Shown in pieces: positions 1 to 64,000 of a DNA stretch of 64,000 nt. Both the position numbers and the translations under genes were made by a program. Numbering within the stretch: position 1 is the first letter of the stretch; the number at the start of each line of letters is the position of its first letter. Origin of the DNA: Apostichopus japonicus (lineage: Eukaryota; Echinodermata; Holothuroidea; Aspidochirotida; Stichopodidae). The DNA lies in NCBI RefSeq assembly GCF_037975245.1, contig NC_092581.1, positions 20,420,303 through 20,484,302 on the forward strand, in the 5' to 3' direction. Below the pieces are notes generated by a model that was given only the letters and a program-made list of their open reading frames with translations, was not told the origin of the DNA and made no database searches.

Positions 1-432
1 CAGTGCCATCGCCAGGCCTGTGACGAAGCGAGGGGGGGGGGGGGCTTGTGCTCCCCCAATAAACGTGCACGCTGGTGCCGCCCAGATGCGATTTTTAGTG
101 TTAAAAAATACTCAAGTATAAACTTTTTTACAAAGGATGAAACGTATTATGTTAATCACAATAACCAGTTGTTTTCTCTATAGCGTCAAGCGCTAGTGCC
201 TATAAGCCCCACTACTACCCTGCATAAAGTTCAATTTAAATTTTCAACGCTCTTCTTCACTTTGTAAACTTTTCCCAAACCTTTATAAGATGGAGGGGGC
301 TAAAGTATACGCTTCCGCTCCAACTATTCCAGAGGGAAACATCTTCTTGTTCTCTCATAATGGATAATCACCAGATAGCACCAAATTGCATCTAATAACC
401 AGGGGCGTATCCAGGATTTTCTAATCCACGGG

Positions 433-575
433 GCGCGAATTACTATCTAAACGGAGCTCCACCATCGGTTGGCGCGCAGCGTACAAGAATATTTCTGGTT
501 TTGACACCCCCCAGATCACCGGAAATGGCACATCTCGGGCTTGAAAAATGACCAACTAGATGTACACTTTTGTCT
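433..575. mobile_element. Fragment of a CAGGGGCG-type repeat family
   Basis: This stretch has relatives at 3,035-3,130 and 13,658-13,800 and a duplicate at 30,430-30,580. Shared landmarks are CTATCTAA-CGGAGC, GGTTGGCGCG-AGCGTACAAGAA and CCCCCCAGAT-CCGGAAA. The left end CAGGGGCGTATCCAGG, at about 400-416, resembles hAT-type termini elsewhere in the window. No right terminus or target duplication was identified. Confidence 0.5.
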
Positions 576-909
576 GAGACCTAAGTATTTCCCAATATTT
601 TGTCTTCATCCATAACCTTTTTGAAGATTGTCAGCAGTCACACATCATTTGCGACCTCCTCGCATCTCCTGTGGATCATTGCTTTTTTAAGTCATTCTAC
701 GTTGCAACCCACAATACCCGTCAGCCCCATTTTTAAGGTTTTAAGCCCATTATTCGTTCAGAATTTGAAAATTGAAATTCATCGCGAATAAATTCACTTG
801 AAGACATACCCCTATTGTTGCACAAAATTTCATCTATGGACAACCAATACAGAAAAACCTCCCTCAACCCCTAACAGACCGGTGAAAATTGCACGAGTAG
901 AGGAAGGTA
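576..909. other. Copy-A-only sequence without recognised features
   Basis: This sequence lies at the left end of the 3.3 kb block missing from copy B (B joins at about 30,586-30,600 with a short filler). I see no coding potential or repeat structure in it. Confidence 0.4.
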
Positions 910-2923
910 TCCCAGCAAAAAATGTACTCTAATTTTACCGCGGTAAGCTATGGTAAATGTGTGGTAAATAGGGTAAATGTGTGGTAAAATCAACCGCGGT
1001 ACATTTACCGCAGTTTTACCATGGTATTACCGCGGTAAAAATATGGTAAAAGTGCGGTACATTTACTGCGGTAAATTTACCACAGTTTTACCATGATATT
1101 AGCGCGGTATAAGTATGGTAAAAGTGTGGTACATTTACCGTGGTAAATTTACCGCAGTTTTACCAGGATACTACCGCGGTATAAGTAGGGTAAAAGTGTG
1201 TTACATTTACCGCGGTAACTTTACCGCAGTTTTACCATGATATTACTGCTGTATAAGTAGGGTAAAAGTGAGGTACGTTTACTACGGTAAATTAACCACA
1301 GTTTTACCATGGTATTACCGCGGTAAAAGTAGGGTAAAAGCGTGGTACATTTACTACGGTAAATTTACCATAGTTTTACCATGATATTACTGTGGTAAAA
1401 GTAGGGTAAGTTTATATGGTACATAAACTACATATGTGAAATTCCTACAATTGTGCCATGATTAAACACAGTAAAAATAGGGTAAAACTATACGGTGCAA
1501 TTATACTATGGTAAATTTACCATAATTGTACCATGATTTTACCACAGTAGAACATATATGGGTCACACTATGAAACATGATGGTACATTTACAGCAATTT
1601 TCCATGATTTTGTCCCATATTTTTGCAATACTGATATGACAAACCTTTTGTTCTATTCATATCTTAATGTTGGCAATATAAATTACCTATATGAGTTGAA
1701 TAAAGAAGAGAGACAAACTGCTATTCTTATATATAGTATGCATCTCTTTTCCTAAAAAAAAACAAGCAGAGGATAGATACATAGAGAATTCCTTCATGGA
1801 ATCCCTGATATATTTGAGAGGAGACAACAATTAATTCTTTTTTCATTATTAGGGAGAACCTAAAAGCCTTTAAAATGTAAAAAGAACTATATAAACTAGC
1901 ACACATAAGGCATAGCTTCTGTGCCTCAACACTGTGGCACACAAAAATTGACCAATCAGTGTCCTCATATTTGGGTATTCTCTGTCAGGTCCATTAAATG
2001 ACTTGACAAGTCTATGTATCTATGATCAGAGTACTCTTTCTATTTAAAACAAGTCTTTGAGGACAATAAGAGATCAAAAGTCCAATCTGGACTACCAATT
2101 AAGTCAAAAGAAGAGAGTCAGGAATCATACCAGCTAGGGTAATTGAAATTCAACAAAGCTTTCTCATGTGTGAAACCTCCATGGCTTTGATGAATTAAAA
2201 ACTGTTGCATTCTACAACTGAGGACTTACATGTCAGGCATACAACCATTACAATAAGGGTAAAGGCATATAGCCAAATTATGATACAGTACACTGATGGG
2301 TGAAATTCAAAGAAATATATGGTATACATGCTGATTGAAGTTAGGACAAAATCATGCTCAAAGTTAGGTAAAACTGTCGTACAATTAGTGTAAAATCATG
2401 GTAAATTGAGGTAAAACTAAGGTAAAAGCGTAGTAAATCTACGGTAAAATTGGGGTAAAAGAACGGTAAAACTGTGGTAAATTTAGGGTAAAAGTGTAGT
2501 AAATGCGTGGTCAATCTAGGGTAAAATTGGGGTAAAAGAACGGTAAACTGTGGTAAAAGCGTGGTAAAATATGGTAAATTGAGGTAAAACTAAGGAAAAA
2601 GCGTGGTAAATATACGGTAAAATTGGGGTAAAAGAACGGTAAAACTGTGGTAAATTTGGGGTAAAAGCGTAGTAAAAGTGTAGTAAAAGCACGGTAAAAG
2701 TATGGTAACACCGGGGTAAATTGCGGTAAAATTGGGGTAAAAGTGAGGTAAAACCATGGTAAATTTGTGGTAATTTACTGCGGTAAACCGCGGTTTACCG
2801 CGTCCATAGGGCCAAAACACCGCGATAATGTACAACAAATTTACCGCGTTTTTACCCCGGTTTTACCGGGGTAAAAGTGTGGTATGTTACAGCGGTAAAT
2901 TTGAGGTAAATTTGTTCCTGGGA
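910..2923. mobile_element. Non-autonomous DNA transposon with GGTAAA subterminal repeats
   Basis: Imperfect terminal inverted repeats of about 35 bp begin with ATCCCAG. The left end reads ATCCCAGCAAAAAATGTAC, and the right end in reverse complement reads ATCCCAGGAACAAATTTAC. Both then run into TTTACCGC-GTA. Inside the left end lies a 72-bp tandem array (CAGTTTTACC or TAGTTTTACC at 1,011, 1,083, 1,155, 1,227, 1,299 and 1,371). The right arm (2,360-2,890) is made of short GGTAAAA-rich units in opposite polarity. The middle (1,560-2,350) is unique and non-coding. A target-site duplication could not be fixed, so the superfamily is unassigned. Confidence 0.6.
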
Positions 2924-2980
2924 TGTTTAGGAATGTTGGTCAGCGAAATTTCGAAACTTCAGACAGATAATTTATTGGTG

Positions 2981-3521
2981 CATGGGCGCAGATCAGTCTT
3001 GGATAATGGTGGGGACGCGTGTCTGTTCTCTGATATCTAAGCGGAGCGCGACTATGGGTTCGCGCGTAGCGTACAAGAAAATTTTGGCAAATATACCTCC
3101 CAGATCGCCGAAAATAACACATACCCAACGATGCTCCCAAACCTCCGTTAGTTTTAGATCTCATGGCTTAGAAATTTAGTTTAGGAAATGCATGGGCGTC
3201 TGCAGAACAAAAAAACATCAGGGGACAAATAATCCAAGTAGACTTTGTATACGATGGGTCTGGGGACCTCTCCCAGAAAACAATTAAAGACTGCCGCAAA
3301 TGCGATTTCCGTCCTGTGGATAAATATATTAAAATGAGAACTGGACGTGAAGCTAGCTCAAATTGGCCACACACAGTGTGCGTTGTTAACGATTGTTTTG
3401 AAAATTTGAAATGCAACGTTTGGTCAAGACAAATTGGTGGGGACACGGTATATCATGTCCCCACCACTGAAAAAGTTGGTTGGGACGCTTCCCGCTGTCC
3501 CCGCCAGGATCTGCGCCCATG
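2981..3521. mobile_element. hAT-like MITE, 541 bp
   Basis: Terminal inverted repeats CATGGGCGCAGATC start at 2,981 and, in reverse complement, end at 3,521. The element is flanked by a perfect 8-bp duplication, TATTGGTG, at 2,973-2,980 and 3,522-3,529. An 8-bp TSD with CA-GGGCG termini is typical of hAT elements. There is no transposase frame. It lies in the block missing from copy B. Confidence 0.75.
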
Positions 3522-3529
3522 TATTGGTG

Positions 3530-5300
3530 TACAAATATGAAAACCTCTTATAAAGGCTACTATAAATCTTCGTTGAAGGAAATGAAAAAAAATACCAGAT
3601 ATTTCCGAAACCGAACACTACACACATAGACAGTTTGGAGGCTGTTCATCCTGGAACGCCATTTTCATACTCACTGATATGATGTGATATCTGCTGTGTG
3701 CTTTACAAATTAATTGAAATGAGACTGAAATAAATAACTTTTACCTGTTTATTGGCAATGCCCCACATTCTTTTCATTTCGAAGGACGCACAGTTTTAAG
3801 TTCATTACACACTGAAGGCTTTGATTCTCTATTTGCCCTCAGTTTAGGGAAGATATTTTGATTTCATCCTTATAGATATCGCTAGATATTGCTAGATATC
3901 CATACAGTACAGTGTCCTTGGGATTTCTTGGGATTTTTCGGGGCCTGATCTTGGGAAATTGCAAAATCGGGAGTGGTCACACTACATGTAGGTCAGTGCA
4001 CGACCTCTAGACGTCACTAAAACACGACCAGATCATTTGCTATCGATGAAGTGTGTTAATTAAGTTTCGTAACTTATCGGGAAGCGATTAGAGGGGTGGG
4101 CGAAGGGTTGTGGGGCGCGCGCTTTCATACAGATGGGAACAATCTCAAGAAGTGCTGGGTGCGTCCGCCCCGCCCCCCTCCGCCCCTCAAACGATTTTTT
4201 AATCATGCCGTCTCCCGTTGTTCCGTAGCGCCATCACTTTAGGTTTTATAAAAGTAAATATCTAAAGCGTACCATGCCATACACTGTGTCGATAGGAGAT
4301 ATTCTGACACCGTTTTACTATTTAAAGATAACAATCTAAACTGCCATACAATGCTGATTTAGATGGATTTCTTGTGAGAAAAGAGAGCATGTTAGAGATA
4401 CTTTGAAGAACTGAAATCTCAGTCGTCTATAAGGGAAACATATTTTATTCCTTTGATGATTGGAATATATTTCCTTCAAATATACCCACACCGATTTATA
4501 CATGTGTTAGCAATTAGAGTAGCTGCATCCCATCCTTTGGATGTTGCATCATACAATGGTTGGTATGGGTCTTGGATCATACATTGATTGGAGTTGGTCG
4601 TTTTGCTATACTTCCAATGGTTATTTGGTCCCTTTCGCACTACTACAAGAAATGTGAGTCTATGCAGAAGTTACGACTGGGTAATATAGTCATCCTTCCT
4701 GGAGAATCGATTATGCATCTCCGTTATCATGCCTTTATATCTGGTTTAGCTCGCGCACACAATGAAATAATAAAATACATATACACAAACACACGTCATC
4801 ATGTCTGCATAGACTTCTGTTGTCATCAGAACCAAAACAAAAGGTTGTTTCTTGTGATTAAATTCCATATGGGGGGGGGGGAACAAGGAGGTGAGGTGAG
4901 GTGGAGGGTTAAGAACAGGAGGGGTGGGGTAGGGGTGGACGGATACGCATTGATTTACTTTCAATGTAGTTGTAGTGTACAACTTTTGTACAATTAAGAC
5001 ACATCAGAACAAGCATAAGACAGTTTTCAAGTAAAGGTTTGTGATAGTTAATGGAATCAGGAAATTGGTGATTTATTGGTTAACTATCCTTTCTTGAGAG
5101 CACACTTTGATATTTTGCCTTCAAAACAGTGTTTAAACCAAACTCTGTTCTAGGCAATAAAACTGCATTTGTTCTTCAAAGAATTGACAGTTATTCTGCA
5201 ATCGTTTATCTTCTCATAATTATATTTTCATAAAACACCAAAACATGCATGTTAACTTCATTCCATCAATGTTGTGCATTTCAATAACAGCTTTTAATCT
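3530..5300. other. No supported gene; duplicated at 30,600-31,995
   Basis: The part from about 3,905 is nearly identical to copy B. An open frame at 4,560-4,997 (145 codons, plus strand) is kept in copy B at 31,253-31,693 (146 codons). The copies are too similar for this to show selection. The frame ends in low-complexity Gly-rich sequence from a poly-G run and matches nothing I recognise, so I do not call it a gene. Confidence 0.4.
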
Positions 5301-5419
5301 CATATACTTTATATATAATTATATATATATATATATATGTACATATATGTTACCAACTTTTAATAATCACTAGTTCTAAAGGCAAATATTAACATATATG
5401 GATCCTACAGTATTAATAA

Positions 5420-5585
5420 GGGGTTAATCAACGGTCTAGCGTGCGTTACTCACAGGATTAAGGCACGATCGGGGGATAATGCAAGCGATGCACGAGGGCG
5501 GAGCCCGAGTGCATCCAGCGATAGCATTAACACCCGGAGTGCATTAATCATGTGAGTAACGCACGCTAGACCGTTGATTAACCCC
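5420..5585. repeat. 166-bp near-perfect palindrome (hairpin)
   Basis: The outer arms of 35 bp are perfect complements, beginning GGGGTTAATCAACGG and ending CCGTTGATTAACCCC. The inner arms continue with few mismatches to a centre at CGAGGGCGGAGCCCGAG. The same palindrome lies at 32,130-32,295, and a copy lacking the left outer arm is at 6,427-6,543. It immediately precedes an 830-bp segment and a 76-bp tandem array, so it may be the end of a foldback-type element. Confidence 0.8.
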
Positions 5586-6426
5586 GTTCATTCATACACT
5601 ACCATTTGTGTGGGGGAAAAAATCATAAAACCAGTCATATTTGGTTACATATAACCGAAGATTTATTAAAGTGATGCCCCGTAAGTCGAATTAACGATTA
5701 ACAACCAGGATAACAATAACGTACATGTGCAATTATAAAGTAATACTGAACGATAGTGAATATTATAAAGGAAACGTCTTTGAAAGGCTGTCATTCATAA
5801 AAGACGAACCATAAAAACATTTTAACTAATGTTTGGCAATATTGCGGCCATAAAACTATTTTTGAAAGGTCTCAATAACAAGGAACTACAAACGATTACT
5901 AGTTGGCTTCATCATATCAATACCCTACAGCTTCTGGTTCCCATAGCAACCATTCTAGGGACAAACATGTAAGTATGGTATACAGTCATACGATAACATA
6001 GTAGGCCTTGTATTGAACACGTACACTCACTTGAACGTACACACTACACAGTGCTTGGCACTGCGGTCGTTTAACTTTATATTTATAACACTATGAGCAA
6101 CATAACGGCCTTGCGAACATTTAATTACGGACAGATACTGGATATATTTAAACTCAAAGCACCCACAACTGTTTGGTGTTTTAATACGGATATAACTATG
6201 AATTTTGGAAGTAAACATTCACAGGACTCTGGATATATGGGTGCGTGCGTAACGTACAGAGGAACCTGTTATTAATGAGGGTGCGTGCGTCTGTCATAGA
6301 GTGAATCTTACCGAGGGTGCGTGCGTGCGTCACGTAGAGAGGAACCGGTTCTGACTGAGGGTGCGTCTGTTGTAGAGTAACTCTTATCGAGGGTGTGCGT
6401 CACTTAGAGAGGAACACGAACAGGAA
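5586..6426. repeat. 960-bp tandem duplication, first unit
   Basis: Bases 5,586-6,415 repeat at 6,544-7,375 with only scattered substitutions. Copy B has a single unit (32,296-33,058), so the extra copy arose in A or was lost in B. Each unit ends in GAGGGTGCGTGCG-type repeats. Confidence 0.85.
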
Positions 6427-6543
6427 CGGGTGTTAATGCCATCGCTGGATGCACTCGGGCTCCGCCCTCGTGCATCGCTTGCATTATCACCCGATCGTGC
6501 ATTAATCCTGTGAGTAACGCACGCTAGACCGTTGATTAACCCC
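6427..6543. repeat. Partial palindrome between the tandem units
   Basis: This is a version of the 166-bp hairpin that keeps the centre and the right arm ending in CCGTTGATTAACCCC. The left outer arm is replaced by GAACGGG-TGTTAATGCC joined to the 76-bp repeat array. Confidence 0.75.
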
Positions 6544-7377
6544 GTTCATTCATACACTACCATTTGTGTGGGGGAAAAAAATCATAAAACATAACATATT
6601 TGGTTACAAATAACCGAAGATTTATTAAAGTGATGCCCCGTAAGTCGAATTAACGATTAACAACCAGCATAACAATAATGTACATGTGCAATTATAAAGT
6701 AATACTGAACGATAGTGAATATTATAAAGGAAACGTCTTTGAAAGGCTGTCATTCATAAAAGACGAACCATAATAACATTTTAACTAATGTTTGGCAATA
6801 TTGCGGCCATAAAACTTTTTTTGAAAGGTCTCAATAACAAGGAACTACAAACAATTACTAGTTGGCTTCATCATATCAATACCCTACAGCTTCTGGTTCC
6901 CATAGCAACCATTCTAGGGACAAACATGTAAGTATGGTATACAGTCATACGATAACATAGTAGGCCTTGTATTGAACACGTACACTCACTTGAACGTACA
7001 CACTACACAGTGCTTGGCACTGCGGTCGTTTAACTTTATATTTATAACACTATGAGCAACATAACGGCCTTGCGAACATTTAATTACGGACAGATACTGG
7101 ATATATTTAAACTCAAAGCATCCACAACTGTTTGGTGTTTTAATACGGATATAACTATGAATTTTGGAAGTAAACATTCACAGGACTCTGGATATATGGG
7201 TGCGTGCGTAACGTACAGAGGAACCTGTTATTAATGAGGGTGCGTGCGTCTGTCATAGAGTGAATCTTACCGAGGGTGCGTGCGTGCGTCACGTAGAGAG
7301 GAACCGGTTCTGACTGAGAGTGCGTCTGTTGTAGAGTAACTCTTATCGAGGGTGTGCGTCACTTAGAGAGGAACATG
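6544..7377. repeat. 960-bp tandem duplication, second unit
   Basis: Near-identical to 5,586-6,415. The empty target TTCTTACT for the copy-B MITE lies at its right edge (7,378-7,385). Confidence 0.85.
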
Positions 7378-7985
7378 TTCTTACTGAGGGTGCGTGCGTC
7401 TGTTGTAGAGTGAATCTTACCGAAGGTGCGTGCGTGCGTCACCTAAAGAGAGGAACGTGTCCTCACCGAGGGTGCGTGCGTGCGTCACTTAGAGAGGAAC
7501 CTGTTCTTAATGAGGGTGCGTGCGTCTGTCGTAGAGGGAATGTCACTGAGGGTGCGTGCATCGCGTACAGAGGTACCTGTTCTTACTGAGGGTGCGTGTG
7601 TCTGTCGTAGAGGGAATCTCACTGAGGGTGCGTGCATCGCGTACAGAGGTACCTGTTCTTACTGAGGGTGCGTGTGTCTGTCGTAGAGGGAATCTTACCG
7701 AGGGTGCGTGCGTCACGAAGAGATGAACCTGTTCTTACCGAGGGTGCGTGCGTCTGTTGTAGAGGGAATCTCACTGAGGGTGCGTGCATCGCGTACAGAG
7801 GTACCTGTTCTTACTGAGGGTGCGTGTGTCTGTTGTAGAGGGAATCCCAGTGAGGGTGCGTGCATCGCGTACAGAGGTACCTGTTCTTACTGAGGGTGCG
7901 TGCGTCTGTCGTAGATGGAATCTCAATGAGGGTGCGTGCGTCCGCTCTGGCGGGAATCTCATAGAGGATCCGTGTGTCGGTGACG
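7196..7985. repeat. 76-bp tandem array (GAGGGTGCGTGCGTC units)
   Basis: Units of about 76 bp are made of two related halves, one with CTGTCGTAGAGGGAATC and one with ATCGCGTACAGAGGTACC. The 76-bp step is seen at 7,632, 7,708 and 7,784. The length is not a multiple of 3, yet several frames stay open for about 60 codons because stop codons are rare in the unit. These open frames are artefacts. The duplicate array is at 33,446-34,060. Confidence 0.85.
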
Positions 7986-8528
7986 AGCAGCTACCATACA
8001 GATATATATATACATTTGTGTAATAGGGGAGTTCTGACTTACATAGTTATGTTGAATTTGATCTGATGTAATTTTACTGATCTGTAAATACTTTATTCTT
8101 TGGAATAATCTGTGTCAATTGTAATTCTACGTGTTTGGCTCTCGTTTTGCTTCCGTTGTCTCTTCTTACTTTGATCATATTTTACGCCCCATCCTCCTAA
8201 GAATTGACGTGAGATTGAGCGTGTTACACCTGTATTAGAGTAATGTGTTTGCATGTTTCAGTATGTTTAAAATTTCATTTATTGAATAAAGCAGCAAAAG
8301 AAAAAGGACAGGACAGTCTTGTGTTTGTTTTTCTATAGTGTGAATATTGTTTTATTCCCCATAAGCAAATAATTGGCAGTATACATTTAAAAATATAAAA
8401 TAAAAGGAAAATGTGAATGTCACAGACATATCATTCTATTATTTTTTATTCCGGATTCTGTTAAGCTTAAACAAATGTCACACTACATTTCTGACTGCAC
8501 AAATTGTGGATGGTCGGGCTTAGTGTGT
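7986..8528. other. No recognised feature
   Basis: AT-rich sequence, almost identical to 34,061-34,593. No gene, repeat or RNA seen. Confidence 0.4.
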
Positions 8529-8632
8529 GTTGAAGGCTATACAACTGCCAAGCTTCAGCAAATCTTACCAATCACATTACTATCATTTTGCAAGTGACCT
8601 AAACAAGCACTGATGCATAAACCAAACTTGAA

Positions 8633-9108
8633 TTAGAGATATCGGGAATATAATTAGAGATATCCAAAATTGAATTCAAGATCAATCATTCGAATTAGAT
8701 ATATCGAAATTTGAATTAGAGATATCGGGAATAAATTAGATATTCAAACTTGAATTAGAGATATCAAGAATTCGAATTAGAGATATTGAAAATTGAATTA
8801 GAGATATCGGGAATAAAATTAGAGATATTCAAAACTGAATTCAAGATCAATCATTCGAATTAGATATATCGAAATTTGAATTAGAGATATCGGGAATAAA
8901 TTAGATATTCAAACTTGAATTAGAGATATCAAGAATTCGAATTAGAGATATTGAAAATTGAATTAGAGATATCGGGAATATAATTAGAGATATCCAAACT
9001 TGAATTAGAGATATCAAGAATTCGAATTAGAGATATTGGGAAATTGAATTAGAGATATCGGGAATATAATTAGAGATATCCAAACTTGAATTAGAGGTAT
9101 AATGAATC
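8633..9108. repeat. GATATC minisatellite
   Basis: Repeats of GAATTAGAGATATC with variable 4-8 bp spacers build a higher unit of about 64 bp. Related arrays lie at 9,848-10,075, 34,693-35,085 and 35,834-36,055. This array is about 80 bp longer than its counterpart in copy B. Confidence 0.85.
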
Positions 9109-9553
9109 TGGAATACAATTATTTGTCTGTATATCGCTAATTACTTAGTTTTATTTTGCGATCATTCAAGTACACAGCCATTTGTTAGATACATTAGGAA
9201 CAGAAATCCATACTTGCTGCCAGTTGCTTCTCAACCTTAATCTATGAACCTGAATTGCATTGCATCAAATATAATATACTAATAAAAAGGTAATAAATCA
9301 AACGCTGTCTAAATTTGTTAAATGAAGTTAATGGCAAAAGTATTCTTGCAATAATTCTAGCTCCCAACTGTCTGATATATCTTCAAGTCTAGAATTAAAT
9401 GGCTTGAAATAAGTCTTCACCCCCACCCCACCCACCAGCCTTTGCCAAGGTTTTGTGTGATTTCTATTCTGACTGGCCCTTTGCACCTTTCCTGTCATCA
9501 GAGGAATTTGATTGAGATCACACCTGGACCATGTCATAATCATCAAACTCAAT

Positions 9554-9555
<2 letters not shown>

Positions 9556-9650
<95 letters not shown>
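9556..9650. repeat. (TA)n microsatellite
   Basis: About 95 bp of almost pure TA, followed by CATATATGTTACCATATTTT-type sequence that also follows the shorter TA run at 5,305-5,340. Confidence 0.95.
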
Positions 9651-9652
<2 letters not shown>

Positions 9653-9748
9653 ATATATGTTACCATATTTTAATAATCACTAGTTCTAAAGTTAAATATT
9701 AACATATATGGATCCTACAGTATTAACAGTATATAACTTACATGATTG

Positions 9749-10508
9749 TGTTGAAGGCTATACAACTGCCAAGCTTCAGCAAATCTTACCAATCACATTA
9801 CTATCATTTTGCAAGTGACCTAAACAAGCACTGATGCATAAACCAAACTTGAATTAGAGATATCGGGAATATAATTAGAGATATCCAAAATTGAATTCAA
9901 GATCAATCATTCGAATTAGATATATCGAAATTTGAATTAGAGATATCGGGAATAAATTAGATATTCAAACTTGAATTAGAGATATCAAGAATTCGAATTA
10001 GAGATATTGAAAATTGAAATAGAGATATCGGGAATATAATTAGAGATATCCAAACTTGAATTAGAGATATAATGAATATGGAATACAATTATTTGTCTGT
10101 ATATCGCTAATTACTTAGTTTTATTTTGCGATCATTCAAGTACACAGCCATTTGTTAGATACTATTTGCTGCCAGTTGCTTCTCAACCTTAATCTATGAA
10201 CCTGAATTGCATTGCATCAAATATAATATACTAATAAAAAGGTAATAAATCAAACGCTGTCTAAATTTGTTAAATGAAATTAATAGCAAAAGAATTCTTG
10301 CAATAATTCTAGCTCCCAACTGTCTGATATATCTTCAAGTCTTGAATTAAAGGGCTTGAAATAAGTCTTCAGCCCCACCCCACCCACCAGCCTTTGCCAA
10401 GGTTTTGTGTGATTTCTATTCTGACTGGCCCTTTGCACCTTTCCTGTCATCAGAGAAATTTGATTGAGATCACACCTGGACCATGTCATAAATCATCAAA
10501 CTCAATCA
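9749..10508. repeat. Second unit of a local 1.2-kb duplication
   Basis: The sequence from GTTGAAGGCTATACAACTG at about 9,749 repeats that from about 8,529, with a shorter GATATC array and a second TA run at 10,509-10,574. The same two-unit layout occurs in copy B at 34,594-36,546, so it predates the 30 kb duplication. Confidence 0.8.
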
Positions 10509-10509
10509 C

Positions 10510-10574
<65 letters not shown>

Positions 10575-10577
<3 letters not shown>

Positions 10578-11693
10578 TCAATCACATACTCTACTTATTC
10601 AAACGTACATTATGATCTTCCCTGCCTATTTTTGCATATGATTATAGTGACAAATTTTTGATGCCTTGGTGAAAACTATCACAATTATAATACAGATAAA
10701 ATAAGTCCCAAATAATGACATTTCACTTATAGTAGCCTCTAAAATAGTCACAAAATCTACAAAAGTCTCATAAGAACAAATATATTGTTCTCTCAATATT
10801 GCAACTTTTGATCATAATATTTGACTCCAAAACATGAAGATGAAAAACAGCTACTGTACCTACTGATGTTAGCCTCTGAAAAAAAGGCATTATCCACAAA
10901 GTGGATCTAATATACCATTCAAAAATATTGTTCACTTAAAACCTCGACCTTTTTTCATTAGTTAGGACTTCAAATTATCGAATGAAAAAAGAAAGTACAT
11001 AGTAACTGTTGGTGATATCAGCCTCTGCAATATTAAAATTGGTTGTTGTCAAAATGGTACCATAAATCAAATATTGATATGGAACTTATTATAACTTAAT
11101 AAACTTTGCTCAATACCTTTTTGCACACAAGAAGAGTTTTATTAATAAGGTGGATCCTAATACCAGATGTCAAGTTCATTCAAGCTTTAATATTAGAACT
11201 AACAAGTTCACAAAGTTCAGACTTTGACCTCTGTTGATCTTTGACCTCAAAAAAACACAATATGATATATTTATACTCAATAAGTTGGATCCATATAACA
11301 AGTATGAAGTACATCAAAGCACCTTAATACATTAGAGCTCATAAATTTACAATTTTTCAGACTTTAATTTTTACTGACAATAATCCTCCACTGAAAAATA
11401 TTACTTCTGCTCATTAAGGTAGAAGCTAATGTTAGGTGTTATTGTGTTTACAAACACGCTATCACATACATACAAAGCAAAAAACTATCAAAAAGAAAAC
11501 TTCCCTTAAAAAGCTAATGTTGAATATGAGCAAGTAGAAAAAAACAGATCCAAATGGATTTCCCCAATACAAACATTATAGTACTACATTATTTCAGGAA
11601 CACAAGGGTTAGTACAGACCATTCAAAGGGGTCACTGTCAGAAGGTCCTTCATAAATGGGGTCAGTTTCTACTCTTGATGTGATATGAGATTT
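10575..11693. other. 3' flank and possible 3' UTR of gene A
   Basis: This lies downstream of the stop codon on the minus strand. A reverse-strand AATAAA occurs at about 11,138-11,145 and could be a polyadenylation signal. Bases 11,190-11,350 carry the GACCTTTGACCTC repeat family. No further coding sequence is seen. Confidence 0.4.
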
Positions 11694-12376
11694 TTACTCA
11701 GGCTGATCACTCTGAGGCTGCATTGGTGGCGCTGAGGGTGATACATTGTTCAACTCTCCATTCTGTGGCACTGTCGGGTTACCCTGTTGTGGGTACAGCT
11801 CTGCTTGATTATTCTGAGGAGGGTACCCCTGAGGCACAGCAGCTGGATATGACTGAGCAGGAACAACAGTGGGTTGTTGTGGGTATGGAGCATTAGGGAG
11901 TTGCTGTGGGTAAGGAGCAGTAGTTGGTTGCTGTGGGTAGGGGGCAACAGTGGGTTGCTGTGGGTATGGGGCAACAGTTGGTTGCTGTGGGTTTGGGGCT
12001 GCCTGGATAGGGTAAGGAACAGGTGCTTGCTGTGTAGGGTAGGGAACAATGGCTGGTTGGGTTGCAGTTGGTTGTTGAGGATAGTTCTGTGGGGGGTATG
12101 CTGGGTTACTCTGAGTGCCTGGTGGTGGATAATTCATAGGGCTAGACATCACTTCCTGGTATGTAGGTGGATTACCTTTCACTGCAGTTTGGGCTGTTTG
12201 ACCTGATGTCGGGAGTGGTTGCATCGCAGCCATCTGATTTGTCTGATGAGGCACCGCAGCAGTTGCTGACGATCTTGGCTGCCTTGATTTCTTTATCACA
12301 ACAGCACAGATACTACAGCAACAGATGCCCATTAAGATGATTGCAGTGACCACTAATCCAGACACTAAACTGTAGC
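11694..12376 (-). CDS. Copy A terminal exon: TM helix and proline-rich tail
   Basis: The acceptor is TTCACATACAG, with the exon starting GCTACAG in phase 1 to give GYSLVSGLVV. A hydrophobic helix runs into a Cys cluster (GICCCSIC) and a basic KKSRQPR stop-transfer. The tail of about 190 residues is rich in Pro and Gln. It has PPTY, at least five PYPQQPT-like 9-10 residue repeats, YPPQ motifs and a C-terminal PSAP. The exon ends at the stop codon at 11,694-11,696. The frame is fully open, so this exon shows no damage. PPxY motifs bind WW domains of NEDD4-type ligases and PSAP binds TSG101. Their use here is inferred. Confidence 0.75.
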
Positions 12377-13505
12377 CTGTATGTGAATATATATTTAATG
12401 AAGAATCTTGAAGGATAATGCATAGACAACCATATAATATAATCTTAACAAAAAGTCTGCTTAATGCATGTGATTAACCTTGTTTCGCCATTTTTATAAT
12501 TAATCAGATTTATTTTAAAGAAATATTTATTAATCGATGGTGTGTGCCGCAACAGTAACACAAATTCAATGATAGACCAGGAGCTTGTAACTGCCAATAG
12601 TTAATGAAGGAATGTTTGAAGCAGTGCAACAGCTGAGGAATATGGATTAACGATAAACATCTACATACTTTGCTTACTCAGGATAATGATTGTATTTATT
12701 CTCAATTATATTTTATGTTTATCAGTGTATTTTGATGGACCAATGGTATGTATGCCACAATGGCAATTGCCAAATTCGATTATAAAAGAACAAAAAAACT
12801 AACGGACCTATAGTAGTCACTCACAAATGAAATATTGATCGGTGTAAACACGTGGTTGACATGCGAATACGGGCAACAGTTCTACAAAAAAACATTTAAT
12901 TACAGATGTCTGATGGCAAATTATGTTCAAAAGCTTGACTTACCATCTTATAATATTTTTCCTTTAAATGTGATGCAATTATAATGTATTTCACAGCTTC
13001 ATTATTAGATACACTTTAACTTTATATTGTTCTACTCTTTGGAAGCATGAATTATATATTTATAAAGGAAAATAAAAGCAGAGGGAACCCCCTCCCAGTG
13101 GTTACTTCCCATTAAATGCATTACATATGCAGCACAAGAGTCATTTGATAGCTAATAACCCTGGCTGAAGTTAATACTACAGATGGAGAGCAGTATTAAT
13201 ATAAACAGAGTCATGTGCTTGTATGGTTTGATGACAGGGAATTGTGTGACATAAAACCACAACAATGAAAGAAAAACAGAGGGACAATGTTTGCTGTTGG
13301 TAATTTATTTTGCATGGTCACTCTAATGCTGAATTTGCATTTGTAATAGATAACCTGATGACATCCATTTGATATTTTGACATTCGGACCTCTACTGACC
13401 CCAAAATGACCTTTGACGTCCACCCAAAAATAATAGGGTTCTTGTACTCACTATAAGAAGGACACAAGCCAAATATATTCCATATGATGTAACCTATCTT
13501 GGGAT
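12377..13505. other. Last intron of gene A, left part
   Basis: Non-coding and alignable to 38,365-39,490 in copy B. Bases 13,370-13,480 contain the GACCTTTGAC repeat family. It ends in the target word CTTGGGAT at 13,498-13,505. Confidence 0.5.
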
Positions 13506-13650
13506 CAGTGTTTCCTCTAAGAAATTTCCCATTGAGTCAAAATGGCTAATATCTGAATATTTGAGTCACTACTGTCCTGGGGGAGGGGTCTAAGGGGAGG
13601 GGTAAAATTCCATGCCTTTTTTCACGATGTTACATTTTGCCGACAGTATT

Positions 13651-14345
13651 AGTACCAGGGGTGAGCCAGGATTTTCAAAGTTGTAGGAACGACTATCTGA
13701 GCGGAGCGCAACCATGGGTTGGCGCGGAGCGTACAAGAAAATTTTTGGTTTTACAAACCCCCCAGATGGCCGGAAACGGCCCTTCCCGAGAGTTCATTCT
13801 GGTTCCCTGGCCTCTTGGTTACTTGAGACACCTCATTTAATATCACTTTTAAACCCCAAAAAACAAACAAGCTAAAATAGTACGTAATTCGATACTACAT
13901 AATGTATTTAAAATTAATGCAAGGTACATGTACAGAGTAAGCCAGTAACAACAGCCAACAAAGTGCTGCAGCTCTATAAGGTCTGTTAATCAACAACTAT
14001 AGGCTTATTTGACTGTGGAATGTTTCTCAACTGAAATATCATCTTCATAAACGGGTTCTTAACTAGATGTTACAAAACTGACAAGATCGGATCCTAGTCT
14101 TTTTCAGTGGGTAGAGTGTTGATTGAAACGGCACGCGATAGAAATGACAGAAGAATAGGTCACCTAATTTAGCCATATTCTTGCTACGTTCATTTCAATA
14201 TTTTTTCCTGTCTAGACTCTAAAACTCGTCCAGCAAGCTGGATTTGAATTATGGGTGTTTTCAAAAAAAAAGATAACTTGGCCAAAAAAAGTGTAGGCCC
14301 GGGCCTACAGTGCTACATACGGGCTACGCCCCTGTGTACTAAACA
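13651..14345. mobile_element. Nested inverted-repeat element within the hAT element
   Basis: The left end TTAGTAC-CAGGGGTGAGCC pairs with the right end GGGCTACGCCCCTG-TGTACTAA. The interior shares the GGAGCGCAACCATGGG and CCCCCCAGATGGCCGG landmarks with 433-575. The flanking TTAGTAC/GTACTAA are inverted, not direct, so they look like part of the termini and not a TSD. Confidence 0.45.
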
Positions 14346-15597
14346 TCGGCCAATCCAATGTCTGATTTTAAATTGAGGCATGGAACCCTGAGCTTTATTT
14401 AAACAATGATTGCTAAATAATAATAAATAAGTTCGTTGCATATTACGCTTTATTTTTAGAAGCTAAATTTGGCTCAAATAGTGCACCACTTGCAATGCAG
14501 GGTAGGAATTAAGATTTGGCTTTGGGGCTATTTTGGAAAATGAAAAGTTAAAACCACCCCCCTTAATGTATTTACGAGGGCTTTGTTAAGGTTTAAGGGG
14601 CGCTTTTCCAGTTCAATATGCTGAATACGGAAAGGTTGTAAGCATTCATCAGGATCAAGTAAGCACAATTACCCTCTTCTTAGTTAGCTGCGACCGTATA
14701 GCAAATTCATTGAAAGTTTAATTGCCAAAATTTGCGATCGTTTAGCAAATAACGTCAATCCACCGAATACATGACGAAAAACCAATAACCCATCAACTGA
14801 AATAGAAAACACTGAGGTTTACTTCCACTGAAGGTGCCCTTTCCTTTAATCATGTATTTTTTCGTGTGTGGATAAAATCACTAACCACCAAATACGAAAC
14901 CATTATACCGCTGAAAAGTAATCAAAGTTAAAACCTTCAATCCATCGCCACAGCAACGGTGTACGTAAAATACAACATTCCCTCTTTAAGAGATACCACA
15001 TACCTTCCAAACAACTGCCGATTTCCAGCAAATTGAAGTTGTAAACAAAGCTACGATTTTTTTTTTTTTTTGCAAACCGATGGTTAGGCTACATTTCCCA
15101 TTGACTTAGTGTGGTTGTTAGGCTAACATGTGGTCGAAGGTTGCAGTATTTCATGGATATTTTAGGTCTAGCTAACTGCGTCACAATTTCAGCGAATAAA
15201 GAGATGCTTAGGGTAGATTTCCCGCTGACTACGTATGGTGTTCGGCTACCATGCGCGCGACGTTGGCAGCAAGGAAATTATGTAAACAAACCTACGCAAA
15301 GTATTCTTATTATTATATTTTTGCAAACCGATGGTTAGGCTACATTTCCCATTGACTTAGTGTGGTTGTTAGGCTAACATGTTGTTGAAGATAGCAGTTT
15401 TTCTTGGATAATTTTATTTTTTATTTGCGACACAACTTGAGCGAATAAACAGATAGCTAGATTAGAGTTCCATGTTGAATTAGTGTGAAATTAGGCTACC
15501 ATGTGGTCGGAGATTTATGGGGATTTTAGGTTATTGTCGCTGGTACTGAAATTGCTTAGTGAAGGCAATTAAAGGACGTTAATATTAACAATTTCTA

Positions 15598-15690
15598 GGA
15601 AGCAATAAACCTTGCGCAAGATCGTGATACGTGGCGGAGGTTAATCACTGAGCATGTCGGATAGACGAGACTCAACTTACTACTAAGGCC
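15598..15690 (+). mobile_element. 5'-truncated non-LTR retrotransposon 3' end
   Basis: About 90 bp matching 61,655-61,760, including GCAATAAACCTTGCGCAAG and GATCGTGATACGTGGCGGAG, ending in an ACTTACTACTA-type tail. It is the same family as the longer fragment near 61 kb. Confidence 0.6.
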
Positions 15691-16388
15691 GGTGAAGACC
15701 CGGTGATTGTGCGCGACCCTCCCGCACTGCTTCAAATTTGATGCGGGATTGTGAGAACTGTTTGTGTGATTCGCGCTGCTACTTGCAACCCCTACTGAAG
15801 CTAAAGCAAAAGCATGTCACAATTAAATTTACACAGACACCTGATATTACGAGGGCGACTTTCTTATATTTCTCTTTTCTTTTTCGCCCTCGCAGTTGTG
15901 CTTTCGGAGGGCTTTTTTTTAGCACTTGCTAGGGCGAATCGCCCGTCGCCCCCGTTTATTTCTGACCCTGTTGCAATGTAATGTAAGGTAGGCTATACAG
16001 ATATTATATTTAGTACACTGGTAGTGCGAACCATCGTAGTGTAGGCAATGCATCAGTGCGTTATATGATTTAGCTTTACAGCAATCGAGCTACAGTAAAT
16101 CTGCGTGACTGTATAGAAAAACATAGCTACGGTAAAGTAAACGATCGCTAATTTAACATTTCTGACGAAAAATTGGAAACAATTTACAGTAATAATTTTT
16201 TCACTTCAAGTTGAAGTTCTGAACACCATGCCTTTTGAAACGTTTTTTTTCTATTCACACTGTATAAAATTCAGGAGAAAATGAAACCCTCTTTTTTTCC
16301 CTCTCTCTCTGAACGCCAGTGCGTCAAATCGGCAAGCCATTGCGTCAAAATCGCGTCATAGCGGCTTAGCGGAAACACTGCTTGGGAT

Positions 16389-16854
16389 ATCCAATTTAAG
16401 AGGTTTTATATTTATAAGGCTTTTCAGAGTGTGACCTTTGATGACCTCAAACGACCTTTGACCTCCACCAAAAACAATAAGATTCTTGTACTCATTATAG
16501 GGAAGTTGCACTTAAAATATGAGAGCCAATTAAGTTTCCTATCTGGAGATATCTTGTTTACAAGTATTTCATGTTTCAACCCCTCATAACCTTAAATGAA
16601 CTCTGACCTACATCAAATTGTATAAAATGTAAAAAAAAAAAGCAAAAGTGTTCTTGTAATAATTTAGAAGCCACATGCCACATATGCAGAGGTTACCCAT
16701 CTTAAGATATCATGTTTACAAGCTATGCATGCCACACATGCACCCACACACGCCAGCACCATTGCAAAGGTTACTGAACCGTCAACATCGTAACCAATAA
16801 CATGATGGGTATACAGAAGATCTTCATATAATACATTAACCCTTCGATACTCAC
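16389..16854. other. Last intron of gene A, right part
   Basis: Intron sequence with two units of the GACCTTTGACCTC repeat family (16,430-16,620). No coding sequence until the SRCR4 donor. Confidence 0.5.
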
Positions 16855-17175
16855 CATCATAATTTGTACATTGTAATCCTATATCTTCACTATGTGTGCA
16901 GGATCTGGTATACCAGTCAGAGAGGTAACAATCCCTCCAGCTCTCCTCCAAACCACTGCAATCTATATCATACAGAATGGGTCCATATCCTTCACCATAG
17001 TAAGCACTGGGTTTGTACTGCTGAGCTCGACTATAGCCGAGCTGGCGGCAGATCACATGACCGTCTTGCAGGTCAAAATTTTCATCGCAGATTGTTCCCC
17101 AGGCGTAATTGTAATATATCCTGACGGTTCCTTCGCCTGGAGTTTTACCATTAATTAGTTTTACATCTCGAGGCC
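16855..17175 (-). CDS. Copy A SRCR domain exon (SRCR4)
   Basis: Acceptor CACCCATTCCAG, donor GATG|GTGAGT, 321 nt, phase 1-1. It encodes one complete group A SRCR domain: [67 protein letters not shown], with all six group A cysteines. It differs from the copy-B SRCR4 at about 26 of 105 aligned residues. The domain is an extracellular ligand-binding module. The ligand is unknown. Confidence 0.85.
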
Positions 17176-18180
17176 CTGGAATGGGTGTAGCAATAAAACA
17201 TATAGAGTATAACACACTTGATAACAAAATTAACAACTAATCAGGACATACTGATAAAACATGGTACAAATTGCAGATATACAGTATGTACTGTATATGA
17301 ATGGGCTCGACAGAAAAACGAACCAGAAATACATTTTTTTAAATATCAGTTGCATTTTGAGACATGTCAGAATAACCTTACTTCAGATACTGCCTTACAA
17401 TGTTTCCACATTTTGACAGCTCTAGCATCTGCCCTCAAGTAACCTATGACCTTTCACTGCACACAAAAGCACTTCCTTTTCTTAATTTTATTTTTAAGAT
17501 TGATGAGGCATCCTGAAACTAAGAATGAGAACCAGCCATGGTAACATCACAAAGGAATGGAAAGTCTCCCCACCCCCCACCCCCCCCCCCAAAAAGAGAA
17601 GAAGAAACAAACACAAACAAACAGCCATCATGGGAACAGTGCCTAAAATATCACCTGAAGTGACTTTTTACATATTTGCAATCATCACTTTTGTACTCAG
17701 AATACAACTGAAACTTACTGATTGTATAAAGAAGCAAGAGGATTGAAATTGACTGGAAGCTTTTTAAAACTGGATGATTATAAAAGGACAACAGACAGAT
17801 GGCTGGGAATGCAAGCACAACTTGTTAAAAACTTTGCTTTGTTGCTGCAAATTAGTGGTCATTGTATGGAAGTTTGTCAGTGTCATGACAGCCACAAACC
17901 ATCACAATATTCTTTTTGGTATATCATATTAATGTAGTTTTTTTCTTCTCATATTTTGACTGAGCTGCAAAACTTTAGTGAAATTCAACTAAGTTCATTA
18001 CTAACGACAGGCTTAATTAGCCACTCACAGATTGAAATATTTCAACAGTTATCAAGGCTGACAAGCTAAACATATCCAAGTAGATTGCTGTTGCAGGTTT
18101 ACATCTAGGCGCTAGAACTAATGCAAAGAAGAAGTGTGTGTGTGTACTGATATATCGAGTATGGCATGTGTGGCACTTAT
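17176..18180. other. Intron between SRCR3 and SRCR4, copy A
   Basis: Non-coding, aligned with 40,292-41,291 in copy B. It has short poly-C and simple A-rich stretches (17,575-17,620). No other feature seen. Confidence 0.5.
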
Positions 18181-18510
18181 CAGCTCCATAACATGCCAAT
18201 CCAACGTCTTCGCTGTGTGTGCATCGATTCGTGTCCCAATCTTCAATGCTGCAATCCGTCCAATGCTGCGCATAAGTATATCTATAGCAGTCAATAACTG
18301 CCATAATAGGCCCAACTCCTTCACCAAAGTAAGCATTAGAATAAACATTGGAAGCTCCAGTGTAGCCAAGTTGGCGGCAAATAACGTCAGCATCTGAATT
18401 TTCAAAACTGTCATCACAAACTGTTCCCCACTGGCCTTTATAAAAGATCTCTAGCCTCCCCTCTAGTGTAGAGAATCCGTTGACAAGGCGAACATTGGTT
18501 ACAGGGTAAG
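18181..18510 (-). CDS. Copy A SRCR domain exon (SRCR3), donor site lost
   Basis: The acceptor is TGCTGCTTCATCAG, and the exon encodes [61 protein letters not shown]. Six cysteines are present, so the domain itself is intact. At the 3' end, copy B reads GCTACTG|GTAAGTG, while this copy reads GCTG|ATAAGTG. Three bases are gone and the GT dinucleotide has become AT. The +3 to +6 bases still look like a donor. The exon may be skipped or use a cryptic GT a few bases on. Confidence 0.75.
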
Positions 18511-18699
18511 CTGATGAAGCAGCAAATATTGATGACATTTTTTAATATTTCAAATTTGACTAATTTGGTTGTTACATTGAAAATGAATGAAGGAAAATTA
18601 AGGTAGATTTTACTTTGTAATGCTCATACCGCCCACATGAGATGGAACAATTTAAGTGTAGACCCCACAACTTACTGGTCGAGTATTTACCAATGACGA

Positions 18700-20049
18700 G
18701 CTTACCTGTCTCCTCACAACCTTAGCACAACGTTCTACCATGCCTGGAATGTCCTGGTAAGCTTTTAACACAATGAGCCCTCTATGATTGGCACCTCCGG
18801 TCATTGTCCTTCCCTCTCATGAGACCACTACCCTTCCAAAGTGGTCTACGTCGAAACATCCTAACAATGAGTCCTTAATGCATCCTAGTGCGGGATGGGG
18901 GTCGCCCTCCAGAGAGCAGACGTTCCTACCCTTATCCTTACAAGGACCTAAGACCTGATTGAAATTCCCTTAGCCTTAACTCTGTTTAAGCTTGACGCCT
19001 TAGTTTCAGTTAAGTTATAACCTTAGGCTAAAGAGATAGTAAAGTTACACTCACCGATAGACATGGTCGATGACCCTAAGTAGTTAGTCTATCATGTATA
19101 GTGTATCATGTATATCATATAGTATATAATATACAGTAGTCTATCATGTATAGTGCACAGAGTCATGAGTCTGATCCAACAACCACTCCCCAGTCTGGCT
19201 GTGTCCCCCCCTCCTCGGGGGAGGGAAGCGGGAATGGAGACAGGTAAGCTTGTCACTGGTAAATACCCAAACCAGTAAGTTTTGTGGTATTTACTTCACT
19301 CCTCGCTTACCTGTCTCCTCCCAACCTTAGCTCCGAGTGGAACTGCCCAATGGTGGGAGGCCCCAGGGTTGGGACCTAGTTCCCACCGAACCTCGCATCA
19401 CCGCACTTTCGAATGGCGCCTCAGCCTGTAAAACGTAGGATAAATAACAAAGGAAGTAGTTGATGTCTTCCATGCTGCCGCCTTGATGAAGTCTTCGATC
19501 AGGATGCCAGCAAAGTATGGCAGCAGTGATTGGTATGTATGTATGTATTTAAGATCCTCCTGCAAGCAGGAACTCGTGAAGAAGCCATCATTGGCTTATC
19601 TAAGCCGCAAGCTGAGAGTCTCTTAGATTTATATTTAACGTCCATGATTATGAATTGACCATTTTCACAACACATAACTGGACAACATACATTAATCTTG
19701 GAGTGACTTGAACTCGGGGCCTTTTGGTTGAAAGGCACCGGCGTTAAACACTTCCCTGTTATCCACTTCCTTGATATCACGGGCTCTTGGTCTGGCATTT
19801 CCAGTCGCAAAGGGACCAATCGCCCCCTCTATCCAGCAGGACAAGGTATCCTTCGGTGCCACTGAGTAAGGAGCTTGTGGAAGAAAGAAGAGGGATGCTA
19901 TCGACCCTCTTAGATGCTTTGTCTTGTGTGGATCTATTTAAGTGCTCTGACTGGGCACCACAAAAGGTTTTTTTCCGCCTCTGAGATAAAGATATCCCCT
20001 AACAGGAAAGTATGAACCTGGTTCTTTGCAATGAAGGATGGGCTGGGAC

Positions 20050-20050
<1 letters not shown>
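18700..20050 (-). mobile_element. DIRS-like retrotransposon remnant, copy A
   Basis: Aligned with the left part of the copy-B element (41,805-43,145). It contains direct and inverted copies of CTTACCTGTCTCCTC (about 18,710, 19,230 and 19,308). Near the right end the minus strand reads SFIAKNQ and WCPVRALK, typical of the tyrosine recombinase of DIRS elements. At about 20,050 it is cut and fused to SRCR exon 1. A SINE lies inside it. Confidence 0.6.
19531..19770 (-). mobile_element. tRNA-derived SINE
   Basis: Read on the minus strand it has an A-box-like AGTGTTTAACGCCGG, a B-box-like CGAGTTCAAGTC, then the family core (GAGTCTCTTAGATT side) and the segment GTTCCTGCTTGCAGGAGGATC. It ends in an (ACAT)n tail at 19,533-19,549. 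The counterpart in copy B is at 42,617-42,855, so insertion predates the duplication. Confidence 0.7.
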
Positions 20051-20351
<301 letters not shown>

Positions 20352-20837
20352 TTAAACAAATGCAGCTGTTGACATTCTCGTCTAATTCTTGAGAAATAAC
20401 CCTTTAAAAATTTGAAGCTCATCTGTGAAAGTGGCTGGACTACTAAGACTAACACACAGACCATCAATAAAAACTGGCTGGACTACTAAGACTTACACAC
20501 AGACCATCAGTGAAAGTGGCTGAACTACTAAGTCTAACACACAGACCATCAATGAAAGTGGCTGGTCATCATTATAAGTCAGTACATTTTGAAGAAAAAC
20601 ATACAACACTGTCAATTGTGTTTCTGTGACATCACTCATGATGTTTGCATAATACACTGAAAATATAAAATAAAATAAACAACCTCTTCAAATTCATATC
20701 AATTTTCACCTGGACTATGCTCTCACCTCTGAATATAATATTTGATGAGTTCACCTGTAAGATAGTAATGTACCTTTCTTGGAATGTGTTAATCATTAAG
20801 CATAAATCAATCAATCTTTCTTTATTTTTTTATTTAT

Positions 20838-21137
20838 TTATTTATTTATCTGTCTGTCAGTCTGTCAGCCAGTCAGTCAGTCTATCTATCTATTTGTCTG
20901 TCAGCCAGCCAGTTAGTCAGTCAACCAGTCTGTCTGTCTGATTGTCAGACAGTCAGTCAGTCTGTCTGTCTGTTTGCCAGTCTGTCAGTCAGTCTATACA
21001 TTTGTCTGTCAGCCAGTCTATCTATATCTGTCAGCCAGCCAGTCAGTCAGTCTATCTGTCTGTCTGTCAGCCGGTCAGTCTGTCTGTCAGCCAGTCAGTC
21101 AGTCAGTCAGTCAGTCTGTCCATCTGTCTCTCTTTCT
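20838..21137. repeat. (CTGT/CAGT)n microsatellite
   Basis: About 300 bp of mixed CTGT, CAGT, CAGC and CTAT tetramers. The same repeat, about 245 bp long, lies at 52,442-52,684 in copy B. Open frames rich in Ser, Gln, Val and Cys across it are artefacts. Confidence 0.95.
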
Positions 21138-22349
21138 ATCCATTATGTTAAAACGAAAAACTGTAGAGTTGAAGAATGCAAATGCTGCAGCTATGCTGAA
21201 TCATTATCACCAATAGAAATCTGTATACAGTACATGTAGAAAAGTGCTCAGTGTCTTTTGTGTGAAACTGCACACTGTAGATGTCAATTGATATATTCAC
21301 TGCCATATTACAATCATTTTTGTTTTTTCGGTGCTGAAAGCTTCACTCGGCTGAGTCAATATCACCAATAGAGATATGTATATATACAGTACATGTAGAA
21401 AAGTGCTCAGTGTCTTTTATGTGAAACTGCACACTGTAGATGCCAATATATTCACTGACAACTACCATATTGCAATCATTTTGTATTTTTCTGTGCAGAA
21501 AGCTTACCTTCTGTAAACACATTATAAAAGGGTAATTCTTTTTCACAGGAATAAACCTTGTGGTAAAGAATCAGCAAAATTAAAGACAATTTTTGAAACA
21601 AGTGAACAGTCCTGAGACGTTGCAGCCATGCTGTGTAAAAAAAAAAATTCAACATGAAGAGCACGGTCTACACTGAGTCATGCGTTGCCACAAATTTCAA
21701 AATAAATGCACACTAACAACTGTGCATAGATACATGCTCTTGCACGTGACATGCCAAGCTCCAATTAAACAGAGCAGAACGAGAGTTACGTAACATGCTC
21801 AAATTCTATTCATAACGACTTTATTAATCTGTGCCGAGTATGTATGTCAATAAACACAGTTAACGATATTGAAATCATCCTTGATTCGCACTGCCTAGTT
21901 ACTGTTGTCAAGTGTTCTTGGGTGTACAGTGTTACACTATGGAGACTAGTTTCTGTTTACAAAACATTATATCCTGATGGAGTGTCTCCTGACCTATTAA
22001 TAAGTTAGGATAGTTTAATTTTCTCATTCTCTACCAATGGGTTAATTCATGTGGAAAAGAATGACTGTACTGTAGGTATACCTCATCATAATGATGTGAT
22101 CATAGGGAACAGTCAACACTGTGAAGAATGATTGAGGCAGCCATGATTGGCATCCTTTTGTGTGTCTTTATTTATAATGGAATGCATGATTATTACGACC
22201 TTTAAAGCTTAATGTGCTGGTTTTTCGCGTAACATGGTACGGTATTCATCTTTGGAATACGACAGTAATCAAGTAAAATTCCCGTCAGCCTTTATCCGCT
22301 ACATTAGTTTTCCTGGCATAGTTTTCCTACATTAGTTTTCCTGACATAA

Positions 22350-22479
22350 TCATGGACATTAAATATGAATGTAAGAGACTGACTTCGGTCAGTTTGTGGC
22401 TTTGATAAGCCAATGAGGCCTCTTCGCGAGTTCCTGCTTTCAGGAGGATCTAAAATGCATGCATACATACATACATAAA
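22350..22479 (+). mobile_element. SINE 3' portion
   Basis: Matches the SINE core from CATGGACATTAAATATGAAT through GACTTCGGTCAG and GAGTTCCTGC to an (ACAT)n tail. The tRNA-like head is missing. It is duplicated at 53,759-53,886. Confidence 0.65.
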
Positions 22480-22609
22480 TTGCAAATGAAGGTTCGTTCC
22501 AGTAGCAGTGTTCTGTTTGTCTGTCCTAATGTGCAGTTGTAGAAGCTCCACAGTGTACAGGTATAATTACAACCACATCCACTCATGCATACATGACCGT
22601 CCCACTTAC

Positions 22610-22694
22610 CTTGACCGAGAGCACAGCTTAAAATGTGACTCAGCAATATCACTTTCAAGAATATGATTATCTTCATGACTCCCTTAAATTCCAT
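22610..22694 (-). CDS. Copy A signal-peptide exon
   Basis: ATG at 22,694 begins [18 protein letters not shown], a lysine-bearing start followed by a hydrophobic core and SCALGQ, a plausible signal-peptidase site. The exon ends CTCGGTCAAG|GTAAGT at 22,610, phase 1, as the SRCR exons require. A pyrimidine-rich acceptor (TTCTTCCTTTTCAG) lies about 20 bases upstream of the ATG, which suggests a 5' UTR intron. A second in-frame Met seven codons in is an alternative start. Confidence 0.75.
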
Positions 22695-25039
22695 TAGTAT
22701 AGTAACTCACCGACTGAAAAGGAAGAAGAAGCACAAAAAATAAAAACTAACTGGCTGAGTGGCTGGCTGAGTGATGCCTCACCAATTTTTTGTATGAGAA
22801 AGCATTCCTTGCCCTACAAGTAACATGAACATCTGTAAAGCTGAGCTTTCTGATACTTATAATTTTCACTAAACTTTTACCTACTGTACATGTTGACTTC
22901 TCATGACCTTAGAACTTAGGAATAGGGCTCTTATATTCAAAAAGGTGGTTCTACATTTCAAATACTGTATGAATTTCATCCAACATGGACAAAATAATGC
23001 ACAATCGCATAAATTCCTCTTGCCTCAAAATCAATGGCAGCCCATTTTGGCTATACATTATGACAATCAAACCAAAATGGAATTTACTTTTATTTGATCG
23101 ACCCTACTGCACAGTACATTAGCTGCTTGTTTAACACAGCATTGACTGATGCACAACACTATGTTATACATATTATGCAGCTTCTGTCATTAAAGGCATC
23201 AATTGAAGATCCCACCCCCCCCCCCAAATAAAAAATTGCGTGCCGCCCTCTGAAAAAGTTAACCTTCTGTTGCTTGCAAGTGAAGTTTTTTTTTAATGCT
23301 ACAAAATGCAGACAGTAATGAAACGTGATACCCTTTTATCTTTTATCTGGACCTGAGATGTCCATCGCTGCTAATACACTGTGTTGTGGGTATTGACCAT
23401 AGCTGCATGTATTGACTGTACACTAGGTTCTAATACCGACAGTAGCAAGCTGTGTGTGTACTTTTTGGAATCGATGGTGGTGTCTAACACTTCTGTTACA
23501 CCTCATTCGAAACTAGGTCAGTCTTCACTCCCTTTTAAAAGTGAACACTCCCAATGAGACAGTGCTCTGTGTGTACTAGTATACATTTGCTTACTTGGTA
23601 TGAAATGGCACCAAATGCATAACAATAGATTGTGGGCGTATGTATTGACTCAAATTACATATAATGAAATTCCTTTAGGTGCTGAATCATCTGAGGCATG
23701 ACAGTGCAATACAATACCTATAGCTTCCTGCCAAATTGCTTGTCTATAGTAGTATGTATATATATATATACTGTAGTCATATTTTATTTTATTTTAAATA
23801 TCATGGTAATGCAGACTTGCTAATGGTAAATTGATAATTGAGCTGCATTAAAGTGCTTTAAAAATATACCTAATTAGCACATGTTCTCAATTTCAAAAAA
23901 GTTTGATGAAATATTGACTACAGAAGACAGGAGACTGAAGCCAATGTAGATATATCTTTGCGGTCATTTTGCTAATACAGAGCTAAAAGAGATTGCATAG
24001 ATCCCCCCCCCCCCCCCCACAACTTTTTGCAAGAAATATGATTGCTCAAGTATGGGTACATACATAGTCAATCTTGCACAGCTTTCCCACAATGCCATTG
24101 GAATCTGAGTTGCCAAATGTCAGCAAGTACTGTACAGTAGGAACAGGAAGTCAGAGGTCAATGTGATTCCTTGCCTTCAAAGGTCTACACACATTCACCA
24201 GATAGGCAACTGATTCAAATGGCTACAGGGTACAAAGTACAGAACCAAAACATTCCAAGAGTTTCAGTTACATCATCAAATTTGCTCAAGATTCCTCATA
24301 ACTATCTGACTATTTGTAAAGCAAGTGAGTTAAATTTGTCCGAGAATTAAGTGAGAACCAGAAAAGATCAGAGTTGTACATCTCATTTATTCACTCACTT
24401 GTGGGCAGCAACGAATTATTTCAGTGATACTAAAGGAATTTGCAGTATAGAATTTTTATTCCAAAATGTTTCATTATCCAGAAAGAGTGTAGTCTTCCTA
24501 TCTAGAGATGAAAAAGAAACACACAGTTGTTCGACATATGAGCCAATGGACATTTTCTTTGACCAATTTCAAGCTATTTTTATTAATGAATTGAGAGTTA
24601 AATGCCATTGTTATAGACTGCGAAATATTTTCACAACATGCTGCCAAAGTCATCTGGTATAAATCACTGACAATATGGCCAATTTTGAGACTGTGTGAGA
24701 TGTAACCGGTCGACCCTTTGAGCCAATTTTTGACCAGTTGAGATAACTTGCTCTGAGCCCTTGAAGCTCAGAGCTGTGAAAACTGGTAAGGACCACTTGA
24801 GTGTGTTGACAGCATTAAACATAAGATTATCAACTAATATTTCATTTCCCAAATAACTGTATTTATATCGTTTAACATCACTTGAGATCTACAGTTTGTT
24901 GATTTCATTCACCAAACTAAACTGACCTGGACAAAACTATGTTCACCAAAAGACAATTATAGCATTGAAGAACTCACAGATTAATTGTAGCTTTCATTTG
25001 GAGCTAGTGTAACATGTTGACAAGGATTACATACTTTTA

Positions 25040-25310
25040 CACATGTTGACCCCATTTGACCTTTGACCTCTACCAATTTCGATAGGGTTCTTGCATTCAC
25101 CATACTGGATCTACCTACTAAGTATGAAATTGCCCAATAAGTGCTTTTTTAGTTATCATGCATGTTTACAAAGTATTCGGATTTTGACCTCTGCTGACCA
25201 CGAATGACCTTTAAACTTCACAGAAATGGAAATGGTTCTTATACTCAATTAGATGGATCCACATACCTGGTATGAAGTTAATTCCACCATGAACTTATGT
25301 TAAGAACTGG
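25040..25310. repeat. Dispersed repeat with GACCTTTGACCT (DR1-like) motif
   Basis: Two units of about 160 bp, each with a TGACC-rich part, then GGTTCTT-CA-TCA, TGGATC-ACATACC-TATGAA and ATCATG-TTTACAA. TGACCTTTGACCT at 25,057-25,069 reads in reverse as AGGTCAAAGGTCA, the DR1 site of HNF4/RXR-type nuclear receptors. Relatives are at 11,190-11,350, 13,370-13,480, 16,430-16,620, 37,180-37,310, 39,370-39,480, 39,535-39,730 and 57,250-57,500. Confidence 0.7.
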
Positions 25311-25917
25311 AGTTATGTTGTCTACAAGGAAGAGTCATATACACATACATGTGCACATGCACACACTATCACCATTGCATAGCAGACTATAATGTTTTCT
25401 TTTGAATGGAGAACTCAACAGGAAGCAGTGGAAAATACTAAGTTTCAACTTAAGTTTTACACTGAACTAGAATACATGAATATATAAGAACATCATGCAG
25501 TCAGTACAAGTACTACTGTATGGTATCATCTCAAATAAAAAGATTTCTGCCATAACAAAGGAGCTGTCAACAATGTATTTTGTTATGTAGAATATGAAGT
25601 TATTTAGAATGTCAATAATACATTTAACCAATCATGGCCTTTCCAGGTTAATGGCTTGTTCACCTCTGAAGCCATCCGGAGAAATACTTTACTGTAAGTC
25701 AGTTGCAAAAAACAGGAGAAGTGATTCAATGTACCATGTTCTCAAGAATGACATATAAATGATACAAATGTTTGGACATTTTCATTATGTTTTTTTTAGT
25801 CTCACATGGACCTTTGTCAGATTAGATGCAACTGTAACTCTATTTTCAAAATAAAGTGCCTAACCCCATCCCTTAAAAAGTTATGGCCCAGTTAATCATA
25901 TTCTTGTCAACTGGTCC

Positions 25918-26100
25918 AAGTTACTCCAGGATTAATGTATGTCGTTTAGTTACAGAGATGTTCACAATTGACAATTCATAATCATGGACATTAAGTAATC
26001 TGAATCTAAGAAACTGACTTCGGTCAGCTTGCGACTTCGATAGGCCAATGATGGCTTCTTCGCGAGTTCCTGCTTGCAGGAGGATCTAAAATACATATTT
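25918..26100 (+). mobile_element. SINE lacking its 5' head
   Basis: Starts in the B-box-like CAAGTTACTCCAGGATTAAT and continues through the core to GAGGATCTAAAATACAT. In copy B the matching place (57,719-57,966) has a full-length copy with the tRNA-like head. Confidence 0.65.
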
Positions 26101-28933
26101 ACATTATCACAGAATTGATCCAGTATGGCATCGCAAACTGCTATGCATAATGGTCAAATTGTTACATAAGTTCAAAGATTCATAGTACTAGTGTTTGAAA
26201 ATAGTATTTTAATGTTAGGCCTATAGCTAATTGATCTTTATTACACAATTTATAACCCATGCCTCGGTTATATATGTGAATATAATGTCAGTACTTGTGA
26301 AATCATTGCATCTTGCAACAAAGCCATGCCAAATACTACTGAAGTTTGGGTTAGGAAAGCTATTCCTGGCCTAAGGAGAGTCAAGAAAATCTTTTAGTAT
26401 ACCAGTTGTTTATATAATGTTTATAGCAACTCTTCTGAGACCTCATGCAATGAAATAAATCAAAACCTTGTTGATTGAGTGATCTTTGGAGTTTGGAGAC
26501 CGTCTGCTATGGTCGATAGATGTTGTAATGATTCATTGCAATTCAGTAATGATCAGTCCTACTTCAATATATTGATTAAAGCGTACATGAAGATGTACAT
26601 GGTACTGTCTGTTGGTACGGTGCAGCAAGGGACTGTATAACCCAGCATAACTCAGGCCTAGCTTAGGCTACCGGTAATGCACTGAATACAGTTTGTATGT
26701 TTTGGTAAAGTTCGACAAGCCTAGCCTGGCCTACCATTAGTAATATATCTAGGCCTAGTTCATACTGGTTTGTGGTTTTGTGAACTTATCCTGTGTGTGA
26801 AATTCCAGATACTGGACATGAATCAAAGTGTCCAAAATGTCAAAGTGATCCTAGCATAGGCCTTAGTCTGACTTACTATACACCTAGGTCTAGCCAAGAC
26901 TGGCAAGAGGCTATGTTAGGCTTCACGCTCACAAAAATTTATATAAGTCACTTCCAGCTTGTCCCTTGCAACAAATTGAAGACCAACAACTCACACAATG
27001 ACAATGACAACGCAGTACCTAATTAACTTAAATATATAATAAAAGCTTTATAATTTAAGCACGTACGTAATTGATGCACCTTTAAATATTACTAGCAACT
27101 ATACAACAGTCAACCTAAACGTTTCCAGCGGATCAGAGTCACATATTTTTTAAGCTTAAATTCATTTCAGGTATGAACTGATCAATTTTTTTTAAAGCTT
27201 TGAACACCTCCCCCCCCCCCCCCCTAGTTTTGCAAGTATTTTGGTATTTGGAAGTCTTACTCCCTGAAAATAACCAAAATTACCTCAATATGAATTATGA
27301 TACCACTAGCTCTCTGGGACCTGACCTGTCTGAGCTTAGAGGCTCAGAGCATATATACAGTAGCAAACAGCATCTAGAGTCAATGGATGTATACCTATTT
27401 AGTTAGCTTATCGATGTGTAAAGTTTGGAGTAAAAAAGAACTTGACACGGCAGACATTGTGTGGCCAAATTCTGCTTCATTGCACCATGCATACATTTGA
27501 TTGATTTGGATTTTTCCTTCATAGATCTTGTTGATCAAATCCTTAAGTACGTCATTATGAGGTACATGCCTCTCCTAAAAGCATATTAAGAAGCCTACGA
27601 TTCAACACAGCAGAGGCCTTGTTGTAAGCCTAGGCTACCTTCCAAGCAAATGATGATGAGATTAAAGTGTTTGCGGTAAATCATGTAAGCATCCTTTTTG
27701 AGGTAGGCTAATGAAGAGATAAATTATATTTCATGACAACTAAAAGTTTTAGTATGTAGTCACCTTGCATCACCAAAGGCATCTGAGAATTGCAATATGA
27801 AGACTAATTTACAAAATATAACAATATATTACAGAAACAGAGACTACTTTGTAATGTAAGTAGACAACAATGTACCGTGGAAGACTGCTAAATATGCTGC
27901 ATCACACATTTATAGGCATATATACTATATAGGCCTACATTAATATCCAATAAACACATGAACATTGTAAAAAAAAATAGGAACAGGATGCCAATCATTA
28001 ATAAATCGACATTTTCTTTAAAGCCTATAGGCTTAACCATTTTCTTGGATCAAGTGCATCCAGTGTTTCTCTATTTGAAACTGTAAAATATTTTTACGCT
28101 AAGATCAGAATTCCGTCGAAACCTCGTTATAACGTAGGCACCCTTTGCGCGAGTCGATGTTTTGGGTGTAACCAGACGGCGCGATCAACCTTGCAAATCG
28201 TATTGTTGTCAGCAGGTGCGATATTGCTTCTGTGTATAATTGCTGTGCTTAGGCTACGTAACGATAAACTACGTGTTAGGCTATGTAAATTAGCCTGGAT
28301 TATGGTTTCCGTGAACGTACCTTGCAAAGAATCAAATGAAAGTTGTCCAATAACTTTACCAATTGATATGAACTGTACAGTCGTGTACAAATACTATTAT
28401 TAACAGATATTCAACACTTTCATATCTGCTGTGTAGTTTTAAATAGCAGTTAACGTACTACTCATGACACAGCGGAAACCAGCAACGTTCATTCTTGGCA
28501 AGTTGGAATACGGCCACACGAAGAGGGGAATTCCCGCAGAAAGGTAGACTTTGCAATTATAGGTATTACTATGTGCCCAATAAAATCCTAGGAATGCGGA
28601 GTTGTACACTACTCTCCCCTATCAACCTCACACAATAACTCAAACAGTTACTGTTACGACCGTGCGTTTAGTCATATAGTGAGAGGGTGGGGCACAGTGG
28701 ATCATGGCAAAGATATCATGGGGCACAGTGAATCACTTCAAATAACTTAAAACAAATAGAATACGAATTATGTATATTGCCATCTAGTTTACCTTCACAT
28801 CAACGCCAATAACCCACAGAAAAATTACCAGAGTAGTTGCACTGCAGTACCAGAAAATTGGGAAGCATTTATTGTTTTTCATTGTCTAGTGTAAAGTGTT
28901 GCTGCTCATCATCATCCAAGCGGAAGCTGGTCA

Positions 28934-29025
28934 CTTCGCCCAACAACCTTTCGATCGCCCAACTGCCATTTCGACCAACCTTACCATTTCGCCCAACCTC
29001 GTTGGTCATTTCGCCCGAAATAGGG
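28934..29025. repeat. CATTTCGCCCAACC short tandem repeat
   Basis: Four to five imperfect units of TTCGCCCAAC with TTGTTGGT-like spacers. The copy-B counterpart (60,957-61,066 and 61,772-61,845) is split by a non-LTR fragment. Confidence 0.75.
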
Positions 29026-29140
29026 GCCGTTTTAGTTATACTATCATTTAATGGAGTATTTTGGTAACAAACTTTAGACCATGTGTTAGGCCAGGGGCTA
29101 GACCATTTTAACAATTTGATGGCAATGAATGTGCAAAACC

Positions 29141-29252
29141 ATCACCCGATTCCCGTTGTCGTCACGATAACTATCGTGGTTCTTGGTAATGGTGAATGGC
29201 TTGTAATAGTCCACGATAGTTATCGTGACGACAACGAGAATCGGGTGAAACC
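29141..29252. repeat. Inverted repeat with about 36-bp arms
   Basis: The left arm carries ACCCGATTCCCGTTGTCGTC and ACGATAACTATCGTGG. The right arm is its complement (CCACGATAGTTATCGTGACG then ACGAGAATCGGGT), with a single mismatch in the core and about 30 bases between the arms. The CGATAACTATCG element is itself self-complementary. Confidence 0.7.
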
Positions 29253-31252
29253 ATGGTGGGGTACAGTAGATCGGGGCACAGTGGATCACCACGACCACTG
29301 ATGCACTGGTAGAAATTAAATCAAAAGTAAACACTAAACGTAGGCTATTATCTCAATGTTTTGATGTTGGGTATTCATTATTGAGTTTTAGTGTGCTTAC
29401 TGCTATCAATGTTCTTGCTGCCTTTACGTTTACATTGAGCACTTTTATTTTCCCTGATGATCTTAACATATGCGAGTCAGGTGAGGTACATTTCGAGAAG
29501 AAAAGTTGTACCTTTTAAAAGCAGGCTAGTCTATGGTTTAAATGTTTGGATTTTAGTCATATATTCATAGTTGAGTTTTAATGTGCTTACTACTCTTGCT
29601 GTCATTTAAATCACCTTGAGCTCTATTATTTCCTTGCCGATCTATTGATATATGCAAATCAGTTGAGGAAAACATCTAAAATCTGTCATATTTTGAAAAG
29701 TGTAGGCATTGGTTTCAATGGTTTTGATGCCTGTGCGTTGGGTATTAGCATTTTTCTTTTAACCGTGCTGCCAAACAGGGCAAAACTTGGAAGTGGAAAA
29801 GACATTCTATGAGTCACGAAATGTATACAGTGTGTTCAGAATTTAGTATTTTAAATTTCAGTATTAAAGAAAATTATAATAAAAAGCAATTAAACCTTTA
29901 AGTGATTGCGTGCGTTACGAAAAAGGAATTAGGCCTACATATAATGTTTGATCCTATGTGTTTACTTATTTTTAAATGAAGGGGCCTGCCAGCGGTGTTG
30001 TTCATGGCTGAAATATATCATTTGATCAGTGCCATCGCCAGGCCTGTGACGAAGCGAGGGGGGGGGGGGGGGGGCTTGTGCTCCCCCAATAAACGTGCAC
30101 GCTGGTGCCGCCCAGATGCGATTTTTAGTGTTAAAAAATACTCAAGTATAAACTTTTTTACAAAGGATGAAACGTATTATGTTAATCACAATAACCAGTT
30201 GTTTTCTCTATAGCGTCAAGCGCTAGTGCCTATAAGCCCCACTACTACCCTGCATAAAGTTCAATTTAAATTTTCAACGCTCTTCTTCACTTTGTAAACT
30301 TTTCCCAAACCTTTATAAGATGGAGGGGGCTAAAGTATACGCTTCCGCTCCAACTATTCAAGAGGGAAACATCTTCTTGTTCTCTCATAATGGATAATCA
30401 CCAGATAGCACCAAATTGCATCTAATAACCAGGGGCGTATCCAGGATTTTCTAATCCACGGGGCGCGAATTACTATCTATACGGAGCTCCACCATCGGTT
30501 GGCGCGCAGCGTACAAGAATATTTCTGGTTTTGACACCCCCCAGATCACCGGAAATGGCACATCTCGGGCTTGAAAAATGACAGTATGACAATGGTTCAG
30601 TACAGTGTCCTTGGGATTTCTTTGGATTTTTCGGGGCCTGATCTTGGGAAATTGCAAAATCGGGAGTGGTCACACTACATGTAGGTCAGTGCACGACCTC
30701 TAGACGTCACTAAAACACGACCAGATCATTTGCTATCGATGAAGTGTGTTAATTAAGTTTCGTAACTTATCGGGAAGCGATTAGAGGGGTGGGCGAAGGG
30801 TTGTGGGGCGCGCGCTTTCATACAGATGGGAACAATCTCAAGAAGTGCTGGGTGCGTCCGCCCCGCCCCCCTCCGCCCCTCAAACGATTTTTTAATCATG
30901 CCGTCTCCCGTTGTTCCGTAGCGCCATCACTTTAGGTTTTATAAAAGTAAATATCTAAAGCGTACCATGCCATACACTGTGTCGATAGGAGATATTCTGA
31001 CACCGTTTTACTATTTAAAGATAACAATCTAAACTGCCATACAATGCTGATTTAGATGGATTTCTTGTGAGAAAAGAGAGCATGTTAGAGATACTTTGAA
31101 GAACTGAAATCTCAGTCGTCTATAAGGGAAACATATTTTATTCCTTTGATGATTGGAATATATTTCCTTCAAATATACCCACACCGATTTATACATGTGT
31201 TAGCAATTAGAGTAGCTGCATCCCATCCTTTGGATGTTGCATCATACAATGG

Positions 31253-31693
31253 TTGGTATGGGTCTTGGATCATACATTGATTGGAGTTGGTCGTTTTGCT
31301 ATACTTCCAATGGTTATTTGGTCCCTTTCGCACTACTACAAGAAATGTGAGTCTATGCAGAAGTTACGACTGGGTAATATAGTCATCCTTCCTGGAGAAT
31401 CGATTATGCATCTCCGTTACCATGCCTTTATATCTGGTTTAGCTCGCGCACACAATAAAATAATAATAAAATACATATACACAAACACACGTCATCATGT
31501 CTGCATAGACTTCTGTTGTCATCAGAACCAAAACAAAAGGTTGTTTCTTGTGATTAAATTCCATATGGGGGGGGGGGGACAAGGAGGTGAGGTGAGGTGG
31601 AGGGTTAAGAACAGGAGGGGTGGGGTAGGGGTGGACGGATACGCATTGATTTACTTTCAATGTAGTTGTAGTGTACAACTTTTGTACAATTAA
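31253..31693 (+). other. Open frame of uncertain meaning (paralogue of 4,560-4,997)
   Basis: 146 codons beginning MVWVLDHTLIGVGRFAIL. Between copies there is one synonymous change (TAT to TAC) and an in-frame change near an AATAATAA repeat. There is no signal for splice sites and no recognised family, and the C-terminal part is translated poly-G. Listed only because both copies are open. Confidence 0.15.
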
Positions 31694-32011
31694 GACACAT
31701 CAGAACAAGCATAAGACAGTTTTCAAGTAAAGGTTTGTGATAGTTAATGGAATCAGGAAATTGGTGATTTATTGGTTAACTATCCTTTCTTGAGAGCACA
31801 CTTTGATATTTTGCCTTCAAAACAGTGTTTAAACCAAACTCTGTTCTAGGCAATAAAACTGCATTTGTTCTTCAAAGAATTGACAGTTATTCTGCAATCG
31901 TTTATCTTCTCATAATTATATTTTCATAAAACACCAAAACATGCATGTTAACTTCATTCCATCAATGTTGTGCATTTCAATAACAGCTTTTAATCTCATA
32001 TACTTTATATA

Positions 32012-32053
<42 letters not shown>

Positions 32054-32129
32054 TATATGTTACAAACTTTTAATAATCACTAGTTCTAAAGACAAATATT
32101 AACATATATGGATCCTACAGTATTAATAA

Positions 32130-32295
32130 GGGGTTAATCAACGGTCTAGCGTGCGTTACTCACAGGATTAAGGCACGATCGGGGGATAATGCAAGCGATG
32201 CACGAGGGCGGAGCCCGAGTGCATCCAGCGATAGCATTAACACCCGGAGTGCATTAATCATGTGAGTAACGCACGCTAGACCGTTGATTAACCCC
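32130..32295. repeat. 166-bp palindrome, copy B
   Basis: Same hairpin as at 5,420-5,585, with identical outer arms. It is preceded by a (TA)n run (31,999-32,060) and the GGATCCTACAGTATTAA segment also seen at 5,401 and 9,711. Confidence 0.8.
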
Positions 32296-33066
32296 GTTCA
32301 TTCATACACTACCATTTGTGTGGGGGAAAAAATCATAAAACATAACATATTTGGTTACATATAACCGAAGATTTATTAAAGTGATGCCCCGTAAGTCGAA
32401 TTAACGATTAACAACCAGCATAACAATAATGTACATGTGCAATTATAAAGTAATACTGAACGATAGTGAATATTATAAAGGAAACGTCTTTGAAAGGCTG
32501 TCATTCATAAAAGACGAACCATAATAACATTTTAACTAATGTTTGGCAATATTGCGGCCATAAAACTATTTTTGAAAGGTCTCAATAACAAGGAACTACA
32601 AACGATTACTAGTTGGCTTCATCATATCAATACCCTACAGCTTCTGGTTCCCATAGCAACCATTCTAGGGACAAACATGTAAGTATGGTATACAGTCATA
32701 CGATAACATAGTAGGCCTTGTATTGAACACGTACACTCACTTGAACGTACACACTACACAGTGCTTGGCACTGCGGTCGTTTAACTTTATATTTATAACA
32801 CTATGAGCAACATAACGGCCTTGCGAACATTTAATTACGGACAGATACTGGATATATTTAAACTCAAAGCATCCACAACTGTTTGGTGTTTTAATACGGA
32901 TATAACTATGAATTTTGGAAGTAAACATTCACAGGACTCTGGATATATGGGTGCGTGCGTAACGTACAGAGGAACCTGTTATTAATGAGGGTGCGTGCGT
33001 CTGTCATAGAGTGAATCTTACCGAGGGTGCGTGCGTGCGTCACTTAGAGAGGAACATGTTCTTACT

Positions 33067-33445
33067 CAGTGGCGTAGGAAGGTACTTTTGAGTGGGGGGG
33101 GGGGCTGAAGACTGATGGCCGGCCTGGGGGAGGGGTCTAATGGGAGGGGGTGTCCCCCTCCCCTTTGGAATTTTTTTGCATTTCCAGGTGGCCTCAGATG
33201 CAATTTGGTGCAATATAGCACACTTCAACACCCACTCCATTTTGTAAACTTAATTTTGTATTTTCACCTGGCCTTAGATGCAATTTGGTGCTCCAAATGA
33301 GATTTTTTTTCTCATTTGGAAATGAAAAAGGGGTTTTCTGACTTGCGGAGCGGGGGGGGGGGGGGGCGGAATGATACTTCCGCCCCTCCACATTTTTCAC
33401 TGGGGGGGCTGGCGCCCCCCAGCCCCCCCGGTTCCTACGCCCTTG
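33067..33445. mobile_element. hAT-like MITE inserted in the copy B 76-bp array
   Basis: The left end CAGTGGCGTAGGAAGG and the right end in reverse complement CAAGGGCGTAGGAACC form the TIRs. A perfect 8-bp TSD, TTCTTACT, lies at 33,059-33,066 and 33,446-33,453, and the empty site is at 7,378-7,385 in copy A. The 379-bp interior has GGGGGAGGGGTCTAA-GGGAGGGGG and CCTTAGATGCAATTTGGTG, the same landmarks as the 137-bp satellite at 61.9-64 kb. It is therefore a short member of the family that forms that satellite. Confidence 0.85.
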
Positions 33446-34060
33446 TTCTTACTGAGGGTGCGTGCGTCTGTTGTAGAGTGAATCTTACCGAAGGTGCGTG
33501 CGTGCGTCACCTAAAGAGAGGAACGTTTCCTCACCGAGGGTGCGTGCGTGCGTCACTTAGAGAGGAACCTGTTCTTAATGAGGGTGCGTGCGTCTGTCGT
33601 AGAGGGAATGTCACTGAGGGTGCGTGCATCGCGTACAGAGGTACCTGTTCTTACTGAGGGTACGTGTGTCTGTCGTAGAGGGAATCTCACTGAGGGTGCG
33701 TGCATCGCGTACAGAGGTACCTGTTCTTACTGAGGGTGCGTGTGTCTGTCGTAGAGGGAATCTTACCGAGGGTGCGTGCGTCACGAAGAGATGAACCTGT
33801 TCTTACCGAGGGTGCGTGCGTCTGTTGTAGAGGGAATCTCACTGAGGGTGCGTGCATCGCGTACAGAGGTACCTGTTCTTACTGAGGGTGCGTGTGTCTG
33901 TCGTAGAGGGAATCCCAGTGAGGGTGCGTGCATCGCGTACAGAGGTACCTGTTCTTACTGAGGGTGCGTGCGTCTGTCGTAGATGGAATCTCAATGAGGG
34001 TGCGTGCGTCCGCTCTGGCGGGAATCTCATAGAGGATCCGTGTGTCGGTGACGAGCAGCT
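33446..34060. repeat. 76-bp tandem array, copy B
   Basis: Continuation of the array interrupted by the MITE (first part 32,946-33,058). Units and order match 7,378-7,985. Confidence 0.85.
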
Positions 34061-34593
34061 ACCATACAGATATATATACATTTGTGTAATAGGGGAGTTC
34101 TGACTTACATAGTTATGTTGAATTTGATCTGATGTAATTTTACTGATCTGTAAATACTTTATTCTTTGGAATAATCTGTGTCAATTGTAATTCTACGTGT
34201 TTGGCTCTCGTTTTGCTTCCGTTGTCTCTTCTTACTTTGATCATATTTTACGCCCCATCCTCCTAAGAATTGACGTGAGATTGAGCGTGTTACACCTGTA
34301 TTAGAGTAATGTGTTTGCATGTTTCAGTATGTTTAAAATTTCATTTATTGAATAAAGCAGCAAAAGAAAAAGGACAGGACAGTCTTGTGTTTGTTATTCT
34401 ATAGTGTGAATATTGTTTTATTCCCCATAAGCAAATAATTGGCAGTATACATTTAAAAATATAAAATAAAAGGAAAATGTGAATGTCACAGACATATCAT
34501 TCTATTATTTTTTATTCCGGATTCTGTTAAGCTTAAACAAATGTCACACTACATTTCTGACTGCACAAATTGTGGATGGTCGGGCTTAGTGTG
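34061..34593. other. No recognised feature
   Basis: Counterpart of 7,986-8,528, nearly identical and without coding or repeat structure. Confidence 0.4.
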
Positions 34594-34692
34594 TGTTGAA
34601 GGCTATACAACTGCCAAGCTTCAGCAAATCTTACCAATCACATTACTATCATTTTGCAAGTGACCTAAACAAGCACTGATGCATAAACCAAA

Positions 34693-35085
34693 CTTGAATT
34701 AGAGATATCGGGAATATAATTAGAGATATCCAAAATTGAATTCAAGATCAATCATTCGAATTAGATATATCGAAATTTGAATTAGAGATATCGGGAATAA
34801 ATTAGATATTCAAACTTGAATTAGAGATATCAAGAATTCGAATTAGAGATATTGAAAATTGAATTAGAGATATCGGGAATAAAATTAGAGATATTCAAAA
34901 CTGAATTCAAGATCAATCATTCGAATTAGATATATCGAAATTTGAATTAGAGATATCGGGAATAAATTAGATATTCAAACTTGAATTAGAGATATCAAGA
35001 ATTCGAATTAGAGATATTGAAAATTGAATTAGAGATATCGGGAATATAATTAGAGATATCCAAACTTGAATTAGAGGTATAATGA
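34693..35085. repeat. GATATC minisatellite, copy B
   Basis: GAATTAGAGATATC repeats, shorter than the 8,633-9,108 array. A second array is at 35,834-36,055. (TA)n runs follow at 35,543-35,634 and 36,501-36,546. Confidence 0.85.
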
Positions 35086-35541
35086 ATCTGGAATACAATT
35101 ATTTGTCTGTATATCGCTAATTACTTAGTTTTATTTTGCGATCATTCAAGTACACAGCCATTTGTTAGATACATTAGGAACAGAAATCCATACTTGCTGC
35201 CAGTTGCTTCTCAACCTTAATCTATGAACCTGAATTGCATTGCATCAAATATAATATACTAATAAAAAGGTAATAAATCAAACGCTGTCTAAATTTGTTA
35301 AATGAAGTTAATGGCAAAAGTATTCTTGCAATAATTCTAGCTCCCAACTGTCTGATATATCTTCAAGTCTAGAATTAAATGGCTTGAAATAAGTCTTCAC
35401 CCCCACCCCACCCCACCCACCAGCCTTTGCCAAGGTTTTGTGTGATTTCTATTCTGACTGGCCCTTTGCACCTTTCCTGTCATCAGAGGAATTTGATTGA
35501 GATCACACCTGGACCATGTCATAATCATCAAACTCAATCAC

Positions 35542-35636
<95 letters not shown>

Positions 35637-36498
35637 ATATATGTTACCATATTTTAATAATCACTAGTTCTAAAGTTAAATATTAACATATATGGATCCT
35701 ACAGTATTAACAGTATATAACTTACATGATTGTGTTGAAGGCTATACAACTGCCAAGCTTCAGCAAATCTTACCAATCACATTACTATCATTTTGCAAGT
35801 GACCTAAACAAGCACTGATGCATAAACCAAACTTGAATTAGAGATATCGGGAATATAATTAGAGATATCCAAAATTGAATTCAAGATCAATCATTCGAAT
35901 TAGATATATCGAAATTTGAATTAGAGATATCGGGAATAAATTAGATATTCAAACTTGAATTAGAGATATCAAGAATTCGAATTAGAGATATTGAAAATTG
36001 AAATAGAGATATCGGGAATATAATTAGAGATATCCAAACTTGAATTAGAGATATAATGAATCTGGAATACAATTATTTGTCTGTATATCGCTAATTACTT
36101 AGTATTATTTTGCGATCATTCAAGTACACAGCCATTTGTTAGATACTATTTGCTGCCAGTTGCTTCTCAACCTTAATCTATGAACCTGAATTGCATTGCA
36201 TCAAATATAATATACTAATAAAAAGGTAATAAATCAAACGCTGTCTAAATTTGTTAAATGAAATTAATAGCAAAAGAATTCTTGCAATAATTCTAGCTCC
36301 CAACTGTCTGATATATCTTCAAGTCTTGAATTAAAGGGCTTGAAATAAGTCTTCACCCCCACCCCACCCCACCCACCAGCCTTTGCCAAGGTTTTGTGTG
36401 ATTTCTATTCTGACTGGCCCTTTGTACCTTTTCTGTCATCAGAGAAATTTGATTGAGATCACACCTGGACCATGTCATAAATCATCAAACTCAATCAC

Positions 36499-36546
<48 letters not shown>

Positions 36547-36550
<4 letters not shown>

Positions 36551-37660
36551 TCAATCACATACTCTACTTATTCAAACGTACATTATGATCTTCCCTGCCT
36601 ATTTTTGCATATGATTATAGTGACAAATTTTTGATGCCTTGGTGAAAACTATCACAATTATAATACAGATAAAATAAGTCCCAAATAATGACATTTCAGT
36701 TATAGTAGCCTCTAAAATAGTCACAAAATCTACAAAAGTCTCATAAGAACAAATATATTGTTCTCTCAATATTGCAACTTTTGATCATAATATTTGACTC
36801 CAAAACATGAAGATGAAAAACAGCTACTGTACCTACTGATGTTAGCCTCTGAAAAAAAGGCATTATCCACAAAGTGGATCTAATATACCATTCAAAAATA
36901 TTGTTCACTTAAAACCTCGACCTTTTTTCATTAGTTAGGACTTCAAATTATCGAATGAAAAAAGAAAGTACATAGTAACTGTTGGTGATATCAGCCTCTG
37001 CAATATTAAAATTGGTTGTTGTCACAATGGTACCATGAATCAAATATTGATATGGAACTTATTATAACTTAATAAACTTTGCTCAATACCTTTTTGCACA
37101 CAAGAAGAGTTTTATTAATAAGGTGGATCCTAATACCAGATGTCAAGTTCATGCAAGCTTTAATATTAGAACTAACAAGTTCACAAAGCTCAGACTTTGA
37201 CCTGTGTTGATCTTTGACCTCAAAAGAACACAATATGATATATTTATACTCAATAAGTTGGATCCATATACCAAGTATGAAGTACATCAAAGCACCTTAA
37301 TACATTAGAGCTCATAAATTTACAATTTTTCAGACATTAATTTTTACTGACAATTATCCTCCACTGAAAAATATTACTTCTGCTCATTAAGGTAGAAGCT
37401 AATGTTAGGTGTTATTGTGTTTACAAACAAGCTATCACATACATACAAGGCAAAAAAAAAAACTATCAAAAAGAAAAATTCCCTTTAAACGCTAATGGTG
37501 AATATGAGCAAGTAGAAAAAGACCAGATCCAAATGGATTTCCCCAATACAAACATTATAGTACTACATTATTTCTTGAACACAACGGTTAGTACAGGGCC
37601 GCTGTCAGAAGGTCCTTCATATATGGGGTCAGTTTCTACTCTTGATGTGATATGAGATTT
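36547..37660. other. 3' flank and possible 3' UTR of gene B
   Basis: Counterpart of 10,575-11,693, with the same reverse-strand AATAAA at about 37,112 and a GACCTTTGACCTC-type repeat (37,180-37,310). No further coding sequence is seen. Confidence 0.4.
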
Positions 37661-38364
37661 TTACTCAGGCTGATCACTCTGAGGCTGCATTGGTGGCGCT
37701 GAGGGTGACACATTGTTCAACTCTCCATTCTGTGCCACTGTCGGGTTACCCTGTTGTGGGTACAGCTCTGCTTGATTATTCTGAGGAGGGTACCCCTGAG
37801 GCACAGCAGCTGGGTATGACTGAGCAGGAACAACAGTGGGTTGTTGTGGGTATGGAGCATTAGGGAGTTGCTGTGGGTAAGGAGCATTAGTGGGTTGCTG
37901 TGGGTAGGGGGCAACAGTTGGTTGCTGTGGGTATGGGGCAACAGTTGGTTGCTGTGGGTTTGGGGCACCAGTGGGTTGCTGTGGGTATGGAGCTGCCTGT
38001 GTAGGGTAAGGAACAATGGCTGGTTGGGTTGCAGTTGGTTGTTGAGGATAGTTCTGTGGGGGATATGCTGGGTTACTCTGAGTGCCTGGTGGTGGATACT
38101 TCATAGGGCTAGACATCACTTCCTGGTATGCGGGTGGATTACCTCCCACTGCAGTTTGGGCTGTTTGACCTGATGTCGGGAGTGGTTGCATCGCAGCCAT
38201 CTGATTTGTCTGATGGGGCACCTGTTGGTGAGTCCCCGCAGCAGTTGCTGAAGATCTTGGCTGCCTTGAATTCTTTATCACAGCAGCACAGATACTACAG
38301 CAACAGACGCCGATTAAGATGACAATGATTGCAGTGACCACTATTCCAGTGACAGAAATGGATC
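37661..38364 (-). CDS. Copy B terminal exon: TM helix and proline-rich tail
   Basis: Acceptor TTCACATACAG, exon start GATCC, phase 1, giving [19 protein letters not shown]. The helix is followed by VCCCSIC and KNSRQPR. The tail contains [15 protein letters not shown]-type repeats encoded by a 27-30 bp coding minisatellite, and VSPSAPPM near the C terminus. Copy A has a differently arranged repeat block (PTQQAPVPYPIQAAPN against [16 protein letters not shown]), so the repeats have turned over in frame. The clustered cysteines at the membrane are possible palmitoylation sites. PPxY plus PSAP would suit NEDD4/ESCRT-linked sorting. This is inferred from motifs alone. Confidence 0.85.
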
Positions 38365-41300
38365 CTGTATGTGAATATATTTAATTAAGAATCTTGAAGG
38401 ATAATGCAAAGACAACCATATAATATAATCTTAACACAAAGTCTGCTTAATGCATGTGATTAACCTTGTTTCGCCATTTTTATAATTAATCAGATTTATT
38501 TTAAAGAAATATTTATTAATCGATGGTGTGTGCCGCAACAGTAACACAAATCCAATGATAGACCAGGAGCTTGTAACTGCCAATAGTTAATGGAGGAATG
38601 TTTGAAGCAGTGCAAAAGCTGAGGAATATGGATTAACCATAAACATCTACGTACTTTGCTTACTCTTATTAGTATATATTATAGTTATTGTATTTATTCT
38701 CAATTATATTTTATGTTTATCAGTGTATTTTGATGGACCAATGGTATGTATGCCACAATGGCAATTGCCAAATTTGATTATAAAAGAAACAAAACTAACA
38801 GACCTATAGTAGTCACTCACAAATGAAATATTGATTGTTGTAAACATATGGTTGACATGCGAATACGGGCAACAGTTCTACAAACGACATTAATTACAGA
38901 TGTCTGATGGCATATCATCTTCAAAAGCTTGACTTTAAATTTAATGATATTTGTCCCTTAAATGTGATGCAATTATAATGTATTTTAGAGCTTCATTATC
39001 AAATACACTTTAACTTTATATTGTTCTACTCTTTGGAAGCATGAATTATATATTATAAAGGAAAATAAAAGCAGAGGGAACCCCCTCCCAGTGGTTACTT
39101 CCCATTAAATGCATTACATATGCAGCACAAGAGTCATTTGGTAGCTAATAACCCTGGCTGAAGTTAATACCACAGATGGAGAGCAGTATTAATTTACACA
39201 GAGTCATGTGCTTGTAAGGTTTGATGACAGGGAATTGTGTGACATAATACCACAACAATGAAAGAAAAACAGAGGGACAATGTTTGTTGTTGGTAATTTA
39301 TTTTGCATGGTCACTCTAATGCTGAATTTGCATTTGTAATAGTTAACCTGATGACATCCATTTGATATTTTGACATTCGGACCTCTACTGACCCCAAAAT
39401 GACCTTTGACGGCCACCCAAAAATAATAGGGTTCTTGTACTCACTATAAGAAGGACACAAGCCAAATATATTCCATATCATATAACCTATCTTGGGATAT
39501 CCAGTTTTACAAGTTTAATATTTACAAGGCTTTTCAGAGTGTGACCTTTGATGACCTCAAACGACCTTTGACCTCCACCAAAAACAATAAGATTCTTGTA
39601 CGCATTATAGGGAAGTTGCACTCAAAATATGAAAGCCAATTAAGTTTCCTATCTGGAGATATCTTGTTTACAAGCATTTCATGTTTCAAGCCCTCATACC
39701 CTTCAATGAACTCTGACCTACATCAAATTGTATAAAATGTAAAAAAGCAATAGGGTTCTTGTAATAATTTAGAAGCCACATTGCCACATATGAGAACTGC
39801 AGAGGTTACCCATCTTAAGATATCATGTTTACAAGCTATGCATACCACACATGCACCCACACACGCCAGCACGATTGCAAAGGTTACTGAGCCTTCAACA
39901 TCGTAACCAATAAAATGATGGGTATACAGGAGATCTCGCTATAATACATAAACCCTTTGATACTCACCAATACTATCATGTGTACATTGTACTCCTATAT
40001 CTTCACTATGTGAGCAGGAACTGGTCCCCCAGTCATAGAAGTAACAATCCCTCCAGCTGTCCTCCCAACCATTGCAATCTATATCATACAGAATGGGTCC
40101 ATCTCCTTCACCATAGTAAGCACTGGATTGGTACTCCAGAGCTCCACTATAGCCAAGCTGGCGGCAGATCACATGAGCGTCTTGTAGGTCAAAATTGTCA
40201 TCGCAGATTGTTCCCCATTCGTTATTGTAATATATCTGGACGGTTCCTTCGCCTGGAGTATAACCATTAATTAGTCGTACATCTCCAGACCCTGGAATGG
40301 GTGTAGCAATAAAACATATGTACAGTATAACATACTTGATAACAAAATAAACAACTAATCAGGACATACTGATAACACATGGTACAAATTGCAGATATAC
40401 AGTATGTACTGTATATGAATGGGCTTGACATACGAACCAAAAATACAATTTTTTTTTAATATCAGTTGCATTTTGAGACATGTCAGAATTACCTTACTTC
40501 AGATACTGTCTTAACAATGTTTCCACATTTTGACAGCCCTAGCTTCTCCCCTCAAGTAACCTATGACCTCCACTGCACACAAAAGCACTTCCTTTTCTTA
40601 ATATTATGTTAAGATTTATGAGGCATCCTGAAACTAAGAATGAAAACCAGTCATGGTCACATCACAAAGTAATGGAAAGTCTCCCCACCCCCCCCCCCCC
40701 CAAAAAAAAGAAGAAACAAACAAACACAAACAAACAACCATCATGGGAACAGTGCCTAAAATATCACCTGAAGTGACTTTTTATATATTTGCAATCATCA
40801 CTTTTGTAATCAGAATACAACTGAAACTAACTGATTGTATAAAGAAGCAAGAGGATTGAAATTGACTGGAAGCTTTTTAGAACTGGGAGATTATAGTATG
40901 ACATACAGATGGCTAGGTATGCAAGCACAACATGTTAAAAACTTTGCTTTCTTGCTGAAAATCAGTGGTCATTGTATAGAAGTTTGCCAGTGCCATGACA
41001 GTCACAAACCATCACAATATTCTTTTTGGTATATCATATTAATGTAGTTTTTTTCTTCTCATATTTTGACTGAGCTGCAAAACTTTAGTGGAATTCAACT
41101 AAGTTCATTACTAATGACAGGCTTAATTAGCCACTCACAGATTGAAATATACCAACAGTTTGTAAAGCTGACAAGCTAAACATATCCAAGTAGATTGCTG
41201 TTGCAGGTTTACATAGATGGCGCTACAACCAATGCAAAGAAGAAGTGTGTGTGTACTGATATACAGAGAGTATGGCATGTGTGGCACTTACCAGTAGCTC

Positions 41301-44300
41301 CATAACATGTCAATCCAACGTCTTCGCTGTGTGTGCATCTATTCGTGTCCCAATCGTCAATGTTGCAATCCGTCCACTGCTGCTCATAGGTATATCCATA
41401 GCAGTCAATACCTGCCATAATAGGCCCAACTCCTTCACCAAAGTAAGCATTAGAATAAACATCGGAAGCTCCAGTGTAGCCAAGTTGGCGGCAAATAACG
41501 TCAGCATCTGAAGTTTCAAAACTGTCATCACAAACTGTTCCCCACTGGCCCTCATAAAAGATCTCTAGCCTTCCTTCTGATGTAGAGTATCCGTTGACAA
41601 GGCGAACATTGGTTACAGGGATAGCTGATGAAGCAGCAGATATTGATGACATTTTTTAATATTTCAAATTTGACTAATTTGGTTGTTACATTGAAAATCA
41701 ATGAAGAAGGATGAATGTAGATTTTACTTTGTAATGCTCATACCACCCACATGAGATGGACCAATTTAAGTGTAGACCCCAAAAATTACTGGTTGAGTAT
41801 TTACCAGTGACTAGCTTACCTGTCTCCTCACAACCTTAGCACTACGTTATACCATGCCTGGAATGTCCTGGTAAGCTTTTAACACAATGAGCCCTCTATG
41901 ATTGGCACCTCCGGTCATTGCCCTTCCCTCTCATGAGACCACTACCCTCCCAAAGTGGTCAATGTGGAAACATCCTAACAATGAGTCCTTAATGCCTTCT
42001 AGTGGGGGATAGGGGTCGCCCTCCAGAGCAGACGTTCCTACCCTTATCCTTACAAGAAACCTAAGACCTGATTGAAATTCCCTTAGCTTTAACCCTGTTT
42101 AAGCTTGACGCCTTAGTTTCAGTTAAGTTATACCTGTAGGAAGTAAAGTTACACTCACTGATAGACATGGTCGATGACCCTGAGTAGTTAGTCTATCATG
42201 TATAGTGTATCATTTATATCATATAGTCTATCATGTATAGTGCACAGAGTCATGAGTCTGATCCAACAACCACTCCCCAGTCTGGCTGTGTCCCGCCCCC
42301 CTCAGGGGAGGGAGGCAGGAATGGAGACAGGTAAGCTTGTCACTGGTAAATACCCAAACCAGTTAGTTTTGTGGTATTTACTTCACTCCTCGCTTACCTG
42401 TCTCCTCCCAACCTTAGCTCCAAGTGGAACTGCCCAATGATGGGAGGCCCCAGGGTTGAGACCTAGTTCCCACCAAACCTCGCATCACTGTTCTTCCAAA
42501 TGCCGCCTCAGCCTGTAAAACGTAGGATAAATAACAAAGGAACTAGTTGGTGTCTTCCATGCTGCCGCCTTGAGAATATCTTCGATCAGGATGCCAGCAA
42601 AGTATGGCAGCAGTGACTTGTATGTTCTGTTTGTATGTATTTTAGATCCTCCTGCAAGCAGAAACTTGTGAAGAAGCCATCATTCACTTATCTAAGCCGC
42701 AAGCTGACAGTCTCTTAGATTTATATTTAACGTCCATGATTATGAATTGTCCATTTTCAACAACTCTGTAACAAGACAACATACATTAATCTTGGAGTGA
42801 CTTGGACTCGGGACCATATATGGTTGAAAGGCACCAGCATTAACCATCTTCCTTGATATCAAGGGCTCTTGGTCTGGCATTTCCAGTCGCAAAGGAACCA
42901 ATCGCCTCCTCTATCCAGTGGGACAAGGTATCCTTCGATGCCACTGAGTAAGGAGCTTGCGGAAGAAAGAAGAGGGATGCTGTTGACCATCTTAGATGCT
43001 TTGTCTTGTGTAGATCTATTTACTCTGACTGGGCACCACTGCTTGGCTTGACCACTGACAAAAAAGTTTTTTTTCCCCCTCTGAGATAAAGATATCCCCT
43101 GGCAGGAAAGTATGAGCCTGGTTCTTTGCAATGAAGGATGGGTTGGGACCATCCTCACCCCATGAATCGCGAACCTGATGGAGACAGCTCCTTCTACTTG
43201 CCAATGCCACTGTGATGAGAAAAAGTGTTTTCTTAGTCAGGGCCGCCAGAGATGCAGCCGGTATTGGTTCATACAGTGGTTTCGTCAAGGCCCACAGCAC
43301 TGCTGAAAGCCCCCAAAAAGTGGATAGCCGTCTGATCTGCGGGTGCCTGTTTGCCATCCCTCTAATGAGCTGAGCGATGTCTGTATTATTCCTGGCGTGG
43401 GACCATCCGGAAAACCCTGGGGTAAAGCTGTGATGACCGACCTGTAATTCTTTATTGTCAAGACCTGCTTGCTCTCCTAAGAAAAAGGAGTGGAGGAAAT
43501 CAGCTACTGTACTTGTGGTAGGGTGGCCACTGTAAGCAGTACCTGTCTTGGTTGGCACCACTCCCCTTACTTCCGCAGGTGGGAATTATCGTAATGTCAT
43601 TCCCTTTTTAGTGTCGGCTGCCACTGCGGCAGCTGCCCCCAAAAAACCTCTCTGTCAGAGGGTAGACAGGAGACATTCCAGACAACTAACTGCAAGGCCC
43701 TTGATGTGAGTGTTCCCTGTCTCTGAGAGCAGGTGAGGTGTGTCCCGCAGGAGCGCCGGGTGTCCATGAGGAGCTGGAGGATCTCCCTGTACCGGGTCTA
43801 CGAGGCCAGAACGGGGCTTTTAGAATGAATCTGCTGTTGGAATCTTTTTCAGGACCTGGCCAATCACGCATAGTGGTGGTAAGATTTAAGCTTCCAGGAA
43901 GTCCTATGAGAGAGACATGGCATCTGTGTGATTTGCTCGTGGGTGGAACCGCCTGGCGCAGAAGGTCTGGAGTTTGCCTGTGTTGCAAATAGATCTTATC
44001 ATTGGTTTGCTAAGGATGCTGAACACTCTTTGCACATTTCCTATGCCAATGCCTTAGTTACATTTTGCTTGCCTGTGATGTGCGAGGCTCGCAGTACAGT
44101 ATCTCAAAAGACTCATCAGAGGCTGGGGGTATCTTCTTCTCTCCCTACTGTATGTCTTGTGGATCTGATCGAGAGCTCGTTTAATCAGTCTTAACATTCT
44201 ATGTAAAGATTCTCTCCTTCTTCTACTCCGTACAAGGATCTCCGTCGGAATCTGTCTCTCCGTCTTTTTTTTCACCCAGCTACACTGTATACTCTCTGGA

Positions 44301-47300
44301 ATAATTATCATAATTGGCTTAATAGCATGGACTGGGGGTAGGACAATTGATCATAGTTTCTGGGGAGGGGATATTACAATTACATCTAAGTTTCAGGAAG
44401 ATTCTCCATCTGGACAAAAAGTATTCTGTGTTTCAAATGCTATGCAGGGGGTATGACCATGTATTATGGTTGGAAGTAATTATATAGCCTAAAGTGAGGG
44501 GAAAAATGACCCCAAGATATGAAGCTGTGAAAAACTTTTCTTTGTGCATTTTCTACTTCAATCATGGAAAAATTAGACTGTTGACCCTACATTTCGTTTA
44601 GCTTGTATGTATACATGGAAGTCCCGGTCCAAAAAACACATTTAAACAAACGACAATTTGGCTGTTTAAACGTTCACATGCCGTCCAATCCCTTTTTCCT
44701 TGTGTAATAAAAAATGTGTTTCGAAACCTCCAACAGGTGCTGTTGTGCTCTATTCTGTACTCCCCCTCACCCCAATGTAGACTGTTCCATATTATCGTGT
44801 GTAAATGTGACCTATCAGTACTCGTGAATGGCTGAAGTTAGCTTTAAAAACTATAGTTGAAGGTGATAACGCAAGAAACATATCAGCGTGCCCTTTTGTT
44901 GACCTTTTGTCTGGTACAGTAAGCAACAGGTGCAGCAAGATTGTCTACAGTTAACTTGGGGTGGTAAGTTATACTCGATAAACAGTACTCAGCGGGAACT
45001 TCCTCAAGTTCGTGTGTATTATCTGGGTTGGTATATTTATTGGGTAATATTTTTACCAGATATTCAAGGTTATTTTCGGTAAATTCATTGATGACAGATC
45101 TCAATACCATTGGTATGGGTATGAAGGAAATACCTGGTAAACCTGGTATACTGTATAACGACACACCCTAGTCGTAATGTAATTAAACATAAACTAAAAA
45201 GAGCAAAGGGAGAGAAACAAAGGGAGGCGAAGTAAGCTACAGAGAGTAGATGAATGTTACGTTACCTTAAAAAAGTGCTCTCCTTAGTGGCTTGCAGATT
45301 ACAAAATATGTTACAAAAATGGTCAAACAAAACCAACCCACAAGTGGTAACAAGAGTGTGACAAGGGAGAGGGTAATGGAGAAAAACAACTATAAAAGCA
45401 TGACAACATGTGAATACAACGAATACATTTGAAAAGAAGATGAAACAATTACATGAAAATGCAATATGTATCTTCCGATAGTGTGTGTGCTAAAAAAGAG
45501 CGGGAAACTTACTAAGCAGTTCGTGGAACTGCTTCCCCCGTAACCCTATCGGAGGAAATCTAGTGCTCGGCCGCGCTTCCTCCAAAGGATCGCCACTTGT
45601 CCCACTTGAGTTTTCCTGTTCCCCGATCTGGTCTTCAGAGTTTATGTCGACCCATTAAAGCCCATTTGTTTCATTTCATAAGAAAGGAGGGATTTTAGTC
45701 TGCTTCCGTGAAGTGTTTGCTACATACGGAGCTGTATACAGGCTAGGCCCAGTGGAATCGGCGCTGGTGTTCTGCACTAACTTGGTCATAATCGCCGTGT
45801 GTTTTTGTCCTTCGGCCATAGATGAAGGCTAATTGCATGGGTAATGACATTACTGCAGCCCCAACAACACAACGGACCAGCATTTCTCCCGGATATTTTA
45901 CAACATATTGTAAAAACCTTGAAATTTCTAACAATATATACTGTATATAGCGTAATACGGTGGTTGTTCTCTCAGTGTAAATGTGCGTGTATGTGTGACC
46001 GTATGATCGTCGCGCATCCAGTACATGCCTGGCCATGGCACTTGTGTTCCTAATATGACGTCATCGTTGTCTTGTTTTGAAATCGCATTTTTCAGAGGTC
46101 TGTTTTCGGATGCGAATATTAAAACATTAATTTCAAAGTAGTCCTTGAGGTTTTGAAGGTAACAAGAATAGTTTTGAACATAGATTTTCTCGTAGATTCA
46201 GAGGAAGTTACCTCGATTAGTTGAATTTTTCATGTCATGGCCTCTTTACGACAGGACTGATGACCAGTGGTGGGATAACACAGATCAACAACATAATTGT
46301 CACCTGGACTTATTCAGTGTGGGATTAATATCCCAAAATAGCCTCACTAAGTAAAAGATTATTGGTTTCAAATTGTTGATCACTCTATGGATTAGTAGAA
46401 CATCTTTCCTGCATCAATCTTCCATTAATGAGCTACAAGGTGTGAAGCGTATTCTAGTTTGTTATTGTTATTATGACGTCACACATGGCTCGCGTTTTGG
46501 TGATTTGCTCTGTGGTGTAGTGTACTATGTGTGACGCGCTATTATGTGCGTATACAGATGTTTTGCTTTAAATGATTCGGTTTGTGGGGTTGGAAGACAG
46601 CCAAACTGGTTCAAATTGGTTGAGTGCCCATTTGCATGTGCTCATCTGCATATCAGGTTGGCACTCAACCAATCAAGAGTTGGGTGGGGGGTTAGCTGTA
46701 AGTTTAGACCAATCTGGTTCAAGGGCAGAGCGTGTGCCCTGTGCATCGCGTCGTAATTTATTATTTTGGAATGAGGGGTCTAAGTGTCTCCTAAAGACAT
46801 ATCGGTGAGTTAAAGTTTATCATCCGAAGTCTACGGACGTAGAACAGTAGGCTCCGTAGTTATATTTATTTTGTACATTTTAATTAACCAAAGTTATTGT
46901 TTTATTCAGAATCAATGAAAAAGATATATATTATCAAATATCCGCTTTTCCTGATTATTTCCTGTTTCACGCTCGGTTCGACGTTATCAGTGTAAGGCCC
47001 GACTTACCGTTCTTAGAACTATCTAAATAACAAAGGTACTAGACAACAGCACCCAAAGTATTTGAAGCATCATTCAAAGATTCACCAGACCTATTCAGCT
47101 ATGTACAGTATCACAAAGTCCTTAAGATTGCAATAAACCAACATTTTGGAGAGCCGACATGTTATAAGAATAATTATAGACAGCACATTACGGATTAACA
47201 TCTACTGTAGGCATTACAACCACTATATATACACAAACAAGAAGCATGCGTGTAAAGATATATGTATAAAGTATGGCATGTGTGGCACTTACCAGTAGCT

Positions 47301-50300
47301 TCAAGACATGTCAGTCCAACGTCTTCGTTGTGTGAGCAAATACCTGTGTCCCAATTATAAATGCTGCAATCCGTCCACTCCAGCTCATAAGATAATCCAT
47401 AGCAGTTAATACTTCCCAAAATAGGCCCAACTCCTTCACCAAAGTACGCATTAGAATGGATCTGGCTAACTCCGGTGTAGCCAAGTTGGCGGCAAATAAC
47501 GTTCCCCTCGTCAGTATCAAAACTGTCATCACAAACTGTTCCCCACTGGCCATTATACAAGATCTCTAGCCTTCCTTCTGATGTAGAGTATCCGTTGACA
47601 AGACGAACATTGGTAACAGGGTTACCTGATGAGGAAACAAATATTGATGACATTTCATTCAAATTTGGCTTATTTGGTTGTTACATTGAATTCAAATGAA
47701 CTGTTATAATAACCCAAAGGAAGATGAATAATGATTTACTTTGTACTGCATATACCAGCCACATGAGATGGACCATACTAAGTGTATATTAAGATGAGAA
47801 CACAGCATAAGGGAAGCCTCGCAAATCTAACCGCCGGTTCCGGGCCGGCGGAAATCTCGCACCCCTTGCTCATTATGCATGTGCATATTGGTCCCATGGT
47901 TGAATGCACACACGCTGGTTGCCAGCCGGAGTAATGAGCACAGCGTCCTGACAACACAAGGCTGGTTATTCTTTACAAACAATGAGCAAACTTGGCCAAG
48001 TGACCGGATTAACTTTTGCGGTTTTGACAGTCAATAGAGCGGTAGTTTATGTTGCAAAAGGACTTATACACTAAAATCCGCCACTACCAAATGTCCGAGA
48101 TTCAGTACTTTATATACTGTAATTCTTGCAAATCTTCCACGTTATCAAACCTCACAAATAAAATTTCTTGGGTCTCTTATGAACAATTGTGAAACTCCGC
48201 TACTCGAAAGTTCGATAAAAGCAGCCTTTACCTGGGCCTATACATTATGAGCCTTGTTCAACGAGTGGTACGTAACTATGAATTAAAAACTGAATCAGCC
48301 ATTGCATTAAATATATGCCCCCAAGAACTTCAGAAAACCCATATTGACAAACCAGAATTTAAACAAAACAATAGTTAAGCTATGCCACATATGTATGTTA
48401 AAGAGAGAACATCGACCGTAACGTTGATCTCTGAAGCTAACTGCGACACAAATTCAACGAATAAACAGATGGTTTAAATGCTTGATTTTCCCATTGACTT
48501 AGTGTGTTAGGCTGCCATGTGGTTAGAGATATAAGTTACTATTCGGTGAAAATGTTACTATACGTACATCAGTTTACAACTGCAGTGTTTACCCCTACTT
48601 AAACATCATCGTAGGCATACTGTACATGGGCTGCGAATTTTCCCAGGTACCTTCCAAACAACCCCCCTGTCTAACACCTGTTTGTTAACATTTTTGGCAT
48701 GTTTCCAAAAAACTTTTCATGGAGTAAACTATTTTGGCTCCACTCTAGAATTAGGTAAGTCAGTAAAGGATCGGTAAAGTTATGCAAAATATTATCTTAG
48801 ACGTTCAAGAAAAGTATATATACCCGTAACATTAAGGTAAGTAAAACACCTCAAGCCAACCGACTCCTCCGCATGAACAAAACATTCTATTCCCCATGAT
48901 ACACGAGTCTATACCATACAGACATAGCACGATATCAAGGCCCCGATAGCTACAGTATGGCTATCTTTATGAAAGTAAACCTTTTAATCCCATGTTTTAG
49001 GCCACTTGGCATGATTAACTGAATGCTAAATATTGTTTCCATGTCCTTGTAGAAAACGTCAACTTCGCAAAATACAATTAGTTGTGTTTTTGTTGTTACG
49101 TGAGATCCGTAACCGGCGAAGTGGTTAGGCTATTTACTATACACTTAACTATGGTAGGATATTAATTTTTCCTTTTTTTTTGTGGAAATTCTAGAAAATA
49201 CTTTCTTTTCCCCCCGCCAGATGTGGTCGTATGGTTTATTCATAAATGGGTGTACTAGAGCCTTGTCTACATGACATTAGTTGCATTTAGCACGATATGC
49301 CAGTTTCGCGTGAATTTTTCGAAAGTATTTTGCTCGAACTTTCGTAAAATTTGAAAGGTGTACCAACTTACTGTTCGTACACAATTGCTAATTTCTCTAC
49401 TGATTTTCAGAGTAGTAAAGGACGTTTTTTTTTTACGAAGTTCAAAAGTCAGTAAATGAAGTTGATAAACTTAATTTCTTTCAACTTTCTTAACCATGGA
49501 ATTTAGCAATTATTGTGTAAACTCATAGGCCCATATACAGTTGGAGCTCTATTTTGTGTGGGGTGGGATGGGCGAGCGATTGGGACAGTTTTCTAATGCT
49601 AATACCTCTCTAAACTGTCCTCCCATCAGTACCATGCTTCAAAGCAGATGTATTGACAGCATGAACTTTTCCTAACCTTTATCTGATAGTAAAAGGATAT
49701 TCATATACTGTACTTACAGAGTGCTGTGAATCAGGACATGAAAGTACAGTACTGTACTTATAAAATGTAGTTTGAATTGTGAAAATATATCTGGTTTGGT
49801 TCAAATTTAATTAATATGATTTTTAATGGTAGTCCAGATACTAATAATTTCATAGCTTGAGGTAAAACGAGAAAGATGAACGGTAGAATTCTGTTTACAA
49901 TCGTCAATACACACAAAAGACAAGGTGAAATACTGTACAGTAGGTTACTGTATTTCAGAACTTTATTTGACATTTATATTTTGTGCTTTTATGTCTCCGA
50001 GCTGAGCAAGTAATTTATGAAAATGGTGCAGGTTACTGGGGTTCCATTAAAAATGCATCTGGACCCCAGCTTGGGCTTTCAGATACATTCAAGAGAAATA
50101 TAGTTCCTATGTCTGAGTCTTACAAAATTACTGTGCTTTAAAATCTCAAAAAAGAAAAAAAATCTAACACCATTCAAAAGCAACAGTGTTCTTAAACTCA
50201 TTATGAGGGGCCTGCAATTTGCATCATGTACATCAACTTAAAAACTGTGCAAAGCCTTGAATTGAACTATGTATATTAGAGTATTTTTGTCAACAAGCTA

Positions 50301-53300
50301 TGAATTAAGCATTTAAGGCATATATAATATACAGTACATACTGTACAGTATGTACCCAATTGTGACTTAAAAAGATACATATGAAATGCAGTTATCCTTA
50401 TATTCCTCTTGCAACTTTCACTCTATACTGTATGTATCCCATTTCATCTTTCAAAAGCTCATGAAAGCCTAGAGTGAGTATTGCATACTTATGAATGATT
50501 CACATAAATACCTGTACTGCAGAAGACACCAGCATCTTCATTATGGTCACTATTTTCAACTCCCCAACCACTGTGAAACAACTATCTAGGCAGTTTTCTG
50601 TAGGATGTCATCAGCTTCCTAACTATGTATGACGACTCTAGTTATTTCTCTTGAAACTCTCACCCACTGAAGTTTGAGCTAACCTCAGCCATGCCTATAA
50701 TGTTCCATCCCACCTCCCAAAATCTCACAAAGTGCTATGGTGGGTGGTTAATGCATCCATATGAAATGTTTCCACTTTACCTATACTGCAGCGGACACCA
50801 GCATCTTCATTATGGGCACAATTATGAACTCCCCATCCTCTGTGAGAACAACTGTCTAAGCGGCTTTCGTAACCAGAGCAAGAGACTTCATCCAGCCAGA
50901 TTTCTCCATCGCCTTGACCAAATGGAGGAGTGTCTTCAGCATCTCCTAGTCCAAGCTGACGACAGACAACGTTTGCATCAATTAAAGTCCAACCATCATC
51001 ACAAACAGTTCCCCAGCTACCATCGTAGTATATTTCAACTCTACCCTCGTATGTTGATCCGTCCTGTAGTCGCAAGTCACCATTACCTGAAAGGGACAGC
51101 ATGTAACTTTACAAAAACTTGCAGATTCGGAAGCAAAGTGTACAGCACGTTAAACAAATGCAGCTGTTGACAGATTAAAAGGACAGTCCAAGTGAACATT
51201 TATTTTTCGACTGTTGAAAGAGAAACATAGTGTAAAAGCATCCTCGTGAAATCATTGTGATATTTTTATATAATTGCATTGTCATATTTATGCCATTGAA
51301 ACAAACAGGAGTGACGTCATTGTTGCACATGTTTAAGTTTTCAATCTATTGTTTTTAATTTAGATTGCACTGGATTCTGAACAACTTTTTCTATGAGAAT
51401 GTGAATTTACAAATAGACACATTGGCTATACAGTAGTTTTCATATTGTGATGATGCATCCCAATGTAAATGGGTGACTTTTTGCACGAAATAAATTTGGT
51501 TGTAGACTGTCAAACACACTTTCCTCTCAGTTTAGAGTGACTGAGTTTCAATGTTTCGTCTAATTCTTGAGAAATGACCCTTTCAAAATTTGAAGCTCAT
51601 CTGTGGAAGTAGCTGGACTATTAAGACTAACACACATACCATCAATGAAAGTGCCTGGACTACTAAGACTAACACACAGACCATCAATGAAAGTGGTTGG
51701 ACTACTAAGACTTACACATCCACCATGAATGAAAGTGGCTGGACTACTAAGTCTAACACACAGACCATCAATGAAAGTGGCTGGACTACTGTACTAAACT
51801 TACACACAGACCATCAGTGAAAGTAGCTAGACTACTGTCAAACACACAGACCATCAATGAAAGTGGCTGGACTACCTAAGTCTAACACAGACCATCAATG
51901 AAAGTGGCCGGACTACTAGGACTAACACACCCTCTAGTTAATATGAAGTTTAAAGGATATGTTTTGGTTGAAGGTACAGTAATACAATTAATTAAAAAAC
52001 AGATTGACATTAACAGGAATTCACTGAGAATCTGACATTATCATCATTTTAATAGCTTTAATTCCAGAGTTTTAGCTAATTGAAAGCTGAAAGTCTTAAC
52101 AACATGAATTTTGAAACATTAATAGCACTCCAATTTGTCCTTTGGTTTACGACATATCAAGATTAAACTTATGACTAAAGTCATCATTAAAAGTCAGTAC
52201 ATTTTGAAGAAAAACATACAACACTGTCAATTGTGTTTCTGTGACATCAAACATGTTTGCATTAATACTTCACTGAAAATCAAAAATCAAATAAAAAACT
52301 CTTCAAATTCAAATCAATTTTCAACTGCACTATCCTATCACCTCTGAATATGTTTGCTGAGTTCACCTGTAAGGTAGTATTGTACCTTTCTTGGATTGTG
52401 TTAATTATTAAGCATAAATCAATCAATCAATCTTTCTTTATTTATTTATCTGTCAGTCTGTCTGTCAGTATGTCTGTTTGTCAGCCAGTCAGTCAGCCTA
52501 TCTATCTGTCTGTCAGTCAGTCAGTCAGCCAGTCTGTCTGTCTGTCTGTCTGTCTGTCAGTCAGCCAGTCTGTCTGTCTGTCAGCCAGTCAGTCTATCTA
52601 TCTATCTGTCTTTCTGCCAGCCAGTCAGCCGGTCTATCTGTCAGCCAGCCAGTCAGCTGGTCAGTTTATTTGTCTGTCTGTCTATCCATTATGTTAAAAC
52701 AAAAAACTGTAGAGTTGAAGATTGCCCTTGCTGCAGCTACTGTAGGCTGAATCATTATCACCAATAGAGATCTGTATATACTGTACATGTAGAAAAGTGC
52801 TCAGTGTCTTTTGTGTGAAGCTGCACAAGTGCTGTAGATGTCAATTTATTCACTGACAACTACAGTACCATATTGCAATCATTTTTGTTTTTTTTCGGTG
52901 CTGAAAGCTTTCCTTCTGTAACCACATTATTAAGAGGTTATTCTTTTTCACAGGAATAAACCCTGTGGTAAAGAATCAGCAAAATTAAAGACATTTTTTG
53001 AAACAAGGTACAGTAACAGTCCGGAGACGTTGCAGCCATGCTGTGTAAACAAAGATCTTCTACATGAAATACATGGTCTACACTGTGTCATGAATGCATT
53101 GCCACAAACCTCCAAATGTAATACACACCAACAACTGTGCATAGATGCATGCTCTTGCACGTGACCTGCCAAACTCCAATTAAACAGAACAGAACGAGAG
53201 GTACGTGACATGCTGAAATTCTATTCATAACGACTTTATTAATATGTGCCATACACAGTACTGTATGTATGTCAATAAACACAGTTAACAATATTGAAAT

Positions 53301-54109
53301 CATCCTTTGATTCAAACTGCCTAGTTACTGTTGTCAAGTGTTCTTGGGTGTACAGTGTTACGCTATGGAGACCAGTTTCTGTTTACAAAACATTATATCC
53401 TGATGGAGTGTCTCTTGACCTCTTTATAAGTTAGTTTAATTTTCTCATTCTCTACCAATGGGTTAATTCCTGTGGAAAAGAATGACTGTACTGTAGGTAT
53501 ACCTCATCATAATGATGTGATCATAGGGAACAGTCAACACTGTGAAGAATGATTGAGGCAGCCATGATTGGCAATCCTTTGTGTGTCTTTATGGAATGCA
53601 TGACAATTACGACCTTTAAAGCTAAATGTGCTGGTTTGTGGCGTAACATGGTATTCATCTTTGGAATACGACAGTAATCAAGTAAAATTCCTGTCAGCCT
53701 TTATCCGCTACATTAGTTTTCCTGGCATAGTTTTCGTACATTAGTTTTCCTGACATAATCATGGACATCAAATATGAATGTAAGAGACTGACTTCGGTCA
53801 GTTTGCGGCTTTGATAAGCCAACGAGGCCTCTTCGCGAGTTCCTGCTTTCAGGAGGATCTAAAATACATGCATACATACATACATAAATTGCAAATGAAG
53901 GTTCATTCCAATAGCAGTGTTCTGTTTGTCTGTCCTAATGTGCAGTTGTAGAAGCTCCACAGTGTACAGGTATAATTTGCTACCACATCCACTCATGCAT
54001 ACTGTACTTGACCGTCCCACTTACCTTGACCGAGAGCACAGCTAAAAATATGACTCAGCAATATCACTTTCAAGAATATCATTATCTTCATGACTCCCTT
54101 TAATTCCAT
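37661..54109 (-). CDS. SRCR-domain transmembrane receptor, copy B (six exons, intact)
   Basis: Exons on the minus strand: 54,109-54,025, 51,086-50,781, 47,625-47,293, 41,624-41,292, 40,291-39,968, 38,364-37,661. The total is 2,085 nt, or 694 residues. Every junction is phase 1 with AG acceptors and GTAAGT, GTAAAG or GTGAGT donors. The product is a type I membrane protein: signal peptide 1-28, four group A SRCR domains (about 29-130, 131-241, 242-352, 353-460), TM about 463-490 and a Pro/Gln-rich tail to 694. The tail has PPAY (537-540) and PSAP (681-684). SRCR receptors bind microbial or host ligands, and the SRCR families of sea urchins are expanded and linked to immunity. The ligand and tissue are not visible here. 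No gene name is assigned because SRCR multigene families cannot be matched one to one. Confidence 0.85.
38365..39967. other. Last intron of gene B
   Basis: 1.6 kb without the hAT element found in copy A. The empty target CTTGGGAT is at 39,491-39,498. GACCTTTGACCTC repeats lie at 39,370-39,480 and 39,535-39,730. Confidence 0.6.
39968..40291 (-). CDS. Copy B SRCR domain exon (SRCR4)
   Basis: 324 nt, acceptor CACCCATTCCAG, donor TATTG|GTGAGT. Domain: [69 protein letters not shown]. Six cysteines. Against copy A most nucleotide differences change the amino acid. Confidence 0.85.
40292..41291. other. Intron between SRCR3 and SRCR4, copy B
   Basis: Non-coding counterpart of 17,176-18,180. It has a poly-C run at 40,686-40,701. 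Confidence 0.5.
41292..41624 (-). CDS. Copy B SRCR domain exon (SRCR3)
   Basis: 333 nt, acceptor TGCTGCTTCATCAG, donor GCTACTG|GTAAGT. Domain: [65 protein letters not shown]. It is closest to SRCR2 in the same gene, including flanking intron sequence, so the two arose by exon duplication. Confidence 0.85.
41805..44320 (-). mobile_element. DIRS-like retrotransposon remnant, copy B
   Basis: Minus-strand frame 43,561-43,016 reads [12 protein letters not shown], then [20 protein letters not shown], then [28 protein letters not shown], and SFIAKNQ. This is the order and wording of DIRS tyrosine recombinases. The frame breaks, then WCPVRV follows in another frame. Upstream (43,988-43,686) APFWPRRP resembles the end of the DIRS RNase H region. 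Sequences CTTACCTGTCTCCTC in both orientations (41,815-42,410) may be the inverted and internal complementary repeats of such elements. Frameshifts make it non-functional. No reverse transcriptase core was found. Confidence 0.65.
42617..42855 (-). mobile_element. tRNA-derived SINE inside the DIRS remnant, copy B
   Basis: Counterpart of 19,531-19,770, with the tail at the low-coordinate end and a degraded head near GGCACCAGCATTAACC. Confidence 0.65.
44321..47292. other. Intron between SRCR2 and SRCR3, copy B only
   Basis: Deleted from copy A. It includes a moderately GC-richer stretch (45,500-45,660) with the inverted repeat AAGCAGTTC-GTG-GAACTGCTT, and an octamer/CCAAT dyad at 46,615-46,673. 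No coding exon was recognised. An alternative promoter is possible but unsupported. Confidence 0.4.
46615..46673. promoter_or_regulatory. Dyad with CCAAT arms around an ATTTGCAT octamer
   Basis: A 14-bp perfect inverted repeat, ATTGGTTGAGTGCC (46,615-46,628) and GGCACTCAACCAAT (46,660-46,673), flanks a 31-base loop. The loop contains ATTTGCAT (46,630-46,637) and ATCTGCATAT. Octamer plus CCAAT boxes are promoter-like, but there is no TATA or transcript evidence. Confidence 0.25.
47293..47625 (-). CDS. Copy B SRCR domain exon (SRCR2)
   Basis: 333 nt, acceptor GTTTCCTCATCAG, donor GCTACTG|GTAAGT. Domain: [75 protein letters not shown]. Six cysteines. The exon is missing from copy A owing to the 7.7 kb deletion. 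Confidence 0.85.
47626..50510. other. Intron between SRCR1 and SRCR2, left part
   Basis: Copy B only. 47,821-47,960 is GC-richer with ATGCATGTGCATATTGG. 48,440-48,540 and 48,640-48,670 resemble parts of the hAT element of copy A (CCCATTGACTTAGTGTG, TACCTTCCAAACAAC). TACWGTA words are dense after 49,680. No exon was found. Confidence 0.4.
50511..50610 (-). pseudogene. Decayed 3' half of a second SRCR1-like exon
   Basis: Minus-strand sequence aligns with the end of SRCR1: CLDSC, a one-base deletion, then [19 protein letters not shown] before a GTATTT in place of the donor. The C-terminal motif cysteine of NCAHNEDAG is replaced (NSDHNEDAG). The 5' part of the exon is not recognisable. It lies about 170 bases downstream of SRCR1 in gene orientation. 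Confidence 0.7.
50781..51086 (-). CDS. Copy B SRCR domain exon (SRCR1)
   Basis: 306 nt, acceptor TGTCCCTTTCAG, donor AGTATAG|GTAAAG. Domain: [78 protein letters not shown]. Complete with six group A cysteines. More diverged from SRCR2-4 than those are from each other. Confidence 0.88.
51600..51930. repeat. 42-bp minisatellite
   Basis: About eight units of GAAAGTGGCTGGACTACTAA followed by GACTAACACACAGACCATCAAT. Copy A has about three to four units (20,425-20,570). Because 42 is a multiple of 3, one frame stays open, but it is not a gene. Confidence 0.9.
52442..52684. repeat. (CTGT/CAGT)n microsatellite, copy B
   Basis: Tetramer-rich tract matching 20,838-21,137. Confidence 0.95.
53759..53886 (+). 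mobile_element. SINE 3' portion, copy B
   Basis: Counterpart of 22,350-22,479, including the (ACAT)n tail. Confidence 0.65.
54025..54109 (-). CDS. Copy B signal-peptide exon
   Basis: ATG at 54,109 gives [18 protein letters not shown] then [10 protein letters not shown], a secretory signal. The donor is GTCAAG|GTAAGT, phase 1. Two conservative changes distinguish it within the first ten residues from copy A. The sequence just upstream (AGTATACAGTACAGTAG) carries two TACAGTA additions absent from copy A. Confidence 0.8.
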
Positions 54110-56506
54110 CAGTATACAGTACAGTAGTAACTCACCGACTGAAAAGGAAGAAGAAGCACAAAAAATATAAAAATAAAAACTAACTGACTGAGTGGCTGGC
54201 TGAGTGATGCCTCACCAATATTTTGTATGAGAAAGCATTCCTTGCCCTACAGTAACATGAACAGTAGGATGTTCATCTGTAAAGCTGAGCTTTCTGATAC
54301 TTATAATTTTCACTAAACTTTTACCTACTGTACATGTTGACTTCTCATGACCTTTGAACTTAGGAATAGGGCTCTTATATTCAATAAGGTGGTGGATCTA
54401 CAGTACATTCCAAGTACTGTATGAATGAAATCCAACATGGACAAAATAATGCACCATCGCATCCATTCCTCTTGCCTCAAAATCAATGGCAGCCCATTTT
54501 GGCTATACATTATGACTATCAAACCAAAATGGAATATACTTTTATTTGATCAACCCTACTGTACAGTACATTAGCTGCTTGTTTAACACAGCATAGACTA
54601 TGTTATACATCAATTGAAGACCAAAATTGCGTGCCGCCCTCTGAAAAAGTTAACTTTCTGTTGCTTGCAAGTGAAGTTGTTTTCTTAATCCTACAAAATG
54701 CAGACAGTAATGAAACGTGATACCTTGTTATCTTTAATCTGGATCTGAGTCCATTGCTGCTACTGTGTTGTGGGTATTGACCATACAGTAGCTGGAAGCT
54801 GCATGTATTGACTGTACACTAGGGTCTAATACTGACAGTAGCAAGCTGTGTGTATATTTTCTGGGACTGATGGTGGTGTCTAACACTTCTGTTACACCTC
54901 ATTCGAAACTAGGTCAGATGACTGGCATCAGAGGTTTCTTTGTGCGCGAGTCTTCACTCCCTTTTTAAAAGTGAACACTCCCAATGAGACAGTGTTCTGT
55001 GTGTACTAGTATACAGCTGTTTACTTGATATGAAATGGCACCAAATGCATAACAATAGATTGTGGGCGTATGTATTGAGTCAAATTACAAAACGAAATTC
55101 CTTTAGGTGCTGAATCATCTGAGGCATGACAGTGCAATACAATACCTATAGCCACCTGCCAAAGTGCTTGTCTATACAGTATATACTGTACGTTAAATTT
55201 TATTTTATTTTCAATATCATGGTATTGCAGACTTGCTAATGGTAAATTGAGAATTGAGCTGCATTAAAGTGCTTCAAAAATATAAACAAATACGAAAGAC
55301 TTGGTTTGATTTCTACCAGAGTTTCTTCACATCTCAAAGTGCTTCATAATATTCAAATTTGAAAGACTTGAATTAATCCCTACCAGAGTTTTGTTCACAT
55401 CTCAAAAATTGGAAACTAGTTTTTTCAACTAAATCAATAGAAATTATTGATTAATTTTGTTCATGAAATTATTGATTAATTTTGTTCATGCATGTGTAAA
55501 GCATTTGCACACACAAAACATATGACTGACTAAGTAGTATACTTTTATACACGTATAACACTCATCTTATGGTAGCATAAAGTACAGTGTATTTTGACAT
55601 TCTCTTCCTGGGGAGGGATTTAGTGGTTGAAAGCTTAAACCAGAGTAAAAGGTTTCGATTGTCACTCTTTATTAATACATTACATGAACAGTACTATGGT
55701 ACCACCAGTTAAAGCAAAAAAAAAAACCTATCAATTTCAAAGTAACAGTCAACTGTAATGTATACAAAGGTCTTTGAACATGTAAAGTTCACAGTACTTA
55801 CTGTGTATGCTAATTACTGTTGTATTTTGTACTAGTTATGAACGTTCAGCCTAGTTAACCTAGGTGCCTAGGCGAACAATACTAAGAAAGAAATTTAATC
55901 AATGAAACACTTGAAATGCCATACGATGCAAACACAGAACACGCACACCTTAATAGCACTTACAATGTTCTCGATTTCAAGAAAGTTTTATGAAATATTG
56001 ACTATAGAAGACAGGAGACTGAAGCCAATATATATACTGTAGATATTTCTTCGTGGTCATTTTGCTAATTAGAGAGCTAAAAGAGATTGCATAGATCCCA
56101 CCCTCCCCCCCCCCCCCCCTTTATGCAAGAAATATGATTGCTCAAGTATGGGTACATTGGTCAATCTTGCACAGCTTTCCCACAATGCCATTGGAATCTG
56201 AGTTGCCAAATGTCAGCAAGTACTGTACAGTAGGAACAGGAAGCCAGAGGGCAATGTGATTTCTTGCCTTCAAAGGTTTACACACATTCACCAGATAGGC
56301 AACTGATTCAATGGCTACAGGTTACAAAGTCCAGAACCAAAACATTCCAAGAGTTTCAGTTACATTATAAAATTTGCTCAAAATTCCACATAACTATCTG
56401 ACATTTGTAGAGCAAGTGAGTTAAATTTGTCCAAGAATTAAGTGAGAACCTGAAAAGATCAGAGTTGTCCATCTCATTTATTCACTCACTTGTGGGCAGC
56501 AAAGAA

Positions 56507-56740
56507 TTATTTCAGTGGTACGAAAGGAATTTACAGTATAGAATTTTTATTCCAAAATGTTTAATTATTCAGAAAGAGTGCACAGTCTTCCTATCTAGAG
56601 ATGAAAAATAAACACACAGATGTTATTTCAGTAGTACTGTAAAGGAATTTACAGTATAGAATTTTTATTCCAAAATGTTTAATTATTCAGAAAGAGTGCA
56701 CAGTCTTCCTATCTAGAGATGAAAAATAAACACACAGATT
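56507..56740. repeat. 116-bp tandem duplication
   Basis: TTATTTCAGT to CACACAGAT is present twice (from 56,507 and from 56,623). Copy A has one unit near 24,416. Confidence 0.85.
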
Positions 56741-57718
56741 CTCAACATATTGAGCAAATGGACATTTTCTTTTACCAATTTTATGCTATTGTTATTAAGG
56801 AATTGAGAGTTACAAGCCATTGTTATAACAGTGCTGTGAAATATTTTCACAACATGCTGCCAAAGTCATCTGGTATGAATCACTGAGAATATGGCCAATT
56901 TTGAGACTGTATGAGATATAACCTGGTTTACCCTTGGAGCCAAGTTTTGACCAGTTGAGATAACTTGCTCTGAGCCCTTGAAGCTCAGAGCTGTGAAAAC
57001 TGATGTGGATCACTTGAATGTGTTTACAGCAGTAAACATAAGATTATCAAGTAATATTTCATTTCCCAAATAACTATATTTATATCGTTGAACATCACTT
57101 GAGATTTATGTTATGTTGAGTCCATTCACAAAACTAAACTGACCTGGACAAAACTATGTTCACCAAAAGACAATTATAGCATTGGAGAACTCACAGATTA
57201 CTTGTAGCTTTCATTGGAGCTATCATGTTGACAAGGATTACAAACTGTTACACATGTTGACCCCATTTGACCTCTACCAATTTTGATAGGGATCTTGCAC
57301 TCACCATGCTGGATCTACTAAGTAAGTATCAAATCCCACAAATATGTGCATTTTGAGTTATCATGTTTACAACGTTTTCAGACTTTGACCTCTGCTGACC
57401 ATGAATGACCTTTAAACTTCACAAAAATGGAAATTGTTCTTATAACTCAATAAGATGGATCCACATACCTAGTACAGTAGGAAGTTAATTCCACCATGAA
57501 CTTAAAGGTAATGAACTTGAGTGATGTTGTCTACAAGCAAGAGTACATACAGTATGCTTGTCCATAGGTTCCATGGATAACAGCTAACACTACGGCCATC
57601 TTGAATAGCAAAGCCATTTCTGTGTCGGTTCTGTGTCTGTGCATATACTGTACAGTAGCTTTTACTGAAGGAATGCTTATATCGCAGTCTATCGCAGGTA
57701 AGAACTCATGTGTTTAAG

Positions 57719-57966
57719 GAGTGTTAGCTCAGTGGTTAACGCGGGTGCCTTTCAATCATAAAGTCCAGAGTTCGAGTCACACCAAGATTAATGTATGTCG
57801 TCCAGTTACAGAGTTGTTGACAATTGTCGATTCGTAATCATGGACGTTAAAATATGAATCTAAGAGACTGACTTCGTTCAGCTTGCGGCTTCGATAAGCC
57901 AATAATGGCTTCTTCGTGAGTTCCTGCTTGTAGGAGGGTCTAAAAAACGTACATGTACATACATTA
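57719..57966 (+). mobile_element. Full-length tRNA-derived SINE
   Basis: The head has A box TTAGCTCAGTGG (57,724-57,735) and B box GAGTTCGAGTC (57,769-57,779) at tRNA-like spacing. It is followed by a hairpin-rich core (GACTTCGTTCAGC, GGCTTCGATAAGCC, GAGTTCCTGC) and an ACAT-rich tail. The anticodon arm does not fold as a functional tRNA, so this is the best-preserved SINE member here and not a tRNA gene. Confidence 0.75.
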
Positions 57967-60900
57967 TCACAGAACTGATCCAGTATGGCATCGCAAACTG
58001 CTATGCATAATGGTCAAATTGTTATAAGTTCAAAGATGCATAGCAGTGTTTAAACATAGTATTTTAGTGTTAGGCCTATAACTAATTGATCTTTACTACA
58101 CATCTTATTACCTATGCCTCGGTTATACAGTACTGTATGTGAATATAATGTCAGTACTTGTGAAATCATTGCATCTTGCAACTACTGTAAGCCATGCTAG
58201 TGTACAACTGAAGTTTGGGTTAGGAAAGCTATTCCTGGCCTAAGGAGAGTCAAGATAATCTTTTAGTATACATACATGTATATATACTGTTTAAGTGTTT
58301 ATATACTGTTTATAGCAACTCTTCTGAGACCTCATGAAAAGGCTCACATTACAACATCAGAGGCCAATAGTTATATCAACCCGCCCAGACTAATAAGGGC
58401 ATGACAATCAATAATATACGCTAGGTTAGTCTTGCAATGAAATAAATCAAAAACTTGTTGATCTGTGATCTGTTGATTGAGTGATCTTTGGAGTTTGGAG
58501 ACCATCTGCTATGGTCGATCGATGCTGTAATGAACATTGCAAAATCAGTAATGATCAGTCCTACATCCAAAACAATATATTGATTGTAGCTTACCTGAAG
58601 ATGTACATGTTACTGTCTGTTGATATGGTGCAGCATAGGACTGTAACCCAGCATAACTAAGGCCTAGCCTGGGCTGCCGGTAATGCACTGAGTACAGTCT
58701 GTAGGTTTTGGTAAAGTTTGACAATCCTAGCCTGGCCTACCATTAGTAATTCATAGTAGTTCATGCTGGTTTGGGGTTTTGTGAACTTATCCTTTGAGTG
58801 AACTTCCATACCAGACATAAATCAAAGTGTCCAAAATGTCATTTAGTGATCCTACGTAGCATAGGCTTTAGTCTGACTTTAATAATATACACCTAGGCCT
58901 AGCCAAGACTGGCAAAGGGCTATGTTAGGCCTTACGCTCACCAAAATTTATAGAAGCCACTTCCAGCTTGTCCCTTGCAACAAATTGAAGACCAACAACT
59001 CAAACAAAAGTGTTAACCTACATTGCTTTTTTACGTAGTCTCCATGTTAGACAATGAAGTACAGTACCCAGATATAGTAAAGGCTGTATAATTAAAGCAC
59101 GTACGTAATTGACGCACCTTAAAATATTACTAGCAACGATACAGCAGGCAACCTAAACTTTTCAAGCTGATCAGAGTCACATATTTTTTAAGCTTAATTG
59201 AATCCATTTCAGGTATGTACTGATCAAATTGTGTTTTTTTAAAGCTTTGAACACTTCCCCCCCCCTCCCCACAAGTTTTGCAAGGATTTTGGTATTTGGA
59301 AGTCTAGCTTACTCCCTAAAATTAACCAAAATTACCTCAGTATGAATTATGATACCACTAGCTCTTTGGGACCTGACCTATCTGAGCTTGGAGGCTCAGC
59401 ATAGCAAACAGCATCTATAGTCAATTGATGATACCTATTTAGTTAGCTTAAATCGATGTGTCAGTTTTGGATTATAAAAGAACTATAGACATGACAGACA
59501 TTTTGTGGCCAAATTCTGCTTAATTGCACAAAGCATACAGTTAAGATTGATTTGGATTTTTCCTTGATAGTTGATCAATTCCTTAAGTGTGTCATTATGA
59601 GCCCACCATGCTACTCCTAATTGCATATTAAGAAGCCTAAGATTTAACACAACAGAGGCCTTGTTGTAAGCCTAGGCTACCTTCCAAGCAAATGATGATG
59701 AGATTAAAGTGTTTGTGGTAAATCATGTATGCATCCTTTTTGAGGTAAAGAAGGGATAAATTGTATTTCATGACAACTTAAAGATTACCGTAAGTATGTT
59801 GTCACCATGCATCACCAAAGGCATCTTAGAGTTAACAATATTTGAAGAGTAATTTACAAAATGAAACAATATAATATATTACAGAAAAAGAGACTACTTG
59901 TAATGTTAACTGTAGACAACAATGTACCTTGGAAGACTGCTAAATTAGCTGCAATACACATTTATAGGCATACAGGCTGTAGGCCTGCATTAATATTCAA
60001 TAACGACATGAACGTTGTAAAAAATAGGAACAGCATGCCAATCATTAATAAAGCGACATATTCTTTAAAAGCCTATAGGCTTAACCATTTTTTTTTTGGA
60101 TCAAGTGCATCCAGTGTTTCTCTATTTGAAAATGTAAAATATTGTTACGCTAAGATTAGAATTCCGTCGAAACCTCGTTATAACGTAGGCACCCTTTGCG
60201 CGAGTCAATGTTTTGGGTGTAACCAGACGGCGCGATCAACCTTGCAAAGCGTATTGATGTGGCTTCTATGTATAATTTCTGTGCTTAGGCTACGTAACGA
60301 TAGACTACGTGTTAGGCTTTGTAAACTAGCCTGGCTTATGGATTTCCGTGAACGTACCTTGCAAAGAATCAAAAGAAGTTGTCCAATAACTTCACTTATT
60401 GATATGAACTGTATGTAAGATCGCGTACAAATACTATAACTAGTTACAGATATTCAACACTTTCATATCTGTTGTACAGTATTAAATAGTAGCTGAACTT
60501 CTGAAGTAATACTCATGACTCAGCGGAAACCAGCAACGTTCATTCTTGGTATACGGCCACACGAAAAGGGAAAATCCCGCAGAAAGGTAGACTATACAAT
60601 TATAGGTATGACTATGTACCCAATAGAATCATAGGGGTGCGGAGTTGTACACTACTCTCCCCTTTCAACCTCACACAATAATTCAAAGCAGTTACTGTTA
60701 CGACCGTGCATTTAGTCATATAGTGCGAGGGTGGGGCTGCGGGGCACAGTTGATCATGGGGCACAGTGAATCACTTCATATAATTTAAAAGAAATAGATT
60801 ATGTATAGTGCCATCTAATTTACCTTCACACTAAAGCCATTACCCACAGAAAAATTACCAGTGTAGCTGCAGTACCAAAAAACTTTGGAAGCATTTATTG

Positions 60901-61065
60901 TTTTTCATTGTCTATGTGTAAATTGTTGCTGCTCATCATCCAAGCGGAAGCTAGTCACTTCGCCCAACAACCATTTCGCCCAAATTGCCATTTAGACCAA
61001 CCTTACCATTTCGCCCAACCTTGTTGGTCATTTCGCCCAACCAGCATGGTCATTTCGCCCGAAAA

Positions 61066-61771
61066 AACGAGTCTCTGACAAACTGGCAGTAAGAAATCTG
61101 AAAATCAATTGCACAAAAACTGAGAAATTTACAATCACAAGAAAAGGAAATGACAGTTGGAAGAAGTGTAAATATGTTGGAAGCTTGCTGGGAACCGAAG
61201 AAGACATTAACAGAAGAATTGGTATAACCAACGGTGCTTTCAACACACTGTCAAGCATTTTTAAAAGCAAAAACATAAGCCGGAACATTAAGCTTAGGAT
61301 TTTTGAGACTTTATTAAAGAGTATTCTTTTGTACAATTGCGAACTGTGGGGCACAACGAAGGATCTTGATCGCAAAATTGACACTTTTCAAAGGAGACTA
61401 CTTCGAAATATTCTCAACATTAGATGGACCAATAATAATTGGTTATCAAATGATGAGCTTACAACGAAACCAACCAAACACCTTGGTCATCGATAGTCGC
61501 ACATAGAAGATTGAGATTTTTCGGTCATGTAGCAAGACTTCAAGAGGACGCTCCAGCAAAGGTTGCTTTAAGAGAAGAACTGAGACATACTGCTAAACCA
61601 GTTGGAAGGCCCGTGACTACATTGCTTGGAAAAATAAAGTCGCAATTCAAGGACATTAATATTAACAATTTCGAAGAAGCAATAAACCTTGCGCAAGATC
61701 GTGATACGTGGCGGAGCGGGTTAATCACTGAGCATGTTAGATAGACGAGACTCAACTTACTACTTACTACC
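61066..61771 (+). mobile_element. Non-LTR retrotransposon 3' end (RT C-terminal region), broken
   Basis: The plus-strand frame begins near 61,066 with LKINCTKTEKFTI, then YVGSLLGTEEDINRRI, SRNIKLRIFETLLKSILL, and NCELWGTTKDL. After a frameshift near 61,497 it continues RRLRFFGHVARLQ, KPVGRPVTTLL and AQDRDTWRSGLI. This is the conserved end of reverse transcriptases of RTE/CR1-like elements. The tail is TTACTAC repeats. The piece interrupts the TTCGCCCAAC repeat, and about 60 bp of that repeat occurs on both sides (ending at 61,066 and starting at about 61,779). Confidence 0.75.
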
Positions 61772-61897
61772 TACCATTTCGCCCAACCTTGTTGGTCATT
61801 TCGCCCAACCAGCAGGGTCATTTCGCCCGAAATGGGGCCGTTTCTATCATTTAATGGAGTATTTTGGTAACAAAGTACTTTAGACCATGTATGTGTT

Positions 61898-64000
61898 CAG
61901 GGGCGTAGCGAAGGTTTTTTTGTTGGGGGGGTGTGGAGAATTTGATTTGCCGACGGATCTGGAAGTGGTGACTGAAATGGGGGAGGGGTCTAAGGGGAGG
62001 GGGTGTCCCCTCCCCTTTTGAAAATTTTTAGTTTTGAAACGTCCTTAGATGCAATCTGGTGTATGTTTTAAGTCAAATTTGATTTGCCGACGGATCTGGA
62101 AGTGGTGACTGAAATGGGGGAGGGGTCTAAGGGGAGGGGGTGCCCCCTACCCTTTGGCAAATTTTTAGATTTGAAACGTCCTTAGATGCAATCTGGTGCA
62201 TATTTTAAGTCAAATTTCAATTGCCGACGGATCTGGAAGTGGTGACTGAAATGGGGGAGGGGTCTAAGGGTAGGGGGTGTCCCCTCCCCTTTTGAAAATT
62301 CTTAGTTTTGAAACGTCCTTAGATGCAATCTGGTGTATATTTTAAGTTAAATTTGATTTGCCGACGGATCTGGAAGTGGTGACTGAAATCGGGGGAGGGG
62401 TCTAAGGGGAGGGGGTGTCCCCCTCCCCCTTGGCAAATTTTTAGATTTGAAACGTCCTTAGATGCAATCTGGTGCATATTTTAAGTCAAATTTCAATTGC
62501 CGACGGATCTGGAAGTGGTGACTGAAATGGGGGAGGGGTCTAAGGGGAGGGGGTTCCCCTCCCCTTTTGAAAATTTTTAGTTTTGAAACGTCCTTAGATG
62601 CAATCTGGTGTATATTTTAAGTCAAATTTGATTTGCCGACGGATCTGGAAGTGGTGACTGAAATGGGGGAGGGGTCTAAGGGTAGGGGGTGTCCCCTCCC
62701 CTTTTGAAAATTTTTAGTTTTGAAACGTCCTTAGATGCAATCTGGTGTATATTTTAAGTTAAATTTGATTTGCCGACGGATCTGGAAGTGATGACTGAAA
62801 TGGGGGAGGGGTCTAAGGGGATGGGGTGTCCCCTCCCCTTTTGAAAATTTTTAATTTTGAAACGTCCTTAGATGCAATCTGGTGTATATTTTAAGTCAAA
62901 TTTGATTTGCCGACGGATCTGGAAGTGGTGACTGAAATGGGGGCGGGGTCTAAGGGTAGGGGGTGTCCCCTCCCCTTTTGAAAATTTTTAGTTTTGAAAC
63001 GTCCTTAGATGCAATCTGGTGTATATTTTAAGTTAAATTTGATTTGCCGACGGATCTGGAAGTGGTGACTGAAATCGGGGGAGGGGTCTAAGGGGAGGGG
63101 GTGTCCCCCTCCCCCTTGGCAAATTTTTAGATTTGAAACGTCCTTAGATGCAATCTGGTGCATATTTTAAGTCAAATTTCAATTGCCGACGGATCTGGAA
63201 GTGGTGACTGAAATGGGGGAGGGGTCTAAGGGTAGGGGGTGTCCCCTCCCCTTTTGAAAATTTTTAGTTTTGAAACGTCCTTAGATGCAATCTGGTGTAT
63301 ATTTTCAGTCAAATTTGATTTGCCGACGGATCTGGAAGTGGTGACTGAAATGGGGGCGGGGTCTAAGGGTAGGGGGTGTCCCCTCCCCTTTTGAAAATTT
63401 TTAATTTTGAAACGTCCTTAGATGCAATCTGGTGTATATTTTAAGTCAAATTTCAATTGCCGACGGATCTGGAAGTGGTGACTGAAATCGGGGAGGGGTC
63501 TAAGGGGAGGGGGTGTCCCCTCCCCTTTTGAAAATTTTTAGTTTTGAAACGTCCTTAGATGCAATCTGGTGTATATTTTAAGTTAAATTTGATTTGCCGA
63601 CGGATCTGGAAGTGGTGACTGAAATCGGGGGAGGGGTCTAAGGGGAGGGGGTGTCCCCCTCCCCCTTGGCAAATTTTTAGATTTGAAACGTCCTTAGATG
63701 CAATCTGGTGCATATTTTAAGTCAAATTTCAATTGCCGACGGATCTGGAAGTGGTGACTGAAATGGGGGAGGGGTCTAAGGGGAGGGGGTTCCCCTCCCC
63801 TTTTGAAAATTTTTAGTTTTGAAACGTCCTTAGATGCAATCTGGTGTATATTTTAAGTCAAATTTGATTTGCCGACGGATCTGGAAGTGGTGACTGAAAT
63901 GGGGGAGGGGTCTAAGGGTAGGGGGTGTCCCCTCCCCTTTTGAAAATTTTTAGTTTTGAAACGTCCTTAGATGCAATCTGGTGTATATTTTAAGTTAAAT
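61898..64000. repeat. 137-bp satellite array starting at a MITE-like terminus
   Basis: The left edge CAGGGGCGTAGCGAAGG (61,898-61,914) matches hAT-MITE termini such as 33,067. From 61,941 the interior repeats in 136-139 bp units. GCCGACGGATCTGGAAG starts at 61,949, 62,086, 62,223, 62,360, 62,499, 62,635, 62,772, 62,909, 63,046, 63,185, 63,322, 63,459, 63,596, 63,735 and 63,871. Units contain GGGGGAGGGGTCTAAGGGG, GTCCCCTCCCCTTTTG and CCTTAGATGCAATCTGG. The array continues beyond the window. Confidence 0.92.

Follow-up and report, generated by a model that had tools for sequence, protein, structure and literature searches.

A dense block of TACWGTA words in a sea cucumber tandem duplication, probably excision footprints of Tc1/mariner elements

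Two tandem units in the 64,000-nt window analysed here (the whole stretch of Apostichopus japonicus DNA, in whose coordinates features are given, without strand) raise the question of why the words TACAGTA and TACTGTA, together TACWGTA, should crowd one of them. Between 49600 and 60700, where the preliminary description had estimated about 45 by eye against two or three predicted from base composition, a word count gave 46 and order-1 simulation 2.97 (sd 1.6). Simulated expectations rose to 8.1 (sd 2.5) at order 3 and 18.2 (sd 4.1) at order 4, both inflated by the TACWGTA words themselves, and TACWGTA tops the strand-merged 7-mer ranking within the interval. The CAG and CTG middle forms are balanced, at 24 and 22. 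The excess is thus confirmed as genuine, at a density 7.7 times the genome mean. The limits first given to the dense interval proved too narrow, as the scar-rich block extends from 43150 to 60700 and holds 57 words (3.25/kb), including the 46 just counted.

Elsewhere in the window the word is slightly more frequent than order-1 models expect, with 5 occurrences in 1–16000 (2.8 expected) and 6 in 30000–43149 (2.3 expected). The right half of the first tandem unit (copy A, 20048–29016, as aligned) has 11 in 9.0 kb, where 2.3 are expected at order 1, and that of the second unit (copy B, 50848–61038), 31 kb away, has 36. The excess of B over A is real; the density ratio of 3.4 comes near the fourfold difference first suggested, and the count in A matches the dozen or so proposed for it.

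Alignment of the two copies yielded ten sites where B alone carries a scar, against no clean A-only site (p 0.002), the sole A-only word falling in a complex gap. Six of the ten are exact 5-base gaps. These lie opposite TACAGTA at 52861–52867 and 57473–57479 and TACTGTA at 54000–54006, where A has TA (at 54000 the third copy, A0, is likewise empty); opposite TACTGTA at 52738–52744, where A is empty; and opposite TACAGTA at 53009–53015 and TACTGTA at 58183–58189, where the TA itself is lost from A. One gap of exactly 10 bases faces the double scar TACAGTACAGTA at 54115–54126, with TA in both A and A0. The remaining three carry further changes: TACAGTA at 54399–54405, empty in A and A0, faces 8 bases (the scar plus 3 bases nearby); TACAGTA at 54784–54790, within a high-copy repeat and empty in A, faces 12 (CAGTA plus GCTGGAA); and the double scar TACAGTACTGTA at 58126–58137, where A is empty and reads TATATA, faces 8. 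The four A/B pairs quoted in the preliminary description (52861, 52738, 58126/58131 and 54399) are all real, but at 54399 and 58126 the differences are 8 bases and not a bare 5 or 10.

Among 5-base insertions in B, 6 of 10 are CWGTA at TA (four flagged by script, two by eye), compared with none of the 5 in A; TACSGTA and TAGGCTA were also gained at TA in the same comparison. Of 36 5-base gaps in an all-against-all comparison of 304 kb, 4 were scar-type, and every one of these came from the A/B pair of the window. Outside the copies, TACTGTA at 47203–47209, near an SRCR exon, aligns with a clean gap of 5 bases in a paralogue located at about 18.1 kb and is also missing, less cleanly, from another at about 41.2 kb. 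Other words are common to B and A in the alignment: TACTGTA at 53489–53495 (22068 in A), which is older than the A/B split, and at 54326–54332 (22882), 54415–54421 (22963) and 55184–55190 (23769), together with the double TACTGTACAGTA at 56221–56232 (24128–24139). A further double TACTGTACAGTA in B, at 54557–54568, has an A counterpart with one substitution.

The repeat copy at 54613–54964 (query part 1924–2275) supplied an outgroup for the scar at 54784. At the TA of this scar, 68 of 72 places in the genome are empty and 2 have an extra TA; of the two insertions left, the one in B starts with CAGTA and the one in a C10 copy, which aligns along the repeat, with CTGTA. A second site in the repeat had no scar in any of 48 places. 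At a third, among 100 places listed of 442, 97 are plain, 1 has CAGTA and 1 an extra TA, with 7 bases at a non-TA control gap in 1 place; genome-wide, TA-NNN-TA forms of this site occur in only 2 places, with CAG in both. Because the copies of the first site are mostly empty and the TA-NNN-TA forms of the third are all CAG, the insertions are gains. CAGTA or CTGTA has thus been gained at TA, giving TACWGTA, in repeat copies on C10, C5 and C11 as well as at the ten B-only sites, and the repeat copies show that one and the same TA was struck independently.

We next considered the flanks of 40 non-nested scars, obtained from the 57 in 43150–60700 by dropping 16 nested members and one duplicate. 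With a statistic picked after inspection of the flank table, A at −3 or T at +3 was found in 43 of 80 positions, compared with 0.317 at 1328 TAs (p 3.6e-5) and 0.343 in 115 other TANNNTA words (p 2.9e-4), and T at −1 or A at +1 in 9 of 80, compared with 0.307 (p 3.8e-5) and 0.248 (p 2.1e-3), respectively. Scars in the block are thus biased towards A..TA..T, as Tc1-type transposases are. In a random 200-kb sample the bias is weak (A at −3, 0.384 vs 0.354, p 0.23). Genome-wide, ANNTACWGTANNT makes up 51,473 of 361,456 TACWGTA (14.2%), as against 14.0% of sampled TAs and 10.9% of other sampled TANNNTA; the genome-wide figure covers ANNTACWGTANNT alone and the controls come from the sample.

Most of the excess TACWGTA in the block very probably represents germline excision footprints of Tc1/mariner elements with CAG ends, the donor being one that we infer. 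The preliminary description had proposed such an origin, and TA siting, the balance of CAGTA and CTGTA, the A..TA..T target in the block and the polarity of the repeat copies all support it. By analogy with the published Sleeping Beauty case, a CAG-ended element would enter at TA and duplicate it. On excision, the transposase cut in the non-transferred strand would fall 3 nt within either end of the element and leave CAG 3′ overhangs on both flanks. These could pair through C:G and G:C with a mismatched A:A between them, and joining of the ends would then give TA-CAG-TA or TA-CTG-TA at about equal frequency. As the scars are heritable, this joining would have occurred in the germline. The suggestion that overlapping words are scars within scars agrees with the gain of exactly 10 bases at 54115–54126 but sits less easily with orientation: only 1 of 8 independent doubles has both members in the same orientation and 7 have them opposed, where nesting predicts half (one-sided p ~0.035, by hand).

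The genome as a whole contains 361,456 TACWGTA and 75,078 of the control word TAGWCTA, and TACWGTA stands at roughly 2.0–2.6 times the order-2 expectation. Twenty random 10-kb samples (200 kb) gave 86 words, with 42, 49 and 71 expected at orders 2, 4 and 5; orders 4 and 5 include the word's own halves, and the excess shrinks as model order rises. A genome-wide excess unrelated to indels had been named as grounds for abandoning the footprint reading. The excess exists, but insertions at TA explain it where it can be checked.

Might the words simply reflect composition, with B a drifted region of a genome rich in TACAGTA, for example in pentanucleotide arrays? The genome-wide excess agrees with this, as does an array of ACATT/ACAGT/ACTGT units at C1:39335–39886 that holds dozens of TACWGTA and at least 6 of the counted TACAGTACTGTA places. 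Composition cannot, however, open gaps of 5 bases at TA in only one of two paralogues or in single repeat copies, and the 86 words in the twenty samples include no overlapping double, so that the background in these samples does not consist of arrays. The repeat-site test already disfavours this explanation, which we regard as very unlikely. Slightly less probable still is that B retains old words from which A deleted 5 bases between two TAs. Deletion could be mediated by the direct repeat TA...TA, and the near-identical copies A and A0 are both in the empty state, so that the A/B comparison alone carries no polarity. Yet the 68 empty copies out of 72 make B derived at 54784, where loss in A is shown to be wrong; the SRCR paralogues lack the word of 47203; and loss leaves 46 words in 49600–60700, against about 3 expected, unexplained.

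A third alternative, that a transposon-free process such as repair or recombination adds short CWGTA insertions at TA, draws on the lean of the doubles towards opposite orientation and on the search for a donor. Within the window, TA-flanked CAG...CTG pairs up to 4 kb apart gave ten with 13–15 of 20 matches, none convincing (no control was run). The 200-kb sample had no CAG-ended, TA-flanked inverted repeats at 16 of 24 matches and 2 such pairs at 13 of 20, where other ends gave 0–1 except CAC (9) and CAT (14). No CAG-ended donor was thus recognised in the window or the sample, in agreement with the earlier failure to see an intact Tc1 element. A 129-bp inverted repeat that starts beside TACAGTA at 5406 resembles, by eye, a foldback element with TTAA ends rather than a CAG element. 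The product, the balanced forms and the target bias in the block nonetheless all match known excision chemistry, and the genome has Tc1-like transposase genes whose open frames are long, so that we consider a transposon-free process extremely improbable. PF13358 has 45 matches, including six outside the C9-type family that have open frames of 335–363 aa; PF01498 has 25, of which 16 belong to a single C9 array with units of 5.7 kb (nine loci read). None is tied to the scars, and the two best Tc1-like PF13358 candidates were set aside as donors, as the sequence fetched had no clear ends. Rfam (gathering threshold) and ARAGORN gave no matches in the window. A 19-mer from a window repeat matched five viral contigs, the only similarity to the window found there.

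The best reading of the footprints is that they are of a known, Sleeping Beauty-like kind. Sleeping Beauty excision sites are given as TAC[A/T]GTA (PMC3432063) and the footprint is termed a characteristic CAG (PMC8151067), so that this Tc1-like element shares the word, the TA target and both middle bases with our scars. There the element is known and was mobilised on purpose, whereas here a presumed element left heritable, natural scars in a very dense block. ZB of zebrafish has a palindromic AT target, ATATATAT, which SB and Bari are said to have as well (PMC7913693) and which resembles the A..TA..T of the block scars; ZB footprints in cell assays have zero to three bases (PMC7913693), whereas the uniformity of ours follows from their selection as TACWGTA. 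For Tc1 of Caenorhabditis elegans, of the same superfamily as the proposed donor, somatic excision sites arise by end joining (PMC13148408), with a typical footprint of +4, unlike here; in the germline, homologous recombination mainly restores the element, whereas the present scars are heritable. Comparison of Asian and African rice separated mariner insertions from excisions (PMC4423477), and there insertions outnumber excisions 2.6–2.8 to 1 and families are abundant, whereas only excisions appear in the parts of the present genome that were read. A literature search of titles and abstract openings found no natural or genome-wide tally of TACWGTA scars, though one may have been published.

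Cut-and-paste activity is usually tallied from the copies that remain. If scars, too, can be tallied, past excisions that are otherwise traceless become countable from a single assembly, and target bias, local hot spots and the germline repair route become readable as well. The scar reading also gives a reason for one type of 5-base indel met when duplicated genes are compared, which would without it be taken as noise. More tentatively, and with more doubt than confidence, we suggest that the genome may preserve traces of roughly 200,000 heritable excisions by a CAG-ended Tc1/mariner family that is nearly gone, a ghost known mainly by its scars, for which excision far exceeded retention, end joining took place in the germline and scars piled up in hot blocks. 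The figure is 361,456 less about 141,000, the order-2 expectation scaled from 200 kb, and is rough, as part may be non-scar. The gains of TACSGTA and TAGGCTA may be the marks of sister families.

The preliminary description had placed about 45 TACAGTA or TACTGTA words (together, TACWGTA) at 49600-60700 against two or three predicted, and the count bears this out: 46 words are present, compared with 3 expected from an order-1 model and 8 from an order-3 model. The scar-rich block as a whole spans 43.15 to 60.7 kb and holds 57 words. The estimate of about a dozen words in the matching part of copy A (20048-29016) was likewise sound (11 counted, 2.3 expected), and two stretches to the left of the block contain 5 and 6 words versus 2.8 and 2.3 expected. 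We consider it highly probable that the excess in the block represents Tc1/mariner excision footprints like those of Sleeping Beauty (SB), in which CAGTA or CTGTA is added at a TA.

The window (C21:20420303-20484302) carries a tandem duplication that includes SRCR-domain exons; of the 10 frames tested, 6 match PF00530. Copies A and B (50848-61038), the right halves of the two units, are 84-87% identical in their longest aligned segments and 78-94% overall, and the left halves are 90-99% identical. Along the full units (1-29016 and 30027-61038) identity drops from ~99% at the left to ~84-87% at the right, as if the left halves had been homogenised or duplicated more recently. A third copy, A0, sited ~30 kb upstream of A, shows a single substitution relative to A, seen by eye across 421 bases read.

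Aligned TACWGTA words of A and B were sorted into classes by eye from the alignment output. B contains 36 words, of which 12, at 10 sites, count as gains where A has no word. A further 10 are common to A, whether identical, one substitution away or carrying the alternative middle base; the rest lie in complex gaps (6), differ by substitutions alone (1) or have no A counterpart (7). Seven of the 11 words in A are common to B and three lack a usable B counterpart. The sole A-only word, at 27356, falls inside a complex 11-base gap, so the tally of one-sided sites is 10 in B to 0 clean in A (p 0.002). At the ten B-only sites the gap is exactly 5 bases in six cases and exactly 10 in one; at the others it measures 8 (54399 and 58126) or 12 bases (54784), and the TA is gone from A at 53009 and 58183. 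Outside these intervals, the word at 19132, in copy A beyond 20048-29016, has none opposite it in the other unit, and neither of the two SRCR paralogues examined contains the word at 47203, one of them showing a clean 5-base gap in its place. As guesses, the B excess or the hot block might stem from chromatin at B being open in the germline, or from short-range hopping out of a resident element since lost.

Orientation and flanking sequence were also tabulated. CAG and CTG words number 24 and 22 in 49600-60700, a near-equality that would be expected, going by the published footprint, if two CAG overhangs leave an A:A mismatch whose resolution either way gives a CAG or a CTG scar. Among the 40 scars that are not nested, an A three bases before or a T three bases after (-3, +3) fills 43 of 80 positions, where the fraction is 0.317 across all TAs and 0.343 across the remaining TANNNTA words; this statistic was selected after inspection of the scars' own flank table. 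A T at -1 or an A at +1 is under-represented (9/80). For non-nested scars in copy A plus the region adjoining it on the left, some of them common to B, the figure for -3 and +3 is 18/28. The bias of the block scars resembles ATATATAT, which PMC7913693 reports as the target of ZB, SB and Bari. Nine overlapping TACWGTA pairs occur in the window, eight of them independent, since two represent one site in A and B. The suggestion of scars within scars gains from an exact 10-base gain at 54115, which shows that two scars can stack, but the independent pairs are in opposite orientations in seven cases and the same in one (one-sided p about 0.035, by hand), where random nesting predicts equality.

The B scar at 54784 falls within a repeat (54613-54964, ~340 bases long) with 4293 first-look candidates genome-wide, 40 of them scored, which allowed the same TA to be compared across copies. 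Both exact flanks match at 72 places, 68 of which are empty, including A and A0; the other four comprise two with an extra TA, one with CTGTA on contig C10, which aligns along the repeat when read out, and B itself (CAGTA plus 7 bases). At the next TA (GGGTA), scars were found in 0 of 48 places and an extra TA in one. The third TA (ATGTA) matches at 442 places; among 100 listed, to which the search for insertions of non-TANNNTA length applies, 97 are plain, one has CAGTA, one an extra TA and one 7 bases at a non-TA control gap. A search there for any TANNNTA form gave two places, both CAG, one already among the 100. CWGTA thus occurs at a TA in four different repeat copies, one of them B, picked because it bears a scar; at the TA gaps listed, TA slips aside, no other insertion was seen.

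Over the assembly (671,581,487 bases, 35 contigs), the proposed tally against the control word TAGWCTA gave 361,456 TACWGTA versus 75,078. The order-2 expectation of ~141,000, scaled from 200 kb only, leaves an excess of ~220,000, and twenty random 10-kb samples hold 86 words against 42 (order 2), 49 (order 4) or 71 (order 5) expected. Block density is 7.7 times the genome mean. Per-sample counts are uneven (variance/mean 2.5, p 3e-4), as are those of other TANNNTA words (3.0). The flank bias is weak across these samples, and the three densest, chosen post hoc, score 0.47 (p 0.035). ANNTACWGTANNT accounts for 51,473 words, or 14.2% of TACWGTA, compared with 14.0% of sampled TAs and 10.9% of other sampled TANNNTA words; we draw no conclusion from these shares. 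TACAGTACTGTA occurs 2239 times versus 105 for the reversed word, partly from pentanucleotide arrays. One array of 5-base units (ACATT/ACAGT/ACAAT/ACTGT; C1:39335-39886), with dozens of TACWGTA inside, could be a microsatellite.

Other 5-base gains at a TA, gapped in the other copy, are CGGTA in A (22238-22244, word TACGGTA), CCGTA in B (59786-59792, word TACCGTA) and GGCTA in A (27704-27710, word TAGGCTA); with one case each, they hint at possible sister families with GGC or CGG ends. TAGGCCTA numbers 36 versus 2.5 expected and TAGSCTA 40 versus 12.7 (order 2) in the 200 kb sampled, and TAGGCCTA 12 versus 0.8 in window positions 1-61900. A tandem array on C9 (37375216-37464220) has units of about 5.7 kb, each with one frame of 384 aa or shorter matching transposase domains PF01498/PF13358; beside it, within 37412000-37419000, is a 229-aa frame with an apparent likeness to a Rep protein. 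Within the window, palindromic stretches at about 5424-5590 and 6421-6530 have TTAA-like termini (TTAATCAACGGTC... / ...GACCGTTGATTAA), like a foldback element, and 61939-64000 is a tandem repeat of 137-bp units with a higher period of 413 bp that continues past the window end.
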